From the NCBI RefSeq assembly GCF_001007875.1, contig NZ_CP011412.1:930001-994000 (forward strand): 64,000 nucleotides of DNA, given 5' to 3'. The notes under the pieces are model-generated. The model saw only the letters and a list, made by a program, of their open reading frames with translations, ran no database searches and was not told where the DNA came from. Of this stretch, positions 1 to 64,000 are shown piece by piece; position 1 is the stretch's first letter; every line of letters begins with the position of its first letter. The position numbers were made by a program, and so were the translations under genes. The DNA is from Sedimenticola thiotaurini. GTDB taxonomy: Bacteria > Pseudomonadota > Gammaproteobacteria > Chromatiales > Chromatiaceae.

Positions 1-218
1 TCCTTGGATGGCGCACCCAGATATTTGGCGAACTTGCGGATTGGTGGCACGACGGCATGCTCTTCGTAGTACTCACGGGCCTTCAAAATCTGTTCCCATT
101 TTTCATCATCCAATACCACCCCATCGGCATCAGCCATTGCCTTGCCAATCTCCGGGGTCCAGGTATTCATATCAACCAGATAACCGTCACCATCACGCTG
201 GGGAATTTCCACACTCAT
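1..218 (-). CDS. dsrC: DsrC/TusE family sulfur carrier protein (N-terminal part)
   Basis: The minus strand reads 72 residues from ATG at 218 off the left edge. The N-terminus (MSVEIPQRDGDGYL, then TPEIGKAMADADGV and VPPIRKFAKYLGAP) is that of the DsrC/TusE family. These small proteins carry sulfur as a persulfide or trisulfide on C-terminal cysteines. DsrC serves dissimilatory sulfite reductase in the cytoplasm, while TusE serves tRNA thiolation. The C-terminal arm with the functional cysteines is outside the window, so DsrC and TusE-like paralogues cannot be separated. A GGAG stands about nine bases before the ATG and fixes the start. Seen: family sequence. Inferred: a sulfur-oxidising host. 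Confidence 0.85.
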   Translation of the reverse strand, partial: MSVEIPQRDGDGYLVDMNTWTPEIGKAMADADGVVLDDEKWEQILKAREYYEEHAVVPPIRKFAKYLGAPSK

Positions 219-573
219 TGTTATACACTCCGTAATAACCTAGTAATCTTGTAAGTAATTATGGAATTGTACATTGGATTACTTAAATTACACCACCCTG
301 ATAATAGGGTTATTGCTTTTTTAGAGGTTTTTTGGATTCGTATATCTTATTGTTCTTGTTAATTTTTATTATAAGTAACAAAGCATTAACTTGGGCTCAC
401 ATCCAGTACCCGGTTGATCGGAATGCAAACGTCACTGGTATATGGCTATTTTTTAACGCATCATTAGCACCCTACGCTGTCCGGCCGATCTAAACTATTT
501 TTTGTTGTCGCCACGCTCCCTTCTTCTCACAAGGCGGCGGTCTGAAAAGTCGTACCATATCGCGAACAGGAAG
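219..573. other. Intergenic region between divergent dsrC and GGDEF-EAL genes
   Basis: About 350 A+T-rich bases between divergent genes, so it should hold promoters for both directions. No convincing -35/-10 pair or -24/-12 site stands out. An ACCCT/AGGGT hairpin at 295-310 is followed by six T, but no plus-strand gene ends there. Confidence 0.4.
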
Positions 574-2658
574 ATGTCAAAGAATTTACAAACGAGTGTT
601 CAGGGAATGCCACTTTTAAAGTTTATCCTACTGCTATCAGTTGGATACCTGGTTTTTTCCCTCATCGCGATCTTCCTCATATCCACAAACATCAAGCAGA
701 AGGCTATCAGCGACCTGTCTCGGGAGGATGCCCGACAAACAGCGGAACTCATCTTTCAAAGTCTCTACTCGGTCATGAGCGATGGATGGGACAAGCAAGA
801 GATATCGGCAACGATCGAGCGTCTCAATCAGGCCGCACCAAACATTGAAATCATGTCCTATCGGGGAGACCCGGTGATTAACGAATTTGGAGACACACCC
901 GGCCAGATCAAACAACGGGAGTCTGACCCGTTAATTCAGCAGGCGTTGGCAAACGGACAGGAGATATTGCAAACCAGTCAGACCGAAATCCGCTTCATCT
1001 ATCCGGTAATTGCGGAACGCGCCTGTATTCAGTGTCATAAACAGTCCACGCCCGGTGATGTTAATGGCGTCATCGACATCCGCTACCCGGTGGAGAATCT
1101 TAAAGTCTCCCTCTCCCTGATGATCAATGTGATGCTTGGCTATATCAGCCTGCTTCTGGCACTGTTATTCATCGGTCTGTTTTTCAAACTTAAAACCTTT
1201 GTCATTCAGCCCATAAGCGCCTTAACGGATATTATGGGCGACATATCACAACATGCCGATCTGACCAAGCGAGTCAGGTATAAAAGCAGAATACTGGAAG
1301 TACAGCATCTCACCAGCTACTTCAATCGCATGCTGGTCACACTGCAGGACTTTCAGTACAGACTCGAACAACTTTCCGCCCGTGATCCTCTCACCGGCCT
1401 CTATAACCGACGGAAGTTCGAACAGTTTCTCGATTATGAAGTTGACCGGGCTACCCGCCATCAGCGCAGTTTCTGCCTCATCATGATTGACCTGGATAAC
1501 TTTAAACATATCAATGATACCTACGGCCATCCGGTGGGTGATATGGCGCTGCAAAAGCTGGCGTTGCTACTGATGGAACAAACCCGAAAAAGTGACGTTA
1601 TAGCCCGGCTTGGCGGGGATGAATTTGCCATCATTCTGCCCGAGACCGATTTCGAGCATGGCTTGTCATCTGCGGAAAAACTGCGCCATATACTGACTGA
1701 CTCCACACTGGAGCTACCGGATTGCAAGATCAGTATCAGTGCCAGTTTTGGGGTTGTCAGCTATCCGGATAATGGAGATGGTGTAGAGAATCTCAATATC
1801 GCCATGGATGTGGCTATGTATAAAGCCAAGCACAGTGGTAAAAACTGCGTTGCGGTCCTGGATGAGCGAGAGAAAGTCGCAGAAATGGAGATATTCACCA
1901 AAGGGGAGTTTCTGCGCCAGGCCCTGGAAGATGAGCGGATCACTGTATTCCTGCAACCCATTGTACAGATACCAGGAGAACTGTACGCCTATGAAGTTCT
2001 CGCCAGGATTGAAAGTGACGATAAATATACCGCTGCCAGCGAGTTCATTCACGCCGCCGAAGAGTTAGGCCTGACTATCGAACTGGACATGGAAGTGTTT
2101 AAACAGGGCATCAAGCATTTAGCCAATCATCCAGCAGAAAAGAGCAGACTCTTTTTCAATCTCGCGTCGCACACACTGGCCAAAGAACAGGTAATCCATG
2201 AGATGGTGGCCTTTGCCCAGGAGATGGGGATTCAACTTCAGAGAATCGTATTCGAAATTACTGAACGGGAGGCCCTGCCAAGAATATCCGAACTGAGCCG
2301 GCTGATTGATGAACTGCATGAGCTGGGTATCGAATTTGCCCTGGATGATTTTGGAAGCGGTTTCTCTTCCTTCCTCTATCTGAAGTATCTGGCGGTCGAC
2401 TACGTGAAAATTGAAGGCAGCTTTGTGCGCCAGATTGCCGTGGATCAGAGAGACAGAATCATGGTGGAGCATATCGCCAGCATTGCGAATCAATTTGGCA
2501 TCAAAACCATCGCAGAGATGGTGGAAGACGAGGAAACCGACCAATTGCTTCGTACATATGGCATCAACTATGCCCAGGGTTACTATTACGGTCATCCCAT
2601 TTCAATCCACCCCCAGCGCCCGTCCGCTGACGAGCAGCACCCCTTCCCCAAACCATGA
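574..2658 (+). CDS. Membrane GGDEF-EAL cyclic-di-GMP protein with heme-c motif sensor (DUF3365-like)
   Basis: A 694-residue bifunctional cyclic-di-GMP protein. Order: membrane helix at about residues 14-36; a periplasmic domain with a c-type heme motif CIQCH at 151-155, as in DUF3365/Tll0287-like sensors; a second helix at about 180-205; a HAMP-like linker; GGDEF with an intact GGDEF signature at 347-351; and an EAL domain. The EAL signature reads EVL (474-476), but the metal-binding DD pair (591-592, DDFGSG) is kept, so both activities are possible. The frame is open upstream to TTG at 502. ATG at 574 is preferred because AGGA precedes it and the hydrophobic N-terminus follows. The stop overlaps the next start (ATGA). 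A redox or gas signal controlling cyclic-di-GMP is inferred. Confidence 0.88.
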   Translation: MSKNLQTSVQGMPLLKFILLLSVGYLVFSLIAIFLISTNIKQKAISDLSREDARQTAELIFQSLYSVMSDGWDKQEISATIERLNQAAPNIEIMSYRGDPVINEFGDTPGQIKQRESDPLIQQALANGQEILQTSQTEIRFIYPVIAERACIQCHKQSTPGDVNGVIDIRYPVENLKVSLSLMINVMLGYISLLLALLFIGLFFKLKTFVIQPISALTDIMGDISQHADLTKRVRYKSRILEVQHLTSYFNRMLVTLQDFQYRLEQLSARDPLTGLYNRRKFEQFLDYEVDRATRHQRSFCLIMIDLDNFKHINDTYGHPVGDMALQKLALLLMEQTRKSDVIARLGGDEFAIILPETDFEHGLSSAEKLRHILTDSTLELPDCKISISASFGVVSYPDNGDGVENLNIAMDVAMYKAKHSGKNCVAVLDEREKVAEMEIFTKGEFLRQALEDERITVFLQPIVQIPGELYAYEVLARIESDDKYTAASEFIHAAEELGLTIELDMEVFKQGIKHLANHPAEKSRLFFNLASHTLAKEQVIHEMVAFAQEMGIQLQRIVFEITEREALPRISELSRLIDELHELGIEFALDDFGSGFSSFLYLKYLAVDYVKIEGSFVRQIAVDQRDRIMVEHIASIANQFGIKTIAEMVEDEETDQLLRTYGINYAQGYYYGHPISIHPQRPSADEQHPFPKP

Positions 2659-3380
2659 ACAGCCTCTCTTCCCGTCTGGTTGCCCATCGGGGATACATGG
2701 AGGCATATCCGGAGAATAGCTGGCGAGGCATTCAAGCCGCACTGGATCTGGGGGCGACGTGGGTGGAGTTCGATATCCAAATGTACGCTCCAGGTCGTTT
2801 TGTCCTGCTTCACGATATGGATTTTAATCGAACAGCCAGTCGCCCACTCTCTCTGCTTGAGATCACTGAACAACAACTGGAACAGATCAGTATTCATGAG
2901 CCGCTACGATTAGGTGGAGAACATGGCCCTGAACCCGTTCCCTGGCTGCACGAAGTATTGCCCCATCTGGCCGACTATCCGGCGGCACGGGTAATGGTAG
3001 AGATCAAGGAGGAGAGCCTGCATCACTGGGGCGTGGCACCGGTGATGCAATCGCTGCTTGCTATTCTGGATCGCTTCAGTACCCAGTGTGTGTTGATCTC
3101 ATTCAGTTATGCTGCACTCAACTTCGCTAGGGAAAACAGTAACCTGGAGATAGGATGGGTCCTGCGGCAGTATGATCAGTTCAATATAGATCGGGCATCG
3201 GTACTGAAGCCGGAATATCTGATCTGCAACCACACTAAACTACCGAAAACAAACCAACTGGCCTCTGGCCCCTGGATCTGGATGATCTACGACATCACGG
3301 ATGCAACGCTGGCCAGGCACTGGATCGGGCGCGGCATCGATCTGATTGAAACCCGGGACATCGGCAAACTGATCGCCTGA
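2655..3380 (+). CDS. Glycerophosphodiester phosphodiesterase family protein
   Basis: A 241-residue cytoplasmic TIM-barrel enzyme of the GDPD family, which hydrolyses glycerophosphodiesters to sn-glycerol 3-phosphate and an alcohol. The catalytic pattern is visible: H11-R12 (VAHRGYMEAYPENS), the E38-x-D40 metal pair (WVEFDIQM) and H53 (LLHDMDFNRT). Length fits short bacterial UgpQ-like forms and no signal peptide is seen. The ATG lies inside the preceding stop (4-base overlap), so it is translationally coupled to the GGDEF-EAL gene. Why the two are coupled is not clear. It could supply glycerol phosphate or recycle phospholipid head groups. Confidence 0.87.
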   Translation: MNSLSSRLVAHRGYMEAYPENSWRGIQAALDLGATWVEFDIQMYAPGRFVLLHDMDFNRTASRPLSLLEITEQQLEQISIHEPLRLGGEHGPEPVPWLHEVLPHLADYPAARVMVEIKEESLHHWGVAPVMQSLLAILDRFSTQCVLISFSYAALNFARENSNLEIGWVLRQYDQFNIDRASVLKPEYLICNHTKLPKTNQLASGPWIWMIYDITDATLARHWIGRGIDLIETRDIGKLIA

Positions 3381-3502
3381 TTAAGCGATCCACGCTGCAG
3401 TAACGGCAACCCTGCCTTACCATCAACAATCGCTGCGCTTCTGATCCCGCCCACGCCATCTGGACTATAGTAAGAGCATACCCATCTCCCTGGAGTATCC
3501 CC

Positions 3503-4879
3503 GTGTCCATCAGCATCTTTGAACTGTTCAAAATCGGCATTGGACCCTCCAGTTCCCACACTGTAGGCCCTATGAAGGCGGCCCGTCGATTTGCGCTACA
3601 TCTGAAGAACAGGGACCTTCTTAGCCAAACGCAACGGGTAAAAGCCGAGCTTTTCGGCTCACTGGGAGCCACAGGGAAAGGACACGGCAGTGATAAGGCC
3701 ATACTGCTCGGATTGTCCGGCGAACAACCCGACACGACCGACATTGACCAGATTCCGAACAGACTGGAAAAGATACGTGGGACCGACACGCTGAATCTTC
3801 TCGACGAATGGTCCGTCCCTTATCACGAAGATAGTGATCTCATTCTGCATAAACGGAAGAATCTACCCGGGCATCCCAACGGCATGCGCTTCAGTGCCAT
3901 GGCCGATGACGGGCAACTGCTGGAGAGCAAGGTCTATTATTCAGTGGGTGGTGGATTCATTCTGGATGAGTATGAAATCAAGGGTGACAGACTGCCACAA
4001 GTATCCACTGTCCTCCCCTACCCCTTCTCCACAGGCAGTGAATTGTTATCCCTTTGCCAGAAAACAGGCAACAATATCAGTAACTTGATCATGGAGAATG
4101 AAAAATGTTGGCAATCTGAAACTGCCATACGGGCACAGTTACTGAAAATCTGGCAGGTCATGCAGGAGACAGTTGAGCGCGGCTGTCACACGGAAGGAAC
4201 TCTGCCTGGAGGAATGAAGGTAAAACGTCGTGCTGCGAAGCTTTATCGAAAACTTAAAACCGGTACCGAGCATGGCCCATCCCCGCTTAATGCCATTGAC
4301 TGGACCAATCTCTATGCATTGGCGGTAAATGAAGAGAATGCAGCCGGCGGACGGATTGTGACCGCACCGACCAACGGAGCGGCCGGAATTATCCCCGCGG
4401 TTCTGCACTACTTCGCTCGATTTTGCCGCGGGGCCGATGACGACAGCGTCGTGCGCTTTCTGTTAACGGCGGGTGCGATCGGCATACTGTACAAGATCAA
4501 CGCATCCATCTCCGGCGCGGAGGTGGGTTGCCAGGGCGAAGTTGGTTCAGCCTGTTCCATGGCGGCCGCAGGACTGACCGAGGTACTTGGAGGGACACCA
4601 CAGCAGGTTGAAAATGCCGCCGAGATTGGTATGGAACATAACTTGGGATTAACCTGCGATCCGGTAGGCGGCCTGGTACAGGTGCCCTGTATTGAGCGAA
4701 ATGCCATGGCTTCGATCAAGGCGATCAACGCTTCCCGCATGGCGCTCTACGGTGATGGTAGCCACTTTATTTCCCTCGACAAAGTGATCAGAACGATGCG
4801 GGAAACCGGCAAGGATATGAAAACCAAGTATAAAGAGACTGCGCGCGGCGGCCTGGCAGTGAATTTTATCGACTGTTGA
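3503..4879 (+). CDS. sdaA: L-serine ammonia-lyase, single-chain iron-sulfur type
   Basis: A 458-residue enzyme that deaminates L-serine to pyruvate and ammonia. It has the one-chain layout: an N-terminal beta domain starting [20 protein letters not shown] and a C-terminal alpha domain. Cysteines expected to hold the oxygen-sensitive [4Fe-4S] cluster are seen in [18 protein letters not shown] and VPCIERN. The start is GTG at 3503 with a GGAG-type ribosome site just upstream. It stands alone between the GDPD gene (about 120 bases away) and a long gap. Full length, no sign of damage. Confidence 0.95.
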
Positions 4880-5237
4880 AAGCGACACGACCTACCTGTC
4901 TATGGCTATGACAGTCGATACTGCAAATTGCCCTGAATTCTGTCGCTTACTCTGTCTCACCAATCAATAAGAATAATTACCCTATGAGCTATAAAACAGT
5001 AGTATGGATTGCTCCCGTAACAGTCGTTTTTTTTAATTAAACTCGAGCCCCGAATACTATAGACTTCAAATCATGGATAGTCTTAGGGTTTCTTCTGTGC
5101 CGAAATGGCATGTTTAGTCTGACCAACAGCAGACAGCTTCAATAGATCGAATGGGCCACATGGAGATAATACGGAAGCCAAAAAACGAGTGCATGCCACT
5201 TTTTGCCCGTTAATATTATTAAACTGCAGGATTACCA
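4880..5237. other. Intergenic region before the HD-GYP gene
   Basis: A 358-base stretch with no supported gene. An 18-codon frame at 4984-5040 has no family similarity that I recognise. The sequences AGCGACA (near 4881) and TGTCGCT (near 4941) are complementary but 50 bases apart, so a terminator is doubtful. The promoter of the HD-GYP gene should lie here but is not identifiable. Confidence 0.35.
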
Positions 5238-6236
5238 ATGCGTCAGAAAATCACTCCAAGGCAATTGACTATCGGAATGTATGTGGAGTTGCCGCTCTCC
5301 TGGAGTCAACACCCTTTTGTCAAAAACGCATTCAAAATAAAAAACCAGGATCAGATTGATAAGATCAGGCAGTGTAAGTTGCCCCATATCCTGGTGGATT
5401 TTGATCGGAGCGATGTAAAGGCAGCTCAATTAATACCTGAAGATAATTCCCTGATCGTCGACCCCAAGGATCAGCCGGTTCCCGAACGCTGGAACCCGGA
5501 AACGCTCGCCCCAACCGAACTGCTGGAGGCGTTGAATGACGGAACCATGGCTTCTGAGATGAAGGCACAGGTGGTTTATAGGCATTCACGCACCATGCTG
5601 GAACGACTGTTTGAGAGCCCATCCGCGGAAAATATCCTGACCAGTAAGAAAGTGATAGCCTCTATTACCGACCTGGTGCTTGCGGATGATGAGACGTCCA
5701 GCAATTTATTACGCATCACCTCCCACGACTTCTATACCTACACCCACTCTGTGAACGTAGGTATTACCGCACTGTTACTGGCTAAAGCGCTTTTTCGTCG
5801 TTCCGATGGACATGATCTACATGAGTTGGGGGCCGGATTTTTTCTGCATGACCTGGGCAAAGTGATGGTAGACCCCAATGTGATCAATAAACCTGGAAAA
5901 TTGACGGATGCCGAAATGGCTCACATGCGCATCCACCCGTTTCAGGGTTATAAAATACTCAAACAGGCCAACGCACTGAGCGATGAGTGCCGTTATATCG
6001 TTATGCAGCACCATGAATACTATGATGGAACCGGCTATCCAAAGCGACTCAAGGACAAGGAGATACATCGCTATGCCCGTATCTGCTGTATCGCTGATGT
6101 ATTCGATGCGCTGACTGCCGAGCGTTCCTACAAGAAGGCTATGAAACCTTTTGATGCATTGAAATTGATGCAGAAACAGATGTCAGGCCATTTTGATAAA
6201 AAACTGTTTGCGGAATTTGTGCTGTTGTTCAGGTAA
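5238..6236 (+). CDS. HD-GYP domain cyclic-di-GMP phosphodiesterase (DUF3391 N-terminus)
   Basis: A 332-residue cytoplasmic protein with an N-terminal DUF3391-like region (about 1-130) and a C-terminal HD-GYP domain. Seen: H170, HD at 204-205 (FLHDLGKVMVD), HH at 258-259, the GYP loop DGTGYP at 263-268, and the IADVFDALTAERSYK motif. All metal-ligand motifs are kept, so hydrolysis of cyclic-di-GMP to pGpG or GMP is likely. AGGA precedes the ATG. With the upstream GGDEF-EAL protein this gives two cyclic-di-GMP enzymes close to an exopolysaccharide locus, a pathway commonly under that messenger. It converges on the PEP-CTERM gene, with a shared hairpin between them. Confidence 0.93.
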   Translation: MRQKITPRQLTIGMYVELPLSWSQHPFVKNAFKIKNQDQIDKIRQCKLPHILVDFDRSDVKAAQLIPEDNSLIVDPKDQPVPERWNPETLAPTELLEALNDGTMASEMKAQVVYRHSRTMLERLFESPSAENILTSKKVIASITDLVLADDETSSNLLRITSHDFYTYTHSVNVGITALLLAKALFRRSDGHDLHELGAGFFLHDLGKVMVDPNVINKPGKLTDAEMAHMRIHPFQGYKILKQANALSDECRYIVMQHHEYYDGTGYPKRLKDKEIHRYARICCIADVFDALTAERSYKKAMKPFDALKLMQKQMSGHFDKKLFAEFVLLFR

Positions 6237-6240
6237 TAAA

Positions 6241-6265
6241 AACGGGCCCTTTAAAAGGGCCCGTT
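6241..6265 (-). terminator. Rho-independent terminator of the PEP-CTERM gene
   Basis: A perfect inverted repeat with 12-base arms (aacgggcccttt / aaagggcccgtt) around one central base. Read on the minus strand the stem runs into TTTATT, giving a U-run just after the PEP-CTERM stop. On the plus strand an A-rich lead exists but little U-tract follows, so termination of the HD-GYP transcript would be weaker. Confidence 0.85.
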
Positions 6266-6289
6266 CAACTCTTGCACCAACTGTTTATC

Positions 6290-7180
6290 TTATGCTTTTC
6301 TGCGACGTGCGCTTGCACCCAACAGCAGCAGGGTACCGCCGAACAGTGCCAAGGTGCTGGGCTCTGGCACGTTGAATACGGCGCTACCATCGTGGTTACC
6401 GGTCAGGATTGCGCCAGCGGCGCCGTTGTCCGTCACGTTGATAGTGCTGGCATTGGTGTTGAAGTCAGCCAGGAAGGTGATTTGCAGCAGCGGCAAACCG
6501 GTACCATCACAAGTGCTCCAGATATCGTAGTAACCGCTCTGGCCACCGCAGGTTGCGCCGTCAGAGTGGAACAGGTTCAACATCCAGTCATTGGTGGGAT
6601 CACCATCAGTCAACACGTCGGCGTCAGCAAAATCAACCACACCGGCCAACAGCGTACCGCCACTACCGGTAACAGCGCCGGTCACCTGGATATCCATGAA
6701 GTTGTACAGGGTGGTGCCATCTTCGGTGTAGTAGAGATCGAAGCTGCCGCCCGGTCCATAGGCCAGTTCCAGGGAGACGCCTGGGGTATACTCAACAACG
6801 GTACCGGTCAGGCCGGTGAAACCGAAAGTCAACAGCCAGTTGTCGCCGTAACCGTTATCATTGGCCACACCGAATACTTCACTCGGATTAAAACCGGTGA
6901 CTACGTTGTTTGTGAGATTTCCAACCGCCACACCACCGTCGGTGATAATGGTGTCACCGGCATCCAGCGCGCCAGAACCATTGCTATCAATGGTGGTGGA
7001 GTTCGACTGGTAGATATAGGTGATCTCATTCTTTGAAGATGTGCAGGTATCACACACCTTGTCAGTTGAAGCAGCCAGATCTCCATTCCAGTTCGTGTTG
7101 CCATCGACATAGAACGGCGATGCTACAGCAGAGCCGGTCAGTCCTATCAAGCTTAGTGCAAGTAGTGTTTTTTTCATCAT
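6290..7180 (-). CDS. Secreted PEP-CTERM sorting domain protein
   Basis: A 296-residue exported protein with an N-terminal signal peptide (MMKKTLLALSLIGLTGSAVA) and a C-terminal PEP-CTERM signal: VPEPSTLALF, a hydrophobic helix, then SARRRKA. Exosortase A cleaves such tails and the product goes to the cell surface or extracellular matrix. The body is rich in Gly, Thr, Asp and Asn, low in Lys, with a VCDTCTSS motif near the N-terminus. The frame extends upstream to 7306, but a sigma-54 type promoter lies inside that extension, and AGGA is correctly spaced before ATG at 7180 or 7177. The body matches no enzyme that I recognise. It is the only PEP-CTERM substrate found in the window; xrtA lies about 50 kb to the right. 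Confidence 0.92.
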   Translation of the reverse strand: MMKKTLLALSLIGLTGSAVASPFYVDGNTNWNGDLAASTDKVCDTCTSSKNEITYIYQSNSTTIDSNGSGALDAGDTIITDGGVAVGNLTNNVVTGFNPSEVFGVANDNGYGDNWLLTFGFTGLTGTVVEYTPGVSLELAYGPGGSFDLYYTEDGTTLYNFMDIQVTGAVTGSGGTLLAGVVDFADADVLTDGDPTNDWMLNLFHSDGATCGGQSGYYDIWSTCDGTGLPLLQITFLADFNTNASTINVTDNGAAGAILTGNHDGSAVFNVPEPSTLALFGGTLLLLGASARRRKA

Positions 7181-7668
7181 CTCATTCCTAATGGTGAATA
7201 CATGTTCCGTGTGCCTAGAACAAAGCATCAACCGTGCCATATTTTTTATCCTATTGATTAATATGATTTTTTTATTTTCTTGTCTACCTTGCCTCATATC
7301 AAACAAGCTTTAGTGTAAAAAATATCGACAACCTCGACTCACCCTATCCGACATCGAAACACACCATTAGACTTAAGAAGCTGGTCACAAATCGGCACTG
7401 ATTCCATGCTTGGCATGAACTCCTGAACACAATATCACCCCGAATTAGTCAGGAATCATCCCAAAGCCCCCCCTTCCGGCGAAATTTCGGGTAATTACAA
7501 CTCCTGCTATCAGCTTCGCCGCCCGCCTCGGCTGTAAAATAACCTGACAACTCAAAAGATCCGGGCAATTCCCAATAAAATCATCACATTGGTGATATAT
7601 TCCGTATTGTGTCACATCCACCCGGACATTAAAGTTGATCAAAGCGTAGGGAACGGGATCCTGAGTCT
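7181..7668. other. Divergent intergenic region holding the PEP-CTERM promoter
   Basis: About 490 bases between divergent genes. It holds the sigma-54 type site at 7224-7239 on the minus strand and A+T-rich runs upstream of it (7240-7320), where an activator or IHF could bind. No promoter is recognisable for the plus-strand gene at 7669. Confidence 0.4.
7224..7239 (-). promoter_or_regulatory. Putative sigma-54 (RpoN) -24/-12 promoter
   Basis: Minus strand reads TGGCACGGTTGATGCT, against the RpoN consensus TGGCACG-N4-TTGCW. The -24 half is perfect, spacing is exact, and the -12 half differs by one base (ATGC for TTGC). Predicted transcription would start about 30 bases before the ATG at 7180. 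Regulation of PEP-CTERM genes by RpoN with the PrsK/PrsR two-component system is established in other bacteria; its role here is inferred. Confidence 0.75.
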
Positions 7669-8661
7669 ATGGAAGCCAACCATCCACACCTGCTGGTTAT
7701 CGGCGCCACTGGCCAGTTGGGCAGTGCCATACTGCAACGGGCAACCTTAGAAAAATTGACCACCACAGCCTTTGTCCGATCCCAGTCCCGGTTGAACTTG
7801 CCGGAAATGGGCAACGTCACCGCCCATATTGGCGACCTGAGTGATTTCGGGAGCGTGGACAAAGCGTGTAGCCAGGGTATAACCCATGTGGTTGCAACCG
7901 CCAGTTCCATTGTTCCCCGTAAAGGAGAAGCTTTCGGTGTCGATGATCTTCTCTACTACAGGAATATTATTCGCGCCTGTCAGACACATGGGATCCAACA
8001 CCTTATATATATATCCGCCTTCCCCTCCCCGTTTGACGAGCAGATTCCCGAGTTCGTCATAAAGCGCCAAGTCGAACAGATGATTATTGAATCGGGCATC
8101 CCTTACACCATCTTTCGCGGTGCCGCCTTCATGGATATTTACTATGCAGTGATGGGGAGTAGCGCTGTCATGAAGGGTATTCCACAACCTACCCTGCTGC
8201 GCGGCTACTGGCTGTCACGCTTATGGTCATCCCTGACCAACGGCATCCTGGAAAAATATGGTGTGGCCCTGGTTCCGGGCAATGGCCAGACCCGGCAATC
8301 CTTTATCTGCATTGAAGATGTGGCTAACTGCATGGTGCGGGCAATCAACCAACCAGCAACTATCAATAAGCTTATTGACCTGGGTGGACCCCAGGCGCTC
8401 TCCTGGCGGGAAGTGGCCGATATTTATGGAGAAAAGCTTGATAAAAAAGTAACAAAACTGCCCTTGCCAATATGGCTATTGAAACTGCTTGAATTTATCA
8501 TGCGCAAACACTCTCCAGCCGGGGCGAATATGATGAGCATTCTTGCCCTGCTTGGCCAATATGAATTCACACCTGACATGACCGAACTGTCCGGTCTTTT
8601 AGATATGGAATTCACTGACACCCGGTCATTTATATCCAGAAAGTTGGCTGAAGGCGAATAG
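7669..8661 (+). CDS. NAD(P)-binding atypical short-chain dehydrogenase/NmrA-like protein
   Basis: A 330-residue soluble protein with an N-terminal Rossmann fold: LLVIGATGQLGSAI carries the GxxGxxG loop, then HIGDLSD and THVVATASS follow. The pattern is that of atypical extended SDR or NmrA-like oxidoreductases, which bind NAD(P)H and may act on small molecules or quinones. A typical YxxxK pair is not evident, so catalysis is uncertain. It is followed after 34 bases by the ThiF-like gene in the same direction, so the two are probably co-transcribed. The start ATG has only a weak ribosome site. Substrate unknown. Confidence 0.8.
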   Translation: MEANHPHLLVIGATGQLGSAILQRATLEKLTTTAFVRSQSRLNLPEMGNVTAHIGDLSDFGSVDKACSQGITHVVATASSIVPRKGEAFGVDDLLYYRNIIRACQTHGIQHLIYISAFPSPFDEQIPEFVIKRQVEQMIIESGIPYTIFRGAAFMDIYYAVMGSSAVMKGIPQPTLLRGYWLSRLWSSLTNGILEKYGVALVPGNGQTRQSFICIEDVANCMVRAINQPATINKLIDLGGPQALSWREVADIYGEKLDKKVTKLPLPIWLLKLLEFIMRKHSPAGANMMSILALLGQYEFTPDMTELSGLLDMEFTDTRSFISRKLAEGE

Positions 8662-8695
8662 TGGATCTGGAATACGACCAATTAAAAACGATCGA

Positions 8696-9568
8696 ATGGA
8701 TAGAAGAAAAATGAGTGATTTTGATTACGACCTGGCCTTTTCCCGAAACAACGGCATCACCTCCACCCAGGAGCAGGAGCGACTGAAACATGCCACCGTG
8801 GCAATCGCCGGCATGGGGGGCGTGGGTGGAGATTATCTGATAACCCTGGCCAGGGCGGGCATCGGAAACTTCAAGATTTCCGACTTCGATGAATTTGAAG
8901 TGGGTAATTTTAACCGCCAGTATGGCGCCACTATCTCCTCAGTCGGCAAACCGAAAATGACCGTGATGCGGGATCTGGCGTTGGATATCAACCCGGACAG
9001 CCAGATTGAAACCTATCCCGATGGAATCAACGAGTCCAATATCGATGCTTTCCTGGAGGGGGCTGATGTTTTTATCGATGCGGTCGAGTTCTTCGAGATT
9101 CAGACACATCGCATGATCATTAACGCCTGCCGGGAACGGAATATACCGGCCATTTTCGGGGTACCACTTGGCTTTGGCGTGGGAATGCTGGTCTACACCG
9201 CCAACGGCATGTCCTTTGATGACTATTTTGATATCGACTACAGCGCATCGCTTGAACACCAGGTGTTGAAAATGTCCCTGGGCTGTGCACCTGCCGGCTT
9301 CCATCTGAAGTATGTCGACCCGGATTCTGTTGACCTGAGCCAGCGTAAAGCTCCCAGTATTGCCAGTGGCTGTAAACTGGCAACCGGCATGGTTATCACC
9401 CAGGCCATATTGGCCATCCTGCATCCGGAAGAGCTGAAACCGATCCCTCACTATACCTGCTACGACGCCCGGCTCAACAAGCTTAAAAAGGGAACCCTCT
9501 GGATGGGAAACAGAAATCCCGTTCAGAAACTTAAGTTCGGCGTCGCCAAACGACTGTTGGGGTTGTAA
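8696..9568 (+). CDS. ThiF/MoeB/E1-like adenylyltransferase family protein
   Basis: A 290-residue E1-like protein with a nucleotide loop GMGGVGG (39-45), then the acidic and NRQ signature DEFEVGNFNRQYG (65-77) and the basic GKPK motif near 84-87. These support ATP binding and adenylation of a carboxyl end. The zinc CxxC pairs of ThiF/MoeB are not seen, so it belongs to a divergent branch. An ATG at 8711 (MSDFDY) is an alternative start. It converges with a nitroreductase-like gene only 10 bases away. A ThiF domain fused to a nitroreductase domain is known in Rv1355c/MoeY-type proteins, so the neighbours may work together. Target unknown. Confidence 0.85.
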   Translation: MDRRKMSDFDYDLAFSRNNGITSTQEQERLKHATVAIAGMGGVGGDYLITLARAGIGNFKISDFDEFEVGNFNRQYGATISSVGKPKMTVMRDLALDINPDSQIETYPDGINESNIDAFLEGADVFIDAVEFFEIQTHRMIINACRERNIPAIFGVPLGFGVGMLVYTANGMSFDDYFDIDYSASLEHQVLKMSLGCAPAGFHLKYVDPDSVDLSQRKAPSIASGCKLATGMVITQAILAILHPEELKPIPHYTCYDARLNKLKKGTLWMGNRNPVQKLKFGVAKRLLGL

Positions 9569-9578
9569 GAGGAGCGGA

Positions 9579-10649
9579 TCAGATCAGAAAGGAGTCCAAC
9601 GGCCTCCGTAAAGACCGATTCGGTGGCCGTTTGGCGTAGCCGAGCCGAAACAGCATGACCAATTGATCTGTCCCCGTTTGATAACCCGGAGTAGCGCTGG
9701 CGAAAAGCTGCTCCAGGTTATTCAGCCGGGCGATTTCCCTCTCGCTGAACCCCTCACCATCCACTGTTTTGACACGGGCAAGAAACAGTGGAAACGCCCC
9801 CATGGGCTGAACACTCAACCCGGCCGCAGTCGCTTGCAGCCAGAACCGTTCCATAACCCGGCCAAACTGCAGATAATCGGCTGCTCCCCTGTATGTGATT
9901 GAGACCAGGCTGGATGAAAACACCATTGGCAGCCAGACTCCACGTAATGCCATCATATGATGGAGACCCGCAACCCTGTTGAGAAAATGGGTTATTTTCC
10001 AGGAACGAAGCGCTTTTAATACCGGGATAAAGAAGAACTCAATACCCAGGGTGGATTGGGCCAAGCCCTCCCGGGTTCTCTCTGCAGCGTCGCCAAATCT
10101 CAAAACGTGGTAAAAATCCCTGTGTACTTTTTCATGACTGAACCTGATCGTATCCGCCCCATAAACGGTTTTTATGATTTTTTTGCGCTGTTCCGGATTG
10201 TCATAGAGCGTCAGGGTGTAATTTTCAGCCTGATTGACCGAATCCTCTAGTAGCTTCTTGTCACTGGCAGTGATCGTTTTTCTCCTGTCATACAAGGCTC
10301 TGTCAGTACATCGGGAGAACACTGCATCGGACAGATCACCGCCCTGTTTGCCCGGTATCAAAGGTGAGAAGCTTAAGGTGGCGACTATTTTCTGATCAGC
10401 CTCCACGCGACGATTCAGATCCATCTGAAGCCCCATTTGGCGCGCACAGTGATCAATGTTCTCAATCAGTGCGCCGCACCCCATCGCCGTGGCAACCTCT
10501 GCGGGATCGAAAAAGTGACCCAACTGCTCCTGGTCAAGAGAGATCTCCAGCGAATCATCACCTATCCGGAATTTCCAGGGTTGCATATTGTCTGCGGACG
10601 GCGCCATTATCCCGGCAGTTAACAATTTCAGCATATCCTCTTTTTGCAT
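9579..10649 (-). CDS. Nitroreductase-like flavoprotein
   Basis: A 356-residue protein with the nitroreductase-fold start motif APSADNMQPWKF (16-27) and the later helix motif ATAAGLSVQPMGA, as in FMN-dependent nitroreductase-like proteins, including the C-terminal half of Rv1355c-type fusions. It is longer than the usual 200-220 residue nitroreductases. AGGA stands about nine bases before the ATG. It is convergent with the ThiF-like gene and divergent from the GNAT/cyclic-nucleotide-binding gene. Reductase activity with FMN is inferred from the fold; the substrate is unknown. Confidence 0.78.
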   Translation of the reverse strand: MQKEDMLKLLTAGIMAPSADNMQPWKFRIGDDSLEISLDQEQLGHFFDPAEVATAMGCGALIENIDHCARQMGLQMDLNRRVEADQKIVATLSFSPLIPGKQGGDLSDAVFSRCTDRALYDRRKTITASDKKLLEDSVNQAENYTLTLYDNPEQRKKIIKTVYGADTIRFSHEKVHRDFYHVLRFGDAAERTREGLAQSTLGIEFFFIPVLKALRSWKITHFLNRVAGLHHMMALRGVWLPMVFSSSLVSITYRGAADYLQFGRVMERFWLQATAAGLSVQPMGAFPLFLARVKTVDGEGFSEREIARLNNLEQLFASATPGYQTGTDQLVMLFRLGYAKRPPNRSLRRPLDSFLI

Positions 10650-11056
10650 GGCTTCAGATCCTGTTGTTTATTAGATGGCTTATATTGCGCCGAACCGATC
10701 ATAACCGGCCACCGCTGCTACCCTGCACCGCCTGAACAATTTTTAGCGCCGATTATAAATCTATTTCCTATAATAACTATCAGATATGGATCAATGGGTT
10801 AACACCGGTCCGTTTCACGGCAAATTGCACACATAACCGACCAGTAGTATTTTTTCTCTTATATACTGAATGTGTAGACATTGTATATACAGGGTTCGAT
10901 AGATCGATGGTATGAATGGTATTATATTGTTATCGATAGGAAGTTATTTAAAACCACCACCGATAAACGGCTGAAAAGTTTTTTACACTGATTGATAAAT
11001 AACAGTCAGTTCATCTCTATATCAGAGCGCTGTGGTATGGTTTTTGGGGAGGCTAT
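10650..11056. promoter_or_regulatory. Divergent control region, A+T-rich, with palindromes
   Basis: About 400 bases between the divergent nitroreductase-like and GNAT genes. It holds a perfect ten-base palindrome TGTATATACA at 10882-10891 and several ATCGAT-type sites between 10898 and 10940. A TATACT stands at 10862. These could be operator and promoter elements, but no known regulator site is matched. Confidence 0.35.
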
Positions 11057-12199
11057 ATGCAGGATGGTGTCAGATTTGCGATAACGGAAGAGGACAATCG
11101 GGCTTCCTTCAGACTGCGTTATCAGATTTATGTCAAAAGCATGGGTCGGCTCAAGGATAAAGGCGACCATGAAAAAGAGGAATTGCGGGACGAGTATGAT
11201 GAATTCGCCCGTGCTGTAATCGCTATCCAGAACGGTGAACCAATCGGTACCCTGCGGCTCTTTTGGGGTGGAGATCAGCCATTTCCAGACTCACTGATCG
11301 AAGCATACAGTATTGCGCCGTTCATGGGCGTGCTGAGACAGGATCAGATCTGTATAGTCGAACGATTGATGGTGACCGAAGATCACCGGGGCAGCAATGT
11401 CACGTTGAGGATGTACAGGGAAGTCATGAATTTCGTTCTCCAGCACAAGGCGGAAATTGTCCTGTTGGATTGCGAACCCCATCATCTCAACTCTTACCTG
11501 AAACTTGGATTCAGACCGTTCACCACCCCTTATACCTATCCTGGAATTGGCCTGGTCATTCCAATGGCATTAATTGTAGGTGATTTCGAGCACCTTAAAC
11601 AGATTGGGTCTCCCTTTGCTATGCTGACGAAACCTGAAGACTTGGCCTATTGTCAATCGACCGAAGCGCTGACACAAATTATTGACGACAAGTCCAATGT
11701 CCACAGCCTGACTGTTTCCAATACCGGGCAATTCCTCAACGAGATTAAATCCCTGTCACCGGAAAAACAGTTTGCTTTCAACACGACCCCGAGTCTGTTC
11801 GACTTTCTGGAAGAGGAAGAGATCGAACGCCTGATTCAGAAAAGCCACATCATCGCCTGCAAGAAAGGCAACCACATAATCGAAAAGGACAACTCGGCTA
11901 AAACCATGTTTATCCTTTTATCGGGTCACGTGGCGGTTGAGAAAAATGGCCAGATGATCGCCATGGTCTCGCCGGGCGAAGTGATCGGTGAGATTGCCTT
12001 TTTCCTGGGGGTGCCCAGAACTGCGAGCATTATCGCGGCGACTGAAGATGTAAAGGTCCTGTCCCTTGATGAGAAGGGCTTATCACGCCTACTGAAACAC
12101 GAAGGACAGTTGGCCAACAAAGTTTTAATGAATCTTTGCCGCGGACTATGCTCCCGTATCCTTGCCGGTAGTGAGTCATCCGACTTCAGGGCCAATTAG
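11057..12199 (+). CDS. GNAT/LuxI-like acyltransferase fused to a cyclic-nucleotide-binding domain
   Basis: A 380-residue soluble protein. The N-terminal half (about 10-175) has a LuxI/FeeM-like GNAT pattern: FRLRYQIYVKSMG, an acidic stretch, GEPIGTLRLFW, VERLMVTEDHRG, and YLKLGFRPF. The C-terminal half (about 250-370) is a cyclic-nucleotide-binding barrel with the phosphate cassette GEIAFFLGVPRTASIIA. So an acyl transfer reaction may be gated by cAMP, cGMP or a related ligand. A strong GGGGAGG site precedes the ATG. Acyl donor and acceptor are unknown. The gene converges on prsT. Confidence 0.82.
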   Translation: MQDGVRFAITEEDNRASFRLRYQIYVKSMGRLKDKGDHEKEELRDEYDEFARAVIAIQNGEPIGTLRLFWGGDQPFPDSLIEAYSIAPFMGVLRQDQICIVERLMVTEDHRGSNVTLRMYREVMNFVLQHKAEIVLLDCEPHHLNSYLKLGFRPFTTPYTYPGIGLVIPMALIVGDFEHLKQIGSPFAMLTKPEDLAYCQSTEALTQIIDDKSNVHSLTVSNTGQFLNEIKSLSPEKQFAFNTTPSLFDFLEEEEIERLIQKSHIIACKKGNHIIEKDNSAKTMFILLSGHVAVEKNGQMIAMVSPGEVIGEIAFFLGVPRTASIIAATEDVKVLSLDEKGLSRLLKHEGQLANKVLMNLCRGLCSRILAGSESSDFRAN

Positions 12200-12234
12200 G
12201 GATCTTGATAATATCCCCATTGGCAGGCCAGAGT

Positions 12235-15006
12235 TCAGCCATTTTTAAGGGATTTAAGCAACGCCTCCGCTTCTGACTTTTCAGCGAACTCCTCTTCTTT
12301 GCTCAACAGTTCCTGGAGCGTTTCAACCGCCAACTCCTTGTTACCTGCCGCGGCATTAATTTTCGCCTCGTGCAGACGTAGGGTTCTGTTTTCAGGATCG
12401 AGGTATCGGGCCTCCTTAATGGTCTGCAGAGCCTTATCCGGGTTCTTATTGGCCAGATAGACCATGGCGAGTGTATCCATCAATGTCACGGTGCCGGGCT
12501 TCAGCTCGTTGGCTTTTTCGGCATAAACCAGAGCCTGTTCAGGATCACCCTCTCTCAATGACCAGGCCAGATTGTTCAACACCAGCACATTGTCAGGGGA
12601 GAGTTCCAGGGCCTTTTTATAGTACCTGGCAGAGAGATCATACTTCCCCAGTTGGGTGTAGGTCTCGGCCAGGATCAGGTTTGCGGTAAAATTATCACTG
12701 TTTTTATCTGCCCATGTTTCCTGCAGACTCAGCGCCCCGTCACTGTCGCCAACTCTGAGTCTCTGCCTCGACAGCGCCAGCATGTTCTCTGTCGTTGGAT
12801 AAGCCTTAAACAGCCGTTCTGCCAACACCAGGGCCTGTTGATGATCCCCTTTCAACTCCTCAAGGGCGAATTCAACCCGGATAACTTCTTCATTATCGGC
12901 AGCTGTGGTTTTCAGTATGGCCAGCTGATGCTCAATAGCGGGAATATCCTGTTTTCTGGCCAGGAGTCTGAGCAGTGCAATACGCGCAGACAGAAATTGT
13001 TCATCCTTTTCCAGTGCCTCCAACAGCGCAGTTTCGGCCTGATCAGTTTGCCCCAGGCCCATCCGGGCCTGGGCCAGCAGAAAATAACCATTTGCCCCAT
13101 CGGGATCCCGTTCGATGATCTTCAGAGCTTCCCGCTCTGCAGACTCAAAGTCACCTTGTGCCAATTTCTGATTAGCGATAACGGTCATCACCGGTACTTG
13201 TCTTTTTGTCTCAAGATCGAGCGTCTCTATCAGTCCGGCCACCTGCCCCGGTTTTCCAATTTGGATAAAATGATTCGCCAGCATCGTCCGGGGTTTAACA
13301 GCCGATGGGTACAATCGGATCGCTTTCTCAAGCTTACGTACCTGTTGTTCTGTTTTACCTTCAAGCGCATCCAGTTCTGCCAGTTTAACCAGGGTTTCCA
13401 GGTTATCCGGGTGTGCGGCCAACACTTCATCCAGGTAATTCCGGGCACCGTTATAGTCCCGGTCCATTATCAGGATCGCGGCTAGATTGTGTCCTGCGTC
13501 GGTATTGCCCGGCTTCATCTTCCAGGATTGCTCCAGGGCCTTGCGGGCTGCCTTGTAATCCCGTTCCGCCAGGTAGATCATGCCGCTCAGGTTATAGGGG
13601 ATCTCGCTGTCCGGTGCCCTGGACTGAAACTCGCTAACAGCCTGATGGGCGTTATCAATCTGCTTCAGCCTGAGGTAACTGAGTACACGAAATATATCGG
13701 CCCTGTGATTGCTGTCATCCTGTTTAATGGCGACATCCAGTTCTTTAAACCCGTCCTCCTCGCTGCCACTCAACAACAGGCCGGCCCCCAGGCGTATTCT
13801 GGCATCCACCGAGTCCGGATACTGCTCCACAAGATTATTTAAAAGTGCAATACCCTCCGCCGTCTTGCCCTGCATAAGTTGGGTTTTGGCCAGGATATTC
13901 AGTATCCCCTCATCCTTCTCATTGTCTTTTAAAACAGGCGTAAGCAGCCTCTCAACATTATCGTACTGATTCTTGGCATATTTGATTTCCGCCAGTAACT
14001 TTCTGTTCGGAAGGTAGTCGGGATTGATCGTAAAGTAGCGTTCCGCATGGGTTTCCGCCTGCGCCATATTGCCCTGCTGATAGTTCACATAGGCCAGGTA
14101 GAACAGGGAAAGCGGATAACGCTCCTGATCCAACAGTGCCAGATCAAAAGCTGATTTGGCATCCTCCAGTTTTTGCGATACCAGATAGACCAGACCCTGT
14201 GAGAAGGCGACACCCGGATTGCCTGGTAGTTTTTTCTTTAATATATCCAGGTCATATTGTGCCTTTTTCAGGTCATTCAGCAGAATATTGACCGTCACCC
14301 GTTTGTTGCGATCAGACAGATTCGTGGGCTGGAGGGATATGGATTTGGTATAGGCCTCCCTTGCCTCTTCCAGATGTTTCTCTTTAACTTCCAGATCTCC
14401 CAGCAGACTCCAGGCAGCGGGATAGTTATTATCAATTTCAAACGCCTTTTCCAGCTCTGCCCGGGCCTTCTCAACAGCATCCTCTCCCCGCAGATAGGCA
14501 CTTGCCCTGGCAACTCGTACATAGGGAGAGTTGGCTGCCATACTCAACGCCTTTTCGGTCAGTTCCGCCGCCTCACTGGATTCGCCCCGGGTTAAATGAG
14601 CAATTCCCTTAGCCGCAAGGACTTGACCCAGCGCCAATGGATCGAGCTGGCTGGTATCGATTGCCAGGACTTCATCAATCTCTCTTAACTGGAGTTGTGC
14701 CTGGCTCAGGCTGGGGAGTACATCGTTATCATCTGCCCCCAGCTGTTTGGCTTTTTTCAACTCTTTCTCGGCGGCACCGAAGTTGCCGGCCTGCAGGTAA
14801 AGTTGCCCCAGATAGCTGCGCGCCTCACTGTTATCCGGGTTCTGCTGAAGCGCGCTTTTAAGTTCAATGAGGGCCGACTTCTGATCGCCGCTATTTAAAA
14901 ACTGCCGGGCATTTTCCACATGTTGCTGATCATCAATGGGTGATCCGCAGCCGGCAACAAGCAGTGAAAGGGAGAGATAAAACACACCACTAAGAATCTT
15001 ATTCAT
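12235..15006 (-). CDS. prsT: XrtA/PEP-CTERM system TPR lipoprotein PrsT
   Basis: A 923-residue lipoprotein: signal peptide with lipobox LLVAGC near the start, then tandem TPR units through nearly the whole chain (for example ARSYLGQLYLQAGNFGAAEKE and the last copies ending near 12300). Length and layout match PrsT, the large TPR protein of XrtA polysaccharide loci, thought to scaffold export or assembly in the periplasm. ATG at 15006 is chosen over 15033, because AGGAAG is spaced five bases before it and the signal peptide begins there. No companion prsK/prsR sensor genes are in the window. Export role is inferred. Confidence 0.92.
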   Translation of the reverse strand: MNKILSGVFYLSLSLLVAGCGSPIDDQQHVENARQFLNSGDQKSALIELKSALQQNPDNSEARSYLGQLYLQAGNFGAAEKELKKAKQLGADDNDVLPSLSQAQLQLREIDEVLAIDTSQLDPLALGQVLAAKGIAHLTRGESSEAAELTEKALSMAANSPYVRVARASAYLRGEDAVEKARAELEKAFEIDNNYPAAWSLLGDLEVKEKHLEEAREAYTKSISLQPTNLSDRNKRVTVNILLNDLKKAQYDLDILKKKLPGNPGVAFSQGLVYLVSQKLEDAKSAFDLALLDQERYPLSLFYLAYVNYQQGNMAQAETHAERYFTINPDYLPNRKLLAEIKYAKNQYDNVERLLTPVLKDNEKDEGILNILAKTQLMQGKTAEGIALLNNLVEQYPDSVDARIRLGAGLLLSGSEEDGFKELDVAIKQDDSNHRADIFRVLSYLRLKQIDNAHQAVSEFQSRAPDSEIPYNLSGMIYLAERDYKAARKALEQSWKMKPGNTDAGHNLAAILIMDRDYNGARNYLDEVLAAHPDNLETLVKLAELDALEGKTEQQVRKLEKAIRLYPSAVKPRTMLANHFIQIGKPGQVAGLIETLDLETKRQVPVMTVIANQKLAQGDFESAEREALKIIERDPDGANGYFLLAQARMGLGQTDQAETALLEALEKDEQFLSARIALLRLLARKQDIPAIEHQLAILKTTAADNEEVIRVEFALEELKGDHQQALVLAERLFKAYPTTENMLALSRQRLRVGDSDGALSLQETWADKNSDNFTANLILAETYTQLGKYDLSARYYKKALELSPDNVLVLNNLAWSLREGDPEQALVYAEKANELKPGTVTLMDTLAMVYLANKNPDKALQTIKEARYLDPENRTLRLHEAKINAAAGNKELAVETLQELLSKEEEFAEKSEAEALLKSLKNG

Positions 15007-15236
15007 TAAACTTCCTATTTGTTCATTTAGCATGCTGAACAGATCTTCTGTCCACTATCCGGATAACTGCAATATCACAAAAAAGTTTTAATAGTCCTCT
15101 GTTTGCAGGCTATAGATCCCGGACCAACAACCCGAATGTCCACATGGTTAAAAAGATACCCATGATGCCCCATGCATCTGGTAGCGGCAACACCGGACGG
15201 AGGGTTTACTCGATCAACACCACAGATGCTATCTAT

Positions 15237-15728
15237 CTAGGAGAAACCATACCGGGTAATCAAATGCTCCACTAAGCCCCTGCATCCCAGTTCCAGCAAT
15301 CCCTGTACCCGCTCGAATCCCAGAAGGTTGCCAAAATAGGGATCCGGGATTTCAGCTGCATCACTCCCTGGCGCATACGACATGATCAATGATAGCTTGT
15401 CCCCATACTCTTCGGGACAGATCGCCTGCAGACTATGCAGATTCTCCTCATCCATGGCCAGAATGTGATCGAATCGCTGAAAATCCTCCTCGCTGATCAT
15501 GCGTGCCTTCAACTTCCTGATGTTAATCCCCCCCTTATCAGCCACTTGCTGTGCACGTTTATCAGGGCGGTGACCAGGCTTGAATACATGGGTACCAGCG
15601 GAATCCACTTCGACCAGGTGATCCAGGCCCCGCATCATCAGCTCACGCTTCATCAAGCCCTCTGCCATGGGTGAGCGGCAGATATTGGCAGAGCAGACCA
15701 TGAGAAGAGAGATTTTTTTCTTTTTCAT
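15237..15728 (-). CDS. Low-molecular-weight protein-tyrosine phosphatase
   Basis: A 163-residue phosphatase with the signature loop CSANICRSP (CX5R, nucleophile Cys followed by Arg) near the N-terminus and the acid motif IPDPYFG near residue 125. In capsule and exopolysaccharide loci such Wzb-like enzymes dephosphorylate the tyrosine autokinase that controls chain length. A Tyr-rich kinase tail at the right edge of the window is a candidate partner. Start: the frame extends to 15788, but ATG at 15728 (MKKKKISLLMVC) gives the family length. Ribosome site is weak. Confidence 0.92.
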   Translation of the reverse strand: MKKKKISLLMVCSANICRSPMAEGLMKRELMMRGLDHLVEVDSAGTHVFKPGHRPDKRAQQVADKGGINIRKLKARMISEEDFQRFDHILAMDEENLHSLQAICPEEYGDKLSLIMSYAPGSDAAEIPDPYFGNLLGFERVQGLLELGCRGLVEHLITRYGFS

Positions 15729-15954
15729 ATTATGATACTGGTAAGATGAAGTGCTTTGATCCTGCTTGGTCACTGTTAAATATAACATGCCTTCCGGTTC
15801 GTGCTGAGCCGTTCACGGTGGTTAACTCATGGAATAATCGCAGGGAGCCTGTGCAGATGGATGTGCACCAATCAGATAACAGGTCGCTTTTTTCATCCCC
15901 CACAACATACCCTATCCCTGATTGGCGTTGGCACAAACGGAACAAATCTTCACT

Positions 15955-18900
15955 ATGTCTAAACCGTTGACCAGGCCGCAACAGGTAGCGCCCCAGCTAC
16001 TGGTGTTCTTCCAGCGCCTGCTGGCTATCGGGATTTTGACCACCGTCACTGTTACGCTGGTGGATTTCCCCATCGCAGTCAACTGGCTGGCAGCCGGTTT
16101 TGTCCTCTATCTGCTACTGCTGTGGCGTTACCCCTGGCTCTGGTTGATTGTCCTGCCGACCCTGCTGCCGGTCCTCGACCTGACACCCGCCAGTGGGCGT
16201 ATCTTCTTTGGTGAATTTGATCTGCTGGTGCTGATCACGGTGGCCGCCGGCCTGATGAGGCGAGAAGCCTGGTTCACCCCGCTGCAACTCAACCGGAAAC
16301 GCTGGCTTCTCATACTCCTGCTGATTGTCTGGCAGTGTTACACCGCCCTGAAAGGGCTGCTACCTATTCAGCCGGTCGATGCCAATGCATTTACCAGTTA
16401 TTACAGCCACTACAACAGCCTGAGACTGGCAAAAGGTTTTTTCTGGGCACTACTTCTGCTGCCGTTGTTGGGGCAGGCTATTAATCGGGGCAACCCGGTC
16501 GTACGGCTGTTTATCGCCGGCGTGGTCGGTGGTCTGGCAACCGATCTGATGGCGATTCTCTGGGAAAGAGCACTGTTTTCCGGCATCCTCAACTTCTCCA
16601 AGCCCTACCGGGTAACCGGCCTGTTCTCCGGCATGACGACCGGTGGAGCGCCGTTGGATGCCCACCTGATCTTCTCCCTGCCGTTTGTTGGCGCGCTATT
16701 CCTGCTGTGGCGAAACCGCTTGATTCATCTGGCCGGTTTCTGTCTGCTGCTGTTTGCGCTCTACGGTCTGGCGGTCACCTTCAGTCGTGCCGATTATGCG
16801 GCGGTGATTGTGGCTGTTTTTACCGGCCTGGCGGCCTGGATGCTGATCAGCCGTTCTGCCCCTTCCAGCCATGCTGGCAGGGGCTGGTATCTACTCGGTA
16901 TCGTGGCGCTGGCGCTGCTGGTATCCACCCCATTTATCAGTGGCGAATTCATCAAACACCGCTTCAGCACGGTGAGCAGTGACCTGGCCGGACGTTTCCA
17001 ACACTGGAATTCGGCAATCGACATGATGGGGAAGGATAAAGAGAGTCAACTGTTTGGTATGGGCCGCGGAGCCTTTCCAAGGAGCTACTACTGGTCCCAT
17101 CCCGGTGATGACCTCCCCCCCACCATGTTGCATGCCCGGCAGGACAACAACAGTTTTCTGCGCATGGACAGGAGCAACGATAGCGGCGACCTGTTCCTGA
17201 CCCAACGCTTCGAAGTAGCGGAACCGGGGCCCTACCGTCTGTCCATCAGCCTGCGACCCAGAAACGACCAAGCTACCCGACTACTGGTGGAGATTTGTGA
17301 AAGGTTGATTTACCAGTCTTACAAGACCTGCCGCTGGATGGGTATCAATACCGGTTCCGATAGCAGCCAATGGATCAATTTCAATAAAACTTTCAGTGTA
17401 AGGAACCTGGGAGTAAAACAGTGGTACGGCTCACGCCCGGTGCAGATATCCATTCTGAACCGGGGACTCACCCAGGGAGTTGATATCGATGACGTACAGA
17501 TCATCACTCCCAGCGGCAAACAGCTACTACAGAACAGTACCTTTGATCAGGGCCTGGATCACTGGTTCTTCTATTCCGGTAACCATCTTGGCTGGCATAT
17601 CAAAAACATCTGGGTCGATACCTTCTTTGAAGGGGGGTGGATCGGTCTTCTTATCTTCACGTTACTAATTGTCTACAGCCTGCTGGTTTCCCTTGAGCGA
17701 CTGCGACACAGGGACAGTTTTCCCCTGCTCTATCTGCCCGCCCTTACCGGTTTGCTGGTGGTGGGGCTGTTTGACAGTATCCTGGACGAACCCCGGCTGA
17801 CGCTGCTGCTGTTCCTCTCCACCTGGATACTGCTGGCCAGCCGCACAACGGCACTTACCCTGCTTCCAGCCCAACAGCATCCCCCGGGAATGGCAAACAA
17901 GCTGCTGCGCCACTTCCGGCGGCTCCCGCTCCTATACCAGATTTCAGCTGTTATCGTGAGCACCCTGTTATTGCTCACCCTGGGTATCTGGGGAGCCACC
18001 CAATATACCGGCATGGGCACCCGGCAACTGGCCTTGCGCCTGCTGGACAAACTGGGCCAGCGGGATGGTTATCTGGTACAGGCTATCATGCCTGACAGCT
18101 ACCACAACGCACACCAACTGGTGGGGAACTTGAGACCGGCCCACCCCAGAATCCTCCTGCCGGAGCTCTCCAAATGGCAGGGGCACGGCATTTCCCAGGC
18201 CATAGAGCAGCGCCTTGCTCTCTACAGTAACTATGACAGAAAAAACTACCGCCCCTGCTCCAGCAACAGCCTGCCAGGCCTGACCAGCTGCTGGTTAAGT
18301 ACCGGCGATGCTGCCACCGCAGAAAAGATTATTCACGGGCTCAGAAGTGGCTATATGCAGGTGGCGCGAAATAACGAAAACTACGGAAATGTGTGGCAAT
18401 ACGCCTTCGCCTACGACTTTATTCATCTCTATCCCGGCTTGAAAGAGGATGACCGCCTGGCCATCGAGGACAGGATCCGCAGCGCGCTGCGGCACGCCCT
18501 GCTGTTACTGGAGGGGAACAGCTTGTCGCTCTGGCATGGCCGGACCACGCTCTCCTCTATCGCCTGGTTGGCAGCTGTAGTGCTGGACCCGACCAACCCT
18601 GACGATCTGCTCCTGATAACCCAGGCTCAGGCCCATTTCCTGGAAACCCTCAAAGCGGTGGCCATGACGGAAGCCTGGCCGGAGGGTTATAACTACTGGA
18701 TCAACAATCGGGGATTTCTCTTCACCCTGGCCGCCAACGCCTACCTGAACGGAGTGGAAGATCCGCAAAACCGCCAGCAAGTGATAGAAACCCTCAGGCG
18801 TGTGGGGTATTGGCATATCTACAACACCCGCCCCGACAACCGGGCCCATGGCCTGGGTGATGAAGGCCCCCGGGTCGATTTGAAAGATGAGACTCGACGG

Positions 18901-20349
18901 GTCATCGATCTGATCACCCAGGCAACAGAAGATCCGGCACTGGCCGCCTACTCCCGCTACCTGGGGGAACTCTATGGTTACGCCAGCTACTACCAGGGCT
19001 ATCGTTGGGGATTTCTGCTGTTCAATGACCCCACTATCACGCCGCTACCACAATCGACCAGGAAGACCCTGAGCTTCGCCAGGGATTATCTGCCCGGTGC
19101 CACGCTGTTTGGCAAAAACGCCATGAACACGGCCTATTTCCGCTCCGGCTGGTCGCCACAGGATACTTTTATCAGCTTCCGGGCAGGTGACAGCTTTACC
19201 CATCACGGCCACTACGATGCCGGCCATTTCACTCTGTTTAAAGGTGCCCCCCTGGCCAGCAACAGTGGCACCTATGGCAGATTTTTCAGTGAGCATAGGC
19301 TCAATTACTACCTGCGAACCGTGGCGAAGAACTCCCTGCTTGTGGTACGCCCTGAAGAGAAGGTAAAACCCAACCGGTTCTTTAAGGAAAACGTGGCCGG
19401 TGGCGGACAACGGATCACACTGCCCACCGGCAGTGCCATACGCAGTACCGGTCAATGGGCAGATCAGTTACACAACGGCCTGCATCTTGAGGGGGGGCAA
19501 CTGCTCGCCTATGCCGGCAACGACAGCCGTTATCACTACATCGCGGCGGACCTCACCGCCGCATATAACAATACCCAATACGACGATAACGGGCAGAACG
19601 GCAAAGTCACCGAAGCCACCCGGGAGTTGCTCTACCTGGTGAACACGGATCAGTTGATCATTCACGACAAGCTGGTCTCCACCGATCCCGACTATGCCAA
19701 GAAGTGGCTGTTGCACACCATTAATCGCCCCCGATTGGCAGATACACGGCTGTTGGCGGGAACGGAGGAGAACGGCATCCTGCAGAGTGGAGCCAGGCAG
19801 CTGCGGATAGCCAACGGCCCGGGCAGATTGCGGGTGGATACCCTCTATCCCAGGGAGAGCATCACCCGTCTGATAGGCGGCCCCGACTACCAGTACTATG
19901 TGGAAACCGATGGCGATGACAGCGAGCTGGATGGCTGGAACATGGTTGAAGGCGTAAATCGGAAACCCTGGTTTGAGGACGCCCTCTGGCGGGTGGAGAT
20001 CCAACCTGCCAAACCCCGTTCGGAAGATCATTTCCTGACCGTGCTGACTCCGAGTCTGGGGGAGTTTAAAGAGGTTGACCCGGAACGGCTTGAGACCGGC
20101 TCGGAGCGTATCTATGGAGCACGCACTCAGGGTAATCTGGTCCTTTTTGTGGACGGTCGGGAACCGCAGCAGGTATCCGTTGCGACAAAGCGCGGCGATG
20201 ACGCCCTCTACCTGGTCGGAATAACTCCCGGGACCCGGGTAACCCTGGTGCTCGATGGCGCGGAAACCGGTTATACCGCCGACGATGCCGGGATGGCGAT
20301 CATCCCTCTCAATGACACTGCTAGAGACAATATCCGGCTCAGCTGGTAA
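15955..20349 (+). CDS. Fusion: O-antigen ligase/polymerase-like membrane domain plus heparinase II/III-like lyase
   Basis: A 1464-residue protein that joins activities usually found in separate proteins. Residues about 20-390 hold many membrane helices with a Wzy/WaaL-like pattern (FSRADYAAVI). Residues about 400-540 are a soluble insert resembling a carbohydrate-binding beta-sandwich (DLFLTQRFEVAEPGPYRLSI, then NSTFDQGLDHWFF). More helices follow to about 680. From about 720 to the end comes a helical toroid and beta-sandwich as in heparinase II/III or alginate lyases, with THHGHYDAGHFTLF near 1085. The lyase should face the periplasm. It may trim or release the polymer that the ligase half builds. 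ATG at 15955 is preferred to TTG at 15922. No frameshift was needed. Confidence 0.85.
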   Translation: MSKPLTRPQQVAPQLLVFFQRLLAIGILTTVTVTLVDFPIAVNWLAAGFVLYLLLLWRYPWLWLIVLPTLLPVLDLTPASGRIFFGEFDLLVLITVAAGLMRREAWFTPLQLNRKRWLLILLLIVWQCYTALKGLLPIQPVDANAFTSYYSHYNSLRLAKGFFWALLLLPLLGQAINRGNPVVRLFIAGVVGGLATDLMAILWERALFSGILNFSKPYRVTGLFSGMTTGGAPLDAHLIFSLPFVGALFLLWRNRLIHLAGFCLLLFALYGLAVTFSRADYAAVIVAVFTGLAAWMLISRSAPSSHAGRGWYLLGIVALALLVSTPFISGEFIKHRFSTVSSDLAGRFQHWNSAIDMMGKDKESQLFGMGRGAFPRSYYWSHPGDDLPPTMLHARQDNNSFLRMDRSNDSGDLFLTQRFEVAEPGPYRLSISLRPRNDQATRLLVEICERLIYQSYKTCRWMGINTGSDSSQWINFNKTFSVRNLGVKQWYGSRPVQISILNRGLTQGVDIDDVQIITPSGKQLLQNSTFDQGLDHWFFYSGNHLGWHIKNIWVDTFFEGGWIGLLIFTLLIVYSLLVSLERLRHRDSFPLLYLPALTGLLVVGLFDSILDEPRLTLLLFLSTWILLASRTTALTLLPAQQHPPGMANKLLRHFRRLPLLYQISAVIVSTLLLLTLGIWGATQYTGMGTRQLALRLLDKLGQRDGYLVQAIMPDSYHNAHQLVGNLRPAHPRILLPELSKWQGHGISQAIEQRLALYSNYDRKNYRPCSSNSLPGLTSCWLSTGDAATAEKIIHGLRSGYMQVARNNENYGNVWQYAFAYDFIHLYPGLKEDDRLAIEDRIRSALRHALLLLEGNSLSLWHGRTTLSSIAWLAAVVLDPTNPDDLLLITQAQAHFLETLKAVAMTEAWPEGYNYWINNRGFLFTLAANAYLNGVEDPQNRQQVIETLRRVGYWHIYNTRPDNRAHGLGDEGPRVDLKDETRRVIDLITQATEDPALAAYSRYLGELYGYASYYQGYRWGFLLFNDPTITPLPQSTRKTLSFARDYLPGATLFGKNAMNTAYFRSGWSPQDTFISFRAGDSFTHHGHYDAGHFTLFKGAPLASNSGTYGRFFSEHRLNYYLRTVAKNSLLVVRPEEKVKPNRFFKENVAGGGQRITLPTGSAIRSTGQWADQLHNGLHLEGGQLLAYAGNDSRYHYIAADLTAAYNNTQYDDNGQNGKVTEATRELLYLVNTDQLIIHDKLVSTDPDYAKKWLLHTINRPRLADTRLLAGTEENGILQSGARQLRIANGPGRLRVDTLYPRESITRLIGGPDYQYYVETDGDDSELDGWNMVEGVNRKPWFEDALWRVEIQPAKPRSEDHFLTVLTPSLGEFKEVDPERLETGSERIYGARTQGNLVLFVDGREPQQVSVATKRGDDALYLVGITPGTRVTLVLDGAETGYTADDAGMAIIPLNDTARDNIRLSW

Positions 20350-20361
20350 TTCAGGCCTGGT

Positions 20362-21120
20362 TCACCGTTTCAGCAGTTCATGTACGTACTTGACCGGAAT
20401 GGCATAGCTGATGCCGGAGGGACGCTCCAGCAGGGTTTCTTTGGTATCTTTCACAAAGACACTGTTCAACACCCCCACAACCTTGCCCGATTGGGCATCG
20501 TAGACAGGACTGCCACTGTTGCCGGGATAGGCCGTGCCATCCAACTGGTACACCTCAAACCGATTGCGCATACGCATAATCTGCTTGGCTGTCAGGTCTT
20601 TGGAATTGTTTGAGGGTATAACGATGGGGGTGATGGCTGAAATAATGCCCCGATGGGTCACCGGATAAAGTCCCAGCACGGTACCGATGGGGAAACCGGT
20701 AAAAGCAATCTCCTCCCCTTCCCGGATTCTGCTCTCAGGTGCCAGGGACATAGCCGGTAAGGGGCCATTGCTGATCTCCAGCAGCACCAGATCGTGTTCC
20801 GGATCACTGTTCACGATCTTGGCCGGATGGACGGTGGCCTTACTGCCCCGCCCGCTGAATACTGCCAGGGTCTCCCGTTTGGCATGATCGATCAGTTCCG
20901 GCAATACATGATGATTCGTCACAATATGACGGCCATCTCCCACCACAAAGCCGGTGCCCCGAAACTGGGCCGATGGGCGGCGCAACGGCATCACTGTGCC
21001 CACCGAGACTATACTGGGCCGGATTCGATCAATAATATCAGGCAGGTCGGCGCTGTTTGCCCCATGGCAAAACAGGCCCAACAGGACGGCAGCGTAAAAA
21101 GCCAGGCCGTGTAATCGCAT
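20362..21120 (-). CDS. Exported trypsin-like serine protease (S1C/HtrA-like, no PDZ)
   Basis: A 252-residue secreted protease with a signal peptide (cleavage near residue 23, HGANSADLP). The triad is visible: His in TNHHVL (71), Asp in PEHDLVLLEI (110), Ser in GNSGSPVYD (202). No PDZ domain follows, so it is shorter than DegP/DegS. It converges with the ligase-lyase fusion, with 12 bases between stops. It may process or quality-check envelope proteins; a direct link to the polysaccharide is only positional. Confidence 0.87.
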   Translation of the reverse strand: MRLHGLAFYAAVLLGLFCHGANSADLPDIIDRIRPSIVSVGTVMPLRRPSAQFRGTGFVVGDGRHIVTNHHVLPELIDHAKRETLAVFSGRGSKATVHPAKIVNSDPEHDLVLLEISNGPLPAMSLAPESRIREGEEIAFTGFPIGTVLGLYPVTHRGIISAITPIVIPSNNSKDLTAKQIMRMRNRFEVYQLDGTAYPGNSGSPVYDAQSGKVVGVLNSVFVKDTKETLLERPSGISYAIPVKYVHELLKR

Positions 21121-21348
21121 CGGTAATACCCCTTAATTTCCCATCAAGTTGATGTGTAAATGGATAATTGCCTCAATTCAGTGAGAACCTATCCCGGAGT
21201 CCTAAAATTCCACTAAAACCGGATCGGTATTCAGGGTAAACTCTGCCAACCGGGAAAGCTGGTCCGGCATGATAGGCCATTATTTGAATATTCAACAACA
21301 GCAATACCGGTAACCACTCTATCTGACGAGCCACAAGGAAAGCATCTG

Positions 21349-21975
21349 ATGGATAACAACGTAGTCTGGCACCGACCCACCGTCACCCGTGACAGGCGAG
21401 CTCAGAACAATGGCCATAAAAGCGTCATTCTTTGGTTTACCGGTCTATCCGGGGCAGGAAAATCGACCATCGCCCATGCCCTGGAAGAGAGTCTCTACCA
21501 GCTCGGCGCAAAGACCTATGTGCTCGATGGTGACAACGTCAGACATGGCCTGTGCGGCGATCTGGGTTTCTCCGATAAGGATCGGAATGAAAATATACGA
21601 CGCATCGGTGAAGTCTCAAAGCTTTTCATCGATGCCGGGGTCATCGCCCTATGTGCCTTTATTTCCCCATTTCGCGCCGATCGGCAGCGGGCGCGTGAAC
21701 TGGTCGATGAAGGGGATTTTATTGAGATCCATGTGAAGTGTCCGCTGGAAGTGTGTGAGACACGCGACCCGAAAGGCCTCTACCAGAAAGCCCGGGCGGG
21801 CTTGATCAAGGGGTATACCGGTATATCGTCACCTTACGAGGAGCCGGAAAATCCCGAGATCGTCCTGGATACCAGCGTACAAAACATCAATGAATGCGTA
21901 GAACAGATTATTGATTATCTGACAAAAAAAGAGATTGTGGTCCCCGGTAATCGGAATAAATCGGTGAATGGATAA
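21349..21975 (+). CDS. cysC: Adenylyl-sulfate kinase (APS kinase)
   Basis: A 208-residue kinase that phosphorylates adenosine 5'-phosphosulfate to PAPS. P-loop GLSGAGKST at 32-40, then [10 protein letters not shown] and [19 protein letters not shown], and the [13 protein letters not shown] segment are all typical of CysC. AAGGA precedes the ATG. No cysN/cysD or reductase genes are adjacent. Instead a PAPS-type sulfotransferase lies 1.3 kb downstream, so PAPS made here probably serves polysaccharide sulfation rather than sulfate assimilation (inference). Confidence 0.95.
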
Positions 21976-22070
21976 ATCGATAGTGCCTGTTCACATCCAT
22001 GGATCTGGTAACGGCATCACCCGCTTAAACCACTGCAGACAGCATTAATTATTTAGATTAACAGGGCCTT

Positions 22071-23219
22071 ATGACATCGCCCCCGCCCCTTATCGCACAC
22101 GTTATCCACCACCTCTGGATTGGTGGTCTGGAAAATGGCCTGATCAACCTGATCAATCGTATACCGGAACAGCGTTATCGGCACGCCATCATCTGCATGG
22201 ATGATTTTTCAGACTTCCGGGACCGGCTGCAAAGGGATGATGTGCCGGTGATTGCCATGCATAAAAAACCGGGACGGGATCCAGCAACAAAGTGGCGCCT
22301 GTTCAAACTGTTCAGAGATTTAAAACCGACCATTCTCCACTCCCGCAACCTATCCGGACTGGATGCCCTGTTGCCCGCCTATCTGGCCGGTATCAAACAC
22401 CGGGTTCATGGTGAACACGGCCGGGATATGGATGATCTGGATGGCAGCAACAAAAAACTGCAACTTTTGCGCCGCCTGCACCGTCCCCTGATAAACCGTT
22501 ATATACCACTCTCACAAGATCTCGAGCGATACCTGACGGAAAAAATCGGCATCCATAGCTCCCGCATCAGCCAGATCTACAACGGCGTGGATACGGATAG
22601 ATTCAAACCAGTACAGGGAGAGAAGCCGGACCTGCCGGTCGGCGGAAGTTTCACGCCAGCAGGCGCCATAGTCATCGGTACTGTTGGGCGCTTTCAATCG
22701 GTAAAGGATCAGATGAATCTGGCCGAAGGGTTTATCCTGCTGCTGAACAAGAATCCGGACCTGAAAAGCATCGCGCGGCTGGTGATGATCGGTGACGGCC
22801 CGCTGCGTGAACCGGTTCTGGGGAGATTGGCAGATGCGGGTTATGCGGACCTGGTCTGGGCACCCGGCGCACGGGATGATGTCAACGAGCTGCTTCCAGC
22901 GATTGATCTGTTTGTTCTCCCCTCTCTGGCGGAAGGAATATCTAACACCCTGCTGGAGGCCATGTCATGCGGATTACCCGTCATAGCCACGGCAGTGGGC
23001 GGAAACCCGGAACTGGTGGTGGACGGGGTAACAGGCACCCTGATACCACCCGCGGACAGCCCTGCTCTGGCCGACGCGCTGGCGCTTTATCTGCGTAATC
23101 CGGCACTCCTGGAATCCCATGGGGCAGCAGCGCGGCAACGGGTCGAGGAGAAATTCAGCATCAAAGCTATGGTGGAGCGATACATGGGGGTTTACGACGA
23201 CCTGCTGATGAGACCATAA
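22071..23219 (+). CDS. GT4 glycosyltransferase, TIGR03088-like (XrtA-associated)
   Basis: A 382-residue GT-B glycosyltransferase. The N-terminus IAHVIHHLWIGGLENGLINL and the nucleotide-sugar motif GISNTLLEAMSCGLPVIAT (E-x7-E type) place it in family GT4. The opening matches the TIGR03088-type enzyme that occurs in XrtA loci. It would add a sugar to the lipid-linked repeat unit on the cytoplasmic side. It follows cysC by 95 bases in the same direction. Sugar and linkage are unknown. Confidence 0.87.
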   Translation: MTSPPPLIAHVIHHLWIGGLENGLINLINRIPEQRYRHAIICMDDFSDFRDRLQRDDVPVIAMHKKPGRDPATKWRLFKLFRDLKPTILHSRNLSGLDALLPAYLAGIKHRVHGEHGRDMDDLDGSNKKLQLLRRLHRPLINRYIPLSQDLERYLTEKIGIHSSRISQIYNGVDTDRFKPVQGEKPDLPVGGSFTPAGAIVIGTVGRFQSVKDQMNLAEGFILLLNKNPDLKSIARLVMIGDGPLREPVLGRLADAGYADLVWAPGARDDVNELLPAIDLFVLPSLAEGISNTLLEAMSCGLPVIATAVGGNPELVVDGVTGTLIPPADSPALADALALYLRNPALLESHGAAARQRVEEKFSIKAMVERYMGVYDDLLMRP

Positions 23220-23254
23220 ACCGGCAGCAACTCTACACTGCTAACATTACGATC

Positions 23255-24232
23255 TTACCTATTGGCGATGGATTGTTTGGCCGCCTGATACTTTTCCATT
23301 ACAAAACGGCCGATTTCGGATTGCCCGATAATGCCCACAATTTTTTCAGCAGTGTCAGAATCAATCGTGGTCTCCCACTTATCGATATTGGCGAGTGGAT
23401 TCTTCATGACCGAAAAGTAGCCCGACTCCCCATCCGTCCTGGAAAGCGTTGCAATAAACTGTTGCATCTGGCTATCAAAAGGGACTCCCATGAACTGACA
23501 AAGCGCCTCAACCCGGTCAGGCATGTTTACACACAGATCCTCGTATGAAATAAGCATATAGTTCGGGCTGTCCGAGAGTTCCCGGAAACTCTTGTCATTT
23601 TGTACCATCCAGATATAAGCGCTCTGCTCTTCAAACGTGGCGGTTGATATCGTCTCGATATCGATTGAAAAATTCCGCGCATTGGACATTTTAGATACCG
23701 AGTTTATGAACAGATCCTGCCCCATTTTATTCTGTTCGATACCCCGCAGTTGGGAGGCAATAATCGCGCCGGGATGCCTTACAATATGGATAAATTTCAT
23801 CTCGGGCAGAGCCTGTGCGAACATCGGCACCCTGCCCAGGGAGTTGACGGATTTTATTACAGTTGTGTAATTGTTATCCTTGGCTAAATCGGGAATCGGC
23901 AAATTCAGACCGGCTTTCTCCGCAAGGGTGGCTGCAGGAATAAGAAATCGACGCAACAGCGTGCCGGAGGGTTTTCGAAACCTTTTCTCAAACCAGGGTT
24001 TTTTTCCATTTACAAAAGCAGACCGATCATTGCGTAGTTGCTCCAGGTAACGGCGGGAAGCGTCTGCATACTCCTGATACTGCTCTGCTTCAGGAAGGAA
24101 GGGAATATCACTATTGGGTGAAGTCTTATCGGGCTCATGTCGATAGATAACCGAGCGGGAAGAGTCGATCAGTTTGGCCAGTAGTGTGGTGCCAGACCGG
24201 CCCGATCCATATGCAAAAATTATTCGATCCAT
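23255..24232 (-). CDS. PAPS-dependent sulfotransferase
   Basis: A 325-residue protein with the 5'-phosphosulfate loop YGSGRSGTTLLAKLI at the N-terminus and the 3'-phosphate motif FIHIVRHPGAIIASQLRG in the middle, as in bacterial carbohydrate sulfotransferases. It transfers sulfate from PAPS to a hydroxyl group. The nearby cysC supplies the donor. No signal peptide is seen, so it should act in the cytoplasm on nucleotide- or lipid-linked sugar. It is followed upstream, on the same strand, by the SGNH-like and MBOAT genes. Confidence 0.88.
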   Translation of the reverse strand: MDRIIFAYGSGRSGTTLLAKLIDSSRSVIYRHEPDKTSPNSDIPFLPEAEQYQEYADASRRYLEQLRNDRSAFVNGKKPWFEKRFRKPSGTLLRRFLIPAATLAEKAGLNLPIPDLAKDNNYTTVIKSVNSLGRVPMFAQALPEMKFIHIVRHPGAIIASQLRGIEQNKMGQDLFINSVSKMSNARNFSIDIETISTATFEEQSAYIWMVQNDKSFRELSDSPNYMLISYEDLCVNMPDRVEALCQFMGVPFDSQMQQFIATLSRTDGESGYFSVMKNPLANIDKWETTIDSDTAEKIVGIIGQSEIGRFVMEKYQAAKQSIANR

Positions 24233-24319
24233 TATCGTATTTACTTCCCTGGTTTAAACAGACAGATTACAAACTGAATGATCCAAGTACCTGTTGATAC
24301 GGGACTGCCGACCAAACTC

Positions 24320-25543
24320 TCATTTGACCTTGGTGGATATGTTACCAATTTTCAGCCGTTCAATCTTGAGTACGCTATCAATATTATTCGAATTCAACTT
24401 CACCCCCACCGGTGTTTCCAGGTTTTTTTGACACCATCCCGGCACCATGCTGGCCAGCATCAGACTGCCCACATTCTGCTTATAATGGGCCGGCTCCCAA
24501 AACCACTTCAGTTCATCCGCTGCTGTAGCTGAGGCAGGAGCGGGCTCCGAGTTATACGGGGTAATGATAGAGAAGTCCCATAGTGGAGCATGATGTTGAT
24601 CCGCAATCGCCAGCAATCGCAATTTCCACTGCTCGAACTGTTCCCATAACCCTTTGCTATGGATAGCCCGAAGGTACTCCACATGATAGGGATTAATAAA
24701 GAGATAAACCTGGGTTTTCTGTTTATCAACGCTATTCAACAGATACGCCAGACTCCTGAACTGCTTTGAACTGTTCCCGGCCTCCCCAAGAACAGATTGT
24801 CCCGGCCTTGAAAATCGCCTCTCAATCTCCCCCATCTTCTGCTGAAACAGGACCTGCTGCCCTTCATTCCGAATAATCGGTACATAATCTTTTGCCGGAT
24901 TGAAACCGTTCTCCAAACGGTTGGAACTGTATTGATTACCCTGCTGCAGGATCGTCATCAAGGAATCGGAGGTGGTATCCAGCGAGATCAGCGTCTCCAG
25001 GTAGGTTTTCAGGGTATTGACACGGTAATGCCGATTCTCCTCACCGGCGGCAGTAACCACCAAGTTGGATTCATAGGTCTGCTGTGCTGGTGGCCATTGT
25101 CCCGGTTCCGGAGCCTTGTGTCGGGTTGAAAGAAAGTCAGAAAAATCGACTCCCCAGAGAATCAGGCGGACATCACTGTTGTAAATTGCATGCTGTATCG
25201 ACCGCGCCTGCCGATAGACACCTACTCCAGGCAGGCCAAGATTGTAGACCGGCCTGAAACTATCCGGCCAACAGGCATGTGCCGGATCCATACCCATCTC
25301 CGGTCTTGAGTTTCCGGCAATAAGGGTTTTCGGTTGGTAGCGTCTCACTTGATAGGGTTTGCTTAAACGCAGATGGGTTGCCGCAGCAGGTTTTATTTTT
25401 GACAACCCTTCAACGCGGCTGGTTCCGAACAGCCCGTAGGGATCGATAAGATAGTTCAGGCCCCCAAAAGCCAGTATGAGCAGCAGAAACACAATGGAGA
25501 AACGCTTCAGATAACTGGAATGGGTTTTATTAATCATGTTCAA
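24320..25543 (-). CDS. SGNH/AlgJ-like membrane-anchored partner of the MBOAT acyltransferase
   Basis: A 407-residue protein with one N-terminal membrane helix (SIVFLLLILAFGGLNYLI), then a periplasmic domain. A GDS-like block IAGNSRPEMGMDP and a C-terminal EPAHYKQNVG motif fit SGNH-type hydrolase/acetyltransferase folds. It overlaps the MBOAT gene by four bases, so the two are co-translated. Proteins of this sort (as AlgJ/AlgX with AlgI) take an acyl group from the MBOAT and place it on the exported polymer. Family assignment rests mainly on motif and context, not on strong overall similarity. Confidence 0.7.
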   Translation of the reverse strand: MNMINKTHSSYLKRFSIVFLLLILAFGGLNYLIDPYGLFGTSRVEGLSKIKPAAATHLRLSKPYQVRRYQPKTLIAGNSRPEMGMDPAHACWPDSFRPVYNLGLPGVGVYRQARSIQHAIYNSDVRLILWGVDFSDFLSTRHKAPEPGQWPPAQQTYESNLVVTAAGEENRHYRVNTLKTYLETLISLDTTSDSLMTILQQGNQYSSNRLENGFNPAKDYVPIIRNEGQQVLFQQKMGEIERRFSRPGQSVLGEAGNSSKQFRSLAYLLNSVDKQKTQVYLFINPYHVEYLRAIHSKGLWEQFEQWKLRLLAIADQHHAPLWDFSIITPYNSEPAPASATAADELKWFWEPAHYKQNVGSLMLASMVPGWCQKNLETPVGVKLNSNNIDSVLKIERLKIGNISTKVK

Positions 25544-27117
25544 AACTGAAAATAGAGAAACTCTGAAACGGAGGTAAGGGCCAGCACACCCAGTGCCGCA
25601 ATCAGTGCAGTCATGACTGCCCAGGCTCCGCTAGGACTCCACTTGAAGGGCAGCAGGGTTCTGATGGAATGGGCCGCCGATTCCGGATGGTGGTAAGGAG
25701 CCAAGGCCGGTTCGAAGCGGGACATGATCTGCTGAGTATTGGGAAACAGTATCGCCGCCAGCATCAACAGGACGACCCAGCCCCAGGTCAAGATAAACTG
25801 GGTACCACCACCCAGGTAGGCTCCGATTCCCCAGGACTGCAATTGCTGACCTATGCCACCCAGTCTGGCCATAATGGCGTTGGGTAGTTCAACACCGTTT
25901 AATCCAGCCATCCCTTCCAGAATGGTGATTGCTGAAGAGAAACTGGTCGCCCTGAAGAACACCCAGCCAACAACGACCGCCACAAAAGTAAGCAGCCACG
26001 CAGCCAGTTTGCCAACCGGGGAGCCGGGTCGACTATCACCGAATATCAACGCCCTACCCCGATGCCAGGCATGGTTCACTATCAGATAGAAACCGTGCAG
26101 CGCCCCCCAGGCGACAAAAGTCCAGCCAGCCCCATGCCACAGACCACCCAGCAGCATTGTGAGAAAAAGATTTCTGTACCGATTGAACGGCCCCCGTTTG
26201 TTCCCGCCCAACGGTATATAGAGATAGTCTCGAAGAAAACGGGACAGGGTCATGTGCCAGCGTCGCCAGAATTCCACAATACTGGTCGCTTTGTAGGGCG
26301 AGTGAAAATTCAATGGCAACTTGATACCAAACATCCTTGCCGCACCGATGGCCATATCGGAGTAGCCAGAGAAATCGAAGTAGAGTTGCATGGTATACGC
26401 CAACGCACCGCCCCAGGCGACCAGCAGGGATAACTCCCCCCCGCCTTCAGCAGCGGAAAATACTGGGCTGGCGTAGAGTGCCGCGTTATCCGCCAGCACA
26501 CTCTTTTTGAATAAACCGATAGCAAATATGGTTATCCCGATGGAGATATTCTCTGCAATCTTTCTGGACGAGGGACCATTCAGGAATTGGGGCAACATCT
26601 CCTTGTGATGGACAATGGGTCCCGCGATCAACTGGGGGAAAAAGGTTACAAACAGGGCATAGTGGATAAATCGATATTCCCGGGTAATCCCACGATAGGC
26701 ATCCACCAGATAGGCTATCTGCTGGAAGGTAAAGAATGAGATGGCGAGCGGCAGGATGATGGACTCCAGATTAAAATCGGTACCCGCTATCGCATTGATG
26801 TTCTGGACAAAAAAACCGGCGTACTTGTAGTAGCCCAGGGTCACCAGGTTAAGCGTGACCCCCAATCCCAGAATCCAGCGACGTTGGGGAGTAGAGTAAG
26901 CCTGTGCTGCTCCCAGCAACCTGCCGAACAGGTAGTTGAACAGCATTGAGGCGACAATCAACCCCAGATAGGCCGGGTTCCACCAGCCGTAAAAGAACAG
27001 AGAGGCGGCCACCAGCCAAAGTATTGAATACTCCTGATCTCTCCTGGATAAAATCAGGAATACCGCCAGTGTCAGCGGTAAAAACAGAAAAATAAACTGG
27101 TGGGAATTAAAAAGCAC
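25540..27117 (-). CDS. MBOAT family O-acyltransferase (AlgI-like)
   Basis: A 525-residue membrane protein with about a dozen helices, matching AlgI/DltB-type MBOATs. Seen: the WRRWHMTLSRFLRDYLYIPLG motif region and the active-site His in LGGLWHGAGWTF. It carries an acyl group (usually acetyl) across the inner membrane for O-acylation of polysaccharide. GTG at 27117 is the preferred start: GGAAG stands five bases upstream and the first helix begins just after. The frame extends to 27168. It is divergent from the acyl-ligase gene. Confidence 0.92.
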   Translation of the reverse strand: MLFNSHQFIFLFLPLTLAVFLILSRRDQEYSILWLVAASLFFYGWWNPAYLGLIVASMLFNYLFGRLLGAAQAYSTPQRRWILGLGVTLNLVTLGYYKYAGFFVQNINAIAGTDFNLESIILPLAISFFTFQQIAYLVDAYRGITREYRFIHYALFVTFFPQLIAGPIVHHKEMLPQFLNGPSSRKIAENISIGITIFAIGLFKKSVLADNAALYASPVFSAAEGGGELSLLVAWGGALAYTMQLYFDFSGYSDMAIGAARMFGIKLPLNFHSPYKATSIVEFWRRWHMTLSRFLRDYLYIPLGGNKRGPFNRYRNLFLTMLLGGLWHGAGWTFVAWGALHGFYLIVNHAWHRGRALIFGDSRPGSPVGKLAAWLLTFVAVVVGWVFFRATSFSSAITILEGMAGLNGVELPNAIMARLGGIGQQLQSWGIGAYLGGGTQFILTWGWVVLLMLAAILFPNTQQIMSRFEPALAPYHHPESAAHSIRTLLPFKWSPSGAWAVMTALIAALGVLALTSVSEFLYFQF

Positions 27118-27287
27118 CTTTTCTTCCGTGATCAAATTTTTGAGAGGGTAGCATACCTGGAAAACCACCCTATAGTGCCGACAACTATTATTGTCCCAGC
27201 CAAGACATTACAATATCCCCCCAATATAGAGCAATGTGATCAAATCCATCAGAATACCGTTCAGCACAAAGGGTAAAAGAGACCGGG

Positions 27288-28883
27288 ATGTCAGTACTAC
27301 TTCATCAGTTGATCGACACCGCTGCCGAAAATTCGCCGGAGCGGATAGCGTTGGTTCACAAAAAAGCGGAATTCAGTTACGCCTCACTCCAAGCACAGGT
27401 CCGCGATGTCGCATTTGGGCTCCTGTCACTGGATCTGGCACCCTCTGAACGGGTAGCAGTTTATCTACCGAAACAACCGGAAACCGTCTTCGCTCTGTTC
27501 GGAGCCGCCCAGGCCGGTGGTGTATTCGTACCCATCAATCCCCTGCTGAAACCGCAACAGGTAGCCTACATTCTCAAGGACTGCAATGTCCGTGTACTGA
27601 TTACGTCCGTAGACCGCCTGAACCAGTTAGCCGAGGTCCTGCCAGATTGTCACGATCTGCGCAGCATCGTGGTAACGGGGAACCCGGAAAGCAAGCGTCC
27701 ATCCATCAAGGCGCTGAATATCGTGCACTGGAAGGAGGCATTTCCTCCGCTGGACGGAGAACAGCCCCCGGTTCATCGCCGTATCGACACCGATATGGCG
27801 GCCATACTTTACACCTCGGGGAGCACCGGTAATCCGAAGGGGGTGGTACTGTCCCACCGCAACATGGTGGCGGGTGCCGAGAGCGTCGCCGAGTATCTGA
27901 CCAACCAACCCGAAGACCGTCTGCTGGCGGTTCTGCCCTTCAGCTTTGACTATGGCTTCAGCCAGATGACCACCGCCTTCAGTGTCGGTGCCTCAGTAGT
28001 ACTGATGGACTACCTGTTGCCTCGCGACGTGATCCGGGCCGTGGAGCGCTACGGAATCACCGGGCTGGCAGCAGTACCACCGCTATGGAACCAACTGGCC
28101 CAGTTGGAGTGGCCGGAAGCTGCAGTGAAATCACTGCGCTATATCACCAATTCCGGCGGCGCCATGCCCAGGGCAACCACCGAAAAACTGCGGCAATCAC
28201 TGCCGGACACTGAGATCTACCTGATGTACGGGTTGACCGAAGCGTTCCGCTCCACCTACCTGCCCCCGGACCAGGTCGATGTACGCCCGGAATCGATGGG
28301 CAAGGCGATCCCCAATGCGGAGATCCTGGTAGTCCGGGAAGATGGCTCCGAATGTGCTCCGGGGGAACCGGGCGAACTGGTCCACCGGGGTGCGCTGGTT
28401 GCCATGGGCTACTGGAATGATCCGGAGAAGACCGCCGAGCGTTTCAAGCCCTGCCCAGTCCAGTTGAGCGAGATACCGCTGACTGAAATCGCCGTCTGGT
28501 CCGGTGATCAGGTCAAAAAAGACGAGGAAGGTTATCTCTATTTCATCAGCCGTAAAGATGAGATGATCAAAACCTCCGGTTACCGGGTCAGCCCGACCGA
28601 AGTGGAAGAGGTGATCTACGGCTCAAAGCTGGTCAGTGAGGCGGCAGCACTGGGCATACCCCATCCTGCACTGGGCGAAGCGATCCTGCTACTGGTTACC
28701 GGTGTTGGGAGTGAAACTGAAGAGACCATTCTTCAACAATGTCGTAAGGCATTACCCAATTTCATGGTGCCACAGGCCGTAGTGATTCGGGAAAGCCTGC
28801 CGAGAAACCAGAATGGTAAAATCGACAGAAAATCCCTTGCCCAACAGTATCGTGAGCTGTTCCAGGAGAGCGCATCAAAATGA
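27288..28883 (+). CDS. Acyl-CoA ligase (AMP-forming), exosortase A system-associated (TIGR03098-like)
   Basis: A 531-residue adenylate-forming enzyme. ATP loop YTSGSTGNPKG begins at residue 175; the hinge YRVSPTEVEEV and catalytic Lys in NGKIDRKS (K511) are present. It should activate a carboxylic or amino acid as acyl-AMP and pass it to CoA or a carrier protein. Its fixed companion, a PLP decarboxylase, overlaps by four bases. In XrtA loci these two genes occur with hydrolases 1 and 2 and an acyl carrier protein, all found within 6 kb here. The acyl group and its destination are unknown. Confidence 0.92.
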   Translation: MSVLLHQLIDTAAENSPERIALVHKKAEFSYASLQAQVRDVAFGLLSLDLAPSERVAVYLPKQPETVFALFGAAQAGGVFVPINPLLKPQQVAYILKDCNVRVLITSVDRLNQLAEVLPDCHDLRSIVVTGNPESKRPSIKALNIVHWKEAFPPLDGEQPPVHRRIDTDMAAILYTSGSTGNPKGVVLSHRNMVAGAESVAEYLTNQPEDRLLAVLPFSFDYGFSQMTTAFSVGASVVLMDYLLPRDVIRAVERYGITGLAAVPPLWNQLAQLEWPEAAVKSLRYITNSGGAMPRATTEKLRQSLPDTEIYLMYGLTEAFRSTYLPPDQVDVRPESMGKAIPNAEILVVREDGSECAPGEPGELVHRGALVAMGYWNDPEKTAERFKPCPVQLSEIPLTEIAVWSGDQVKKDEEGYLYFISRKDEMIKTSGYRVSPTEVEEVIYGSKLVSEAAALGIPHPALGEAILLLVTGVGSETEETILQQCRKALPNFMVPQAVVIRESLPRNQNGKIDRKSLAQQYRELFQESASK

Positions 28884-30112
28884 AGCCTACCCCCAGACAC
28901 GAAAAAATGACGCAATATCCGGTGGTGGATAATGAACTTCAGATAGGTGGCATCCCCCTGACCAGGCTCGCTGCACGGGTAGGCCAGACCCCCTTCTACG
29001 CCTATGACCGACGACTCATCACAGAGAGGATCTCTGCACTTAGGGAAACACTTCCCGCTGCCATTCATCTGCACTACGCCATCAAAGCCAACTCCATGCC
29101 GGCGGTCGTGCAACATCTGTCCGGCCTGACCGATGGCCTGGATGTGGCCTCTCTGGGAGAGATGAAGACCGCACTGGACACGGGAGTCAATCCGGAAAAT
29201 ATCAGCTTTGCGGGGCCAGGCAAAACAGACAAGGAGTTAACAGCGGCAGTCGCTGCGGGTGTCATCATCAATATGGAATCAGCCGGTGAGATGGAGCGTA
29301 TTGCCAACATCGGTAACACCCTGTCTATTCGCCCGCGAGTATCTGTGCGGGTCAATCCGGACTTTGAGCTCAAGACCTCCGGTATGAAAATGAGCGGCGG
29401 CCCGAAGCCCTTCGGTATTGATGCCGAACAGGTGCCCGGGGTACTGAAAAGGATCGGACAACTGGAACTGAATTTCAGGGGTTTCCATATCTTCAGCGGA
29501 TCGCAGAACCTGCGTCCCGAAGCACTGATCGAGGCGCAAACCAACACCTTTGAGCTGGCCTGTCGCCTGGCCGATGCTGCTCCTTCCCCCATCCAATGGC
29601 TGAATATTGGCGGCGGTTTCGGCATCCCCTATTTTCCGGGAGAAAAAACACTCGATCTGACTCCGGTAGCAGACAACCTGAATACCCTGCTGGATAAGTA
29701 CAGGCCAAAACTTCCACAGGCGGAGATTGTCATTGAACTGGGCCGCTATCTGGTTGGAGAGGCCGGCATCTATGTCAGCAAGGTAGTGGACAAAAAGATC
29801 TCCCGGGAAGAGACCTTTGTGGTTACCGATGGTGGGCTGCATCACCACCTGGCCGCCTCAGGAAACTTCGGCCAGGTGATTCGCAAGAATTACCCGGTCT
29901 GCGTGGGTAATCGGGTTGTATCGGATAAAATGGAAACAGTGAATGTCGTCGGGCCACTCTGCACACCGCTGGATATCCTGGCCAACAAAATGGAGCTTCC
30001 GGTGATGGAAACGGGCGACCTGGTGGTGATTTTTCAATCGGGTGCCTATGGATTACGTGCCAGTCCACAGGATTTTCTCAGCCACCCCGCACCGATAGAG
30101 GTACTGGTGTAG
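28880..30112 (+). CDS. PLP-dependent decarboxylase, exosortase A system-associated (TIGR03099-like)
   Basis: A 410-residue fold-type III decarboxylase of the ornithine/DAP decarboxylase group. Lys69 in HYAIKAN should hold PLP; NIGGGFGIPYF binds its phosphate, and GPLCTPLDI carries the C-terminal active-site Cys. Coupled to the acyl ligase by a 4-base overlap. It probably decarboxylates an amino acid, giving an amine for the XrtA acyl-carrier pathway; the substrate is not known. It converges on the beta-helix gene, with 47 bases between stops. Confidence 0.92.
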   Translation: MKPTPRHEKMTQYPVVDNELQIGGIPLTRLAARVGQTPFYAYDRRLITERISALRETLPAAIHLHYAIKANSMPAVVQHLSGLTDGLDVASLGEMKTALDTGVNPENISFAGPGKTDKELTAAVAAGVIINMESAGEMERIANIGNTLSIRPRVSVRVNPDFELKTSGMKMSGGPKPFGIDAEQVPGVLKRIGQLELNFRGFHIFSGSQNLRPEALIEAQTNTFELACRLADAAPSPIQWLNIGGGFGIPYFPGEKTLDLTPVADNLNTLLDKYRPKLPQAEIVIELGRYLVGEAGIYVSKVVDKKISREETFVVTDGGLHHHLAASGNFGQVIRKNYPVCVGNRVVSDKMETVNVVGPLCTPLDILANKMELPVMETGDLVVIFQSGAYGLRASPQDFLSHPAPIEVLV

Positions 30113-30159
30113 AAGATAGACCGGCCAGGCAATTGCCAATCCATCCTGAACCGGAGCCA

Positions 30160-32466
30160 TTATCTGGAAGGCCTGTCCGGTAGCTGATTGGGCCCCAACC
30201 CAGCCGCTTTTCGACTGCTATAAAACCGGTTCCCATCCGACAGATCCGGCACATGGTCTTCCCCATCAAACTGGAATCGACCGGTCGATTCCACAATCCG
30301 GTTTCCGGTCACCACTATTTTTTCAATCGGTGCCCGCCAGGTAAAAAACCGGTTAAAACCATAATTAAAGGCGGGCTCATCTTTTGATTCGTCCCGGTCA
30401 AAGATAATCCAGTTATTAGTGATGGAGACATTGGAAGGCCTCACGCTACCACCGCAGTTTTTCGCTTCGGTACCCACACTGATCAGGTCGATATTGTCCG
30501 TCATTTCACCCTGCTGAAGAACGCTTTCGTGTACCGACAGATGCCCCCCGCAGGGAAAGTCAATCAGGCGCGAGTGGCGACCATCCAGTCCGGCAATCAC
30601 TGAATTGACGATCTCTGTCTCCGCCGCACGGCTCTTGAACAGGTGCCCCTTGCCGAAAGAGCGTCTGACTATGGAGTTTTTCATCACCACCTTGTCGATA
30701 TCACCGGCGTAAAAACCGTGTCCCAGGGTTCGTGATCGGTCATTAAGACCACTGTTCTGTATCAGGACGTTATTGAGTTCAATAACACCACCCCTGTTAT
30801 CTGTAATTATCCCGATCACGGTGTTGTTAATCGTGGAATTTTCTACCGTGAGATTAAACTTTTTACCCTCTGCCTTGATACCGGCACAATTTCCACCCAG
30901 GCAGTCAGCAGCTATTCCATCGGCGTTGAGATTCACTATTTTGACCTGGCATCCGTTACAGGAGACGTTTACAATCCCTTTTCGTTTGGCGACGCCACGG
31001 ATAGAGACACCCTTCAAATCCACTGTCATGGATCTGTTGATAAAAAGTCCCTGACCATAAATACCTGCCGGTACTTTCAGCACGCCGCCAGTCACGGTTT
31101 TTTTAACCAGCTCACCAAGATTGTGGGGGGCATAGTTAACCGGCTTCATATGTTTCGGGTGCTTGTATATCCACACACCGGTCACGTGGGATGATATACC
31201 CGCATACAGATCATAATTTTTCAGGTAAACCCACTTGCCATAGACCCGCGCATCGCCCTGCTGGGGCCCCTGTTTCATCCAATTATAGTGTCGCCAACCG
31301 GGGATTTCGGCATCGGGGTTGAACATAAATATATTCCAGCGACCATCCCATGAGACCAGTTCACCGTCCCGGTTTATTGCTATGGATTTGCCATGGGGAA
31401 TAATCTGCTTATAGGTATTTATGAGTCGGCCGGTAGAGGCATCAAACTGCAACAGCGATTTCCTCTGAATGGACCAGATCTGATTACGTTTCTCATCATA
31501 AGCTTTAAGTCCATCCCCCCAGTCCGCCTGCCCGGTCAAAGATTTAGCGCTGTTAATATCGCCGTTCAGCGGATCGTAGACGACGGTTCTGTTCTTTGAG
31601 CCAAACAGGATGCTGCCATCCTTCAATTCAGCAGATACCGGGTAACTCTGATGTACATTCTTCTGTTTCAGTTGCTCATAACTAAACACTTTTCGCCATG
31701 TCAGCGGTGCAAGTCCGTGCCGCTCGTCGGTTTCCGACGGATTGAATTCGTACCAACCAAATCCGACTCTTCTGCTACCACGGACCAATGGATCATTTTC
31801 ATACTTGTTTTCTTTATCCTCTAAACATGATCCATTAGCCGCACCATAGGTATAGAGAAACATGGTTCTGGTTTTTTTACTGAATATCAGCCCATCATAG
31901 GTATGGGAGCTGCCGGGTACCTTATCGGGATCGGGCATCCAGCAAAGCCGCCGCCAGGGCTTGTTCTTTCTCGCTTTGGCATCGAGCAGGACATAGAGTT
32001 GATTCAAAGGAGATGGGTCGGTCAATCGTTTCCATTTACCCTGTTTCAGATCGAACCGGTAAACTTCATTGCCACCATAATCCGCATGCCCTCCCCCAAA
32101 AAAATAGAGATACAGATTCTCTTCATCAAAAGCCGCACTGTTCCAGGCAGTCAGTATCGACTTCCCACCAGTTCTCATGCGGATTCTTTTATCCAGTTTT
32201 TCGGGCCACACAGAAGAGATTGATGGGTGTTTGTCATTAACCCTGATCTCGCACCAACCACCGGACTGTTTTTTCAGTTTCTCTGCACAATCATCCAGAT
32301 TTTTGCCCCTGATCGGTGCAGGCAGATTCAGTTCCGCTGCGGTTACCAGTTGTGACACCGCTAATAGAGAACAGATGAGCAGAACGGGAAGGCCGTGACT
32401 GACAATTTTCCCCAAAACACTGCTGAACTTCAGTCCATCCTTTCTGCCAAACACAGTTTTTCCCAT
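30160..32466 (-). CDS. Exported beta-propeller-like plus parallel beta-helix protein
   Basis: A 768-residue secreted protein. A signal peptide (about residues 20-45, LLICSLLAVSQLVTAAEL) is followed by a Kelch-like or propeller-like half with repeated G-G-H-x-D-Y and YDPLNG-type strands to about 450. A right-handed parallel beta-helix half follows, with repeated short strands (GVSIRGVAK, VKIVNLNADGI, NLTVENSTINN). Such helices bind or cleave polysaccharide as lyases or epimerases. GGAG before ATG at 32466 fixes the start; the frame extends to 32583. It separates the acyl-ligase/decarboxylase pair from the hydrolase/ACP pair. Catalytic residues are not identifiable by eye. Confidence 0.72.
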   Translation of the reverse strand: MGKTVFGRKDGLKFSSVLGKIVSHGLPVLLICSLLAVSQLVTAAELNLPAPIRGKNLDDCAEKLKKQSGGWCEIRVNDKHPSISSVWPEKLDKRIRMRTGGKSILTAWNSAAFDEENLYLYFFGGGHADYGGNEVYRFDLKQGKWKRLTDPSPLNQLYVLLDAKARKNKPWRRLCWMPDPDKVPGSSHTYDGLIFSKKTRTMFLYTYGAANGSCLEDKENKYENDPLVRGSRRVGFGWYEFNPSETDERHGLAPLTWRKVFSYEQLKQKNVHQSYPVSAELKDGSILFGSKNRTVVYDPLNGDINSAKSLTGQADWGDGLKAYDEKRNQIWSIQRKSLLQFDASTGRLINTYKQIIPHGKSIAINRDGELVSWDGRWNIFMFNPDAEIPGWRHYNWMKQGPQQGDARVYGKWVYLKNYDLYAGISSHVTGVWIYKHPKHMKPVNYAPHNLGELVKKTVTGGVLKVPAGIYGQGLFINRSMTVDLKGVSIRGVAKRKGIVNVSCNGCQVKIVNLNADGIAADCLGGNCAGIKAEGKKFNLTVENSTINNTVIGIITDNRGGVIELNNVLIQNSGLNDRSRTLGHGFYAGDIDKVVMKNSIVRRSFGKGHLFKSRAAETEIVNSVIAGLDGRHSRLIDFPCGGHLSVHESVLQQGEMTDNIDLISVGTEAKNCGGSVRPSNVSITNNWIIFDRDESKDEPAFNYGFNRFFTWRAPIEKIVVTGNRIVESTGRFQFDGEDHVPDLSDGNRFYSSRKAAGLGPNQLPDRPSR

Positions 32467-32809
32467 AACACACTCCATGTAATTACCGATTGTCCAAACC
32501 ACTATCTGACAACACAGTCTGGAATTCGCTGATATTGATGCTTGGATGAGATCACCCGACATTTTTCGAGTTCGAGGTTTCATGCCACCTGAAAAAACGG
32601 TGATTCAGATCATAACGAAATTTGCCGGCATCCATGCCTGGGCGATTGAGTCCGGTCGACCACCACACCTGAGTTCAGACAGTTTAACAGCGTGCAACCA
32701 ATCACTAAGCCTAGCATAGATATGTTGACCGGGTTGGTGCAGTGATACTGAGATGGCAGTGTGTTCTACGCCCTGATAGCACACTCGTTACTCGGTGTTG
32801 ATCCGCAAT
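32467..32809. other. Intergenic region between the beta-helix gene and the fused hydrolase gene
   Basis: About 340 bases, no supported gene. AGTGTG and CACACT near 32758-32788 could pair across a 16-base loop downstream of the hydrolase stop, with no clear U-run. The promoter of the beta-helix gene must lie here or be shared with the hydrolase operon. Confidence 0.3.
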
Positions 32810-34540
32810 TCACCACTCATCCAACCAGGATATGGTTCGCCCGATGGTCAGATCCAACCACTCATGGCGGGAAAAGGTGTGATCTGAAGCATCCAGATCA
32901 AACCGCTTAAATCGTGACTGACCCAGTAATCGCCGGAATCCCCGCGATGCCTTGGTTGCATCCTTAAACTCTGCCGCAGTGAGATCATTCCCGCTCAGGA
33001 TAAGCAGGACCTGGCCATTGAAATCCCCCAGGGAGTTTTCCAGCCGGACTGCCAAACCGGGAGCAGAGGATACTGGAACGCTGTTCTCCTGTTCCGCACC
33101 TGCCGCCGCCTTCACATTGCTCTGGAGCGAACTGACCGATTTGGCAATATTCAACTCACCGCGTAACACTTTTTTCCAGAATCCCAAGGAGAGGATGCGC
33201 TTGATATAGTAGTGTTTCAAAAACGCCTTTGCCTCCCCTTCCTCGCTTCTGACCCAGGGATTTGCCAGCGCTAAACCTTTCACCCTGGGATCACCGGGTG
33301 CATAAAAAGCGGCCGCGGTAGCCGCATCACATAATCCCCAGATAACCACTTCTTCCACATTTGGCAGATGGTCCTGCAGACTATCTACAGCCGCCCGGAT
33401 GTCATCCTGGATATTATCAAAACCGGTATAATCGCCTTCGCTATCACCCATACCCCGGTAATCGAAACGCAAAACAGGGTACCCGGAGTCCGCCACCGCT
33501 CTTGCCAGCAACACAAACTCCCGGTGGCTACCGGCCCGATACTGGGGACCACCCACTACCACCAGCAAGGCGCGCCTGCGTTTTGATGAGGGATTGTGCA
33601 GAACGGCAACCAGGCGTGAACCGGCGCATTCGAAGGTCAGTGGTGTTTCAACATCGCTGACAGTTTCCCAGTCGACAGACAACTGGCTATCCGCAGTCTC
33701 ATCAACGTCCTGGGACAACAGAGTCGTTGTACGGTCAATAAGTTGGGTTGCAATGGCGAGCTCCTGGGTGGTCCAGAAAGGTTCTCCAGCAACAGCTTCC
33801 GCATGCACCGAGCAGCCGGCCTCCTGCCAGCTGGAGACGAGCTTTTTTGATTGCAGGTTTAGCGGCTTCCCTTCTGCTGACACCACTTCCAGCCAATGAA
33901 CAGGGGTCTTAGTCAGCAGATCAACCGGCATGTCCTGCAGTGTAACCGCCGACAGTTGTGTATAGAGCGCTGGAGAAAGGCCATATCCCGCCACTTCCAG
34001 AATCTCCCCAGTGGACAGGATCTGCTTCAGCTCGGTCATACTCTCGCCATTCGCTGCCATCATCCCGGCCGCCAACCGAAGCCTGAGAAACTGGGTCATC
34101 GCCTGGTTTCCATTGATTACCGGCTGCCAGAGCAGTAATCGATTGACCAGTTCCGGTGCCTCCTTCAGCACATCCACAGCAAGCAAGGCACCCACTCGTA
34201 ATCCCCACAGAGTAATATCGGTTGCACCCAGCTTTTTGAGTTGTTGCAACAGGAACTGAACATCCTGTTTCCAGCACGACCAGTCCGCATCGCTGAAATC
34301 ACCTTCGCTCTCCCCTGTGCCGAACAGGTCCGCTACCAGAACGCCATAGCCTTGCAGGGCCAGTTGCCTGGCCTGCCAACTGACCATGTGACGCGACTTG
34401 TTCATCTCCTCAGCCAAGGCGGGCAGGTGCAGTACCCAACGATTCGGCAGATGATCCCCCGGCGGCAAGTACCTGATGCTAAACAACCGGCCTGTCGGTC
34501 CCTGAAGAAACTCCGGATACATCAGTAATTGTTCCTTCAA
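32810..34540 (-). CDS. Fused exosortase A-associated hydrolases 2 and 1 (tandem alpha/beta hydrolase)
   Basis: A 576-residue protein with two alpha/beta-hydrolase domains. Residues about 1-260 resemble hydrolase 2 (TIGR03101-like: VLVADLFGTGESEGD, then WGLRVGALLA), and about 300-570 resemble hydrolase 1 (TIGR03100-like: LRFDYRGMGDSEGDY, then WGLCDAATAA). These are normally separate genes. The nucleophile-elbow serine is Arg115 in the first and Cys404 in the second, so only the second might use a thiol. The frame starts TTG at 34540, overlapping the ACP stop (TTGA). ATG at 34522, with AAGGA ten bases before it, is an alternative. They may offload or edit acyl groups from the ACP (inference). 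Confidence 0.85.
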   Translation of the reverse strand: MKEQLLMYPEFLQGPTGRLFSIRYLPPGDHLPNRWVLHLPALAEEMNKSRHMVSWQARQLALQGYGVLVADLFGTGESEGDFSDADWSCWKQDVQFLLQQLKKLGATDITLWGLRVGALLAVDVLKEAPELVNRLLLWQPVINGNQAMTQFLRLRLAAGMMAANGESMTELKQILSTGEILEVAGYGLSPALYTQLSAVTLQDMPVDLLTKTPVHWLEVVSAEGKPLNLQSKKLVSSWQEAGCSVHAEAVAGEPFWTTQELAIATQLIDRTTTLLSQDVDETADSQLSVDWETVSDVETPLTFECAGSRLVAVLHNPSSKRRRALLVVVGGPQYRAGSHREFVLLARAVADSGYPVLRFDYRGMGDSEGDYTGFDNIQDDIRAAVDSLQDHLPNVEEVVIWGLCDAATAAAFYAPGDPRVKGLALANPWVRSEEGEAKAFLKHYYIKRILSLGFWKKVLRGELNIAKSVSSLQSNVKAAAGAEQENSVPVSSAPGLAVRLENSLGDFNGQVLLILSGNDLTAAEFKDATKASRGFRRLLGQSRFKRFDLDASDHTFSRHEWLDLTIGRTISWLDEW

Positions 34541-34788
34541 CTGGAAACCTTTTCTGCGACAAATTGATGAAGTGAACCAACGGTCTCGAAAATTTCCGCA
34601 CTGACTTCATCATCATCCACGACGATGCCGTAGTTATCCTCAATAGCGGTAATCAGGGAGACCACGGCCATGGAGTCAAACTCGGGCACACTTCCCAGCA
34701 ACTGGGTTGCACTGTCAAAACTATCAATACTGTCCCCGATCTGCAGGACCGATCCGATTATCTCCTTGATATCTTCAATAGCTACCAT
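34537..34788 (-). CDS. Acyl carrier protein, XrtA-associated
   Basis: An 83-residue acidic carrier protein. The phosphopantetheine Ser39 stands in EFDSMAVVSLI. Helix pattern and length fit ACP/PCP proteins. It comes first in a two-gene unit with the fused hydrolase, which starts within its stop codon. The acyl ligase at 27288 is the likely loading enzyme. AATTC and GGAG-like bases precede the ATG. Together with the decarboxylase these genes probably make and transfer an acyl or aminoacyl group to the polysaccharide. Confidence 0.92.
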   Translation of the reverse strand: MVAIEDIKEIIGSVLQIGDSIDSFDSATQLLGSVPEFDSMAVVSLITAIEDNYGIVVDDDEVSAEIFETVGSLHQFVAEKVSS

Positions 34789-34999
34789 CGGAATTCTCCA
34801 TTTTTTATATATAATTCAGTTAGTTAATTACCACTTCACCAAGCCGCATCTTAAACCCGTAGTGGCCGGACAGGCATTTTACAATCGTTCTGCACCTATC
34901 TCTATCACAGTGGGTCGATTTGCAGGTAATTATATGATTCAACTATACTCATCAGATCATTCACCCGAATAAAAACTCCCACTCAAAGCAACCCCCGAC

Positions 35000-36220
35000 A
35001 TGGATGTAGAACGTAATCCTGGCATTACCCCGACGGCGACCGAAACAACAACTACGCTTATTCCCGGATCCGTTCCCCTTTCTCTGGGTTCTTTCCTGGG
35101 AGGGCGCAGCGGAAGTCACAACATCCTGGACACCGAAAAGATTGTCTATTTGACCAGTGGACGAATGGCAATCGCCCAGGCATTGCGGCTATGTCAGATC
35201 TCCGAGGGGGACGAAGTGCTGGTACCCGCTTATCACTGCAGTTCGATGATTGCACCGGTCAAGCACTCTGGCGCGAAAGCCGTTTTTTATCGAATTCACC
35301 CGGATATGAGTATTGATCTGGAAGATATTGACAAGAAGCTGAACAGTAATACCAGGCTTCTTCTGGTGGCCCATTATTTTGGTTTTCCGCAACCGATCGA
35401 TCGCCTGCAGCAGTTTTGCACAGACAAGGGCATCACACTGCTGGAGGATTGTGCACACGCACTGTTCAGCAGGTACCAGGATAGACCTCTCGGCAGCTTC
35501 GGTGCCTACGCTGCCGGTAGCCTGATGAAGTTTTTCCCGGTCAATGATGGTGGTTTTCTGACAGCCAACTCCAGCCATCCCATCCAGTTACAGACCGAGT
35601 CCGGCGGAAGAGCATTTGAACTGCGCAGTGTGCTCAATACACTGGAAAAGTCCTTCATATACAACCGTCTAAAATTACTTGAGCTACTGCTCTGGATTCC
35701 ACTTAGATTAAAAAGCCTACTTTGGAAATGGTTAAAATCACGCCAGGGAGAGGGTTATACCGAGAGTGCTCCGGCCGCTTCCGATGGTGGCTTTGATTTT
35801 GAACCTCGCTGGATCGACACACGCATATCCTTATTTTCTCTAAAAATAACCCGGTTGGTCTCCACCAACCGCATCATTGAAAAACGCATAAAAAACTACC
35901 AGTGGCTCTCCGACGCATTATCCGATCTGCCAGGCTGTCAGAGGCTTTATCCAAAACTACCTGAAGGGGTTGTCCCCTACGTCTTCCCTTTGATCGTGGA
36001 CCGGGTTGATCCAGCCTTCATTAACTTGCGCATGAGAGGTATTCCCCTGCTCAGGTGGGAGTTTCTGGACGATGAAGTCGATGCAGCTACCTGCGCGAAC
36101 AGCCACCACTACAGCCGCCATCTGGTACAGATACCCTGCCACCAGGAACTGCGCCAGGGTGAGTTGGAATGGATGGTGGACAATATTCGCCAGGAGTTTT
36201 CTGGTAACGATGAACCGTGA
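35000..36220 (+). CDS. DegT/DnrJ/EryC1-type PLP aminotransferase
   Basis: A 406-residue fold-type I aminotransferase of the sugar-aminotransferase (DegT) group. Landmarks: TSGRMAIAQAL (52-62), LVPAYHCSSM (74-83), ED at 149-150 in LLEDCAHALF, and K177 in SLMKFFPVNDGG as PLP lysine. It probably aminates a nucleotide keto-sugar for the repeat unit. The HCSS segment differs from the common TF-FAT form, so the substrate may be unusual. It opens a plus-strand run of polysaccharide genes to 47072. A promoter should lie in the 211 bases shared with the divergent ACP unit. Confidence 0.85.
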   Translation: MDVERNPGITPTATETTTTLIPGSVPLSLGSFLGGRSGSHNILDTEKIVYLTSGRMAIAQALRLCQISEGDEVLVPAYHCSSMIAPVKHSGAKAVFYRIHPDMSIDLEDIDKKLNSNTRLLLVAHYFGFPQPIDRLQQFCTDKGITLLEDCAHALFSRYQDRPLGSFGAYAAGSLMKFFPVNDGGFLTANSSHPIQLQTESGGRAFELRSVLNTLEKSFIYNRLKLLELLLWIPLRLKSLLWKWLKSRQGEGYTESAPAASDGGFDFEPRWIDTRISLFSLKITRLVSTNRIIEKRIKNYQWLSDALSDLPGCQRLYPKLPEGVVPYVFPLIVDRVDPAFINLRMRGIPLLRWEFLDDEVDAATCANSHHYSRHLVQIPCHQELRQGELEWMVDNIRQEFSGNDEP

Positions 36221-36272
36221 TTTCGGCCTTTAACGACTATACTCTCCCCTTTCAACAACAAGGAACAGATAC

Positions 36273-37244
36273 ATGACTTGGCAACTGCATTCTGCCAGCG
36301 AATTCGGGAATTACCGTGAACAGTGGGATGAACTCAATCTTCGGGGCTCAAACAGCCCGGTGCTCAATGCCGCCTTTATCATCCATTCCCTGGAAGAATT
36401 GGCCAGTGGCAAAGAGATGTTGGCTGTACATAAGGAAGCAGGCGCTATCGACGCCATGGCGGTTCTGCGCAAATCCAAATTCGGTGTTTGGGATACATTC
36501 CAACCATCCCAAGCCCCTCTTGGTGCCTGGATCAATAACTCAGATAACGACCTACAGGATCTTCTGAAGAGTCTTTCATCTGCTCTTCCGGGAATTGTTC
36601 TGAAATTGGGCCTGACCCAGCAGGACCCGGCTATTTATCCCCGTCCCGCAGATCAAGGTCCCATATCGACTATGGACTATATTGAAACTGCATCGGTCGA
36701 CACCACCGGCACTTTTGACGATTATTGGGCCTCCAGGGGAAAAAATCTTCGCCATAACTTGAAACGCCAGAGAAATCGTCTAAAAAAAGAGGGTGTTGAG
36801 CCCAGTCTCAAGACAATAAGGGACCCTGAGCAGGTTCGGGCAGCCGTTGAAGCTTACGGTAAGTTGGAAAGTGCTGGCTGGAAAGGACAAGAAGGCACGG
36901 CTATCGAGATCAACAACCCACAGGGAAAGTTCTATGTAGCACTTCTGGAGGATTTTTGTAATAAGGAACAGGGGTGCATTTACCAGTATTTCTACAACGA
37001 TGATCTGGTCGCCAGTGATCTCTGTATCGAACAGGCTGGCGTCCTGGTTATATTAAAAACAACCTATAATGAAAGCATATCGACCAGTTCTCCGGCATTC
37101 CTGATGCGACAGGACAGTTTCCAGGAGATATTCGATAGCGAAAGAATCAAGACCATAGAGTTCTATGGCAAGATGATGGAGTGGCACACCAAGTGGAGCC
37201 ATGACAGCAGGATAATTTATCACCTGAATTTGAAAAAATTCTGA
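36273..37244 (+). CDS. GNAT/FemAB-like acyltransferase (BioF2-like)
   Basis: A 323-residue soluble protein with two GNAT-like halves. The motif NLRHNLKRQRNRLKKEG in the middle is typical of FemAB/Acetyltransf_6 proteins in polysaccharide clusters. These transfer an acyl or aminoacyl group to an amine or hydroxyl. AAGGA precedes the ATG. It follows the aminotransferase by 52 bases and may acylate the amino sugar that enzyme makes. Another FemAB-type gene belongs to the XrtA core at 59288. Acyl donor unknown. Confidence 0.82.
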   Translation: MTWQLHSASEFGNYREQWDELNLRGSNSPVLNAAFIIHSLEELASGKEMLAVHKEAGAIDAMAVLRKSKFGVWDTFQPSQAPLGAWINNSDNDLQDLLKSLSSALPGIVLKLGLTQQDPAIYPRPADQGPISTMDYIETASVDTTGTFDDYWASRGKNLRHNLKRQRNRLKKEGVEPSLKTIRDPEQVRAAVEAYGKLESAGWKGQEGTAIEINNPQGKFYVALLEDFCNKEQGCIYQYFYNDDLVASDLCIEQAGVLVILKTTYNESISTSSPAFLMRQDSFQEIFDSERIKTIEFYGKMMEWHTKWSHDSRIIYHLNLKKF

Positions 37245-37524
37245 ACTCATCCGGCAGGGAGCCCATGTATAGCCTGATTCATCACCCAGATTCAAATATA
37301 CGCCAAGCCTTCCTGTCCGGATATGAGAAAATCCAGTCCCCGTGCCCGGAATGCCAGAAACAGCATTTAACTGTTCAGGAGACACTGATTGCCTGGGAAT
37401 CAGCACCGCATATTCCTGTGCACACCCATCAGGATGAAAGTGGTGTACATGTATGGATACTTGGTCATATCGAGGGCCTGGATAAAGAATTAAGTCCGGC
37501 TGTATTTCTTCTTGAACGCTACGG

Positions 37525-37531
37525 GAAAAAG
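37525..37531 (+). other. Possible -1 frameshift site (G AAA AAG)
   Basis: In-frame codons GGG AAA AAG here give the heptamer G AAA AAG, close to the known slippery A AAA AAG of dnaX. Slipping back one base joins the two family-consistent frames of the amidotransferase-like gene. No strong downstream hairpin is obvious within about 20 bases. An A-run length change would give the same look. Confidence 0.45.
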
Positions 37532-37711
37532 GTTATGAAGGTTGTACTGGCCACTCCGGCTTCTTTGTATTTGTGCTTCACGACAATGATAAGCTGATTG
37601 CAGGCACTGACCAACTAGATCTGCTCTCGGTTTACTTCTATCAAACTGATCATTATTTGGTATCGGGAAGTTCGCCGATAACCTCTCAGTTTTTCCTTAA
37701 TATGAACCCGC

Positions 37712-37715
37712 GGAG
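37712..37715 (+). promoter_or_regulatory. Ribosome binding site of the PP-loop gene, inside the previous gene's last codons
   Basis: GGAG at 37712-37715 is seven bases before ATG at 37723. It sits in the last two codons of the shifted frame of the upstream gene, so both genes are tightly coupled if that frame is translated. Confidence 0.7.
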
Positions 37716-37722
37716 ATAAAAA

Positions 37723-38979
37723 ATGATTGTGCACGCTCCTAAAATAAAAAAAGACAAACTATTTACTACGATATCAGTAGATCTTCAATGGGAGAATCAC
37801 GATCAAAAAAATGACACTGTAATATTTAATATTCCTGCTGACTACGTCGCTGATGAGATATCGATAAACACTGCATTAGCCATCGCCCTTAGTTTGCCGG
37901 CACTACACAAAGGCGAAAATCGTTTAAAGCTACCAGTTCCAATAGATCCTGCTACATTAAACGGCATACTATACGTACTGGCTCAACAATCAGGATGGTT
38001 TGGTTACAATCATAAAGAGTTCACTATTGAAGCCGATACACATAACTTAGCCGTTACCAAAAAAAGAGCACCCCGTGCAGGAAGCTTTTTTTCAGGCGGG
38101 GTTGATTCTTTTTGGACATTAAAGCGCAATCATACTACCTTACCACTTGAGCATCCCCTACGAATTAGGGATATCATTTTTGTCTTTGGTTTTGATATAG
38201 GATGGAAAGAAAACCAACCAGGTAACACCAACCTGTATGATGACACGACTGAACTGTTTAAGGATTTCTGTCTTAATAACAACCTAAATGTTATTAATAT
38301 ACGGACCAACATACGCCATATTTTTGATGATTCTAATTTTTGGGCAGCTCGATGGCATGGAATGGTACTATCTTCGATTAGTTACTTATTATCTAACAAG
38401 CTCACAGATATTTTTATTCCAGCGACAAACGACCTATGGCATCCGGACGCATGGGGGACATCACCTCTAATCGAACCCTATCTTTCCAACCAAGATATCC
38501 ACTTATATCATGATGGAGCCGATCATACTCGACTAGATAAAGTAAAATTTATTGCAAGATGGCCAGATGAATTAAAACCGCTTCGCATATGCACGAAAAC
38601 AGATGATATTCCAGATGGTTTTTTAAACTGTGGAAAGTGTGAGAAGTGCTTACGTACGAAATTAGAGCTTATTGCATCAGGCATTGATCCTGACACTATA
38701 GGAAGCTTCTCTGTTCCAGGGATTGATCTTGAAAGACTTCATAAGATCTCCCCATCCACCTTATATTTAGCGAGCGAATATGAGGAACTACTTGATCCAT
38801 TAAATGCATTAAATAGAACTGATTTAACCATCCCTATAGAAAGCATAATTGAAAAATGGACTAAATGGTCTGATTGGAAAAATGAAAAGACAACTACTGG
38901 CCTTCTAAAACAACTGATTAGAAAGTTCCTGAAATCTTGGCCACCTACCCCAAATCCTCAACCCATGAAGATCAAATAA
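37723..38979 (+). CDS. PP-loop ATPase with QueC-like cysteine site
   Basis: A 418-residue protein in an A+T-rich stretch. Residues 123-129 (FSGGVDS) are a PP-loop that binds ATP and adenylates substrate, as in asparagine synthase, QueC and NAD synthetase. A C290-x12-C303-x2-C306-x2-C309 pattern (NCGKCEKC) resembles the zinc site of QueC. Residues 1-115 are a beta-rich part not recognised. Its neighbour upstream is an amidotransferase-like domain, so the pair could be a split synthase that forms an amide or nitrile. Substrate unknown; a role in sugar decoration comes from context only. Confidence 0.75.
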   Translation: MIVHAPKIKKDKLFTTISVDLQWENHDQKNDTVIFNIPADYVADEISINTALAIALSLPALHKGENRLKLPVPIDPATLNGILYVLAQQSGWFGYNHKEFTIEADTHNLAVTKKRAPRAGSFFSGGVDSFWTLKRNHTTLPLEHPLRIRDIIFVFGFDIGWKENQPGNTNLYDDTTELFKDFCLNNNLNVINIRTNIRHIFDDSNFWAARWHGMVLSSISYLLSNKLTDIFIPATNDLWHPDAWGTSPLIEPYLSNQDIHLYHDGADHTRLDKVKFIARWPDELKPLRICTKTDDIPDGFLNCGKCEKCLRTKLELIASGIDPDTIGSFSVPGIDLERLHKISPSTLYLASEYEELLDPLNALNRTDLTIPIESIIEKWTKWSDWKNEKTTTGLLKQLIRKFLKSWPPTPNPQPMKIK

Positions 38980-39020
38980 ATCCTATGAAATTCTGACCCG
39001 CTTTACCAGGAAAATGTCAC

Positions 39021-40313
39021 ATGAAGCAATTACTCAATGCGGCAAAATGGATTATATTTGAAATGCTCAATAGTTTTTCCGATAGAATACATCAATACGT
39101 CGCCACTCCAAATATTATTGATCCAAAACATCATGTAGAAAAAAAACAGAATATCATATGGATATTCTGCTCTACGATCGGAGAACTGAATGCCTGCTTA
39201 CCATTTATTAAGTCATTGGAAAAAGACTACCAACTGATATTAATAACTGATCATGATTGCTACGCAGAGAGCTACCAGTACAGTTTTCCACAAGCATACG
39301 TTATAGAATTGACAGGCCGCGTATCCGATGCTCGCATCCTGGCAAAGCGATTACCTCCTCGACAGTTCGTGCTATGTGAAATTCCCGCTCTACCGTCTGA
39401 AGCGCCCTGTCGCCTTTCTTACGGTCTGCTTCGAGAAGCCCAAAGAGCTGGTGCCCATGTACACCTAGTCAATGCTTGGCTTTATGGCTACAAACCTGCG
39501 TGCCGTATGGATAGACTTGAGCTTAGGCTATTTCAGTACGATTTCCTCAATACTTTTAAAACAATAGGCGTACAGAATGAGAATATTAAGTCCTCGCTGA
39601 TAAAAGCTGGCGCAAAAACAGAACGCATCTATGTAGCGGGTAACATGAAGTTTGATGCGATCAAGGATGTTGAGTCCATCCCCATCGAGAATAGCTCTAG
39701 AGAGTTTCTTTCAAATCTAGTGAAAAAGCAGTCCCTCGTTGTTGTCGCTGGTTGTCTAGCTGACATTAATGAATGTTTTGTTCTGTTTGATGCAATCGCT
39801 AATATCTGGAATACACGCCCGGACATCCGTTTCATCATTGCACCCCGTCACCCAGAAAACGCTCAGTTCATGCGTGCTTTGACAGATAGGCTTGATCAAT
39901 CCGGATTGCCTTATAGACTGAAAACAGAACTTGATGGCAGCACACTGGATAAGAATAATATTCTCATCCTGAACACCTTCGGAGAGCTTAAAAGTTTCTA
40001 TTCCATTGCTAATCTATGCTATGTCGGCTGTAACCATAATGTTCTGGAACCACTCTCGTTAGGCAAATTCACCGTAGTTTCAGGGGAGTGGAACAGACAA
40101 TACCCCAGTTATCCGGTATACCAGCTGACAAGGGAAAAGGGACTGGTAAAACACGTGGATGGCGTCCAGGAAATTAGTGATATAATACTCAGCCATATAT
40201 CAACGGACAGATCGGACAGGGAAGAGAAGCACGACATTTTGAGCCAACTCCACTCTCTCTCTGGCGCTGTCCAAAAAACACTGGATGCAACTCAGCTGAC
40301 TCAGCACTCCTGA
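39021..40313 (+). CDS. Kdo transferase (WaaA/GT30)-like glycosyltransferase
   Basis: A 430-residue GT-B protein. Seen: CSTIGELNACLPFIKSL near residue 50 (like the GSVGE motif of WaaA), APRHPENAQFM, and NTFGELKSFYSIANLCYVG followed by HNVLEPLSLGKF. These are the landmarks of 3-deoxy-D-manno-octulosonic acid transferases. It lacks an obvious membrane anchor and differs from the canonical GGHNPLEP. It is therefore probably a Kdo- or ulosonic-acid transferase adapted to the exopolysaccharide rather than the lipid A enzyme. A+T-rich like its upstream neighbour. AGGA precedes the ATG. Confidence 0.82.
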   Translation: MKQLLNAAKWIIFEMLNSFSDRIHQYVATPNIIDPKHHVEKKQNIIWIFCSTIGELNACLPFIKSLEKDYQLILITDHDCYAESYQYSFPQAYVIELTGRVSDARILAKRLPPRQFVLCEIPALPSEAPCRLSYGLLREAQRAGAHVHLVNAWLYGYKPACRMDRLELRLFQYDFLNTFKTIGVQNENIKSSLIKAGAKTERIYVAGNMKFDAIKDVESIPIENSSREFLSNLVKKQSLVVVAGCLADINECFVLFDAIANIWNTRPDIRFIIAPRHPENAQFMRALTDRLDQSGLPYRLKTELDGSTLDKNNILILNTFGELKSFYSIANLCYVGCNHNVLEPLSLGKFTVVSGEWNRQYPSYPVYQLTREKGLVKHVDGVQEISDIILSHISTDRSDREEKHDILSQLHSLSGAVQKTLDATQLTQHS

Positions 40314-40353
40314 CCTACCATCTGCATGAAAAATCTATTGCCATAACAAAAAC

Positions 40354-41601
40354 ATGACAAAAAAAGTGCTTTTGATCGCCTACCATTTTCCTCCTGTGGC
40401 AGTAAGCAGTGGTGTGCATAGGATAGTTTCTCTGGCCAATGCCCTTAAGCAACAGGACTGGGATGTGACCATTTTGAGTGCCAGTGAAAGAACCTACGAG
40501 CGAACAGACGCCCGGACACTGGACGAGGTGCAAGCCGGCATTCGGGTTATCCGTGCATTGGCATTCGATACCTCCAGGCAACTCTCTGTGAAGGGTAAGT
40601 ATTTCCAGTGGATGGCACTGCCCGATAATTTGCAATCCTGGGTTGTCTTCGCTGTCCTCCGAGGTCTGGCCCATATTGCAGCCAATCGACCCAATATCAT
40701 CATCTCCACCTACCCCATCGCATCTGCCCATCTGATTGCCGCGATTCTCAACCGCTTAACCGGAATCCCATGGGTTGCTGACTTCAGGGATCCCATGGCC
40801 CAACCCGGTTATCCCAGTGACCCAATAAAGTGGAAATTTTTTAAATGGATAGAGAAAACAGCAGCAAAACGGGCCGCGCAACTGGTCTTTGCCACCCCCG
40901 GGGCACTACAGGAATACCAGCATCGCTATCCTGAAGTGGCCCAGGAGAAGTGGCTGCTGGTCACCAACGGCTACAACGAAAAGCAGTACGCCGAACTGGT
41001 TCCCCATCCAAAGAGAGATGGCAAGATAAGAGTGCTCCATTCCGGGCTGGTCTATATCAGCGAACGAAATCCAAGACAACTTTTTGAAGCGATCAGTCGA
41101 CTCAAAAACGATAATCAGATCACGGGGCAGAATTTCGAACTCACCCTGCGGGCCAGTGGCCATGAAGAGACCTACTCCTCCTGGCTGAATGAGCTGAATA
41201 TCGAAGACCTGGTTCGATTAGCACCCCCCATACCCTATCGGGAAGCCCTGCAGGAGATGTTCGATGCCGACGGGCTGTTGCTATTGCAGGGTGACGGCTG
41301 TAACCAGCAGATACCAGCCAAGGCTTACGAATATCTGCGAGCGCAAAAACCTGTGTTGGCTTTAACGGACAAATCCGGAGATACCGCCAAACTACTGCTG
41401 GAATCAGATGTGGCAAATATCGCACCATTGAATGATGCCGATGAAATTTATAAGGCGATTCTCGATTTTATTGAGAAGATCAAACAACCAGAAAATCCAG
41501 TGACTGGCGCCCCGAATCTATCCCATATTGAGTGCTATTCAAGGGAGAATATATCAACCAAATGGGTCCGTGATATTAATGACATTTTGGCTAAGTCTTG
41601 A
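40354..41601 (+). CDS. GT4-like glycosyltransferase
   Basis: A 415-residue GT-B glycosyltransferase. N-terminal KVLLIAYHFPPVAVSSGVHR is the glycine/serine-rich acceptor loop of many GT4 enzymes, and WVADFRDPMAQ follows. The C-terminal region QIPAKAYEYLRAQKPVLAL binds the nucleotide sugar. No membrane helix. It stands 40 bases after the Kdo-transferase-like gene. Donor and acceptor unknown. G+C content is higher than in the genes on either side, so the cassette may be a mosaic. Confidence 0.85.
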   Translation: MTKKVLLIAYHFPPVAVSSGVHRIVSLANALKQQDWDVTILSASERTYERTDARTLDEVQAGIRVIRALAFDTSRQLSVKGKYFQWMALPDNLQSWVVFAVLRGLAHIAANRPNIIISTYPIASAHLIAAILNRLTGIPWVADFRDPMAQPGYPSDPIKWKFFKWIEKTAAKRAAQLVFATPGALQEYQHRYPEVAQEKWLLVTNGYNEKQYAELVPHPKRDGKIRVLHSGLVYISERNPRQLFEAISRLKNDNQITGQNFELTLRASGHEETYSSWLNELNIEDLVRLAPPIPYREALQEMFDADGLLLLQGDGCNQQIPAKAYEYLRAQKPVLALTDKSGDTAKLLLESDVANIAPLNDADEIYKAILDFIEKIKQPENPVTGAPNLSHIECYSRENISTKWVRDINDILAKS

Positions 41602-41649
41602 ACCATCCATCCAATATCCACTATGAGCTTACATTCGTGAGTAAATAAT

Positions 41650-42696
41650 ATGCCGAATAATATTTCAATGAATAAGCGTAAGCTGAAAATTATTGTTATT
41701 GGGTATTATGGCAAGTTGAATGCCGGGGATGATCTTTTACAACAATCTATCTGCAATATTTTTCAGGATCACGACCTACTCTTTACTTCCTGGTTTCCTG
41801 GCACAGACTTCCTCAATATGGCCGATCTTATCGTCGTAGGAGGAGGGAGCATTTGGCCGGGAAATCCTTTCTTTCAAAATGGGGTTAAAATTGCCCAGCA
41901 ACTAAGGAAACCATTTGTAGTTCTGGGAATATCTGCAAAAACTAGCAATCCCAGTGTTTTAAAACAGACACTGCCGCTAATAGAAAATGCACTCTATTTT
42001 CAGGTACGAGATGCTGATACAAAAGAGATCCTTGGGAAGGATAGTCGTATTATTGTAGGACCAGATCTCTATTGGTGGTCTCCCCACCAAGTTCCGGTTA
42101 ACCACCAAACTCAGTTCAATGGAACCATTGCGCTCAACTTACGATCATGGGAAGAGTTGAATTGGTCACCTGAAGATATACTCAGATCAGTAAACGAGAT
42201 AGCCCATACTGTATTACCATACCCTTTTTATTTTGGTTCCCTCACGCACGAACATCAAGGCAATCTGCAGGATGTCACGCTCTTGGAATCCATCGGCATT
42301 AAAGAAGTACCCAAATCTTTCACTTTAAATAGCCTGGAGAAATCGAGCATCACAATTGCCATGCGTTTTCATGCATTACTCGTCAGCTTGCGCTGTGGCC
42401 AACCAATTATCGGTTTTGATTATCATAAAAAGACTCGTTCATTGTTCAATGCTATTGATATGCCAGAGCTTTGCGTACCATTAAATGATTCACATGCGCT
42501 GCAAAGTGCAATTCAGCGAGTCACAGACCATTACCCTGAATATAAGGAAAAAACCATCCAAGCAGCGGATCGTTATCTGAACGAGTCAGCAGAGCACCAG
42601 CAAACTCTTAACTCTATTGTGAGTTCAATTTCTCCTATAGCAGAACCTTTCACATACAAAGTTAGTAGAATACTAAAACGCTGGATGAAATGGTGA
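41650..42696 (+). CDS. Polysaccharide pyruvyl transferase family protein
   Basis: A 348-residue GT-B-like enzyme. IIVIGYYGKLNAGDDLL at the start, LIVVGGGSIWPGNPFF, and AMRFHALLVSLRCGQPIIGFDY near the end are the landmarks of CsaB/WcaK-type pyruvyltransferases. These transfer pyruvate from phosphoenolpyruvate to sugars as a ketal, adding negative charge. A second ATG at 41668 (MNKRKLKI) is also possible. A+T-rich. It is followed by a 307-base gap before the flippase gene. Confidence 0.88.
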   Translation: MPNNISMNKRKLKIIVIGYYGKLNAGDDLLQQSICNIFQDHDLLFTSWFPGTDFLNMADLIVVGGGSIWPGNPFFQNGVKIAQQLRKPFVVLGISAKTSNPSVLKQTLPLIENALYFQVRDADTKEILGKDSRIIVGPDLYWWSPHQVPVNHQTQFNGTIALNLRSWEELNWSPEDILRSVNEIAHTVLPYPFYFGSLTHEHQGNLQDVTLLESIGIKEVPKSFTLNSLEKSSITIAMRFHALLVSLRCGQPIIGFDYHKKTRSLFNAIDMPELCVPLNDSHALQSAIQRVTDHYPEYKEKTIQAADRYLNESAEHQQTLNSIVSSISPIAEPFTYKVSRILKRWMKW

Positions 42697-43003
42697 TGAC
42701 TGTCCTATGGTAGCACTCCAAAGCACCATCCCATGGTATTTGTTTATAAACTCTATATATCATTTAATTCCCATCTCGTGTGGCTTAGCTTGTTATATGC
42801 TTCATGACTTACCCTTTAGCCTGCCTGTTATTTAGCCACTTATCCATTGTAGTTGCTATAAAACATTAATGACTTTCAGACAACTCAATAGTTATCCAGT
42901 AGAGTCACAAACACCATTATTCAACAGAGATTTATTGTAAATAATGGTATGATTCAGCAGATATCAAACTGATCAAACAAAATAATATTTACCTTATAAA
43001 TCA
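42697..43003. other. A+T-rich gap before the flippase gene
   Basis: 307 bases with no supported gene. It contains the inverted repeat described at 42913-42948. A promoter for the flippase operon may lie here. Its base composition is like the preceding A+T-rich gene. Confidence 0.35.
42913..42948. repeat. Inverted repeat upstream of the flippase gene
   Basis: ACCATTATT and AATAATGGT, nine-base perfect arms separated by 18 bases, about 55 bases before the ATG at 43004. It could be an operator or a mRNA hairpin. No T-run follows, so a terminator is unlikely. Confidence 0.45.
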
Positions 43004-44458
43004 ATGGCTTCTTTACGCAATTCCCTTTTCTGGTCGCTAGGCGAGAAACACCTTGGCCAGATCATCAGGCTAATCAGCGCCATGATCCTGGCTCGTCTCC
43101 TGACCCCAAAGGAGATCGGGATATTTTCCCTCTGTGCCGCGCTACTCGCAGTGGCCAGTATTTTTCGCGATTTTGGTGTCAGCGAGTACATCATTCAGGA
43201 AAAAAACCTCACTAAGGAAAAACTGAGCGGTGCCTATGCACTGACCACAATGACGGCCTGGCTGATGGCCCTGGGCCTTTTTTTCTCCCGTGATATGTTT
43301 GCCAGTTTCTACAACGAACCTGCGCTGATCGATGTACTGAACATTCTCTGTATCAACTTTGTCATTCTCCCCCTCGCATCACCGGGTTTTGCACTATTAA
43401 ATCGCGAGATGCAGTTCCGTAACATATTCGTTGTTCAATTCAGCAGTACCATTATTCACGCTGTGACCGCAGTCGCCCTGGCATTTTTGGGGTTTAGCTA
43501 CATGAGCCTGGCCTGGGCTTCACTGACCGGTATTGTGATCCAGACACTGCTGATTATGTACTACCGGCCACGGGACTCTCTGATCCTTCCCAATCCCCTG
43601 CAAATAGCCCATGTCTGGCGGTTCGGTATCATGTTCAGTTCCTCTCGTGCGATTGACTCCTTCAACAGAAACGTCCATGAATTTGTCATCGGCAGACAGT
43701 TTGGAATGGAGGCTTTGGGTATCTTCAGTCGAGCTCTGGGTTTGATCAACCTGTTCTGGAATAACGTAACCGCGGCGGTAACCAGGGTCGCCTCCCCGGC
43801 TTTTGCATCCACCTATCGTGATTCCGAAGAACAGCTGATTATCCTCTACCGCAAAGCGGTGGCTGTATTTACCGTTATCGCCTGGCCTTTTTTCAGCTTT
43901 GTCGCTTTGGATTCGGAGCGTATCATACTCCTGCTATTCGGTGATCAGTGGCTGGCCGCTGCCCCGCTTGCTTCCATTCTGGCAATATCAGCACTCATAT
44001 CGTCCGTATTCTCAATGGCTCCAAACGCACTTATCGCTATGGGCCATGTAAAGCGGAGACTCCAGATAAGCCTCTTGATTGCACCCGTTCATATCATCGG
44101 GATAGGGATCGCTTCGCTGTTTACCACCTGGACGGTTGCAGCGGTCTGGATATTCAGTTGGAGCGTGGCGCTAATGCTCTACAACTACCACCTTTCCGTT
44201 ACGCTTAAATTTACTTATATTGATCTGGTAAAAAGCACGCTGTGCAGTTTCAAGGTAACCCTGATCACCGTCCTCACACTGTTCGCGACGTCACAGCTCC
44301 TGGGGATGACGGGGCTTCATGACCTGCTATTGCTGCCACTCGAAGCATGCGCAGCAGCTCTGGCCTGGTTCGTATCTGTCAGGCTCTTGAAGCATCCTGT
44401 TCAGGAAGAGATCATGAATGTATATATTCAGTTCAGAAGTGCCAAGGGAGAGGCCTGA
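43004..44458 (+). CDS. Oligosaccharide flippase (Wzx-like, MOP superfamily)
   Basis: A 484-residue inner-membrane protein with about 12-14 helices and the N-terminal motif LFWSLGEKHLGQIIRLISAMILARLLTP-type region of MOP-family polysaccharide transporters. It should flip lipid-linked repeat units to the periplasm. Next come the TPR protein and asparagine-synthase-like protein on the same strand. A ribosome site before the ATG is not evident. Whether it serves the whole locus or only the plus-strand cassette cannot be told; no other flippase is in the window. Confidence 0.92.
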   Translation: MASLRNSLFWSLGEKHLGQIIRLISAMILARLLTPKEIGIFSLCAALLAVASIFRDFGVSEYIIQEKNLTKEKLSGAYALTTMTAWLMALGLFFSRDMFASFYNEPALIDVLNILCINFVILPLASPGFALLNREMQFRNIFVVQFSSTIIHAVTAVALAFLGFSYMSLAWASLTGIVIQTLLIMYYRPRDSLILPNPLQIAHVWRFGIMFSSSRAIDSFNRNVHEFVIGRQFGMEALGIFSRALGLINLFWNNVTAAVTRVASPAFASTYRDSEEQLIILYRKAVAVFTVIAWPFFSFVALDSERIILLLFGDQWLAAAPLASILAISALISSVFSMAPNALIAMGHVKRRLQISLLIAPVHIIGIGIASLFTTWTVAAVWIFSWSVALMLYNYHLSVTLKFTYIDLVKSTLCSFKVTLITVLTLFATSQLLGMTGLHDLLLLPLEACAAALAWFVSVRLLKHPVQEEIMNVYIQFRSAKGEA

Positions 44459-44520
44459 CAACAGGTTCAGTCCCAGTCAATCCACTGACCGAATAGCATA
44501 ACAATACGGGGTTTATCGGT

Positions 44521-45222
44521 ATGCAAATGATTAAAAGGATCTATCATCATTTTCAACCAGTGGGTACAGGCTTGGTGCTTCTTATCCTGCTGTGCCTGGC
44601 ACCGTTGACCCTGCATGCGCAATATGCACCCTGGGTCGGAGATACCCTGGCAGGCGCCCCCTGCGAAGGTAAGAGGGCGTCATACGGACCTTATGATTAC
44701 AGAGATCCGATGCATAGAGGAGAACACCTGAGACTGGTTGAGGGCGCTCATTTCATGCCACGGGTACGCGCTCTGATTGAGGACCGGCGTGATTCTGCTG
44801 TCATCAATGATATAGACTACACGTTGCGGGCATTTCCCAATCATCACGAGGCACTTTATGCAATCGTGCGTTACTGGTTTCTTCCGAAATCATCAAAACG
44901 TGTAGAAAATCGACGCATAACTACACCTCCAGAGTGTTATTTCAACCGCGCCATCAATTTCACACCGAATGATGGCACAGTCAGGATGCTGTACGGCCTC
45001 TACCTGCACAAATTAAAAAAATACAGCCGGGCACTTGAGCAATACACTTCTGCGGAAAAAATCATACCGGACTCTGCGCAACTGCTTTATAACATGGGCC
45101 TGCTCTATTTCGATACAAAGCAGTACGACAAATCTATAGATTACGCAAAGCGAGCATACGCCCTGCAATACCCTTTGCCTGGATTGAGAAACAAACTCCA
45201 AAATAAAGGATACTGGAAGTGA
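44521..45222 (+). CDS. Exported TPR-repeat protein
   Basis: A 233-residue protein with a signal peptide or anchor (GLVLLILLCLAPLTLHAQ, residues about 17-35), then a poorly known central part and three TPR-like helices near the end (YGLYLHKLKKYSRALEQYTSA, then YNMGLLYFDTKQYDKSIDYA). The stop overlaps the following start (TGATG), so it is coupled to the asparagine-synthase-like gene. It may be a periplasmic assembly or docking factor. Function not known. Confidence 0.75.
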   Translation: MQMIKRIYHHFQPVGTGLVLLILLCLAPLTLHAQYAPWVGDTLAGAPCEGKRASYGPYDYRDPMHRGEHLRLVEGAHFMPRVRALIEDRRDSAVINDIDYTLRAFPNHHEALYAIVRYWFLPKSSKRVENRRITTPPECYFNRAINFTPNDGTVRMLYGLYLHKLKKYSRALEQYTSAEKIIPDSAQLLYNMGLLYFDTKQYDKSIDYAKRAYALQYPLPGLRNKLQNKGYWK

Positions 45223-47072
45223 TGGAAAAGATTCATGGTTCAGGTTCCCTCTATGCATCTGTGTTGGGAGGTGTTTTTGCCACGGATGCCAACCAGGTTG
45301 ACAGAGAGACACTAACCTCTATATCCCGGGGACTTAACAGTTCCAGGGAACTACTTATTTCAAACAGTGACAGGTGCGGTGCCATCTCCAGTGACAGCCT
45401 GTCCGCCATGTCCAATGGAGTAGTCGTCGCGCTAGTCGGTCGGCCACACTGGAACATAAAGGAGTTACAGGATCACGCCTCCCGGGAGGGACACGCCAGC
45501 GCCCTCTCAGAAGCTTATGGGAAGTATGGAACTGCATGCATCGACCATATAGAGGGCCCGTTCTCTGCGCTGATCCTGGATCCCAACGATAACCGGGCAA
45601 TTGCAGTCACGGACCGCCTCGGTCTACAGCCGGTCTACTATGCTGAACTGCGTAATGGTGTTGTCTTTTCCTCGTCTGCCAGTGGCGTGCTCGGCCACCC
45701 TGCTGTCGGTAAGGAGTTACGGGAAGATGGTATCTACGATTATGTCTATTTTCACATGGTTCCTAGCCCGGTTTCCATATACAAGCGGATCAAAAAGATT
45801 CCGGCTGGTCATCTGGTTGAGCTCTCCGATGGTTGCCTGAACCAGAAAAACTATTGGACACCGCAATTTTTGGAAGACAACCAGGAGGATCTGCCTGCAC
45901 TTTCCGAAAAACTGAAATACTTGCTGAAAGAGTCGGTTAAAGATGCCACGGACGATTACTCTGTAACCGGTTCATTCTTGAGCGGTGGTCTGGACAGTTC
46001 CACAGTCGCCGGCTGCATGTCAGAACTGCACGATAACACTGAAGCCTTTTCTATCGGTTTTTCGGCCGAAGGTTACGACGAGATGGCTTTTGCCCGCATT
46101 ACGGCAAAACATTTTGGCATTCATCTGAACGAATACTACGTCACACCGGACGATGTTGTTGACGCACTCCCGGTTATCGCCACCAGCTACGATGAACCCT
46201 TTGGTAACTCTTCCGCACTACCCGCCTATTTCTGTGCCAAGCTTGCAAAAGATCATGGCATGGCTCGCCTGTTGGGAGGGGACGGCGGTGACGAACTGTT
46301 TGCCGGGAATGAGCGCTACGCTAAGCAGGGCGTATTCGAGGCGTATCACAAAATACCTTCTTCATTCAGAAAATATATGCTGGAGCCGGTGATCCGCCAC
46401 CTGCCTAAGGGTACCACCCTGTTCGATAAAGCCAGAAGTTACATAGACCAGGCAAATACCCCGTTGCCGGACCGGGTGCAGACATACAACTTTCTGCATC
46501 AGCACAATCCAGCTGAGATTTTCTCATCTGAATTTCTTACCGCAGTCGATACGGATGCTCCGCTCCGATTACAGCGAGAGACCTACTCACGGCCGTCCAA
46601 TGCATCCACGCTCAACCGGATGCTCTATTTTGACTGGCAATACACGCTGGCAGACAACGACATCAGAAAAGTCAGCCATATGTGTGCTGTTGCCGGCGTG
46701 GAAGTGACCTATCCGATGCTGGATGAGCGCCTGCTACGGTTCTCACTGGAAATCCCCAGCAACCTCAAGCTCAAAGGCAGCAATCTACGCCACTTCTATA
46801 AGCTGGCCCTGACTAACTGGCTCCCCCAGGAGACTATCGATAAAAGGAAACAGGGTTTCGGACTCCCCTTTGGAGTATGGATGCAGAACCATAAACCGCT
46901 TCAGGAATTGGCCTATAACAGCCTGTTGGAGTTGAAGAAGACCCATGTTTTCAACAACGGTTTCCTCGATCACGCTATCGAGCTACATCGTAAGGGACAT
47001 GCGGCGTACTATGGCGAACTGATCTGGATTCTGACCGTGCTGCAACTCTGGATGGAAAAACACTCCAGATAA
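45219..47072 (+). CDS. Asparagine-synthase-like protein without N-terminal catalytic Cys
   Basis: A 617-residue protein with a class-II amidotransferase-type domain (about 1-210; TDRLGLQPVYY) and a PP-loop synthase domain (SFLSGGLDSSTVAG near 250, later LGGDGGDELFAGNERY). The usual Met-Cys-Gly start is missing; the N-terminus is GTG at 45219 or ATG at 45222 followed by EKIHGSGSLYA. Without Cys2 glutamine hydrolysis is unlikely, so it may use free ammonia or another amine, or make an amide or lactam as beta-lactam synthetases do. It is distinct from the Cys2-bearing XrtA amidotransferase at 54543. Substrate unknown. Confidence 0.87.
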   Translation: MMEKIHGSGSLYASVLGGVFATDANQVDRETLTSISRGLNSSRELLISNSDRCGAISSDSLSAMSNGVVVALVGRPHWNIKELQDHASREGHASALSEAYGKYGTACIDHIEGPFSALILDPNDNRAIAVTDRLGLQPVYYAELRNGVVFSSSASGVLGHPAVGKELREDGIYDYVYFHMVPSPVSIYKRIKKIPAGHLVELSDGCLNQKNYWTPQFLEDNQEDLPALSEKLKYLLKESVKDATDDYSVTGSFLSGGLDSSTVAGCMSELHDNTEAFSIGFSAEGYDEMAFARITAKHFGIHLNEYYVTPDDVVDALPVIATSYDEPFGNSSALPAYFCAKLAKDHGMARLLGGDGGDELFAGNERYAKQGVFEAYHKIPSSFRKYMLEPVIRHLPKGTTLFDKARSYIDQANTPLPDRVQTYNFLHQHNPAEIFSSEFLTAVDTDAPLRLQRETYSRPSNASTLNRMLYFDWQYTLADNDIRKVSHMCAVAGVEVTYPMLDERLLRFSLEIPSNLKLKGSNLRHFYKLALTNWLPQETIDKRKQGFGLPFGVWMQNHKPLQELAYNSLLELKKTHVFNNGFLDHAIELHRKGHAAYYGELIWILTVLQLWMEKHSR

Positions 47073-47120
47073 ACTGCCAAGGCTTCATCGGTCTATTGCA
47101 CCCTGATCCCATTAATACTA

Positions 47121-48080
47121 TTAAACATAGTTTTTGATCAGCCTGAGCATAAACTTTGCCGGTGTATTGTCCCAGGGAGTAAAGCGGTGCAGCTGGTATG
47201 GATCTGTTGCAGTGGTAGATACACCCCATTCGGTTGAAACGGCCGCCTTGAATCCCTGCTTTCGTACCATGTCGGTATGCTTTGGCAAATAGTCCTGCAC
47301 CGGTTTGCCATTGGGATAGGCAAATACTGTTACGGGTCCACCGGTAATAGCTTCCAGCTGTTTCTTCCCCTCCGCTATTTCATGATTGGCTTGCTCATCC
47401 GGAATGGTCGAAAGAATCGGATGAGTAACTGTGTGGCCACCAATCTCCATACCACTCTGGTGTAGTTCCCGCACCTGATCGCTACGCATCATGAGATCTC
47501 CGCTATCGATCCCATCCGGTACTCTCGATGCCACCCAGTCGACCAGAGATTGCCGCTTCTCCTGTGGGAGATGTTTGATTTCGCGAATAATTGCCGAGTA
47601 GGCATTATGCCGGTCCTGCCAGCTATCAAGCTGATACTGGCCGAGTTGCTGATCCGACAGATCAAGATATCCAGCCGGAAAGTTCCTAACCGACTCAATG
47701 ACCGTGTCATTCCACATACGACCACCATCAAGAAACCCGGTCGCAATGAAAAATGTCGCTCTGAGGGAAAACTGCTTGAGTATAGGCAACGCAACTTCCA
47801 CATTGTCTGCATAGCCATCATCGAATGTGATACAGAGGGATCTATCGGGTAATTTCCCCTCTGCCAGGAGATCTGCTGCCTCCCCTACTGTCAGCACATT
47901 AAAATTATTGGCAACCAGTTCCATCTGCCAGGTAAATCGTTCAGCATCGATCTCACCGGGATTAATCGGATCGATAACTGGGTGGACTCGATGGTAGTTA
48001 AGAATCGAAAGTTTCGCTTTTGGCCCGGCTGCCGTCACCAACTGCAGGAACGGCCATCGTCTTGTTGTGGAAAAAATCAT
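47121..48080 (-). CDS. Polysaccharide deacetylase (NodB-type)
   Basis: A 319-residue carbohydrate esterase family 4 enzyme. Metal and catalytic motifs: ITFDDGYADN and GGHTVTHPILS, with ATFFIATGF between. It would remove N- or O-acetyl groups from the growing polymer. No clear signal peptide, so location is uncertain. It ends the long minus-strand operon, nine bases after the O-ligase stop, and converges on the asparagine-synthase-like gene. It differs from the XrtA-type deacetylase at 60399. Confidence 0.9.
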   Translation of the reverse strand: MIFSTTRRWPFLQLVTAAGPKAKLSILNYHRVHPVIDPINPGEIDAERFTWQMELVANNFNVLTVGEAADLLAEGKLPDRSLCITFDDGYADNVEVALPILKQFSLRATFFIATGFLDGGRMWNDTVIESVRNFPAGYLDLSDQQLGQYQLDSWQDRHNAYSAIIREIKHLPQEKRQSLVDWVASRVPDGIDSGDLMMRSDQVRELHQSGMEIGGHTVTHPILSTIPDEQANHEIAEGKKQLEAITGGPVTVFAYPNGKPVQDYLPKHTDMVRKQGFKAAVSTEWGVSTTATDPYQLHRFTPWDNTPAKFMLRLIKNYV

Positions 48081-48089
48081 CGCCTGGAT

Positions 48090-49403
48090 CTACCTGGTCA
48101 TGGACGGTGCTGTACGCGATGCATGCCGAACACCCGATTCTCTGTTCAATCCCTGCTCCTGTTTCAATTTATCCAACTGTGCTTCCGTTATTTTCTTAAC
48201 GATCAGAATAATGGCAAACAGATGCCAGGGAAAATCAAAGTAGGCAAGACTGAGAAATGCCCCGCCAAAGCAGTATGCAACCATACTGATCTTGAAATAA
48301 TAGGCGAAATCATAGGCCCATTTAAGCTCTTCTATCCCCCGTGTGTTCTTCAGTATCCAGACCCCGGTCCGCCATGCCAGTAAAAGGATTGTCACAAAGA
48401 GCAGCAGGCCGATCCATCCATGATCACCCAATACACCGAAGTAAATACTGTGTGCAGCGTGCACATCGTTGGGATTCGGAGCATAAATCTGGAACGTGGG
48501 TATTGACCAGGAGTTGAAGCCACCACCGGTTAAGCGGTCATTCGCCACATTGACACTGTACGTCCAGGCATTGAGTCGACCCATTGCAGAGGCATCTTCC
48601 TGGTAGTTCTGGATGGTATCGATGCGCTCATGCCACTGGTTGGGGAGAAAACTGAGTACAAGAACGCCCCCAATTGCCACCATAGCCAGAATAATTACTT
48701 TGTTTTTTGTTTTTAATATCAAGTAGAGCGACATAACTCCGATGGTTAAAAACGCTCCTCTTGAGTAAGAGGCGAATACAGAAAGCACACAAAGCAGAAA
48801 AGCGATCAACAAGCCACGCCGTAACCATACATTGGTTGCCTGTACCTTGAGATAGTAGATCAGGGGCAACAACATTAACAAAGCAACAGCCAGTTCGTTG
48901 TTATCCTCAATGAATGACCCAGGTGGCCCCCAGACTCTGAATGCACCACCGGTCAGTATGGTAAATATACCGCCTTTAACACCAAAAATACCGATAGAGC
49001 CCACAATCACCCACAGCAGTGCCATCACCTGTTCCTTGGTGTGAATCAGCATCAGGGTAAAAAAGATAATCAGCTGGATTTTCAGAACTTTGATCAATTG
49101 AGCAAGTGCATCGTCGGGGTAAAATGCAAACAGGCTCGTAACTCCCATCCAGAGCAGGAATAGTATCCAGAAGACAGTAAGTCCGGTTATTGGTATCGAT
49201 TTTTTCTCTTTACTGAAAAGTACTGAAATCAGCAAAACAAGCGCAACGATCTGGGCAAACGGAAAGTTATAGGCAAATCCCCAGCCAAAACGGTGGGGAT
49301 TCATATAGCTTAACCACGACCAGACCAAAACCCCGATATAAGCATTCCGCAGAATGAAGGGCAATGATCCGAATACTAGCAATGTGATAACAATATCGCG
49401 CAT
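48090..49403 (-). CDS. O-glycosylation ligase-like, exosortase A system-associated (TIGR03097-like)
   Basis: A 437-residue inner-membrane protein with about 11 helices. The start DIVITLLVFGSLPFILRNAY and WSWLSYMNPHRFGWGFAY match the XrtA-associated ligase family. A periplasmic loop with AMGRLNAWTYSVNVANDRLTGGG and HNLYFG-like HSIYFGVLGDHGWIG follows the Wzy/WaaL plan. It should join the polymer to an acceptor (lipid or PEP-CTERM protein) or polymerise it. Several smaller genes follow or precede in the operon; a 343-base gap separates it from the methyltransferase gene. Confidence 0.9.
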   Translation of the reverse strand: MRDIVITLLVFGSLPFILRNAYIGVLVWSWLSYMNPHRFGWGFAYNFPFAQIVALVLLISVLFSKEKKSIPITGLTVFWILFLLWMGVTSLFAFYPDDALAQLIKVLKIQLIIFFTLMLIHTKEQVMALLWVIVGSIGIFGVKGGIFTILTGGAFRVWGPPGSFIEDNNELAVALLMLLPLIYYLKVQATNVWLRRGLLIAFLLCVLSVFASYSRGAFLTIGVMSLYLILKTKNKVIILAMVAIGGVLVLSFLPNQWHERIDTIQNYQEDASAMGRLNAWTYSVNVANDRLTGGGFNSWSIPTFQIYAPNPNDVHAAHSIYFGVLGDHGWIGLLLFVTILLLAWRTGVWILKNTRGIEELKWAYDFAYYFKISMVAYCFGGAFLSLAYFDFPWHLFAIILIVKKITEAQLDKLKQEQGLNRESGVRHASRTAPSMTR

Positions 49404-49746
49404 AAATTCCGGTCTTGTCAGTCCTGGCGCTCTTCAGCCCATGGATAAAAATTCTATTTTCTATTTAACAAACGTCCTGAAAACGACTACCAGGAAGATC
49501 AAAAGTATCCGATTTACTTTAGCTCATGGCGACACTGATGCGCTGCCACATGGAAAGTCTTTGAATCTCTGACTCCTGGCCTATCCAATAAAGCTAAATC
49601 AATGTCCTGATAACTGTTTTAGTAGTTCAATAGGCCACTCACGGAAACATTGGAGTCGAAACCGATATACAAATCGTTGAACAACTTCCATGATCTTTTT
49701 CCCGCCCGCTCGGCAAAGCCCGGATGGGTTTACATTATATCCATAC
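49404..49746. other. Gap within the minus-strand operon
   Basis: 343 bases between methyltransferase stop and O-ligase start. No coding sequence or terminator is seen. An internal promoter for the O-ligase/deacetylase pair is possible but no consensus stands out. One TGGCAG without a -12 element was checked and dismissed. Confidence 0.3.
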
Positions 49747-50505
49747 TCAACCGGCTTTTTTAAAAAGCATGTGAATCCAGTTTGGATGGTTTTTATGGAA
49801 AATCATCTGGGCATCTCTGGTATAAGTAGCAACCCTGGTAAATACTTTCTGAATAAATGTACGTTCCGGCGGCTGTATCAGTTTCTGACCACAATAAATA
49901 CATCCCTCTTCCTGTTCATAGGTGCCGTAGGGGTTTCCCGCCAGATCCATGAGGAAAGCTGATAGCGCATTGGTAGAGCCGGCACTTTCTCCCACAAATG
50001 CTACTGATTCCGCAGCCCACCCAGGAAACAAACCGACGAGACGCTGACGATCAAAGCTATTCACATGACCCCAGGGCGGATTCTGTCTGCCGCAGGAGTA
50101 GCAGGTAGTCCGTCCAAAACGAATATCCTGCTTATAGGGAACCCCTATAAGAAGGTATTTCCTGGCAACCCGACTGAGTTCCGCGCATGCCTGTTCCAGC
50201 AGGTGCGGGGGAATATGCTCAAGCACCTCTACGCAAAACAGAAAATCAAATGAATTGTCCGCATGCTCCAGATTGGTTATATCCCCCTGTACACAGTTGA
50301 TATTGTGATGCTGAATCTCCGGGGTAACAAGATCAAGCGCAGTTACCCTTTCAAAATAACCGGTCAGCAAATTTGAAAAGTGGCCATCCCGTGCTCCTAT
50401 ATCCAATACGCTTTTCCCACGGTCAGAAACATCCGAGACCATTTTCAGCAAACCTTCAGTTCTACGCTGTTCGGATTCGCTTTTCCTGTATTCGGTTAGA
50501 TCCAT
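49747..50505 (-). CDS. SAM-dependent methyltransferase with Cys pairs
   Basis: A 252-residue class I methyltransferase. SAM loop VLDIGARDGHFSNLL near residue 35, then EVLEHIPPHLLEQA. Cysteine pairs CYSCG and CIYCG suggest a structural zinc. GGGAG about nine bases before the ATG supports the start. Methylation of a sugar hydroxyl or carboxyl in the repeat unit is likely. It follows the CapK-like gene by 55 bases on the minus strand. Confidence 0.85.
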   Translation of the reverse strand: MDLTEYRKSESEQRRTEGLLKMVSDVSDRGKSVLDIGARDGHFSNLLTGYFERVTALDLVTPEIQHHNINCVQGDITNLEHADNSFDFLFCVEVLEHIPPHLLEQACAELSRVARKYLLIGVPYKQDIRFGRTTCYSCGRQNPPWGHVNSFDRQRLVGLFPGWAAESVAFVGESAGSTNALSAFLMDLAGNPYGTYEQEEGCIYCGQKLIQPPERTFIQKVFTRVATYTRDAQMIFHKNHPNWIHMLFKKAG

Positions 50506-50560
50506 ACCCAGACACTCCCTTGAAATCCTTCCTGGAACTAAGAATATTTACTGATCCGTA

Positions 50561-51910
50561 CTACATCACCACCTGGCTTTTCACATACCTGAACTTTCCG
50601 GATTTTTCTGCCTCGATTTTGTCTACCTGTTCCAGGATCACTTCTACATCGTCACCAAGGCGCAATTTGAATCCGTCCACGATCGATTGTTTATCCTGTT
50701 CGCCATAACTACCCAGTACCACCAGTTTTACCCGGATGGAATCGACAGATTCCTGAATTATCTGGAACTCCTTTACCGATGGAATATCCCTGAGAATATA
50801 GATCAGTGCCAAACCATGCATTCTGACACCGCTTTTGGTAACGATAAAGTCGGTAGTCCTTCCCTGAATCTCCTTTAACACCGGCAAGCCTCTACCACAC
50901 GGACATGTGGAGTCATCCATCACCGCCACATCACCAGTCCGATAACGAATAAAGGGGAACTCCCGGGTTGCCAGGTGGGTTACCACCACCTCTCCTGCCT
51001 CTCCTGCGGGTACGGGTTCACCACTGCTATCAACGATTTCGACAATAATATCTTCTGCAGTGATATGCATATTGCCGGCAGGACACTGATGGGCAATAAA
51101 GCCGCCATCCCGGCCACCGTAGCCATTGGCGGTTGGACAACCGAATATGGACTCGATCTCTTTTTTCTGTTCCTCGTAGAGTCGTTCGGATGTAACGAAA
51201 GCGACCTTGATACCCAGGTTATCCATTGCCACCCCATGTTTTTTTGCATGGCGGGCGATCAGTGACAGCGCGGATGGATAACCGAATAGCATCGTTGGTC
51301 TGGATTGACGAATCTTTTCCACAAACCGGTCAAGATTCTCATCCGACATCTCGAAGGCCGGCATCAATTCTGTCCGTAACAGTTTGTCACGAATCTCCCG
51401 TATCCGATCCTGGGCACCCAGTTCAACGGGAGATCCCCACACTACAATCTCCGGATCACCAATATCGACACCCCACCAGCGGGTTGCTCGCCACTTCGCA
51501 GCCACATCATGACTGACACGCTCCTTTCCTATATAGAAAATCAGGGGCTCACCAGTCGAACCACCCGTATTGAAACGCTGCAGTTGTGGATCGGTATCCG
51601 CTTTCAGTGCATCCGTATGTTTTTTGATCAACTGCTTGGTCAGAAATGGGAAACGCCGCAGATCCTGCACAGAGGTGATCTCTGCCGGTTTAATCTGGTG
51701 CTGGTCCATCAACTCCCGGTAATAGGGTACGTGCTGATAAACATCGGCGATCAGCTGTTTCAGTCGATCGGACTGAAAAGCGTTGATCTGTTCCCTGCTC
51801 CACCACTGGCTCTGCTCCAGTGCTTTTCTTATAGCGACCGAGTTGTGCCCTTTCAATTGTTCATGCAACGGAAACAGAACATTGCTAACCAGCTTCGTAT
51901 ATAGCGACAT
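50561..51910 (-). CDS. CapK/phenylacetate-CoA ligase-like adenylate-forming enzyme
   Basis: A 449-residue protein of the PaaK/CapK branch. The ATP loop FNTGGSTGEPLIF is at about residue 130, TNGYGGRDGG and FPFIRYRTGDVAVM lie later. CapK-like proteins occur in many capsule loci and may activate an acid as acyl-AMP or act on sugar-linked carboxylates. No carrier protein is adjacent, but the ACP at 34537 is in the same region. Sulfation, pyruvylation and this activity may all change charge or hydrophobicity. Substrate unknown. Confidence 0.82.
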   Translation of the reverse strand: MSLYTKLVSNVLFPLHEQLKGHNSVAIRKALEQSQWWSREQINAFQSDRLKQLIADVYQHVPYYRELMDQHQIKPAEITSVQDLRRFPFLTKQLIKKHTDALKADTDPQLQRFNTGGSTGEPLIFYIGKERVSHDVAAKWRATRWWGVDIGDPEIVVWGSPVELGAQDRIREIRDKLLRTELMPAFEMSDENLDRFVEKIRQSRPTMLFGYPSALSLIARHAKKHGVAMDNLGIKVAFVTSERLYEEQKKEIESIFGCPTANGYGGRDGGFIAHQCPAGNMHITAEDIIVEIVDSSGEPVPAGEAGEVVVTHLATREFPFIRYRTGDVAVMDDSTCPCGRGLPVLKEIQGRTTDFIVTKSGVRMHGLALIYILRDIPSVKEFQIIQESVDSIRVKLVVLGSYGEQDKQSIVDGFKLRLGDDVEVILEQVDKIEAEKSGKFRYVKSQVVM

Positions 51911-52161
51911 TGTCTAACCAGGTTTCCTTATCGTGGTCTATGTTTCAGTACTTCTAGCGATTGTGCCCAAAACCTGCATTAGCACCAGGGTGATCAAGCA
52001 GGATGTGGATTAATGAAGTAGCCGGGTGGTTAATCCATTGATTATATTCCATCAATGCTACTCCTATTCGATAATTGCGCTATTCCTAATCCGGTTTATC
52101 CCGAAATCCCACCCAGGTTCGATAGCCGTGCCGGTATCCAGAACCGCCTGGAGTGGCGCTG

Positions 52162-53265
52162 CTATTTAACCTTCGCACTACGATTGTGCAATAACTCGGT
52201 ATAAATCCCCATCCACAGTGGCTTCACTGATTCCCAACGATACCGTGACACCTCTTTGACACCCTGTTCAGACAGTTGCTGATACAGGTCCTCCTGTTCC
52301 AGCAAACGGAGGGCTGACTCTGCAAGGGCCCGCGTGTCACCAATCGGACTGAGCAGTGCGGTGACGCCATCTTCTACCATATAGGGTATTCCACCCGCAT
52401 CGGTGGAGATGATAGGTACGCCGGATGACATAGCTTCCAACAGGGCATTGGGCATATTGTCCACTCGACTGGTATTCAGCATAACATCGGCAGACTGGTA
52501 GAGTTCAGCCATCTGTGCCGGCTTGAGTCGCCCGGTAAAAGTAACCTTCTCCGCAATATTCAACGATCTGGCTTGCTGTTCAAGCCGGGATCTTTCCGGC
52601 CCCTCACCCGCGATAGTCAGACGGGCTTGGTCATGTTGAGCCGCAATCAGTGAAAAAGCTTCAATCGCAGTGGCAACATCATAGATAGGTTCGAGATTGC
52701 GACAAACAATGAAGTGCGGCGACGACCTGTTCAACCGGCGCTGGCCGGACACAGCGAAACGCTCCAGGTCTATTATGTTGGGCACAACAGTGGCCGGAAG
52801 ATCGAACTCCGCAAACACCTGTTGAAGAAAGCCGGATGGAACGGCGATCTTGCCTACCCGTTGTAAGCTCGGTTTTACCCAGCCTATGGCCTTAGTGAAA
52901 AAATCCTTTGCCTCCCCTCCCCGGTAATTGACTACTACCGGAACCTTCTGCCAGTGGGCGATCCAGATAACCGGCGCGGAAAAAAGATGCCAGGACCAGC
53001 CGGAGTTCGCCATCAGATGCACCAGTTGCACTTTACGGACAGTTTTCCAGGTATGGATCAGATAGGGGATGAGCCGAAACAGCGCCCGGACCCCCTTGAT
53101 GCGCCCAATCCAGGTGGGCTTGTATGGCGAATTGGTACGTACCAGCGTCACCCTCACCTGCTCTGACTCCAGTAGCCTGGAGAGCTGTAACGTCTGATTA
53201 GCCATACCACCAAACGGCGGTGCTAGTGGTCCGACCAGGGCGATGTGCTGTACGGATGCATCCAT
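52162..53265 (-). CDS. GT4 glycosyltransferase
   Basis: A 367-residue GT-B enzyme. GPLAPPFGGMANQTLQLSR (acceptor loop) and DNMPNALLEAMSSGVPIIS (E-x7-E) fix it in GT4. TTG at 53283 is possible, but ATG at 53265 is preferred, with AGGA eleven bases upstream. It lies 48 bases downstream of the Daro_2409-type transferase and is followed by a 251-base gap. Adds one sugar to the lipid-linked unit; identity unknown. Confidence 0.87.
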   Translation of the reverse strand: MDASVQHIALVGPLAPPFGGMANQTLQLSRLLESEQVRVTLVRTNSPYKPTWIGRIKGVRALFRLIPYLIHTWKTVRKVQLVHLMANSGWSWHLFSAPVIWIAHWQKVPVVVNYRGGEAKDFFTKAIGWVKPSLQRVGKIAVPSGFLQQVFAEFDLPATVVPNIIDLERFAVSGQRRLNRSSPHFIVCRNLEPIYDVATAIEAFSLIAAQHDQARLTIAGEGPERSRLEQQARSLNIAEKVTFTGRLKPAQMAELYQSADVMLNTSRVDNMPNALLEAMSSGVPIISTDAGGIPYMVEDGVTALLSPIGDTRALAESALRLLEQEDLYQQLSEQGVKEVSRYRWESVKPLWMGIYTELLHNRSAKVK

Positions 53266-53313
53266 ATTCCGGTCAGTCCTCAATACATCTACGGGACGGG
53301 AAAACGGGGCACA

Positions 53314-54525
53314 TCAGCCGTTCGCCAATAATGGATTGTAGACTTGATTGTAGTTGGCGACACTGACTGCCCAGTTTCGCTCATTCTCCACGTATTCAAG
53401 CCCTTTTTTTCTCAGTTGGTCCGATTCCCCCACCTGACGAATCATCTGAATGGCTGCCTGGGCCAGGGCGTGCTGATCCCCTGCCCTGAACAGACGACCG
53501 TTCTCCCCATCCCTGATCAGCTCCTTATGCCCACCGACATCGGAGGCCAGTACCAGTTTTTCCTGCGCCATTGCTTCCAACGGTTTGAGCGGCGTCACCA
53601 GATCGGTCAGACGCATGTGCAAACGGGGATAAACAAAAATATCCACCAGATTATAGTAACGGGTGACTTCGTCATGGGGCACTCGGCCGGTGAATATGAT
53701 CTTGTCCTGCAGGCCCAGTTGAGCGCTGAGTTGCTTTAATTTGTCATCATCCGGACCACCGCCAACAAGCAACAGGCGGGTATCCGGTATCGCCTCCAGA
53801 ATGGCCGGCAATGACTTTACCAGCAGCAGCAACCCTTCGTAGGCATAGAAGGAACCGATAAATCCGAGCACTGCTTTGCCCGTAAGCGCAAGTTGCTCAG
53901 CCAGCGTATCGCCACTGTCCGGTGCTGTGTGTGAAAACTGCCCCAGGTCCACCGCATTTGGAATCACGGTAATTTTTTTCGGATCCACACCCCGTTTCTC
54001 GATATCTCCTTTCAGGCCATTGCAGATAGTTGTTACCGCATCGGCATTTTTGAAGGTGTAAGTTTCCAATGCCCGGGTAATGCGATAGCGCAATCCCCAC
54101 TCTTTGCTGGTACCGTGATCCACGGCAGCATCTTCCCAGAAAGCGCGGCACTCATAGACCACGGGCAGGTTATGCTTCTTGCCCGCCCGAATCGCCGCGA
54201 TACCATTCAGGCTTGGCGAGTGAGCATGCAGAATATCGGGGTTTTCAATCTCTATAACCTGGTCCAGTCGCCTGGCCAGGGTATTAATAACATCCAGCTG
54301 GTTTAGCAGCGGCAATCCGCTCAGTGGTGACGTGGAGGGTTTGGTCCGATAAAACAGCAACCCATCCACCATTTCCCTGTCCGGTGATTCGGCAACATGC
54401 TTGGTACTGGTGACATGGGCGGTCTCCCAACCCAGCTTACGCTGTTGCTCCAGAATAGCCCGGGTCCTAAAGGTATAGCCACTGTGCAGCGGTATGGAGT
54501 GATCGAGAATATGAAGGATTTTCAT
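53314..54525 (-). CDS. GT4 glycosyltransferase, exosortase A-associated (TIGR04063/Daro_2409-like)
   Basis: A 403-residue GT-B enzyme. The N-terminus KILHILDHSIPLHSGYTFRT is highly characteristic of the XrtA-associated Daro_2409 family; AHVTSTKH and VVYECRAFWEDAAVDHGT follow. Nucleotide-sugar site near EAMAQEKLVLASDVGGHKEL. It is 17 bases after the amidotransferase gene. Works in the cytoplasm on the lipid-linked repeat unit. Confidence 0.92.
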   Translation of the reverse strand: MKILHILDHSIPLHSGYTFRTRAILEQQRKLGWETAHVTSTKHVAESPDREMVDGLLFYRTKPSTSPLSGLPLLNQLDVINTLARRLDQVIEIENPDILHAHSPSLNGIAAIRAGKKHNLPVVYECRAFWEDAAVDHGTSKEWGLRYRITRALETYTFKNADAVTTICNGLKGDIEKRGVDPKKITVIPNAVDLGQFSHTAPDSGDTLAEQLALTGKAVLGFIGSFYAYEGLLLLVKSLPAILEAIPDTRLLLVGGGPDDDKLKQLSAQLGLQDKIIFTGRVPHDEVTRYYNLVDIFVYPRLHMRLTDLVTPLKPLEAMAQEKLVLASDVGGHKELIRDGENGRLFRAGDQHALAQAAIQMIRQVGESDQLRKKGLEYVENERNWAVSVANYNQVYNPLLANG

Positions 54526-54542
54526 GGTCGCCTGCGGTCCCG

Positions 54543-56429
54543 TCAGTGCTTTTTCAGGAAAGAGTGGAACATGAGCAGTGTCCAGATACTCGCACTGTAA
54601 TCACGCATACCTGACTGATGTTGATCCACCAATGTTTCCAGATAGCGTTGATTGAACAAACCGGACTCCAACATCTCGCTACTCAGCAGGTTCGTTTTTA
54701 CTTTGTCCCGCAATGGCCCCCTGAACCAACTGGCCAGCGGGACCGCAAATCCCATCTTTTGGCGATACAGTATTTCGTTAGGCAGCATGGGCTCCAGTGC
54801 CTTTTTGAAAATATATTTCCCCTCCTTGCCTTTCAGTTTCAAGTCGGGCGACAGACCGGAAATCCAGTCAACCAGTTGGTGATCGAGAATAGGCACCCGC
54901 ACCTCCAGGGCATGGGCCATACTGGCCCGATCCACCTTGGTGAGAATATCTCCAACCAGATAGGTTTTCAGATCCAGGTATTGAACCAATGACAAGGGAT
55001 GATCCGTAGGCGCGTTCGCGGCGTGGCGCCGGAATACCTCAATGGCCTGGTAGCCCTGAAGCTCACTTTTCAACTTGTCACTGAATAGTTGACTGCGCAT
55101 CTGGTTGGAAAGAATCGATACGCTGTGCATGTAGCCCTGCAGGGTATCCCGGGCCATCGATTCAAAGGTGGATTTAGCCCGGAATATCCGCGGGGCCCAA
55201 TCGGCCTTAGGATAGATCGAGCCGAGAGTACCGAACAGTGGACGCCGGATGCTCTCCGGTATCATGGATCGCATACGCTCTTCATAGGTGTGCCAACGAT
55301 AACGCCGGTAACCGGCCAGATTCTCATCCCCGCCATCACCGGACAAAACCACTGTGACCTCTTTTTTAGCCAACTCGCAGACACGATAGGTAGGCAGTGC
55401 AGAGCTGTCGGCATAGGGTTCATCATAAAGATCAGCCAGATGGTCGATCAGATCAAAATCATCCGGGTCAACCTGCTCCACTCGATGCGCTGTTTTAAAC
55501 TGGTTCGCCACCATGGCGGCATACTGGGATTCGTTGAATTTGGGATCACCAAATGAGATCGAACAGGTATTGACCGGATCATCCGACAGCCCTGCCATCA
55601 GTCCCACCACCGCGCTGGAATCGACGCCACCGGAGAGAAATGCGCCCAGGGGCACTTCGGCGATCATCCGGATTTTTACCGCCTCCTGCAGGCGCAGTAT
55701 GAGCTCTTCACCAGCCTGCTGTTCACTCATGGGATCGTGCAGCTTGAAGCCCACGTCCCAGTACTGCTTCGGTTCCGGCATGGCCTCTCCACGACGCAGG
55801 ATAAGGCTGAACCCGGGCGAGAGCTTATGGACCCCTTTAAAGATGGTTCTGGGTTCCGGGATATAACCAAAAGTGAAATACTCCTCAACCGCTGCCGGGT
55901 CAATCTCATGGGATAACCCCGGGTGAACCTTGAGGGATTTCAGCTCTGATCCGAAGATGAACTGTCCGTCGGGAAGAAGCGAATAGAAAAGCGGTTTGAT
56001 ACCGAGCCGATCCCGGGCCAGAAACAGGGTTTGCCGGTTCCTGTCCCAGACGGCAAAGGCAAACATGCCCCGGAAACGATCGACACAGGATTCACCCCAC
56101 TGCTCCCAGGCATGCACGATAACTTCGGTATCCGAATGGGTGCGGAACTGATGCCCCAGGGATTTCAGTTCTTCAGAGAGTTGCGGAAAATTGTATATCT
56201 CGCCGTTGTAGGTGACCACAACCGAGTGATCTTCGTTGAACAGGGGTTGCTGGCCACTGGCCAGATCGATAATGGAGAGGCGACGATGGCCAAATCCAAG
56301 ACCCGCTTCAATATGAATTCCGCCTTCATCCGGCCCGCGGTGAAACTGGGTCTGATTCATCTGAGATAGCAGACGCTCGGCAATCTCACGTTGGCCTGTC
56401 GTATCAAATATCCCTACTATCCCACACAT
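54543..56429 (-). CDS. XrtA-associated amidotransferase (asparagine synthase-like, TIGR03108-like)
   Basis: A 628-residue protein. MCGIVGIFD gives the catalytic Cys2 of class-II amidotransferases. A synthase PP-loop AFLSGGVDSSAVVG follows near 265, and VLSGDGGDENLAGYRRY later. It uses glutamine as nitrogen source and ATP to amidate a carboxylate, probably a uronic acid or amino acid on the polymer precursor. It is a fixed gene of XrtA loci, next to the exosortase. Ribosome site is weak. Confidence 0.93.
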   Translation of the reverse strand: MCGIVGIFDTTGQREIAERLLSQMNQTQFHRGPDEGGIHIEAGLGFGHRRLSIIDLASGQQPLFNEDHSVVVTYNGEIYNFPQLSEELKSLGHQFRTHSDTEVIVHAWEQWGESCVDRFRGMFAFAVWDRNRQTLFLARDRLGIKPLFYSLLPDGQFIFGSELKSLKVHPGLSHEIDPAAVEEYFTFGYIPEPRTIFKGVHKLSPGFSLILRRGEAMPEPKQYWDVGFKLHDPMSEQQAGEELILRLQEAVKIRMIAEVPLGAFLSGGVDSSAVVGLMAGLSDDPVNTCSISFGDPKFNESQYAAMVANQFKTAHRVEQVDPDDFDLIDHLADLYDEPYADSSALPTYRVCELAKKEVTVVLSGDGGDENLAGYRRYRWHTYEERMRSMIPESIRRPLFGTLGSIYPKADWAPRIFRAKSTFESMARDTLQGYMHSVSILSNQMRSQLFSDKLKSELQGYQAIEVFRRHAANAPTDHPLSLVQYLDLKTYLVGDILTKVDRASMAHALEVRVPILDHQLVDWISGLSPDLKLKGKEGKYIFKKALEPMLPNEILYRQKMGFAVPLASWFRGPLRDKVKTNLLSSEMLESGLFNQRYLETLVDQHQSGMRDYSASIWTLLMFHSFLKKH

Positions 56430-56519
56430 ATATTCAGTTTCTTTTTTGATTGTTGGCCACTACAGCCAAGGTTCCATGTACGTTTTACATCCTGCAGCAG
56501 CTTCCGGATGGCATTGCTG

Positions 56520-58058
56520 CTAGTTACTGACCAGCAGATCCAGAGAGGTTTCCAACGCAGGAATCAGGTGGTCGAGAAATGCCTGTTCAGCTTGCCCAAT
56601 CTGGTTGGGTACTTCGTCCCGCGGAATGGCAATAACAATGCGGGCACTATCCTGCCTGCCGAAGGTCAGGCGGTAGAACGCTTCCAGCAGTTTTCCCCGA
56701 TAGCGACTGGCAGTATATTTATCGCCAATACGATACCAGGACAACACCTGGTAGGCGTGATCTCCACCCTTTATCGTAAACTGGTCAATGGGCAACGGCT
56801 CCCCATTGACCTGTATCGTCACTTTACTCTTTTGGGTAATGCGCCACTTCTTCTCATCCATGGCGAGCAATAGATTTTGACTATTGATCAGTTCCACACC
56901 CTTCTTTCGTTGGGCGTAGTATCCCACAGAGACCTCAACCCGTTCCGATCCATGCTGATACTGCCGATGAACAATCTCACTGGCACCCAGAAAATGGGGT
57001 AGCCAGGCCGAATCAGATACCGGCTCACCAACCCAGCCGGCAAATCCGTCCGGTAACTCCAGTTGTTGCTCCACAACCAGAGCCTGTCGATTATCCATGG
57101 TGTAAGCCAGTACGGGCCAGACCGACGCAGCCAACAGAATCATAATCAAAGCGGAGCGCGGTCTGCTGCTGTTGTGCAGTGAATGGGCAGGTTGATTATC
57201 CGCCTTTGCCGGCTGCTCGTGGGGATCCCGCCAGAACGCGCCAATGGAGAAAAGAATCAGCATAACCAGGCCAAAAAACAACCAGCCGTAGATCAGATGA
57301 TCCACCCCAGTGGCAATTTTCATATCGCTCATATGACCCAGCATGACGATGATGTACGCCCGCAAGCTGTTGGCGATTATCGGGACAATGGTGGCTGCGA
57401 TGATAAACAGGATCCGCTTGGTTAAACGGCTGTAAGTTAAATAGGCATACAAAGCGCCCAGTGTCACCGAGGCGATCAGGTAACGCACACCACTGCACGC
57501 CTCAACTACAGACCAATTACCGGAAGGAAGTGAAAAAAACAGCCCTTCCCGATAAACGGGAATACCGGTCAACTTGATCAGGTACACGGTTGCCGTTGCG
57601 GTGACCTCCATCAACGGCGCCACCAGATCCTCTCCCATCGGCACCGCGAAAAAGAGAAATGCCAGGGGGAATGCCAGCGCCCAGGTAACCCTGTTTCCCA
57701 GCAGGGTCCATATGGCAAATATGAGAATGGCAACCAGCGCCAGTTGCTGAACCACCAGAGCATCGGCAAGATAACCCGCCAGCCACAGAAAACCTCCACC
57801 CAGCAGCAGCACCAATACCCGGTATTCTGGCTGTGGAACCAGTCGCTGCAGGCTTGAGCGCTTTTCCCAGATCAGCCAGAGAGTAATCGGTACAATGATA
57901 AAACCGTGCGCAAAGGTTTCTGAACGGTACCAGATAGAGACCATTGACCAGGCCGTCTCGTAAAACAGACCCAGGATGGCGACAATCAACAAGACGGTCA
58001 TAACCAATACCGTAGGCCAACTGGACGTTCCAGAATACACTTCCCTTTGGGTGCTCAT
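56520..58058 (-). CDS. xrtA: Exosortase A with C-terminal EpsI domain
   Basis: A 512-residue inner-membrane transpeptidase-like protein. Residues about 15-290 are the exosortase core with the catalytic Cys in VVEACSGVRYL, Arg in ANSLRAYIIV and His in GVDHLIYGWLFFG. Residues about 310-512 are an EpsI-type periplasmic domain (FAGWVGEP, VGYYAQRKKG, HAYQVLSWYRI). XrtA cleaves PEP-CTERM proteins, such as that at 6290-7180, and probably joins them to a sorted surface. ATG at 58058 gives the family N-terminus (MSTQREVYS); the frame extends to 58106 into the upstream gene. Four bases separate it from the glycosyltransferase stop. Confidence 0.97.
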   Translation of the reverse strand: MSTQREVYSGTSSWPTVLVMTVLLIVAILGLFYETAWSMVSIWYRSETFAHGFIIVPITLWLIWEKRSSLQRLVPQPEYRVLVLLLGGGFLWLAGYLADALVVQQLALVAILIFAIWTLLGNRVTWALAFPLAFLFFAVPMGEDLVAPLMEVTATATVYLIKLTGIPVYREGLFFSLPSGNWSVVEACSGVRYLIASVTLGALYAYLTYSRLTKRILFIIAATIVPIIANSLRAYIIVMLGHMSDMKIATGVDHLIYGWLFFGLVMLILFSIGAFWRDPHEQPAKADNQPAHSLHNSSRPRSALIMILLAASVWPVLAYTMDNRQALVVEQQLELPDGFAGWVGEPVSDSAWLPHFLGASEIVHRQYQHGSERVEVSVGYYAQRKKGVELINSQNLLLAMDEKKWRITQKSKVTIQVNGEPLPIDQFTIKGGDHAYQVLSWYRIGDKYTASRYRGKLLEAFYRLTFGRQDSARIVIAIPRDEVPNQIGQAEQAFLDHLIPALETSLDLLVSN

Positions 58059-58062
58059 AGAC

Positions 58063-59280
58063 TCAAACAGTACTCCCTTTTTTAGCCTCCAGCCATTGAC
58101 ATACAATCGGCAGATTAGCCTCCCAACTGAAATCTTTTTTCACACGGGCGCGGGCATCCCTGCCCAGACCATCATAAGCGCCGGAGACCAGTCTTGGGAT
58201 ATAGGAGAGAATTTCTTTTGCACTGTTAGCCAGCAATAGCTCCTTGCCCGGCTCCGCATGGATGCCTTCATATCCCTGGTCACTGACGATCACCGGTTTC
58301 TCCATCGCCATCGCCTCAAGAACCTTGTTCTGAATACCCCGGGCAATTCGCATGGGCGCCACAGCGGCCCTGGCGAATTGGAGATAGGGCCGGATATCTT
58401 CCACCCGGCCGGTCACTTCGACCCGATCCAGCCGGGCCAGTTGCTTAACCGACTCACTGGGATTGCTACCGACAATATAAAAGCGTGCCTGGGGTACCAG
58501 TCGGGATATTTCTGGAAAAACCTCTTTGGCGAACCAGGCTACCGCATCAATATTCGGCCAGTAATCCATGGCGCCGGTAAATACCAGCACTTCATCACCT
58601 TCCTGATAGGGATTCACAAACTCCTTTGAAGGGGCAAAGTATTCCGTATCCACACCATTATTGTAATAGTCGATATTTTCCTGTTCAGAGGAGATGAGAT
58701 CCCGAAACAGGGCAGCCTCTGCGGACGAGACAAACAGGCTGGCGTCAAATACGCCGGCGAGAGATCGTTCATAGGCGAACAGTTTATCCGCCTCCCGGCG
58801 ATATACCCAACTCATGGGCCACTGCTTCTTCATGGCATACTGGCGCCACTTATCTGAATCGATATCGACAAAATCGATCACCCGGCGCTCCAGGCTGGCA
58901 AGGTGAGGCGTGACATACTGCGCCATGGCGGACGAATAGACTATGACCCGTGTTATCTGCTGCTCAGCCACTACCTCTTCAACCCACTGACCCATTTTCC
59001 GGTCGGCGTAATAGGGAACAGTCAAGGGCTCGCCCTGCAACAAGCCTTTTATGCTTTTGACGCGAGCCTTGCGGGGATTCAATGGAACAAAACAGCACCC
59101 ATCACACTCTGTTTCCAACCGCGACACATAGGTCCAATCGTGAGGGTCATCTATAAATGCGCCCAGGAACACCCGGTAGTGTTGGCTAAGATAGCGCAAC
59201 AGATGGTAAGAACGGATCTTATCCCCCTTGTTGGGGGGATAGGGAATCCGGTGAACCAGGTAGAGCAGTGCGGGTTGCAT
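58063..59280 (-). CDS. Glycosyltransferase, TIGR03087-like (XrtA-associated)
   Basis: A 405-residue GT-B enzyme. YLVHRIPYPPNKGDKIRSYH at the start is the hallmark of the TIGR03087/stp1 family found next to xrtA. RGIQNKVLEAMAMEKPVIVS is the sugar-binding site. It stands seven bases after the FemAB gene and four before xrtA, so all three are translated together. Probably acts early in the repeat unit; sugar unknown. Confidence 0.93.
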   Translation of the reverse strand: MQPALLYLVHRIPYPPNKGDKIRSYHLLRYLSQHYRVFLGAFIDDPHDWTYVSRLETECDGCCFVPLNPRKARVKSIKGLLQGEPLTVPYYADRKMGQWVEEVVAEQQITRVIVYSSAMAQYVTPHLASLERRVIDFVDIDSDKWRQYAMKKQWPMSWVYRREADKLFAYERSLAGVFDASLFVSSAEAALFRDLISSEQENIDYYNNGVDTEYFAPSKEFVNPYQEGDEVLVFTGAMDYWPNIDAVAWFAKEVFPEISRLVPQARFYIVGSNPSESVKQLARLDRVEVTGRVEDIRPYLQFARAAVAPMRIARGIQNKVLEAMAMEKPVIVSDQGYEGIHAEPGKELLLANSAKEILSYIPRLVSGAYDGLGRDARARVKKDFSWEANLPIVCQWLEAKKGSTV

Positions 59281-59287
59281 TGAGTAG

Positions 59288-60340
59288 TCAGCCCAGTTTT
59301 CTGGCTAACAGTGGACCGATAGCATTGGCTATCGGCAAGGGCAGTCTCTGCCAGGCCTTGATGAGCATCTGGTACTTGGGATTGTTTGGATTGACTTCCG
59401 GAACCTCGGATGCCTTAACCAGATAGTATTCATAATGCAGCGGTTCCGGCGTAAATCCCCAGTTCTTTTTGAAGCTGTAGGATCCGGCCCCCACTTTGCT
59501 ACGACCATAGTCAAAAATCCGGATACCTCGCTCGCCACAGCGTCGCATCAGCTCCCAGTACATGAAATCGTTACCCTTCAGATTTCTTGCCAGCGGGATA
59601 CTGCCTCCATAGTAGGGCAGGACCTCATCCCGGAAATAGAAACTCATGACGGCAGCGATATCCTGGCCTTCATGGGTGACGACCAACACGTCGCAATCCT
59701 CACAAAATACTTCCCGCAGTACACGGAAGTATTTCAATGGCATGACTGGCGTACCCAGATTGCGAACACTCTCGGAATAGATACGGAAAAACCTGTCGCA
59801 CCCTGATACGGTTTCAGCGCTCAAACCTGCCTTGATCCCTTTCCGGACCATGGCACGCTGCTTCCTCGGAATCGCCTTCAGATTCTCATCCGGATCGGCG
59901 GATATCTCTTTTCTGAAAGTGACATATAAATCTTTCACCGGCCATCCTGCGTCGGAAGGCGTTCGGTTCTTCAATTCCAACGCATCCACGCCCAGTTTAT
60001 CAGCCAGATCACAGGCAGCCTGTCTCAGGCTGGTTGCCGATGCTTCATCGTCCGCAACTACCCCACCATAAACACAGAAAGGCACTGAACTGAGTGTGTT
60101 GCCAAACAACAGGCTCTTCAGCTGTCCCAGGGGTAAAACCCCGGTGATTTTTCCGGCCCGCTCACTGTAGAGAAAATAGACCGGATACCCGAATGCCCGC
60201 TCAATTACCTCTTTCCAACCGGACAGATGAAAAAAAGTACCATCTGTCGATTCCTTAACATACTGATCCCAACGTGCGTAGTTGGATTGGTCGAGATGCT
60301 GAACCGTGACTACGTCACTCTCTGTTACTGTCGATTGCAT
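59288..60340 (-). CDS. FemAB-like protein, XrtA/PEP-CTERM-associated (TIGR03019-like)
   Basis: A 350-residue double-GNAT protein. Landmarks: TFFHLSGWKEVIERAFGYPV, FCVYGGVVADD, IPRKQRAMVRKGIKAGL and FDYGRSKVGAGSYSFKKNWG. These are typical of the FemAB-related proteins of XrtA loci. It may transfer an aminoacyl or acyl group to the polysaccharide precursor. AGGA before the ATG sets the start. A second, less typical FemAB-like gene is at 36273. Confidence 0.92.
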   Translation of the reverse strand: MQSTVTESDVVTVQHLDQSNYARWDQYVKESTDGTFFHLSGWKEVIERAFGYPVYFLYSERAGKITGVLPLGQLKSLLFGNTLSSVPFCVYGGVVADDEASATSLRQAACDLADKLGVDALELKNRTPSDAGWPVKDLYVTFRKEISADPDENLKAIPRKQRAMVRKGIKAGLSAETVSGCDRFFRIYSESVRNLGTPVMPLKYFRVLREVFCEDCDVLVVTHEGQDIAAVMSFYFRDEVLPYYGGSIPLARNLKGNDFMYWELMRRCGERGIRIFDYGRSKVGAGSYSFKKNWGFTPEPLHYEYYLVKASEVPEVNPNNPKYQMLIKAWQRLPLPIANAIGPLLARKLG

Positions 60341-60398
60341 TGTTATCCTGTTACCCGGCTAATCCAGATCCTGTTCCCTTGGTACTGTGCTTGATGCG

Positions 60399-61274
60399 TT
60401 ACAACCGGGCCGAGGACAAAAATATCTGGTCCATTCGACCCCATTGAAAATCAGCAAACAGGCGATTCAGCCGGTTTTCCGTGTGATTGAGATTCAGATA
60501 ATGCCTGAATCTTGTTTTCAAACTGATGTCTTGCTGGCGAGGCTGGCCCGGATCAATCTCCCAGGGGTGGAAGTAAAAAATCCCTGGTTGTTGCTCCAGG
60601 TTGTTCACTTTACGCAATAAGGCTCTGGAAAAAGCATAAGGAAAAAAGCGGAAGTAGCCACCACCGCCGGCGGGCAACCTGCGGTTAAAAATATACGAGG
60701 TGGTTATGGGAATTTCCAGAAAGTCCGAATCCTCGATGGGATGGTAGGCAAAGCGGGGAGCCGACGGCATACCATAATGATCATGGGAGATCGGATAGAT
60801 ACTGGAACTGTATCGATAACCGGCCTGCATCAGCGCTTCATGCGCCCAGAGATTACCAGCACCAATGGAATAGCTGGGCGCACGGTAGCCAATCACCGGA
60901 GTGCCCCCAATATCCTCCAGGAGCTTCTTGGTATCGATAACCTCTTCAACGAACTCATCCCTACCCTGGCCACTGGCACGTTTATGCCAGTAGCTGTGGC
61001 AAGCCAGTTCATGGCCCGCTTCCACCAGGGACCGAACAATACCGGGGTAGCGTTCAGCTATCCATCCCAGGGTAAAAAATGTCGCCTTGATACCGTGCCT
61101 TTCCAGTAAAGCGAGAATAGTTTCCAGATTCCGTTCAACCCGACACTCCTGCTGATCCCAGGTTGACCGGTCGAAGCGTTGTTCAAATGCAGAGACCTGG
61201 AAATAGTCTTCCACATCGATAGTCATCGCATTGGTAATGAGGCGCTGCGATCTGGTCTGATCGGACACTGTCAC
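60399..61274 (-). CDS. Polysaccharide deacetylase, XrtA-associated (TIGR03006-like)
   Basis: A 291-residue CE4-type deacetylase. N-terminal AMTIDVEDYFQVSAFE and ACHSYWHKRA are landmarks of the XrtA-associated family; a catalytic Asp lies in TIDVEDYF and the His pair in HELACHSYWH. Start is GTG at 61274, overlapping the wecB stop by four bases. N-deacetylation of the polymer is likely, as in PgaB-type systems. Cytoplasmic or periplasmic location is uncertain because no signal peptide is seen. Confidence 0.92.
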   Translation of the reverse strand: MTVSDQTRSQRLITNAMTIDVEDYFQVSAFEQRFDRSTWDQQECRVERNLETILALLERHGIKATFFTLGWIAERYPGIVRSLVEAGHELACHSYWHKRASGQGRDEFVEEVIDTKKLLEDIGGTPVIGYRAPSYSIGAGNLWAHEALMQAGYRYSSSIYPISHDHYGMPSAPRFAYHPIEDSDFLEIPITTSYIFNRRLPAGGGGYFRFFPYAFSRALLRKVNNLEQQPGIFYFHPWEIDPGQPRQQDISLKTRFRHYLNLNHTENRLNRLFADFQWGRMDQIFLSSARL

Positions 61275-62431
61275 TCTACCTCTGCAGCTTCAGAGATCTG
61301 CCCCTGGCTCCACTGGATAACCACTTCAGCAATCCGTTCAGCGGCGCAGCCATCCCAATATTCGGGAACCCTGCCCCGCTTACCACCGTTGGCCAGTACG
61401 TCATCAAAACATGCACGAATCTTCTGCGGGTCAATACCGACAATTGTATTGGTTCCTTCATCGACGGTGATTGGGCGTTCGGTATTTTCCCGCAGAGTAA
61501 TACAAGGCACACCCAGGGCCGTGGTCTCTTCCTGGATACCACCCGAATCGGTCAATACCAGCCTGGCCTGTTTCATTAATCCAAGCATCTCCAGATAACC
61601 CTGGGGTGGTAACTGCAGAATACGTGGGGAATCAAGCATAGCTTCCAGTCCGAACTCTTTGACCCGTTGCGCTGTACGGGGATGAACCGGAAATGCCACA
61701 GGCAACCGCTCACTGATAGCTTTCAGTTCCGTCAGCAGAGTCTTGAGATTGACGGGGTTATCTACGTTGGAGGGTCGATGCAGCGTAACCAATCCATAGC
61801 CGGCTTCAAAAGCCGGCAGATCAATCGCCTCACCCGCCTTGGAAAACAGGTTCATTGGTTCCACCGCGCGATCCAGGTTGTAGCGCAGCGTATCGATCAT
61901 GACATTGCCGACAAAATGTATACGATCGGCTGAAATCCCTTCCCGCAACAGATTCGCTTCAGCGCTTCTTTCCGTGGTAAACAGCAGATCAGAGATCTGG
62001 TCGGTCAGGACCCGATTAACCTCTTCAGGCATACCACGATCATAACTGCGCAGGCCAGCCTCCACGTGGATTACCGGAATACCTTTCTTGACCGCTACAA
62101 GAGCACAGGAAATGGTGGAATTCACGTCGCCCAGCACCAGTACCGCGGTCGGCTGTAACTCATCAAGAACCGGCTCAAAACGGAGCATGATCTCGGCCGT
62201 TTGTACGGCGTGGCTACCGGAGCCGACCCCCAGGTCGATATCCGGTTCGGGAATATGCAGCTGGTCAAAAAAGGACTTTTTCATAGCCGCATCATAATGC
62301 TGGCCAGTGTGCAGTAGTGTCGCTTTTATACGGTCACTGTGCCGTTCAAACACCCGCATAATGGGGGCGATTTTCATAAAGTTGGGACGCGCCCCAACAA
62401 TACAGAGTATCTTGGCGATTTTTCCGGGCAT
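61271..62431 (-). CDS. wecB: UDP-N-acetylglucosamine 2-epimerase (non-hydrolysing)
   Basis: A 386-residue GT-B-fold enzyme that interconverts UDP-GlcNAc and UDP-ManNAc. The motifs VGARPNFMKIAPIMR, LHTGQHYD, HVEAGLRSYDRGMPEE and TDSGGIQEE are all canonical. It supplies ManNAc or its uronic acid to the polymer. ManNAcUA needs a dehydrogenase (wecC), which is not seen in the window. Coupled to the deacetylase by a 4-base overlap; 18 bases after the outer-membrane protein stop. Confidence 0.95.
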   Translation of the reverse strand: MPGKIAKILCIVGARPNFMKIAPIMRVFERHSDRIKATLLHTGQHYDAAMKKSFFDQLHIPEPDIDLGVGSGSHAVQTAEIMLRFEPVLDELQPTAVLVLGDVNSTISCALVAVKKGIPVIHVEAGLRSYDRGMPEEVNRVLTDQISDLLFTTERSAEANLLREGISADRIHFVGNVMIDTLRYNLDRAVEPMNLFSKAGEAIDLPAFEAGYGLVTLHRPSNVDNPVNLKTLLTELKAISERLPVAFPVHPRTAQRVKEFGLEAMLDSPRILQLPPQGYLEMLGLMKQARLVLTDSGGIQEETTALGVPCITLRENTERPITVDEGTNTIVGIDPQKIRACFDDVLANGGKRGRVPEYWDGCAAERIAEVVIQWSQGQISEAAEVE

Positions 62432-62449
62432 AATTGTTGAACCGATTGT

Positions 62450-63892
62450 TTACAGGGTGTGAGTCAGTGTCAGAGAGAGGCGATTTTCCTGATAGTCCTG
62501 CCCGGCCTGATTTGAGCTTCGATCAGTAAAGCTGTAATTGAATCGCAGATTGGTCTTTTGACCCAATTGACGATTGATCCCTGCCTGCAGTCTCCAGAAA
62601 TCGTTTTCCCGATTCCCGGTTCCGCTCTCTTCCTGCTGATCCCAGTTCAGGCTGACGTCGCCCGACACCTTGTCCGACAGGGTACGGCTTAACGATGCGC
62701 CAAGCCCCATGGTGGATACTTCACGAGTTGAATCCTGGTAGGTCTGTTCAGACATGTCCGCACTCAGTGTCAGCGTTGTGCGCCGGCCCCGGACGCTGTA
62801 ACTGAGGGCAAAGCGTTCGTCGACAAAGGTGCTGAGTCCGATACTCGGCAGATCGAGTGTAATCAGATAGGGATCGCCTGTGACAGGGTGTGGTATGAAA
62901 TTACCAAACTCATCAGTAGCAAGAAACACCACCTGATTGCTCAGCAGAGTGGTGGAATCGGTCAGTTCAGTGGTATAGCTGGCGGTTAATACTGACCGTT
63001 TCGACTTGTGAGTCAGGCTCAAACGCTTGGTGGTGCCGAAAAACCGTTCACCACCGCCAATTTCAAGCTGTGTCCTGGCACTGGGGGTCCAGCGCACACC
63101 AACATCCCAGATGGAGCCATCCTGACTCGACTGAACAGAGGTAAAGTCATTGGATTCGGTACCCACTGTTCCATTTATCTGCCATTGACGGTTGATCTGA
63201 TAACCGAGGAGCAGATTCGCCGTTCTGAACTCGCTCACCTCCCCCTGGCTGTTATCGGTTGACTTGTCGCTGGCATTTACCCGCCAGCTCCAATCCGCGA
63301 ATTCAGGGCCACTGGCTACCGATAGGGAAAATTCGTCACTACTGGTATCACTCAGGTTGTTTTCCGAATGATTCAGCTCGTTGTAAGTGTAACGGAGTTC
63401 CGTGTCTGCAATGCCTTTGAAACGGCTTTTCAGGTAGGGACTGATTCTGTAGTTGTAGCTTGTGGTTCTGTTGGTGCTGTTGCTCAGGTTATCTATACCC
63501 GACACACTGAGTGAATCAATGGCATTCTGGGTTGCAGTGGCCGAAAGGTCGATAAACGCCAACCGTTCATAAAGTTCCGCATTGGCATTGGCCTGTAGAC
63601 GGGGATTTACGGTATCGGTATTGCCACCCTGCCCGTTGATCTCCAGCGCACCGGTCAGGTCAAGACTGGCACGCCCCCCCTTTCCATGCAGAGAAACACT
63701 GGGGGTCAGGGTTGCGGTCAGTTCGCCCTGTTTTGCAGTATCGGACAGATTGACATTGTCCGAATAGACAGCTCCAGCGCTTACAGAGGCCGTCCGACTC
63801 CACTCCGCAGCAGAGGCTGTTACGGGCGAAAACAGTACCCCGCTACCCAACAGGCAATGAAACAGTATTGACGCTCTCTCCCCTTTGACCAT
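62450..63892 (-). CDS. Outer-membrane beta-barrel protein, XrtA-associated (TIGR03016-like)
   Basis: A 480-residue exported protein: signal peptide to about residue 29 (SPVTASAAEWSR), then alternating strands with many Thr, Ser, Asn and aromatic residues to a terminal barrel-closing strand (LSLTLTHTL at the end). Length and pattern match the TIGR03016 family found between the tyrosine kinase and wecB in XrtA loci. It probably forms the outer-membrane part of the export path. Starts 12 bases after the upstream stop. Confidence 0.9.
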   Translation of the reverse strand: MVKGERASILFHCLLGSGVLFSPVTASAAEWSRTASVSAGAVYSDNVNLSDTAKQGELTATLTPSVSLHGKGGRASLDLTGALEINGQGGNTDTVNPRLQANANAELYERLAFIDLSATATQNAIDSLSVSGIDNLSNSTNRTTSYNYRISPYLKSRFKGIADTELRYTYNELNHSENNLSDTSSDEFSLSVASGPEFADWSWRVNASDKSTDNSQGEVSEFRTANLLLGYQINRQWQINGTVGTESNDFTSVQSSQDGSIWDVGVRWTPSARTQLEIGGGERFFGTTKRLSLTHKSKRSVLTASYTTELTDSTTLLSNQVVFLATDEFGNFIPHPVTGDPYLITLDLPSIGLSTFVDERFALSYSVRGRRTTLTLSADMSEQTYQDSTREVSTMGLGASLSRTLSDKVSGDVSLNWDQQEESGTGNRENDFWRLQAGINRQLGQKTNLRFNYSFTDRSSNQAGQDYQENRLSLTLTHTL

Positions 63893-63904
63893 CAGATTGA
63901 GCCC

Positions 63905-64000
63905 CTATCCATTTTCCGTGCGATTACGACCGTAGCCGTATCCATACCCGTAACCGTAACCATAACCCCCGGCTCCGTTTCTCGTGTTTGTGGATTTATT
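63905..64000 (-). CDS. C-terminal tail of a probable XrtA-associated tyrosine autokinase
   Basis: The last 31 codons before TAG at 63905 on the minus strand read a Gly-Tyr tail: six Tyr alternate with Gly (GGYGYGYGYGYGYGYGR), then NRTENG. Tyr-rich C-termini are the autophosphorylation sites of bacterial tyrosine kinases (Wzc/BY-kinase). In XrtA loci such a kinase sits directly before the TIGR03016 gene, as here. The rest of the gene lies off the right edge, so the domain itself is not seen. Confidence 0.65.
   Translation of the reverse strand, partial: NKSTNTRNGAGGYGYGYGYGYGYGRNRTENG
63929..63967 (-). repeat. Gly-Tyr codon repeat in the kinase tail
   Basis: Six imperfect copies of a six-base unit (TAY-GGN) encode (Tyr-Gly)6. 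Codon choice varies between copies, so selection for the peptide rather than recent slippage is likely. Confidence 0.75.

Follow-up and report, generated by a model that had tools for sequence, protein, structure and literature searches.

A Wzy_C-type membrane protein joined to a heparinase II-like lyase in an exosortase A exopolysaccharide locus of Sedimenticola thiotaurini

Proteins of the Wzy_C/O-antigen ligase superfamily (PF04932, TIGR03097) and lyases of the heparinase II type are the closest described relatives of the two halves of the protein analyzed here. It resembles the former in its membrane plan and in an invariant arginine and histidine, but differs from them in the large CBM-like domain inserted into its predicted periplasmic loop and in the enzyme domain at its C-terminus. 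With heparinase II and the alginate lyases Atu3025 and Alg17c, which we take to belong to families PL21, PL15, and PL17, it shares the lyase fold and the catalytic residues; unlike them, its lyase is found in a biosynthetic locus, is predicted to be membrane-tethered, and is joined to a Wzy_C protein. A functional precedent, and only that, is PslG of Pseudomonas aeruginosa, a degrading enzyme associated with the inner membrane that is reported to influence, by its activity and location, the biosynthesis of its own exopolysaccharide, in disagreement with an earlier study on its role (passages of PMC6813494). PslG differs in being a glycoside hydrolase, not a lyase, encoded by a separate gene. 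Fusions of VanZ with exopolysaccharide genes have also been reported in the lipocone superfamily (passages of PMC12419801); a word-start search of the main text of that paper did not return "lyase", "heparin", or "exosortase". In other genomes, VanZ is fused to the N-terminal half of our protein (N-half) and, in separate proteins, to distant lyases, whereas hmmscan gave no VanZ match in the protein described here. No description of a Wzy_C–lyase fusion was found in a search of open-access journal papers.

Sedimenticola thiotaurini is a salt-marsh sulfur bacterium whose genome was analyzed here as 3,962,284 bases in two contigs, the larger of 3,928,944 bases; the window is a 64,000-nucleotide stretch of it. 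The fusion gene occupies positions 15955–20349 of the forward strand (ATG at 15955, stop at 20349, 1464 aa), with a possible longer alternative start at a TTG at 15922. The uninterrupted 1464-codon frame described in the initial annotation was thus exact in coordinates and length. The same annotation had considered that a missed stop between residues 690 and 720 would make this two genes, which is very unlikely since the published SIP-G1 genome (chromosome of 3,928,944 and plasmid of 33,340 bases) was closed with PacBio, the chromosome having 294x coverage and 100% consensus concordance (PMC4472907), and S. selenatireducens BK-1 carries a 1464-aa frame spanning the same length. We therefore rejected the two-gene interpretation. 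Comparison of the two orthologues gave pN values of 0.19 for the first membrane part, 0.14 for the insert, and 0.19 for the lyase, against pS values of 0.71–0.86 that place synonymous sites near saturation; in the catalytic part of the lyase, pN was 0.11 and pS 0.82. Judged by these substitution rates, both halves of the fusion are under constraint. Identity to BK-1 was 44% in the linker between the halves (residues 636–660) and 40% in the anchor, and the frame is open there nonetheless.

Hydropathy, the AlphaFold model, and loop charges predict 11+3+1 membrane helices with mostly basic cytoplasmic loops. The first 11 helices (aa 14–328; 15994–16938, this and all following features of the fusion on the forward strand) overlap a PF04932 match, which scored 38.8 bits against a curated cut-off of 31.7 over approximately residues 264–383 in the genome search, and was absent from an hmmscan of the fusion protein alone at E up to 1. 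The N-half also aligned with TIGR03097 by profile (probability 90%, 78 columns). Its AlphaFold model had a mean pLDDT of 75, and WaaL was absent from the best 50 Foldseek matches listed, which we count against the explanation preferred below. Two residues are invariant in 12 of 12 aligned rows, R278 (16786–16788) and H548 (17596–17598). Both are candidates for catalytic roles by analogy, H548 presumably corresponding to the catalytic histidine of WaaL. Three further helices (aa 552–628; 17608–17838) complete the Wzy_C half and are followed by a basic, poorly conserved linker predicted to be cytoplasmic (aa 629–658; 17839–17928; five K/R and no D/E in 30 aa) and by a fifteenth helix (aa 659–682; 17929–18000), located where unfused lyases often bear a hydrophobic N-terminal stretch. 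With about 14 predicted helices, a PF04932 score over the cut-off, a large periplasmic loop, and the conserved arginine and histidine, these predictions agree with the Wzy/WaaL-type membrane plan proposed earlier.

Within the loop predicted to be periplasmic lies a beta-sandwich resembling CBM4 and CBM16 (approximately aa 385–543; 17107–17583), supported by strands in the model, a PDB profile match to 4mgq, a family 10 xylanase CBM (6.6e-6), and Foldseek, whose first four matches were CBM4, 4mgq, and CBM16 chains (E 1.9e-3 to 1.0e-2, none below 0.001). The matches ranked after these were beta-sandwich proteins of other kinds and more CBMs. No Pfam CBM match was obtained for the fusion protein by hmmscan. 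The earlier proposal of a sugar-binding-like insert is consistent with these profile and fold matches, and the insert may indeed bind sugar.

The remainder of the protein (aa 690–1464; 18022–20346) is a heparinase II-like lyase, scoring 27.1 bits for PF07940 by hmmscan (cut-off 24) and matching heparinase II by profile at 2.2e-40. Its modeled fold, a helical toroid plus a beta-sandwich, matched heparinase II in Foldseek (2fut_A, E 1.9e-36, TM 0.68/0.73). The NCBIfam HepB equivalog NF045571 reached 103.6 bits, below its cut-off of 600; by these sequence criteria the domain is a relative of heparinase II and not heparinase II itself. Three catalytic residues are kept in all 36 aligned rows: H861 (18535–18537) and Y914 (18694–18696), aligned with H311 and Y365 of Atu3025 by residue numbers counted by hand on the alignment, and H1084 (19204–19206), aligned with the first motif histidine of heparinase II and with H531 of Atu3025, the residue of the H531A mutant named in the title of structure 3afl. 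The assignment to heparinase II/III-type lyases made at the outset was thereby corroborated, and the domain probably cleaves a uronate-containing chain by elimination. As had also been suggested, the predicted topology places it in the periplasm. A hydrophobic N-terminal stretch was present in 22 of 30 unfused lyases, a set in which L039 and L052 are duplicates and one frame is truncated at a contig end. The fusion is topologically simple, as the end of the Wzy_C half is predicted to be cytoplasmic and many unfused lyases start with such an anchor-like stretch.

The fusion gene sits in an exosortase A (XrtA)/PEP-CTERM exopolysaccharide locus together with a second, canonical ligase. The window contains exosortase A with an EpsI domain (56520–58106, reverse strand; 353.8 bits, cut-off 208), the associated glycosyltransferases, the exosortase A-associated O-ligase TIGR03097 (48090–49403, reverse; 514 bits, cut-off 188), which is the second Wzy_C protein of the locus and one of three over the cut-off in the genome, and a Wzx-like flippase (43004–44458, forward; 182.7 bits with a MOP flippase model whose cut-off is 273). 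Just beyond the window are a chain-length determinant, a tyrosine kinase, and an export protein. As locus and edge thus encode other assembly proteins, the proposal of a self-contained polymerase/trimmer holds for its being a single protein, and "self-contained" is too strong. That a chain-length determinant is already present also counts against our preferred explanation. Adjacent to the fusion is a trypsin-like protease (20362–21120, reverse; PF13365, 96.8 bits), a recurrent neighbor located less than 3 kb from 13 of 57 N-half frames. Then come an adenylylsulfate kinase (21349–21975, forward; 326 bits, cut-off 163) and a sulfotransferase (23255–24232, reverse; PF13469, 58.7 bits, cut-off 27), neither of which was seen adjoining the fusion in S. 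selenatireducens, an absence that we likewise count on the negative side. A stand-alone Kelch and beta-helix protein (30160–32583, reverse) is a relative of beta-helix heads that N-halves carry in other genomes.

The survey proposed in the initial annotation found the fusion in nine genomes, which rules out a unique accident; its 9 of 57 N-half frames are not a frequency, since some of these frames came from the lyase scan. Both trees rejected a single clade of fusions, with p 6.6e-6 for the N-half and p 9.3e-5 for the lyase, ruling out one old fusion inherited without loss, so fusions either arose repeatedly or were lost repeatedly, and the trees fit gains as well as losses. On the lyase tree, Sedimenticola plus Motiliproteus was not rejected as one clade (p 0.147), and Sedimenticola plus Chromatiaceae and Thiobacillus was rejected (p 0.021); on the N-half tree, Sedimenticola plus G225 and Motiliproteus was rejected (p 5.7e-39). 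The lyase tree had 37 rows, from a 48-row set without L045, L077, L081, L083, L084, and six VanZ–lyase frames, and the N-half tree had 57 rows, without hits G182, G510, and G105 and a broken G059 copy. Alignment A3 covered the 40 lyase loci except five (L074, L077, L079, L080, and L084), and the G225 lyase, cut near a contig end, was in neither A3 nor the 37-row tree.

The two genes also occur side by side. In two Halieaceae MAGs they are unfused neighbors; in L080, a trypsin-like protease, the N-half, and the lyase follow each other on one strand, and in L057 the order is protease, lyase, N-half. The gap between the unfused pair, measured to the first possible start codon, was 45 nt in L080, 9 nt in L057, 6 nt in L180, and 128 nt in L194, and in the first three the two frames are in phase, separated by a single stop. 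As a baseline, PF07940 was present in 164 of 398 genomes of the phylum, with at least three frames longer than 1000 aa. No XrtA marker was seen at 14 of 40 lyase loci, some represented by short stretches, and 7 of the 26 marked loci show only the hydrolase pair.

Among the 57 N-half frames, 23 were fused to VanZ, placed in front, and 19 stood alone; with the seeds used, no lyase or beta-helix gene was seen within 3 kb of most of these. This scarcity of nearby cutters and the unmarked lyase loci are both counted against the preferred explanation. In three loci (L107, L177, and L196), the C-terminal end of the N-half carries a beta-helix head, and the best solved relatives of these heads in a seven-row alignment were alginate lyases, a result that is a sum of weak stretches. 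The L018 beta-helix alone returned no lyase from the PDB; PF14592 was over its cut-off for L019, which is the same gene as in L177. A further head, in L106, gave nothing above chance in the PDB or Pfam, and a search of 340 genomes returned it from its own genome, which holds a second, partial match, and otherwise gave one weak match. The presence elsewhere of a different cutter-like head suggests that cutting belongs to polymer making and, together with recurrent fusion and adjacency, favors a working unit over an accident.

On balance, we lean towards the explanation that the protein is an inner-membrane Wzy_C enzyme of the XrtA pathway carrying its own polysaccharide-cutting head, which trims or releases emerging chains. 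The Wzy_C half would join lipid-linked repeat units or transfer a chain, the insert would hold the nascent chain, and the tethered lyase would cut the same chain, at a uronate linkage, during its emergence. If the chain grows at its lipid-linked end, the cut would free the distal polymer, and the stub left on the lipid, its tip unsaturated, could be extended again, which amounts to cut-and-release or trimming. A rather unlikely alternative casts the N-half as a ligase: the chain would be made by TIGR03097, and the fusion would cut it and transfer or anchor it to a surface protein or lipid. This would suit a genome in which three Wzy_C proteins score over the cut-off and this locus encodes two of the three, and the Colwellia, Thalassotalea, and Vibrio loci, where an unfused lyase follows TIGR03097 and a deacetylase and no N-half was found in the stretch examined. 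It would also suit VanZ, fused to many N-halves and linked in passages of PMC12419801 to WaaL-like enzymes and possible terminal release. However, the NCBIfam name of TIGR03097 is itself that of a putative O-glycosylation ligase, and Wzy and WaaL are indistinguishable from sequence alone.

We consider it improbable that the lyase merely clears polymer stalled in the periplasm, leaving the exported product unshaped. Periplasmic lyases of other exopolysaccharide operons, such as AlgL, have been assigned such roles, and the Sedimenticola genome G001 combines an intact N-half frame with a broken lyase part, so the lyase would be dispensable there if this is not an assembly error; the broken lyase also counts against the cutting-head explanation. 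Yet clearing needs no covalent link to a polymerase, whereas the fusions do not form one clade and the N-half has beta-helix heads as further fusion partners. Very improbable indeed is a lyase-like domain that no longer cuts and only binds or guides the chain: to our knowledge, no activity has been measured for its close relatives, which we count in favor of this idea, but the conservation of the catalytic residues and the constraint on the catalytic part described above speak against it. Extending the cutting-head explanation to a distinct class of exopolysaccharide-assembling enzymes is more tentative, and we regard it as possible but doubtful. Such a class would combine a Wzy_C/CBM module with exchangeable tethered cutting heads of unrelated folds (heparinase II-like toroid, alginate-lyase-like beta-helix), cutting in cis being the step that releases the chain and leaves a lipid-linked stub for growth.

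Chain release and length setting in Wzy-type secreted polymers are poorly understood. A lyase repeatedly joined to, or lost from, a Wzy_C protein, and swapped elsewhere for another lyase-like fold, leads to a direct prediction: the tips of secreted chains would be unsaturated uronates, their reducing ends would be free, and mutating a single lyase residue would change chain length while synthesis continues. It would also open a way to the polymer made by exosortase A systems, by means of a lyase whose evolved substrate may be that polymer.

The initial annotation had described the gene at window positions 15955-20349 (+) as a single uninterrupted frame of 1464 codons, and this was borne out by the window reading frame, which runs from the ATG at 15955 to the stop at 20349 and encodes 1464 residues, and by a fusion of equal length (also 1464 residues) in Sedimenticola selenatireducens BK-1. 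The genome containing the window consists of two contigs (3,962,284 bases in total; C1, 3,928,944 bases), and the chromosome and plasmid of S. thiotaurini SIP-G1 were closed by PacBio sequencing, with a chromosome coverage of 294x (PMC4472907). Codon comparison between the window and BK-1 genes showed that both halves are constrained and that the linker is fast-changing, yet its frame is open. Neighbours common to both fusions are PrsT, a trypsin-like protease, a glycosyltransferase and an acyl-CoA ligase/decarboxylase pair; sulfation genes were not found in the stretch surveyed around the BK-1 gene.

The N-terminal half (N-half) has the Wzy/WaaL-type membrane plan originally proposed: 14 predicted helices, whose cytoplasmic loops are mostly basic, then a fifteenth leading to the lyase, a PF04932 (Wzy_C) score of 38.8 bits in the genome search, and R278 and H548 invariant in 12/12 aligned rows. 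PF04932 was absent from the hmmscan output for the fusion protein itself; by hmmscan, one homologue exceeded the cut-off (L009, 34.2 bits) and three fell below it (L018, L021 and L062). A profile built from 12 rows aligned over 78 columns with the exosortase A-associated O-ligases of TIGR03097 (probability 90%), and matched frames of ~400-510 residues, the length of ordinary ligases, with E values of 7e-8 to 8e-4. The structure model was moderate (mean pLDDT 75.3), and WaaL was not found among the 50 Foldseek matches shown for it. As for the suggested sugar-binding-like insert, a beta-sandwich ahead of the final three helices, it is CBM-like by profile (CBM of 4mgq, 6.6e-6), in weak agreement with Foldseek (best E 1.9e-3).

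In line with the proposed heparinase II/III-type lyase, the model of the C-terminal half (mean pLDDT 87.6) had heparinase II as its best fold match (E 1.9e-36), followed by exoHep, Atu3025 and Alg17c-type lyases. H861, Y914 and H1084 stand opposite H311, Y365 and H531 of Atu3025 in the HMMER alignment, residue numbers being counted by hand; we take H311 and Y365 to be catalytic. Mutation of Atu3025 H531 is named in the title of structure 3afl, and that of heparinase II H202 and Y257 in the title of 3e7j. H861, Y914 and H1084 are all kept in 36/36 aligned lyase rows (35 of the 40 lyase loci, together with the window). Scored against the HepB equivalog, the protein fell far under the cut-off.

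Whole-protein searches gave some match in 7/55 relatives, 42/210 family genomes and 31/369 class genomes, and the N-half profile in 48/210 order and 15/398 phylum genomes, counts that include the window's own genome and, for the N-half, several ordinary ligases. A scan of named genomes yielded 40 lyase loci, 26 of them with a marker of the exosortase A system XrtA (the hydrolase pair alone in 7). Six of the 40 lyases are fused to an N-half, namely those of S. selenatireducens, Thiocystis violacea, Thiorhodococcus mannitoliphagus, Allochromatium palmeri, a Thiobacillus MAG and a Motiliproteus MAG. Adding the window gene, G132 and G225, the last with a lyase cut near a contig end, brings the fusion to 9/57 N-half frames. 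The remaining 48 comprise 23 with VanZ in front, 19 stand-alone frames (including a broken copy in G001), three with a C-terminal beta-helix (L107, L196, L177), one ending in a soluble part of ~360 aa, head C (L106:6398-7477), and two with a membrane tail (L162 and L160, the latter also with VanZ in front); because the 57 frames were gathered partly via the lyase scan, these class counts are not frequencies. VanZ is also joined to distant heparinase II/III-type lyases in proteins of ~1180-1260 aa (L103:2178-5729, L104:2905-6468, two in tandem in L105, L199 and L200), with a trypsin-like protease gene adjacent or one gene off in 5/6. N-half-lyase, VanZ-N-half and VanZ-lyase fusions having been seen, all three pairs therefore occur fused.

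The beta-helix head of L019, whose gene is also in L177, is over the PF14592 (Chondroitinase B) cut-off (25.2 bits vs 24), and its closest solved relative is the poly-mannuronate lyase 7o79 (3.2e-5). In the other beta-helix type, H, K, S and R positions are invariant in a seven-row alignment that takes in part of window protein 30160-32583 and whose closest solved relative is BcAlyPL6 (2.6e-6, summed from weak stretches). Judged by sequence, these heads would fit a lyase or epimerase. Two Halieaceae MAGs have the genes as unfused neighbours on one strand. In L080 the protease comes first, then the N-half and finally the lyase, which is truncated where the contig ends; the last gap, measured to the first possible start, is 45 nt. 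In L057 the lyase stands between the protease and the N-half, with a last gap of 9 nt. A beta-helix gene lies 6 nt upstream of the N-half in L180; in L194 this distance is 128 nt. In L080, L057 and L180, the adjacent stop-to-stop frames share a reading frame, with one stop codon between them. In L069-L073 (Colwellia, Thalassotalea, Vibrio), a canonical O-ligase and deacetylase are followed by a lyase and then a beta-helix gene, which is related to the L019 head.

A single clade of fusions was rejected at p 9.3e-5 for the 37-row lyase tree and at p 6.6e-6 for the 57-row N-half tree. The Motiliproteus lyase clusters with unfused Methylomonas lyases (100/97), and its N-half with beta-helix fusions through a weak join (94/25). 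The fusion was likely gained repeatedly; gain followed by repeated loss is a possible alternative. Two copies are broken, either possibly by assembly error: L205 (in G001) has stops and frame changes in the lyase part and an intact N-half frame, and L172 (in G059) has an interrupted N-half and an open beta-helix end.

The window locus encodes exosortase A, its glycosyltransferases, an amidotransferase, FemAB, deacetylases, an O-ligase, hydrolases and a Wzx-like flippase, as well as adenylylsulfate kinase and a sulfotransferase; a chain-length determinant, a tyrosine kinase and an export protein lie just outside the window. Two of the genome's three Wzy_C proteins over the cut-off are in this locus. 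The exosortase A-associated hydrolases 2 and 1 (TIGR03101, TIGR03100) form a single 576-aa frame at 32810-34540; in several related loci they are two adjoining ~300-aa frames. A DltB-like MBOAT protein and its 407-aa partner (24320-27168), a pair also present in L077, L083 and L038, suggest an acylated polymer. The trypsin-like protease (20362-21120, no PDZ match) has relatives that recur beside N-half or lyase genes, at <3 kb from 13/57 N-half frames and in 8/40 lyase loci, and might process the fusion. In G225, the gene divergently oriented to the fusion encodes a nucleotide-sugar dehydrogenase, a possible uronate source, whose best profile is UDP-glucose 6-dehydrogenase at a score under that model's cut-off; the window's own genome has a single dehydrogenase over the Pfam cut-off, located outside the window.

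Two families share a single chain, with their key residues, locus context and recurrence directly observed. The lyase and the CBM-like insert are both predicted to be periplasmic, and the head would cut the chain built or transferred by the same protein. Two observations count against such cutting: many N-half loci showed no lyase in the sequence covered, and in one Sedimenticola copy the lyase alone is broken, possibly by assembly error. A functional precedent is PslG, a membrane-held degrading enzyme reported as important in biosynthesis (PMC6813494, PMC9075953). VanZ fusions of exopolysaccharide pathways are treated in PMC12419801, where a word search of the main text did not find "lyase", and our literature search found no paper describing a Wzy_C-lyase fusion. 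Every part of the fusion is individually known; it is of high interest because it recurs and because its heads are exchanged.
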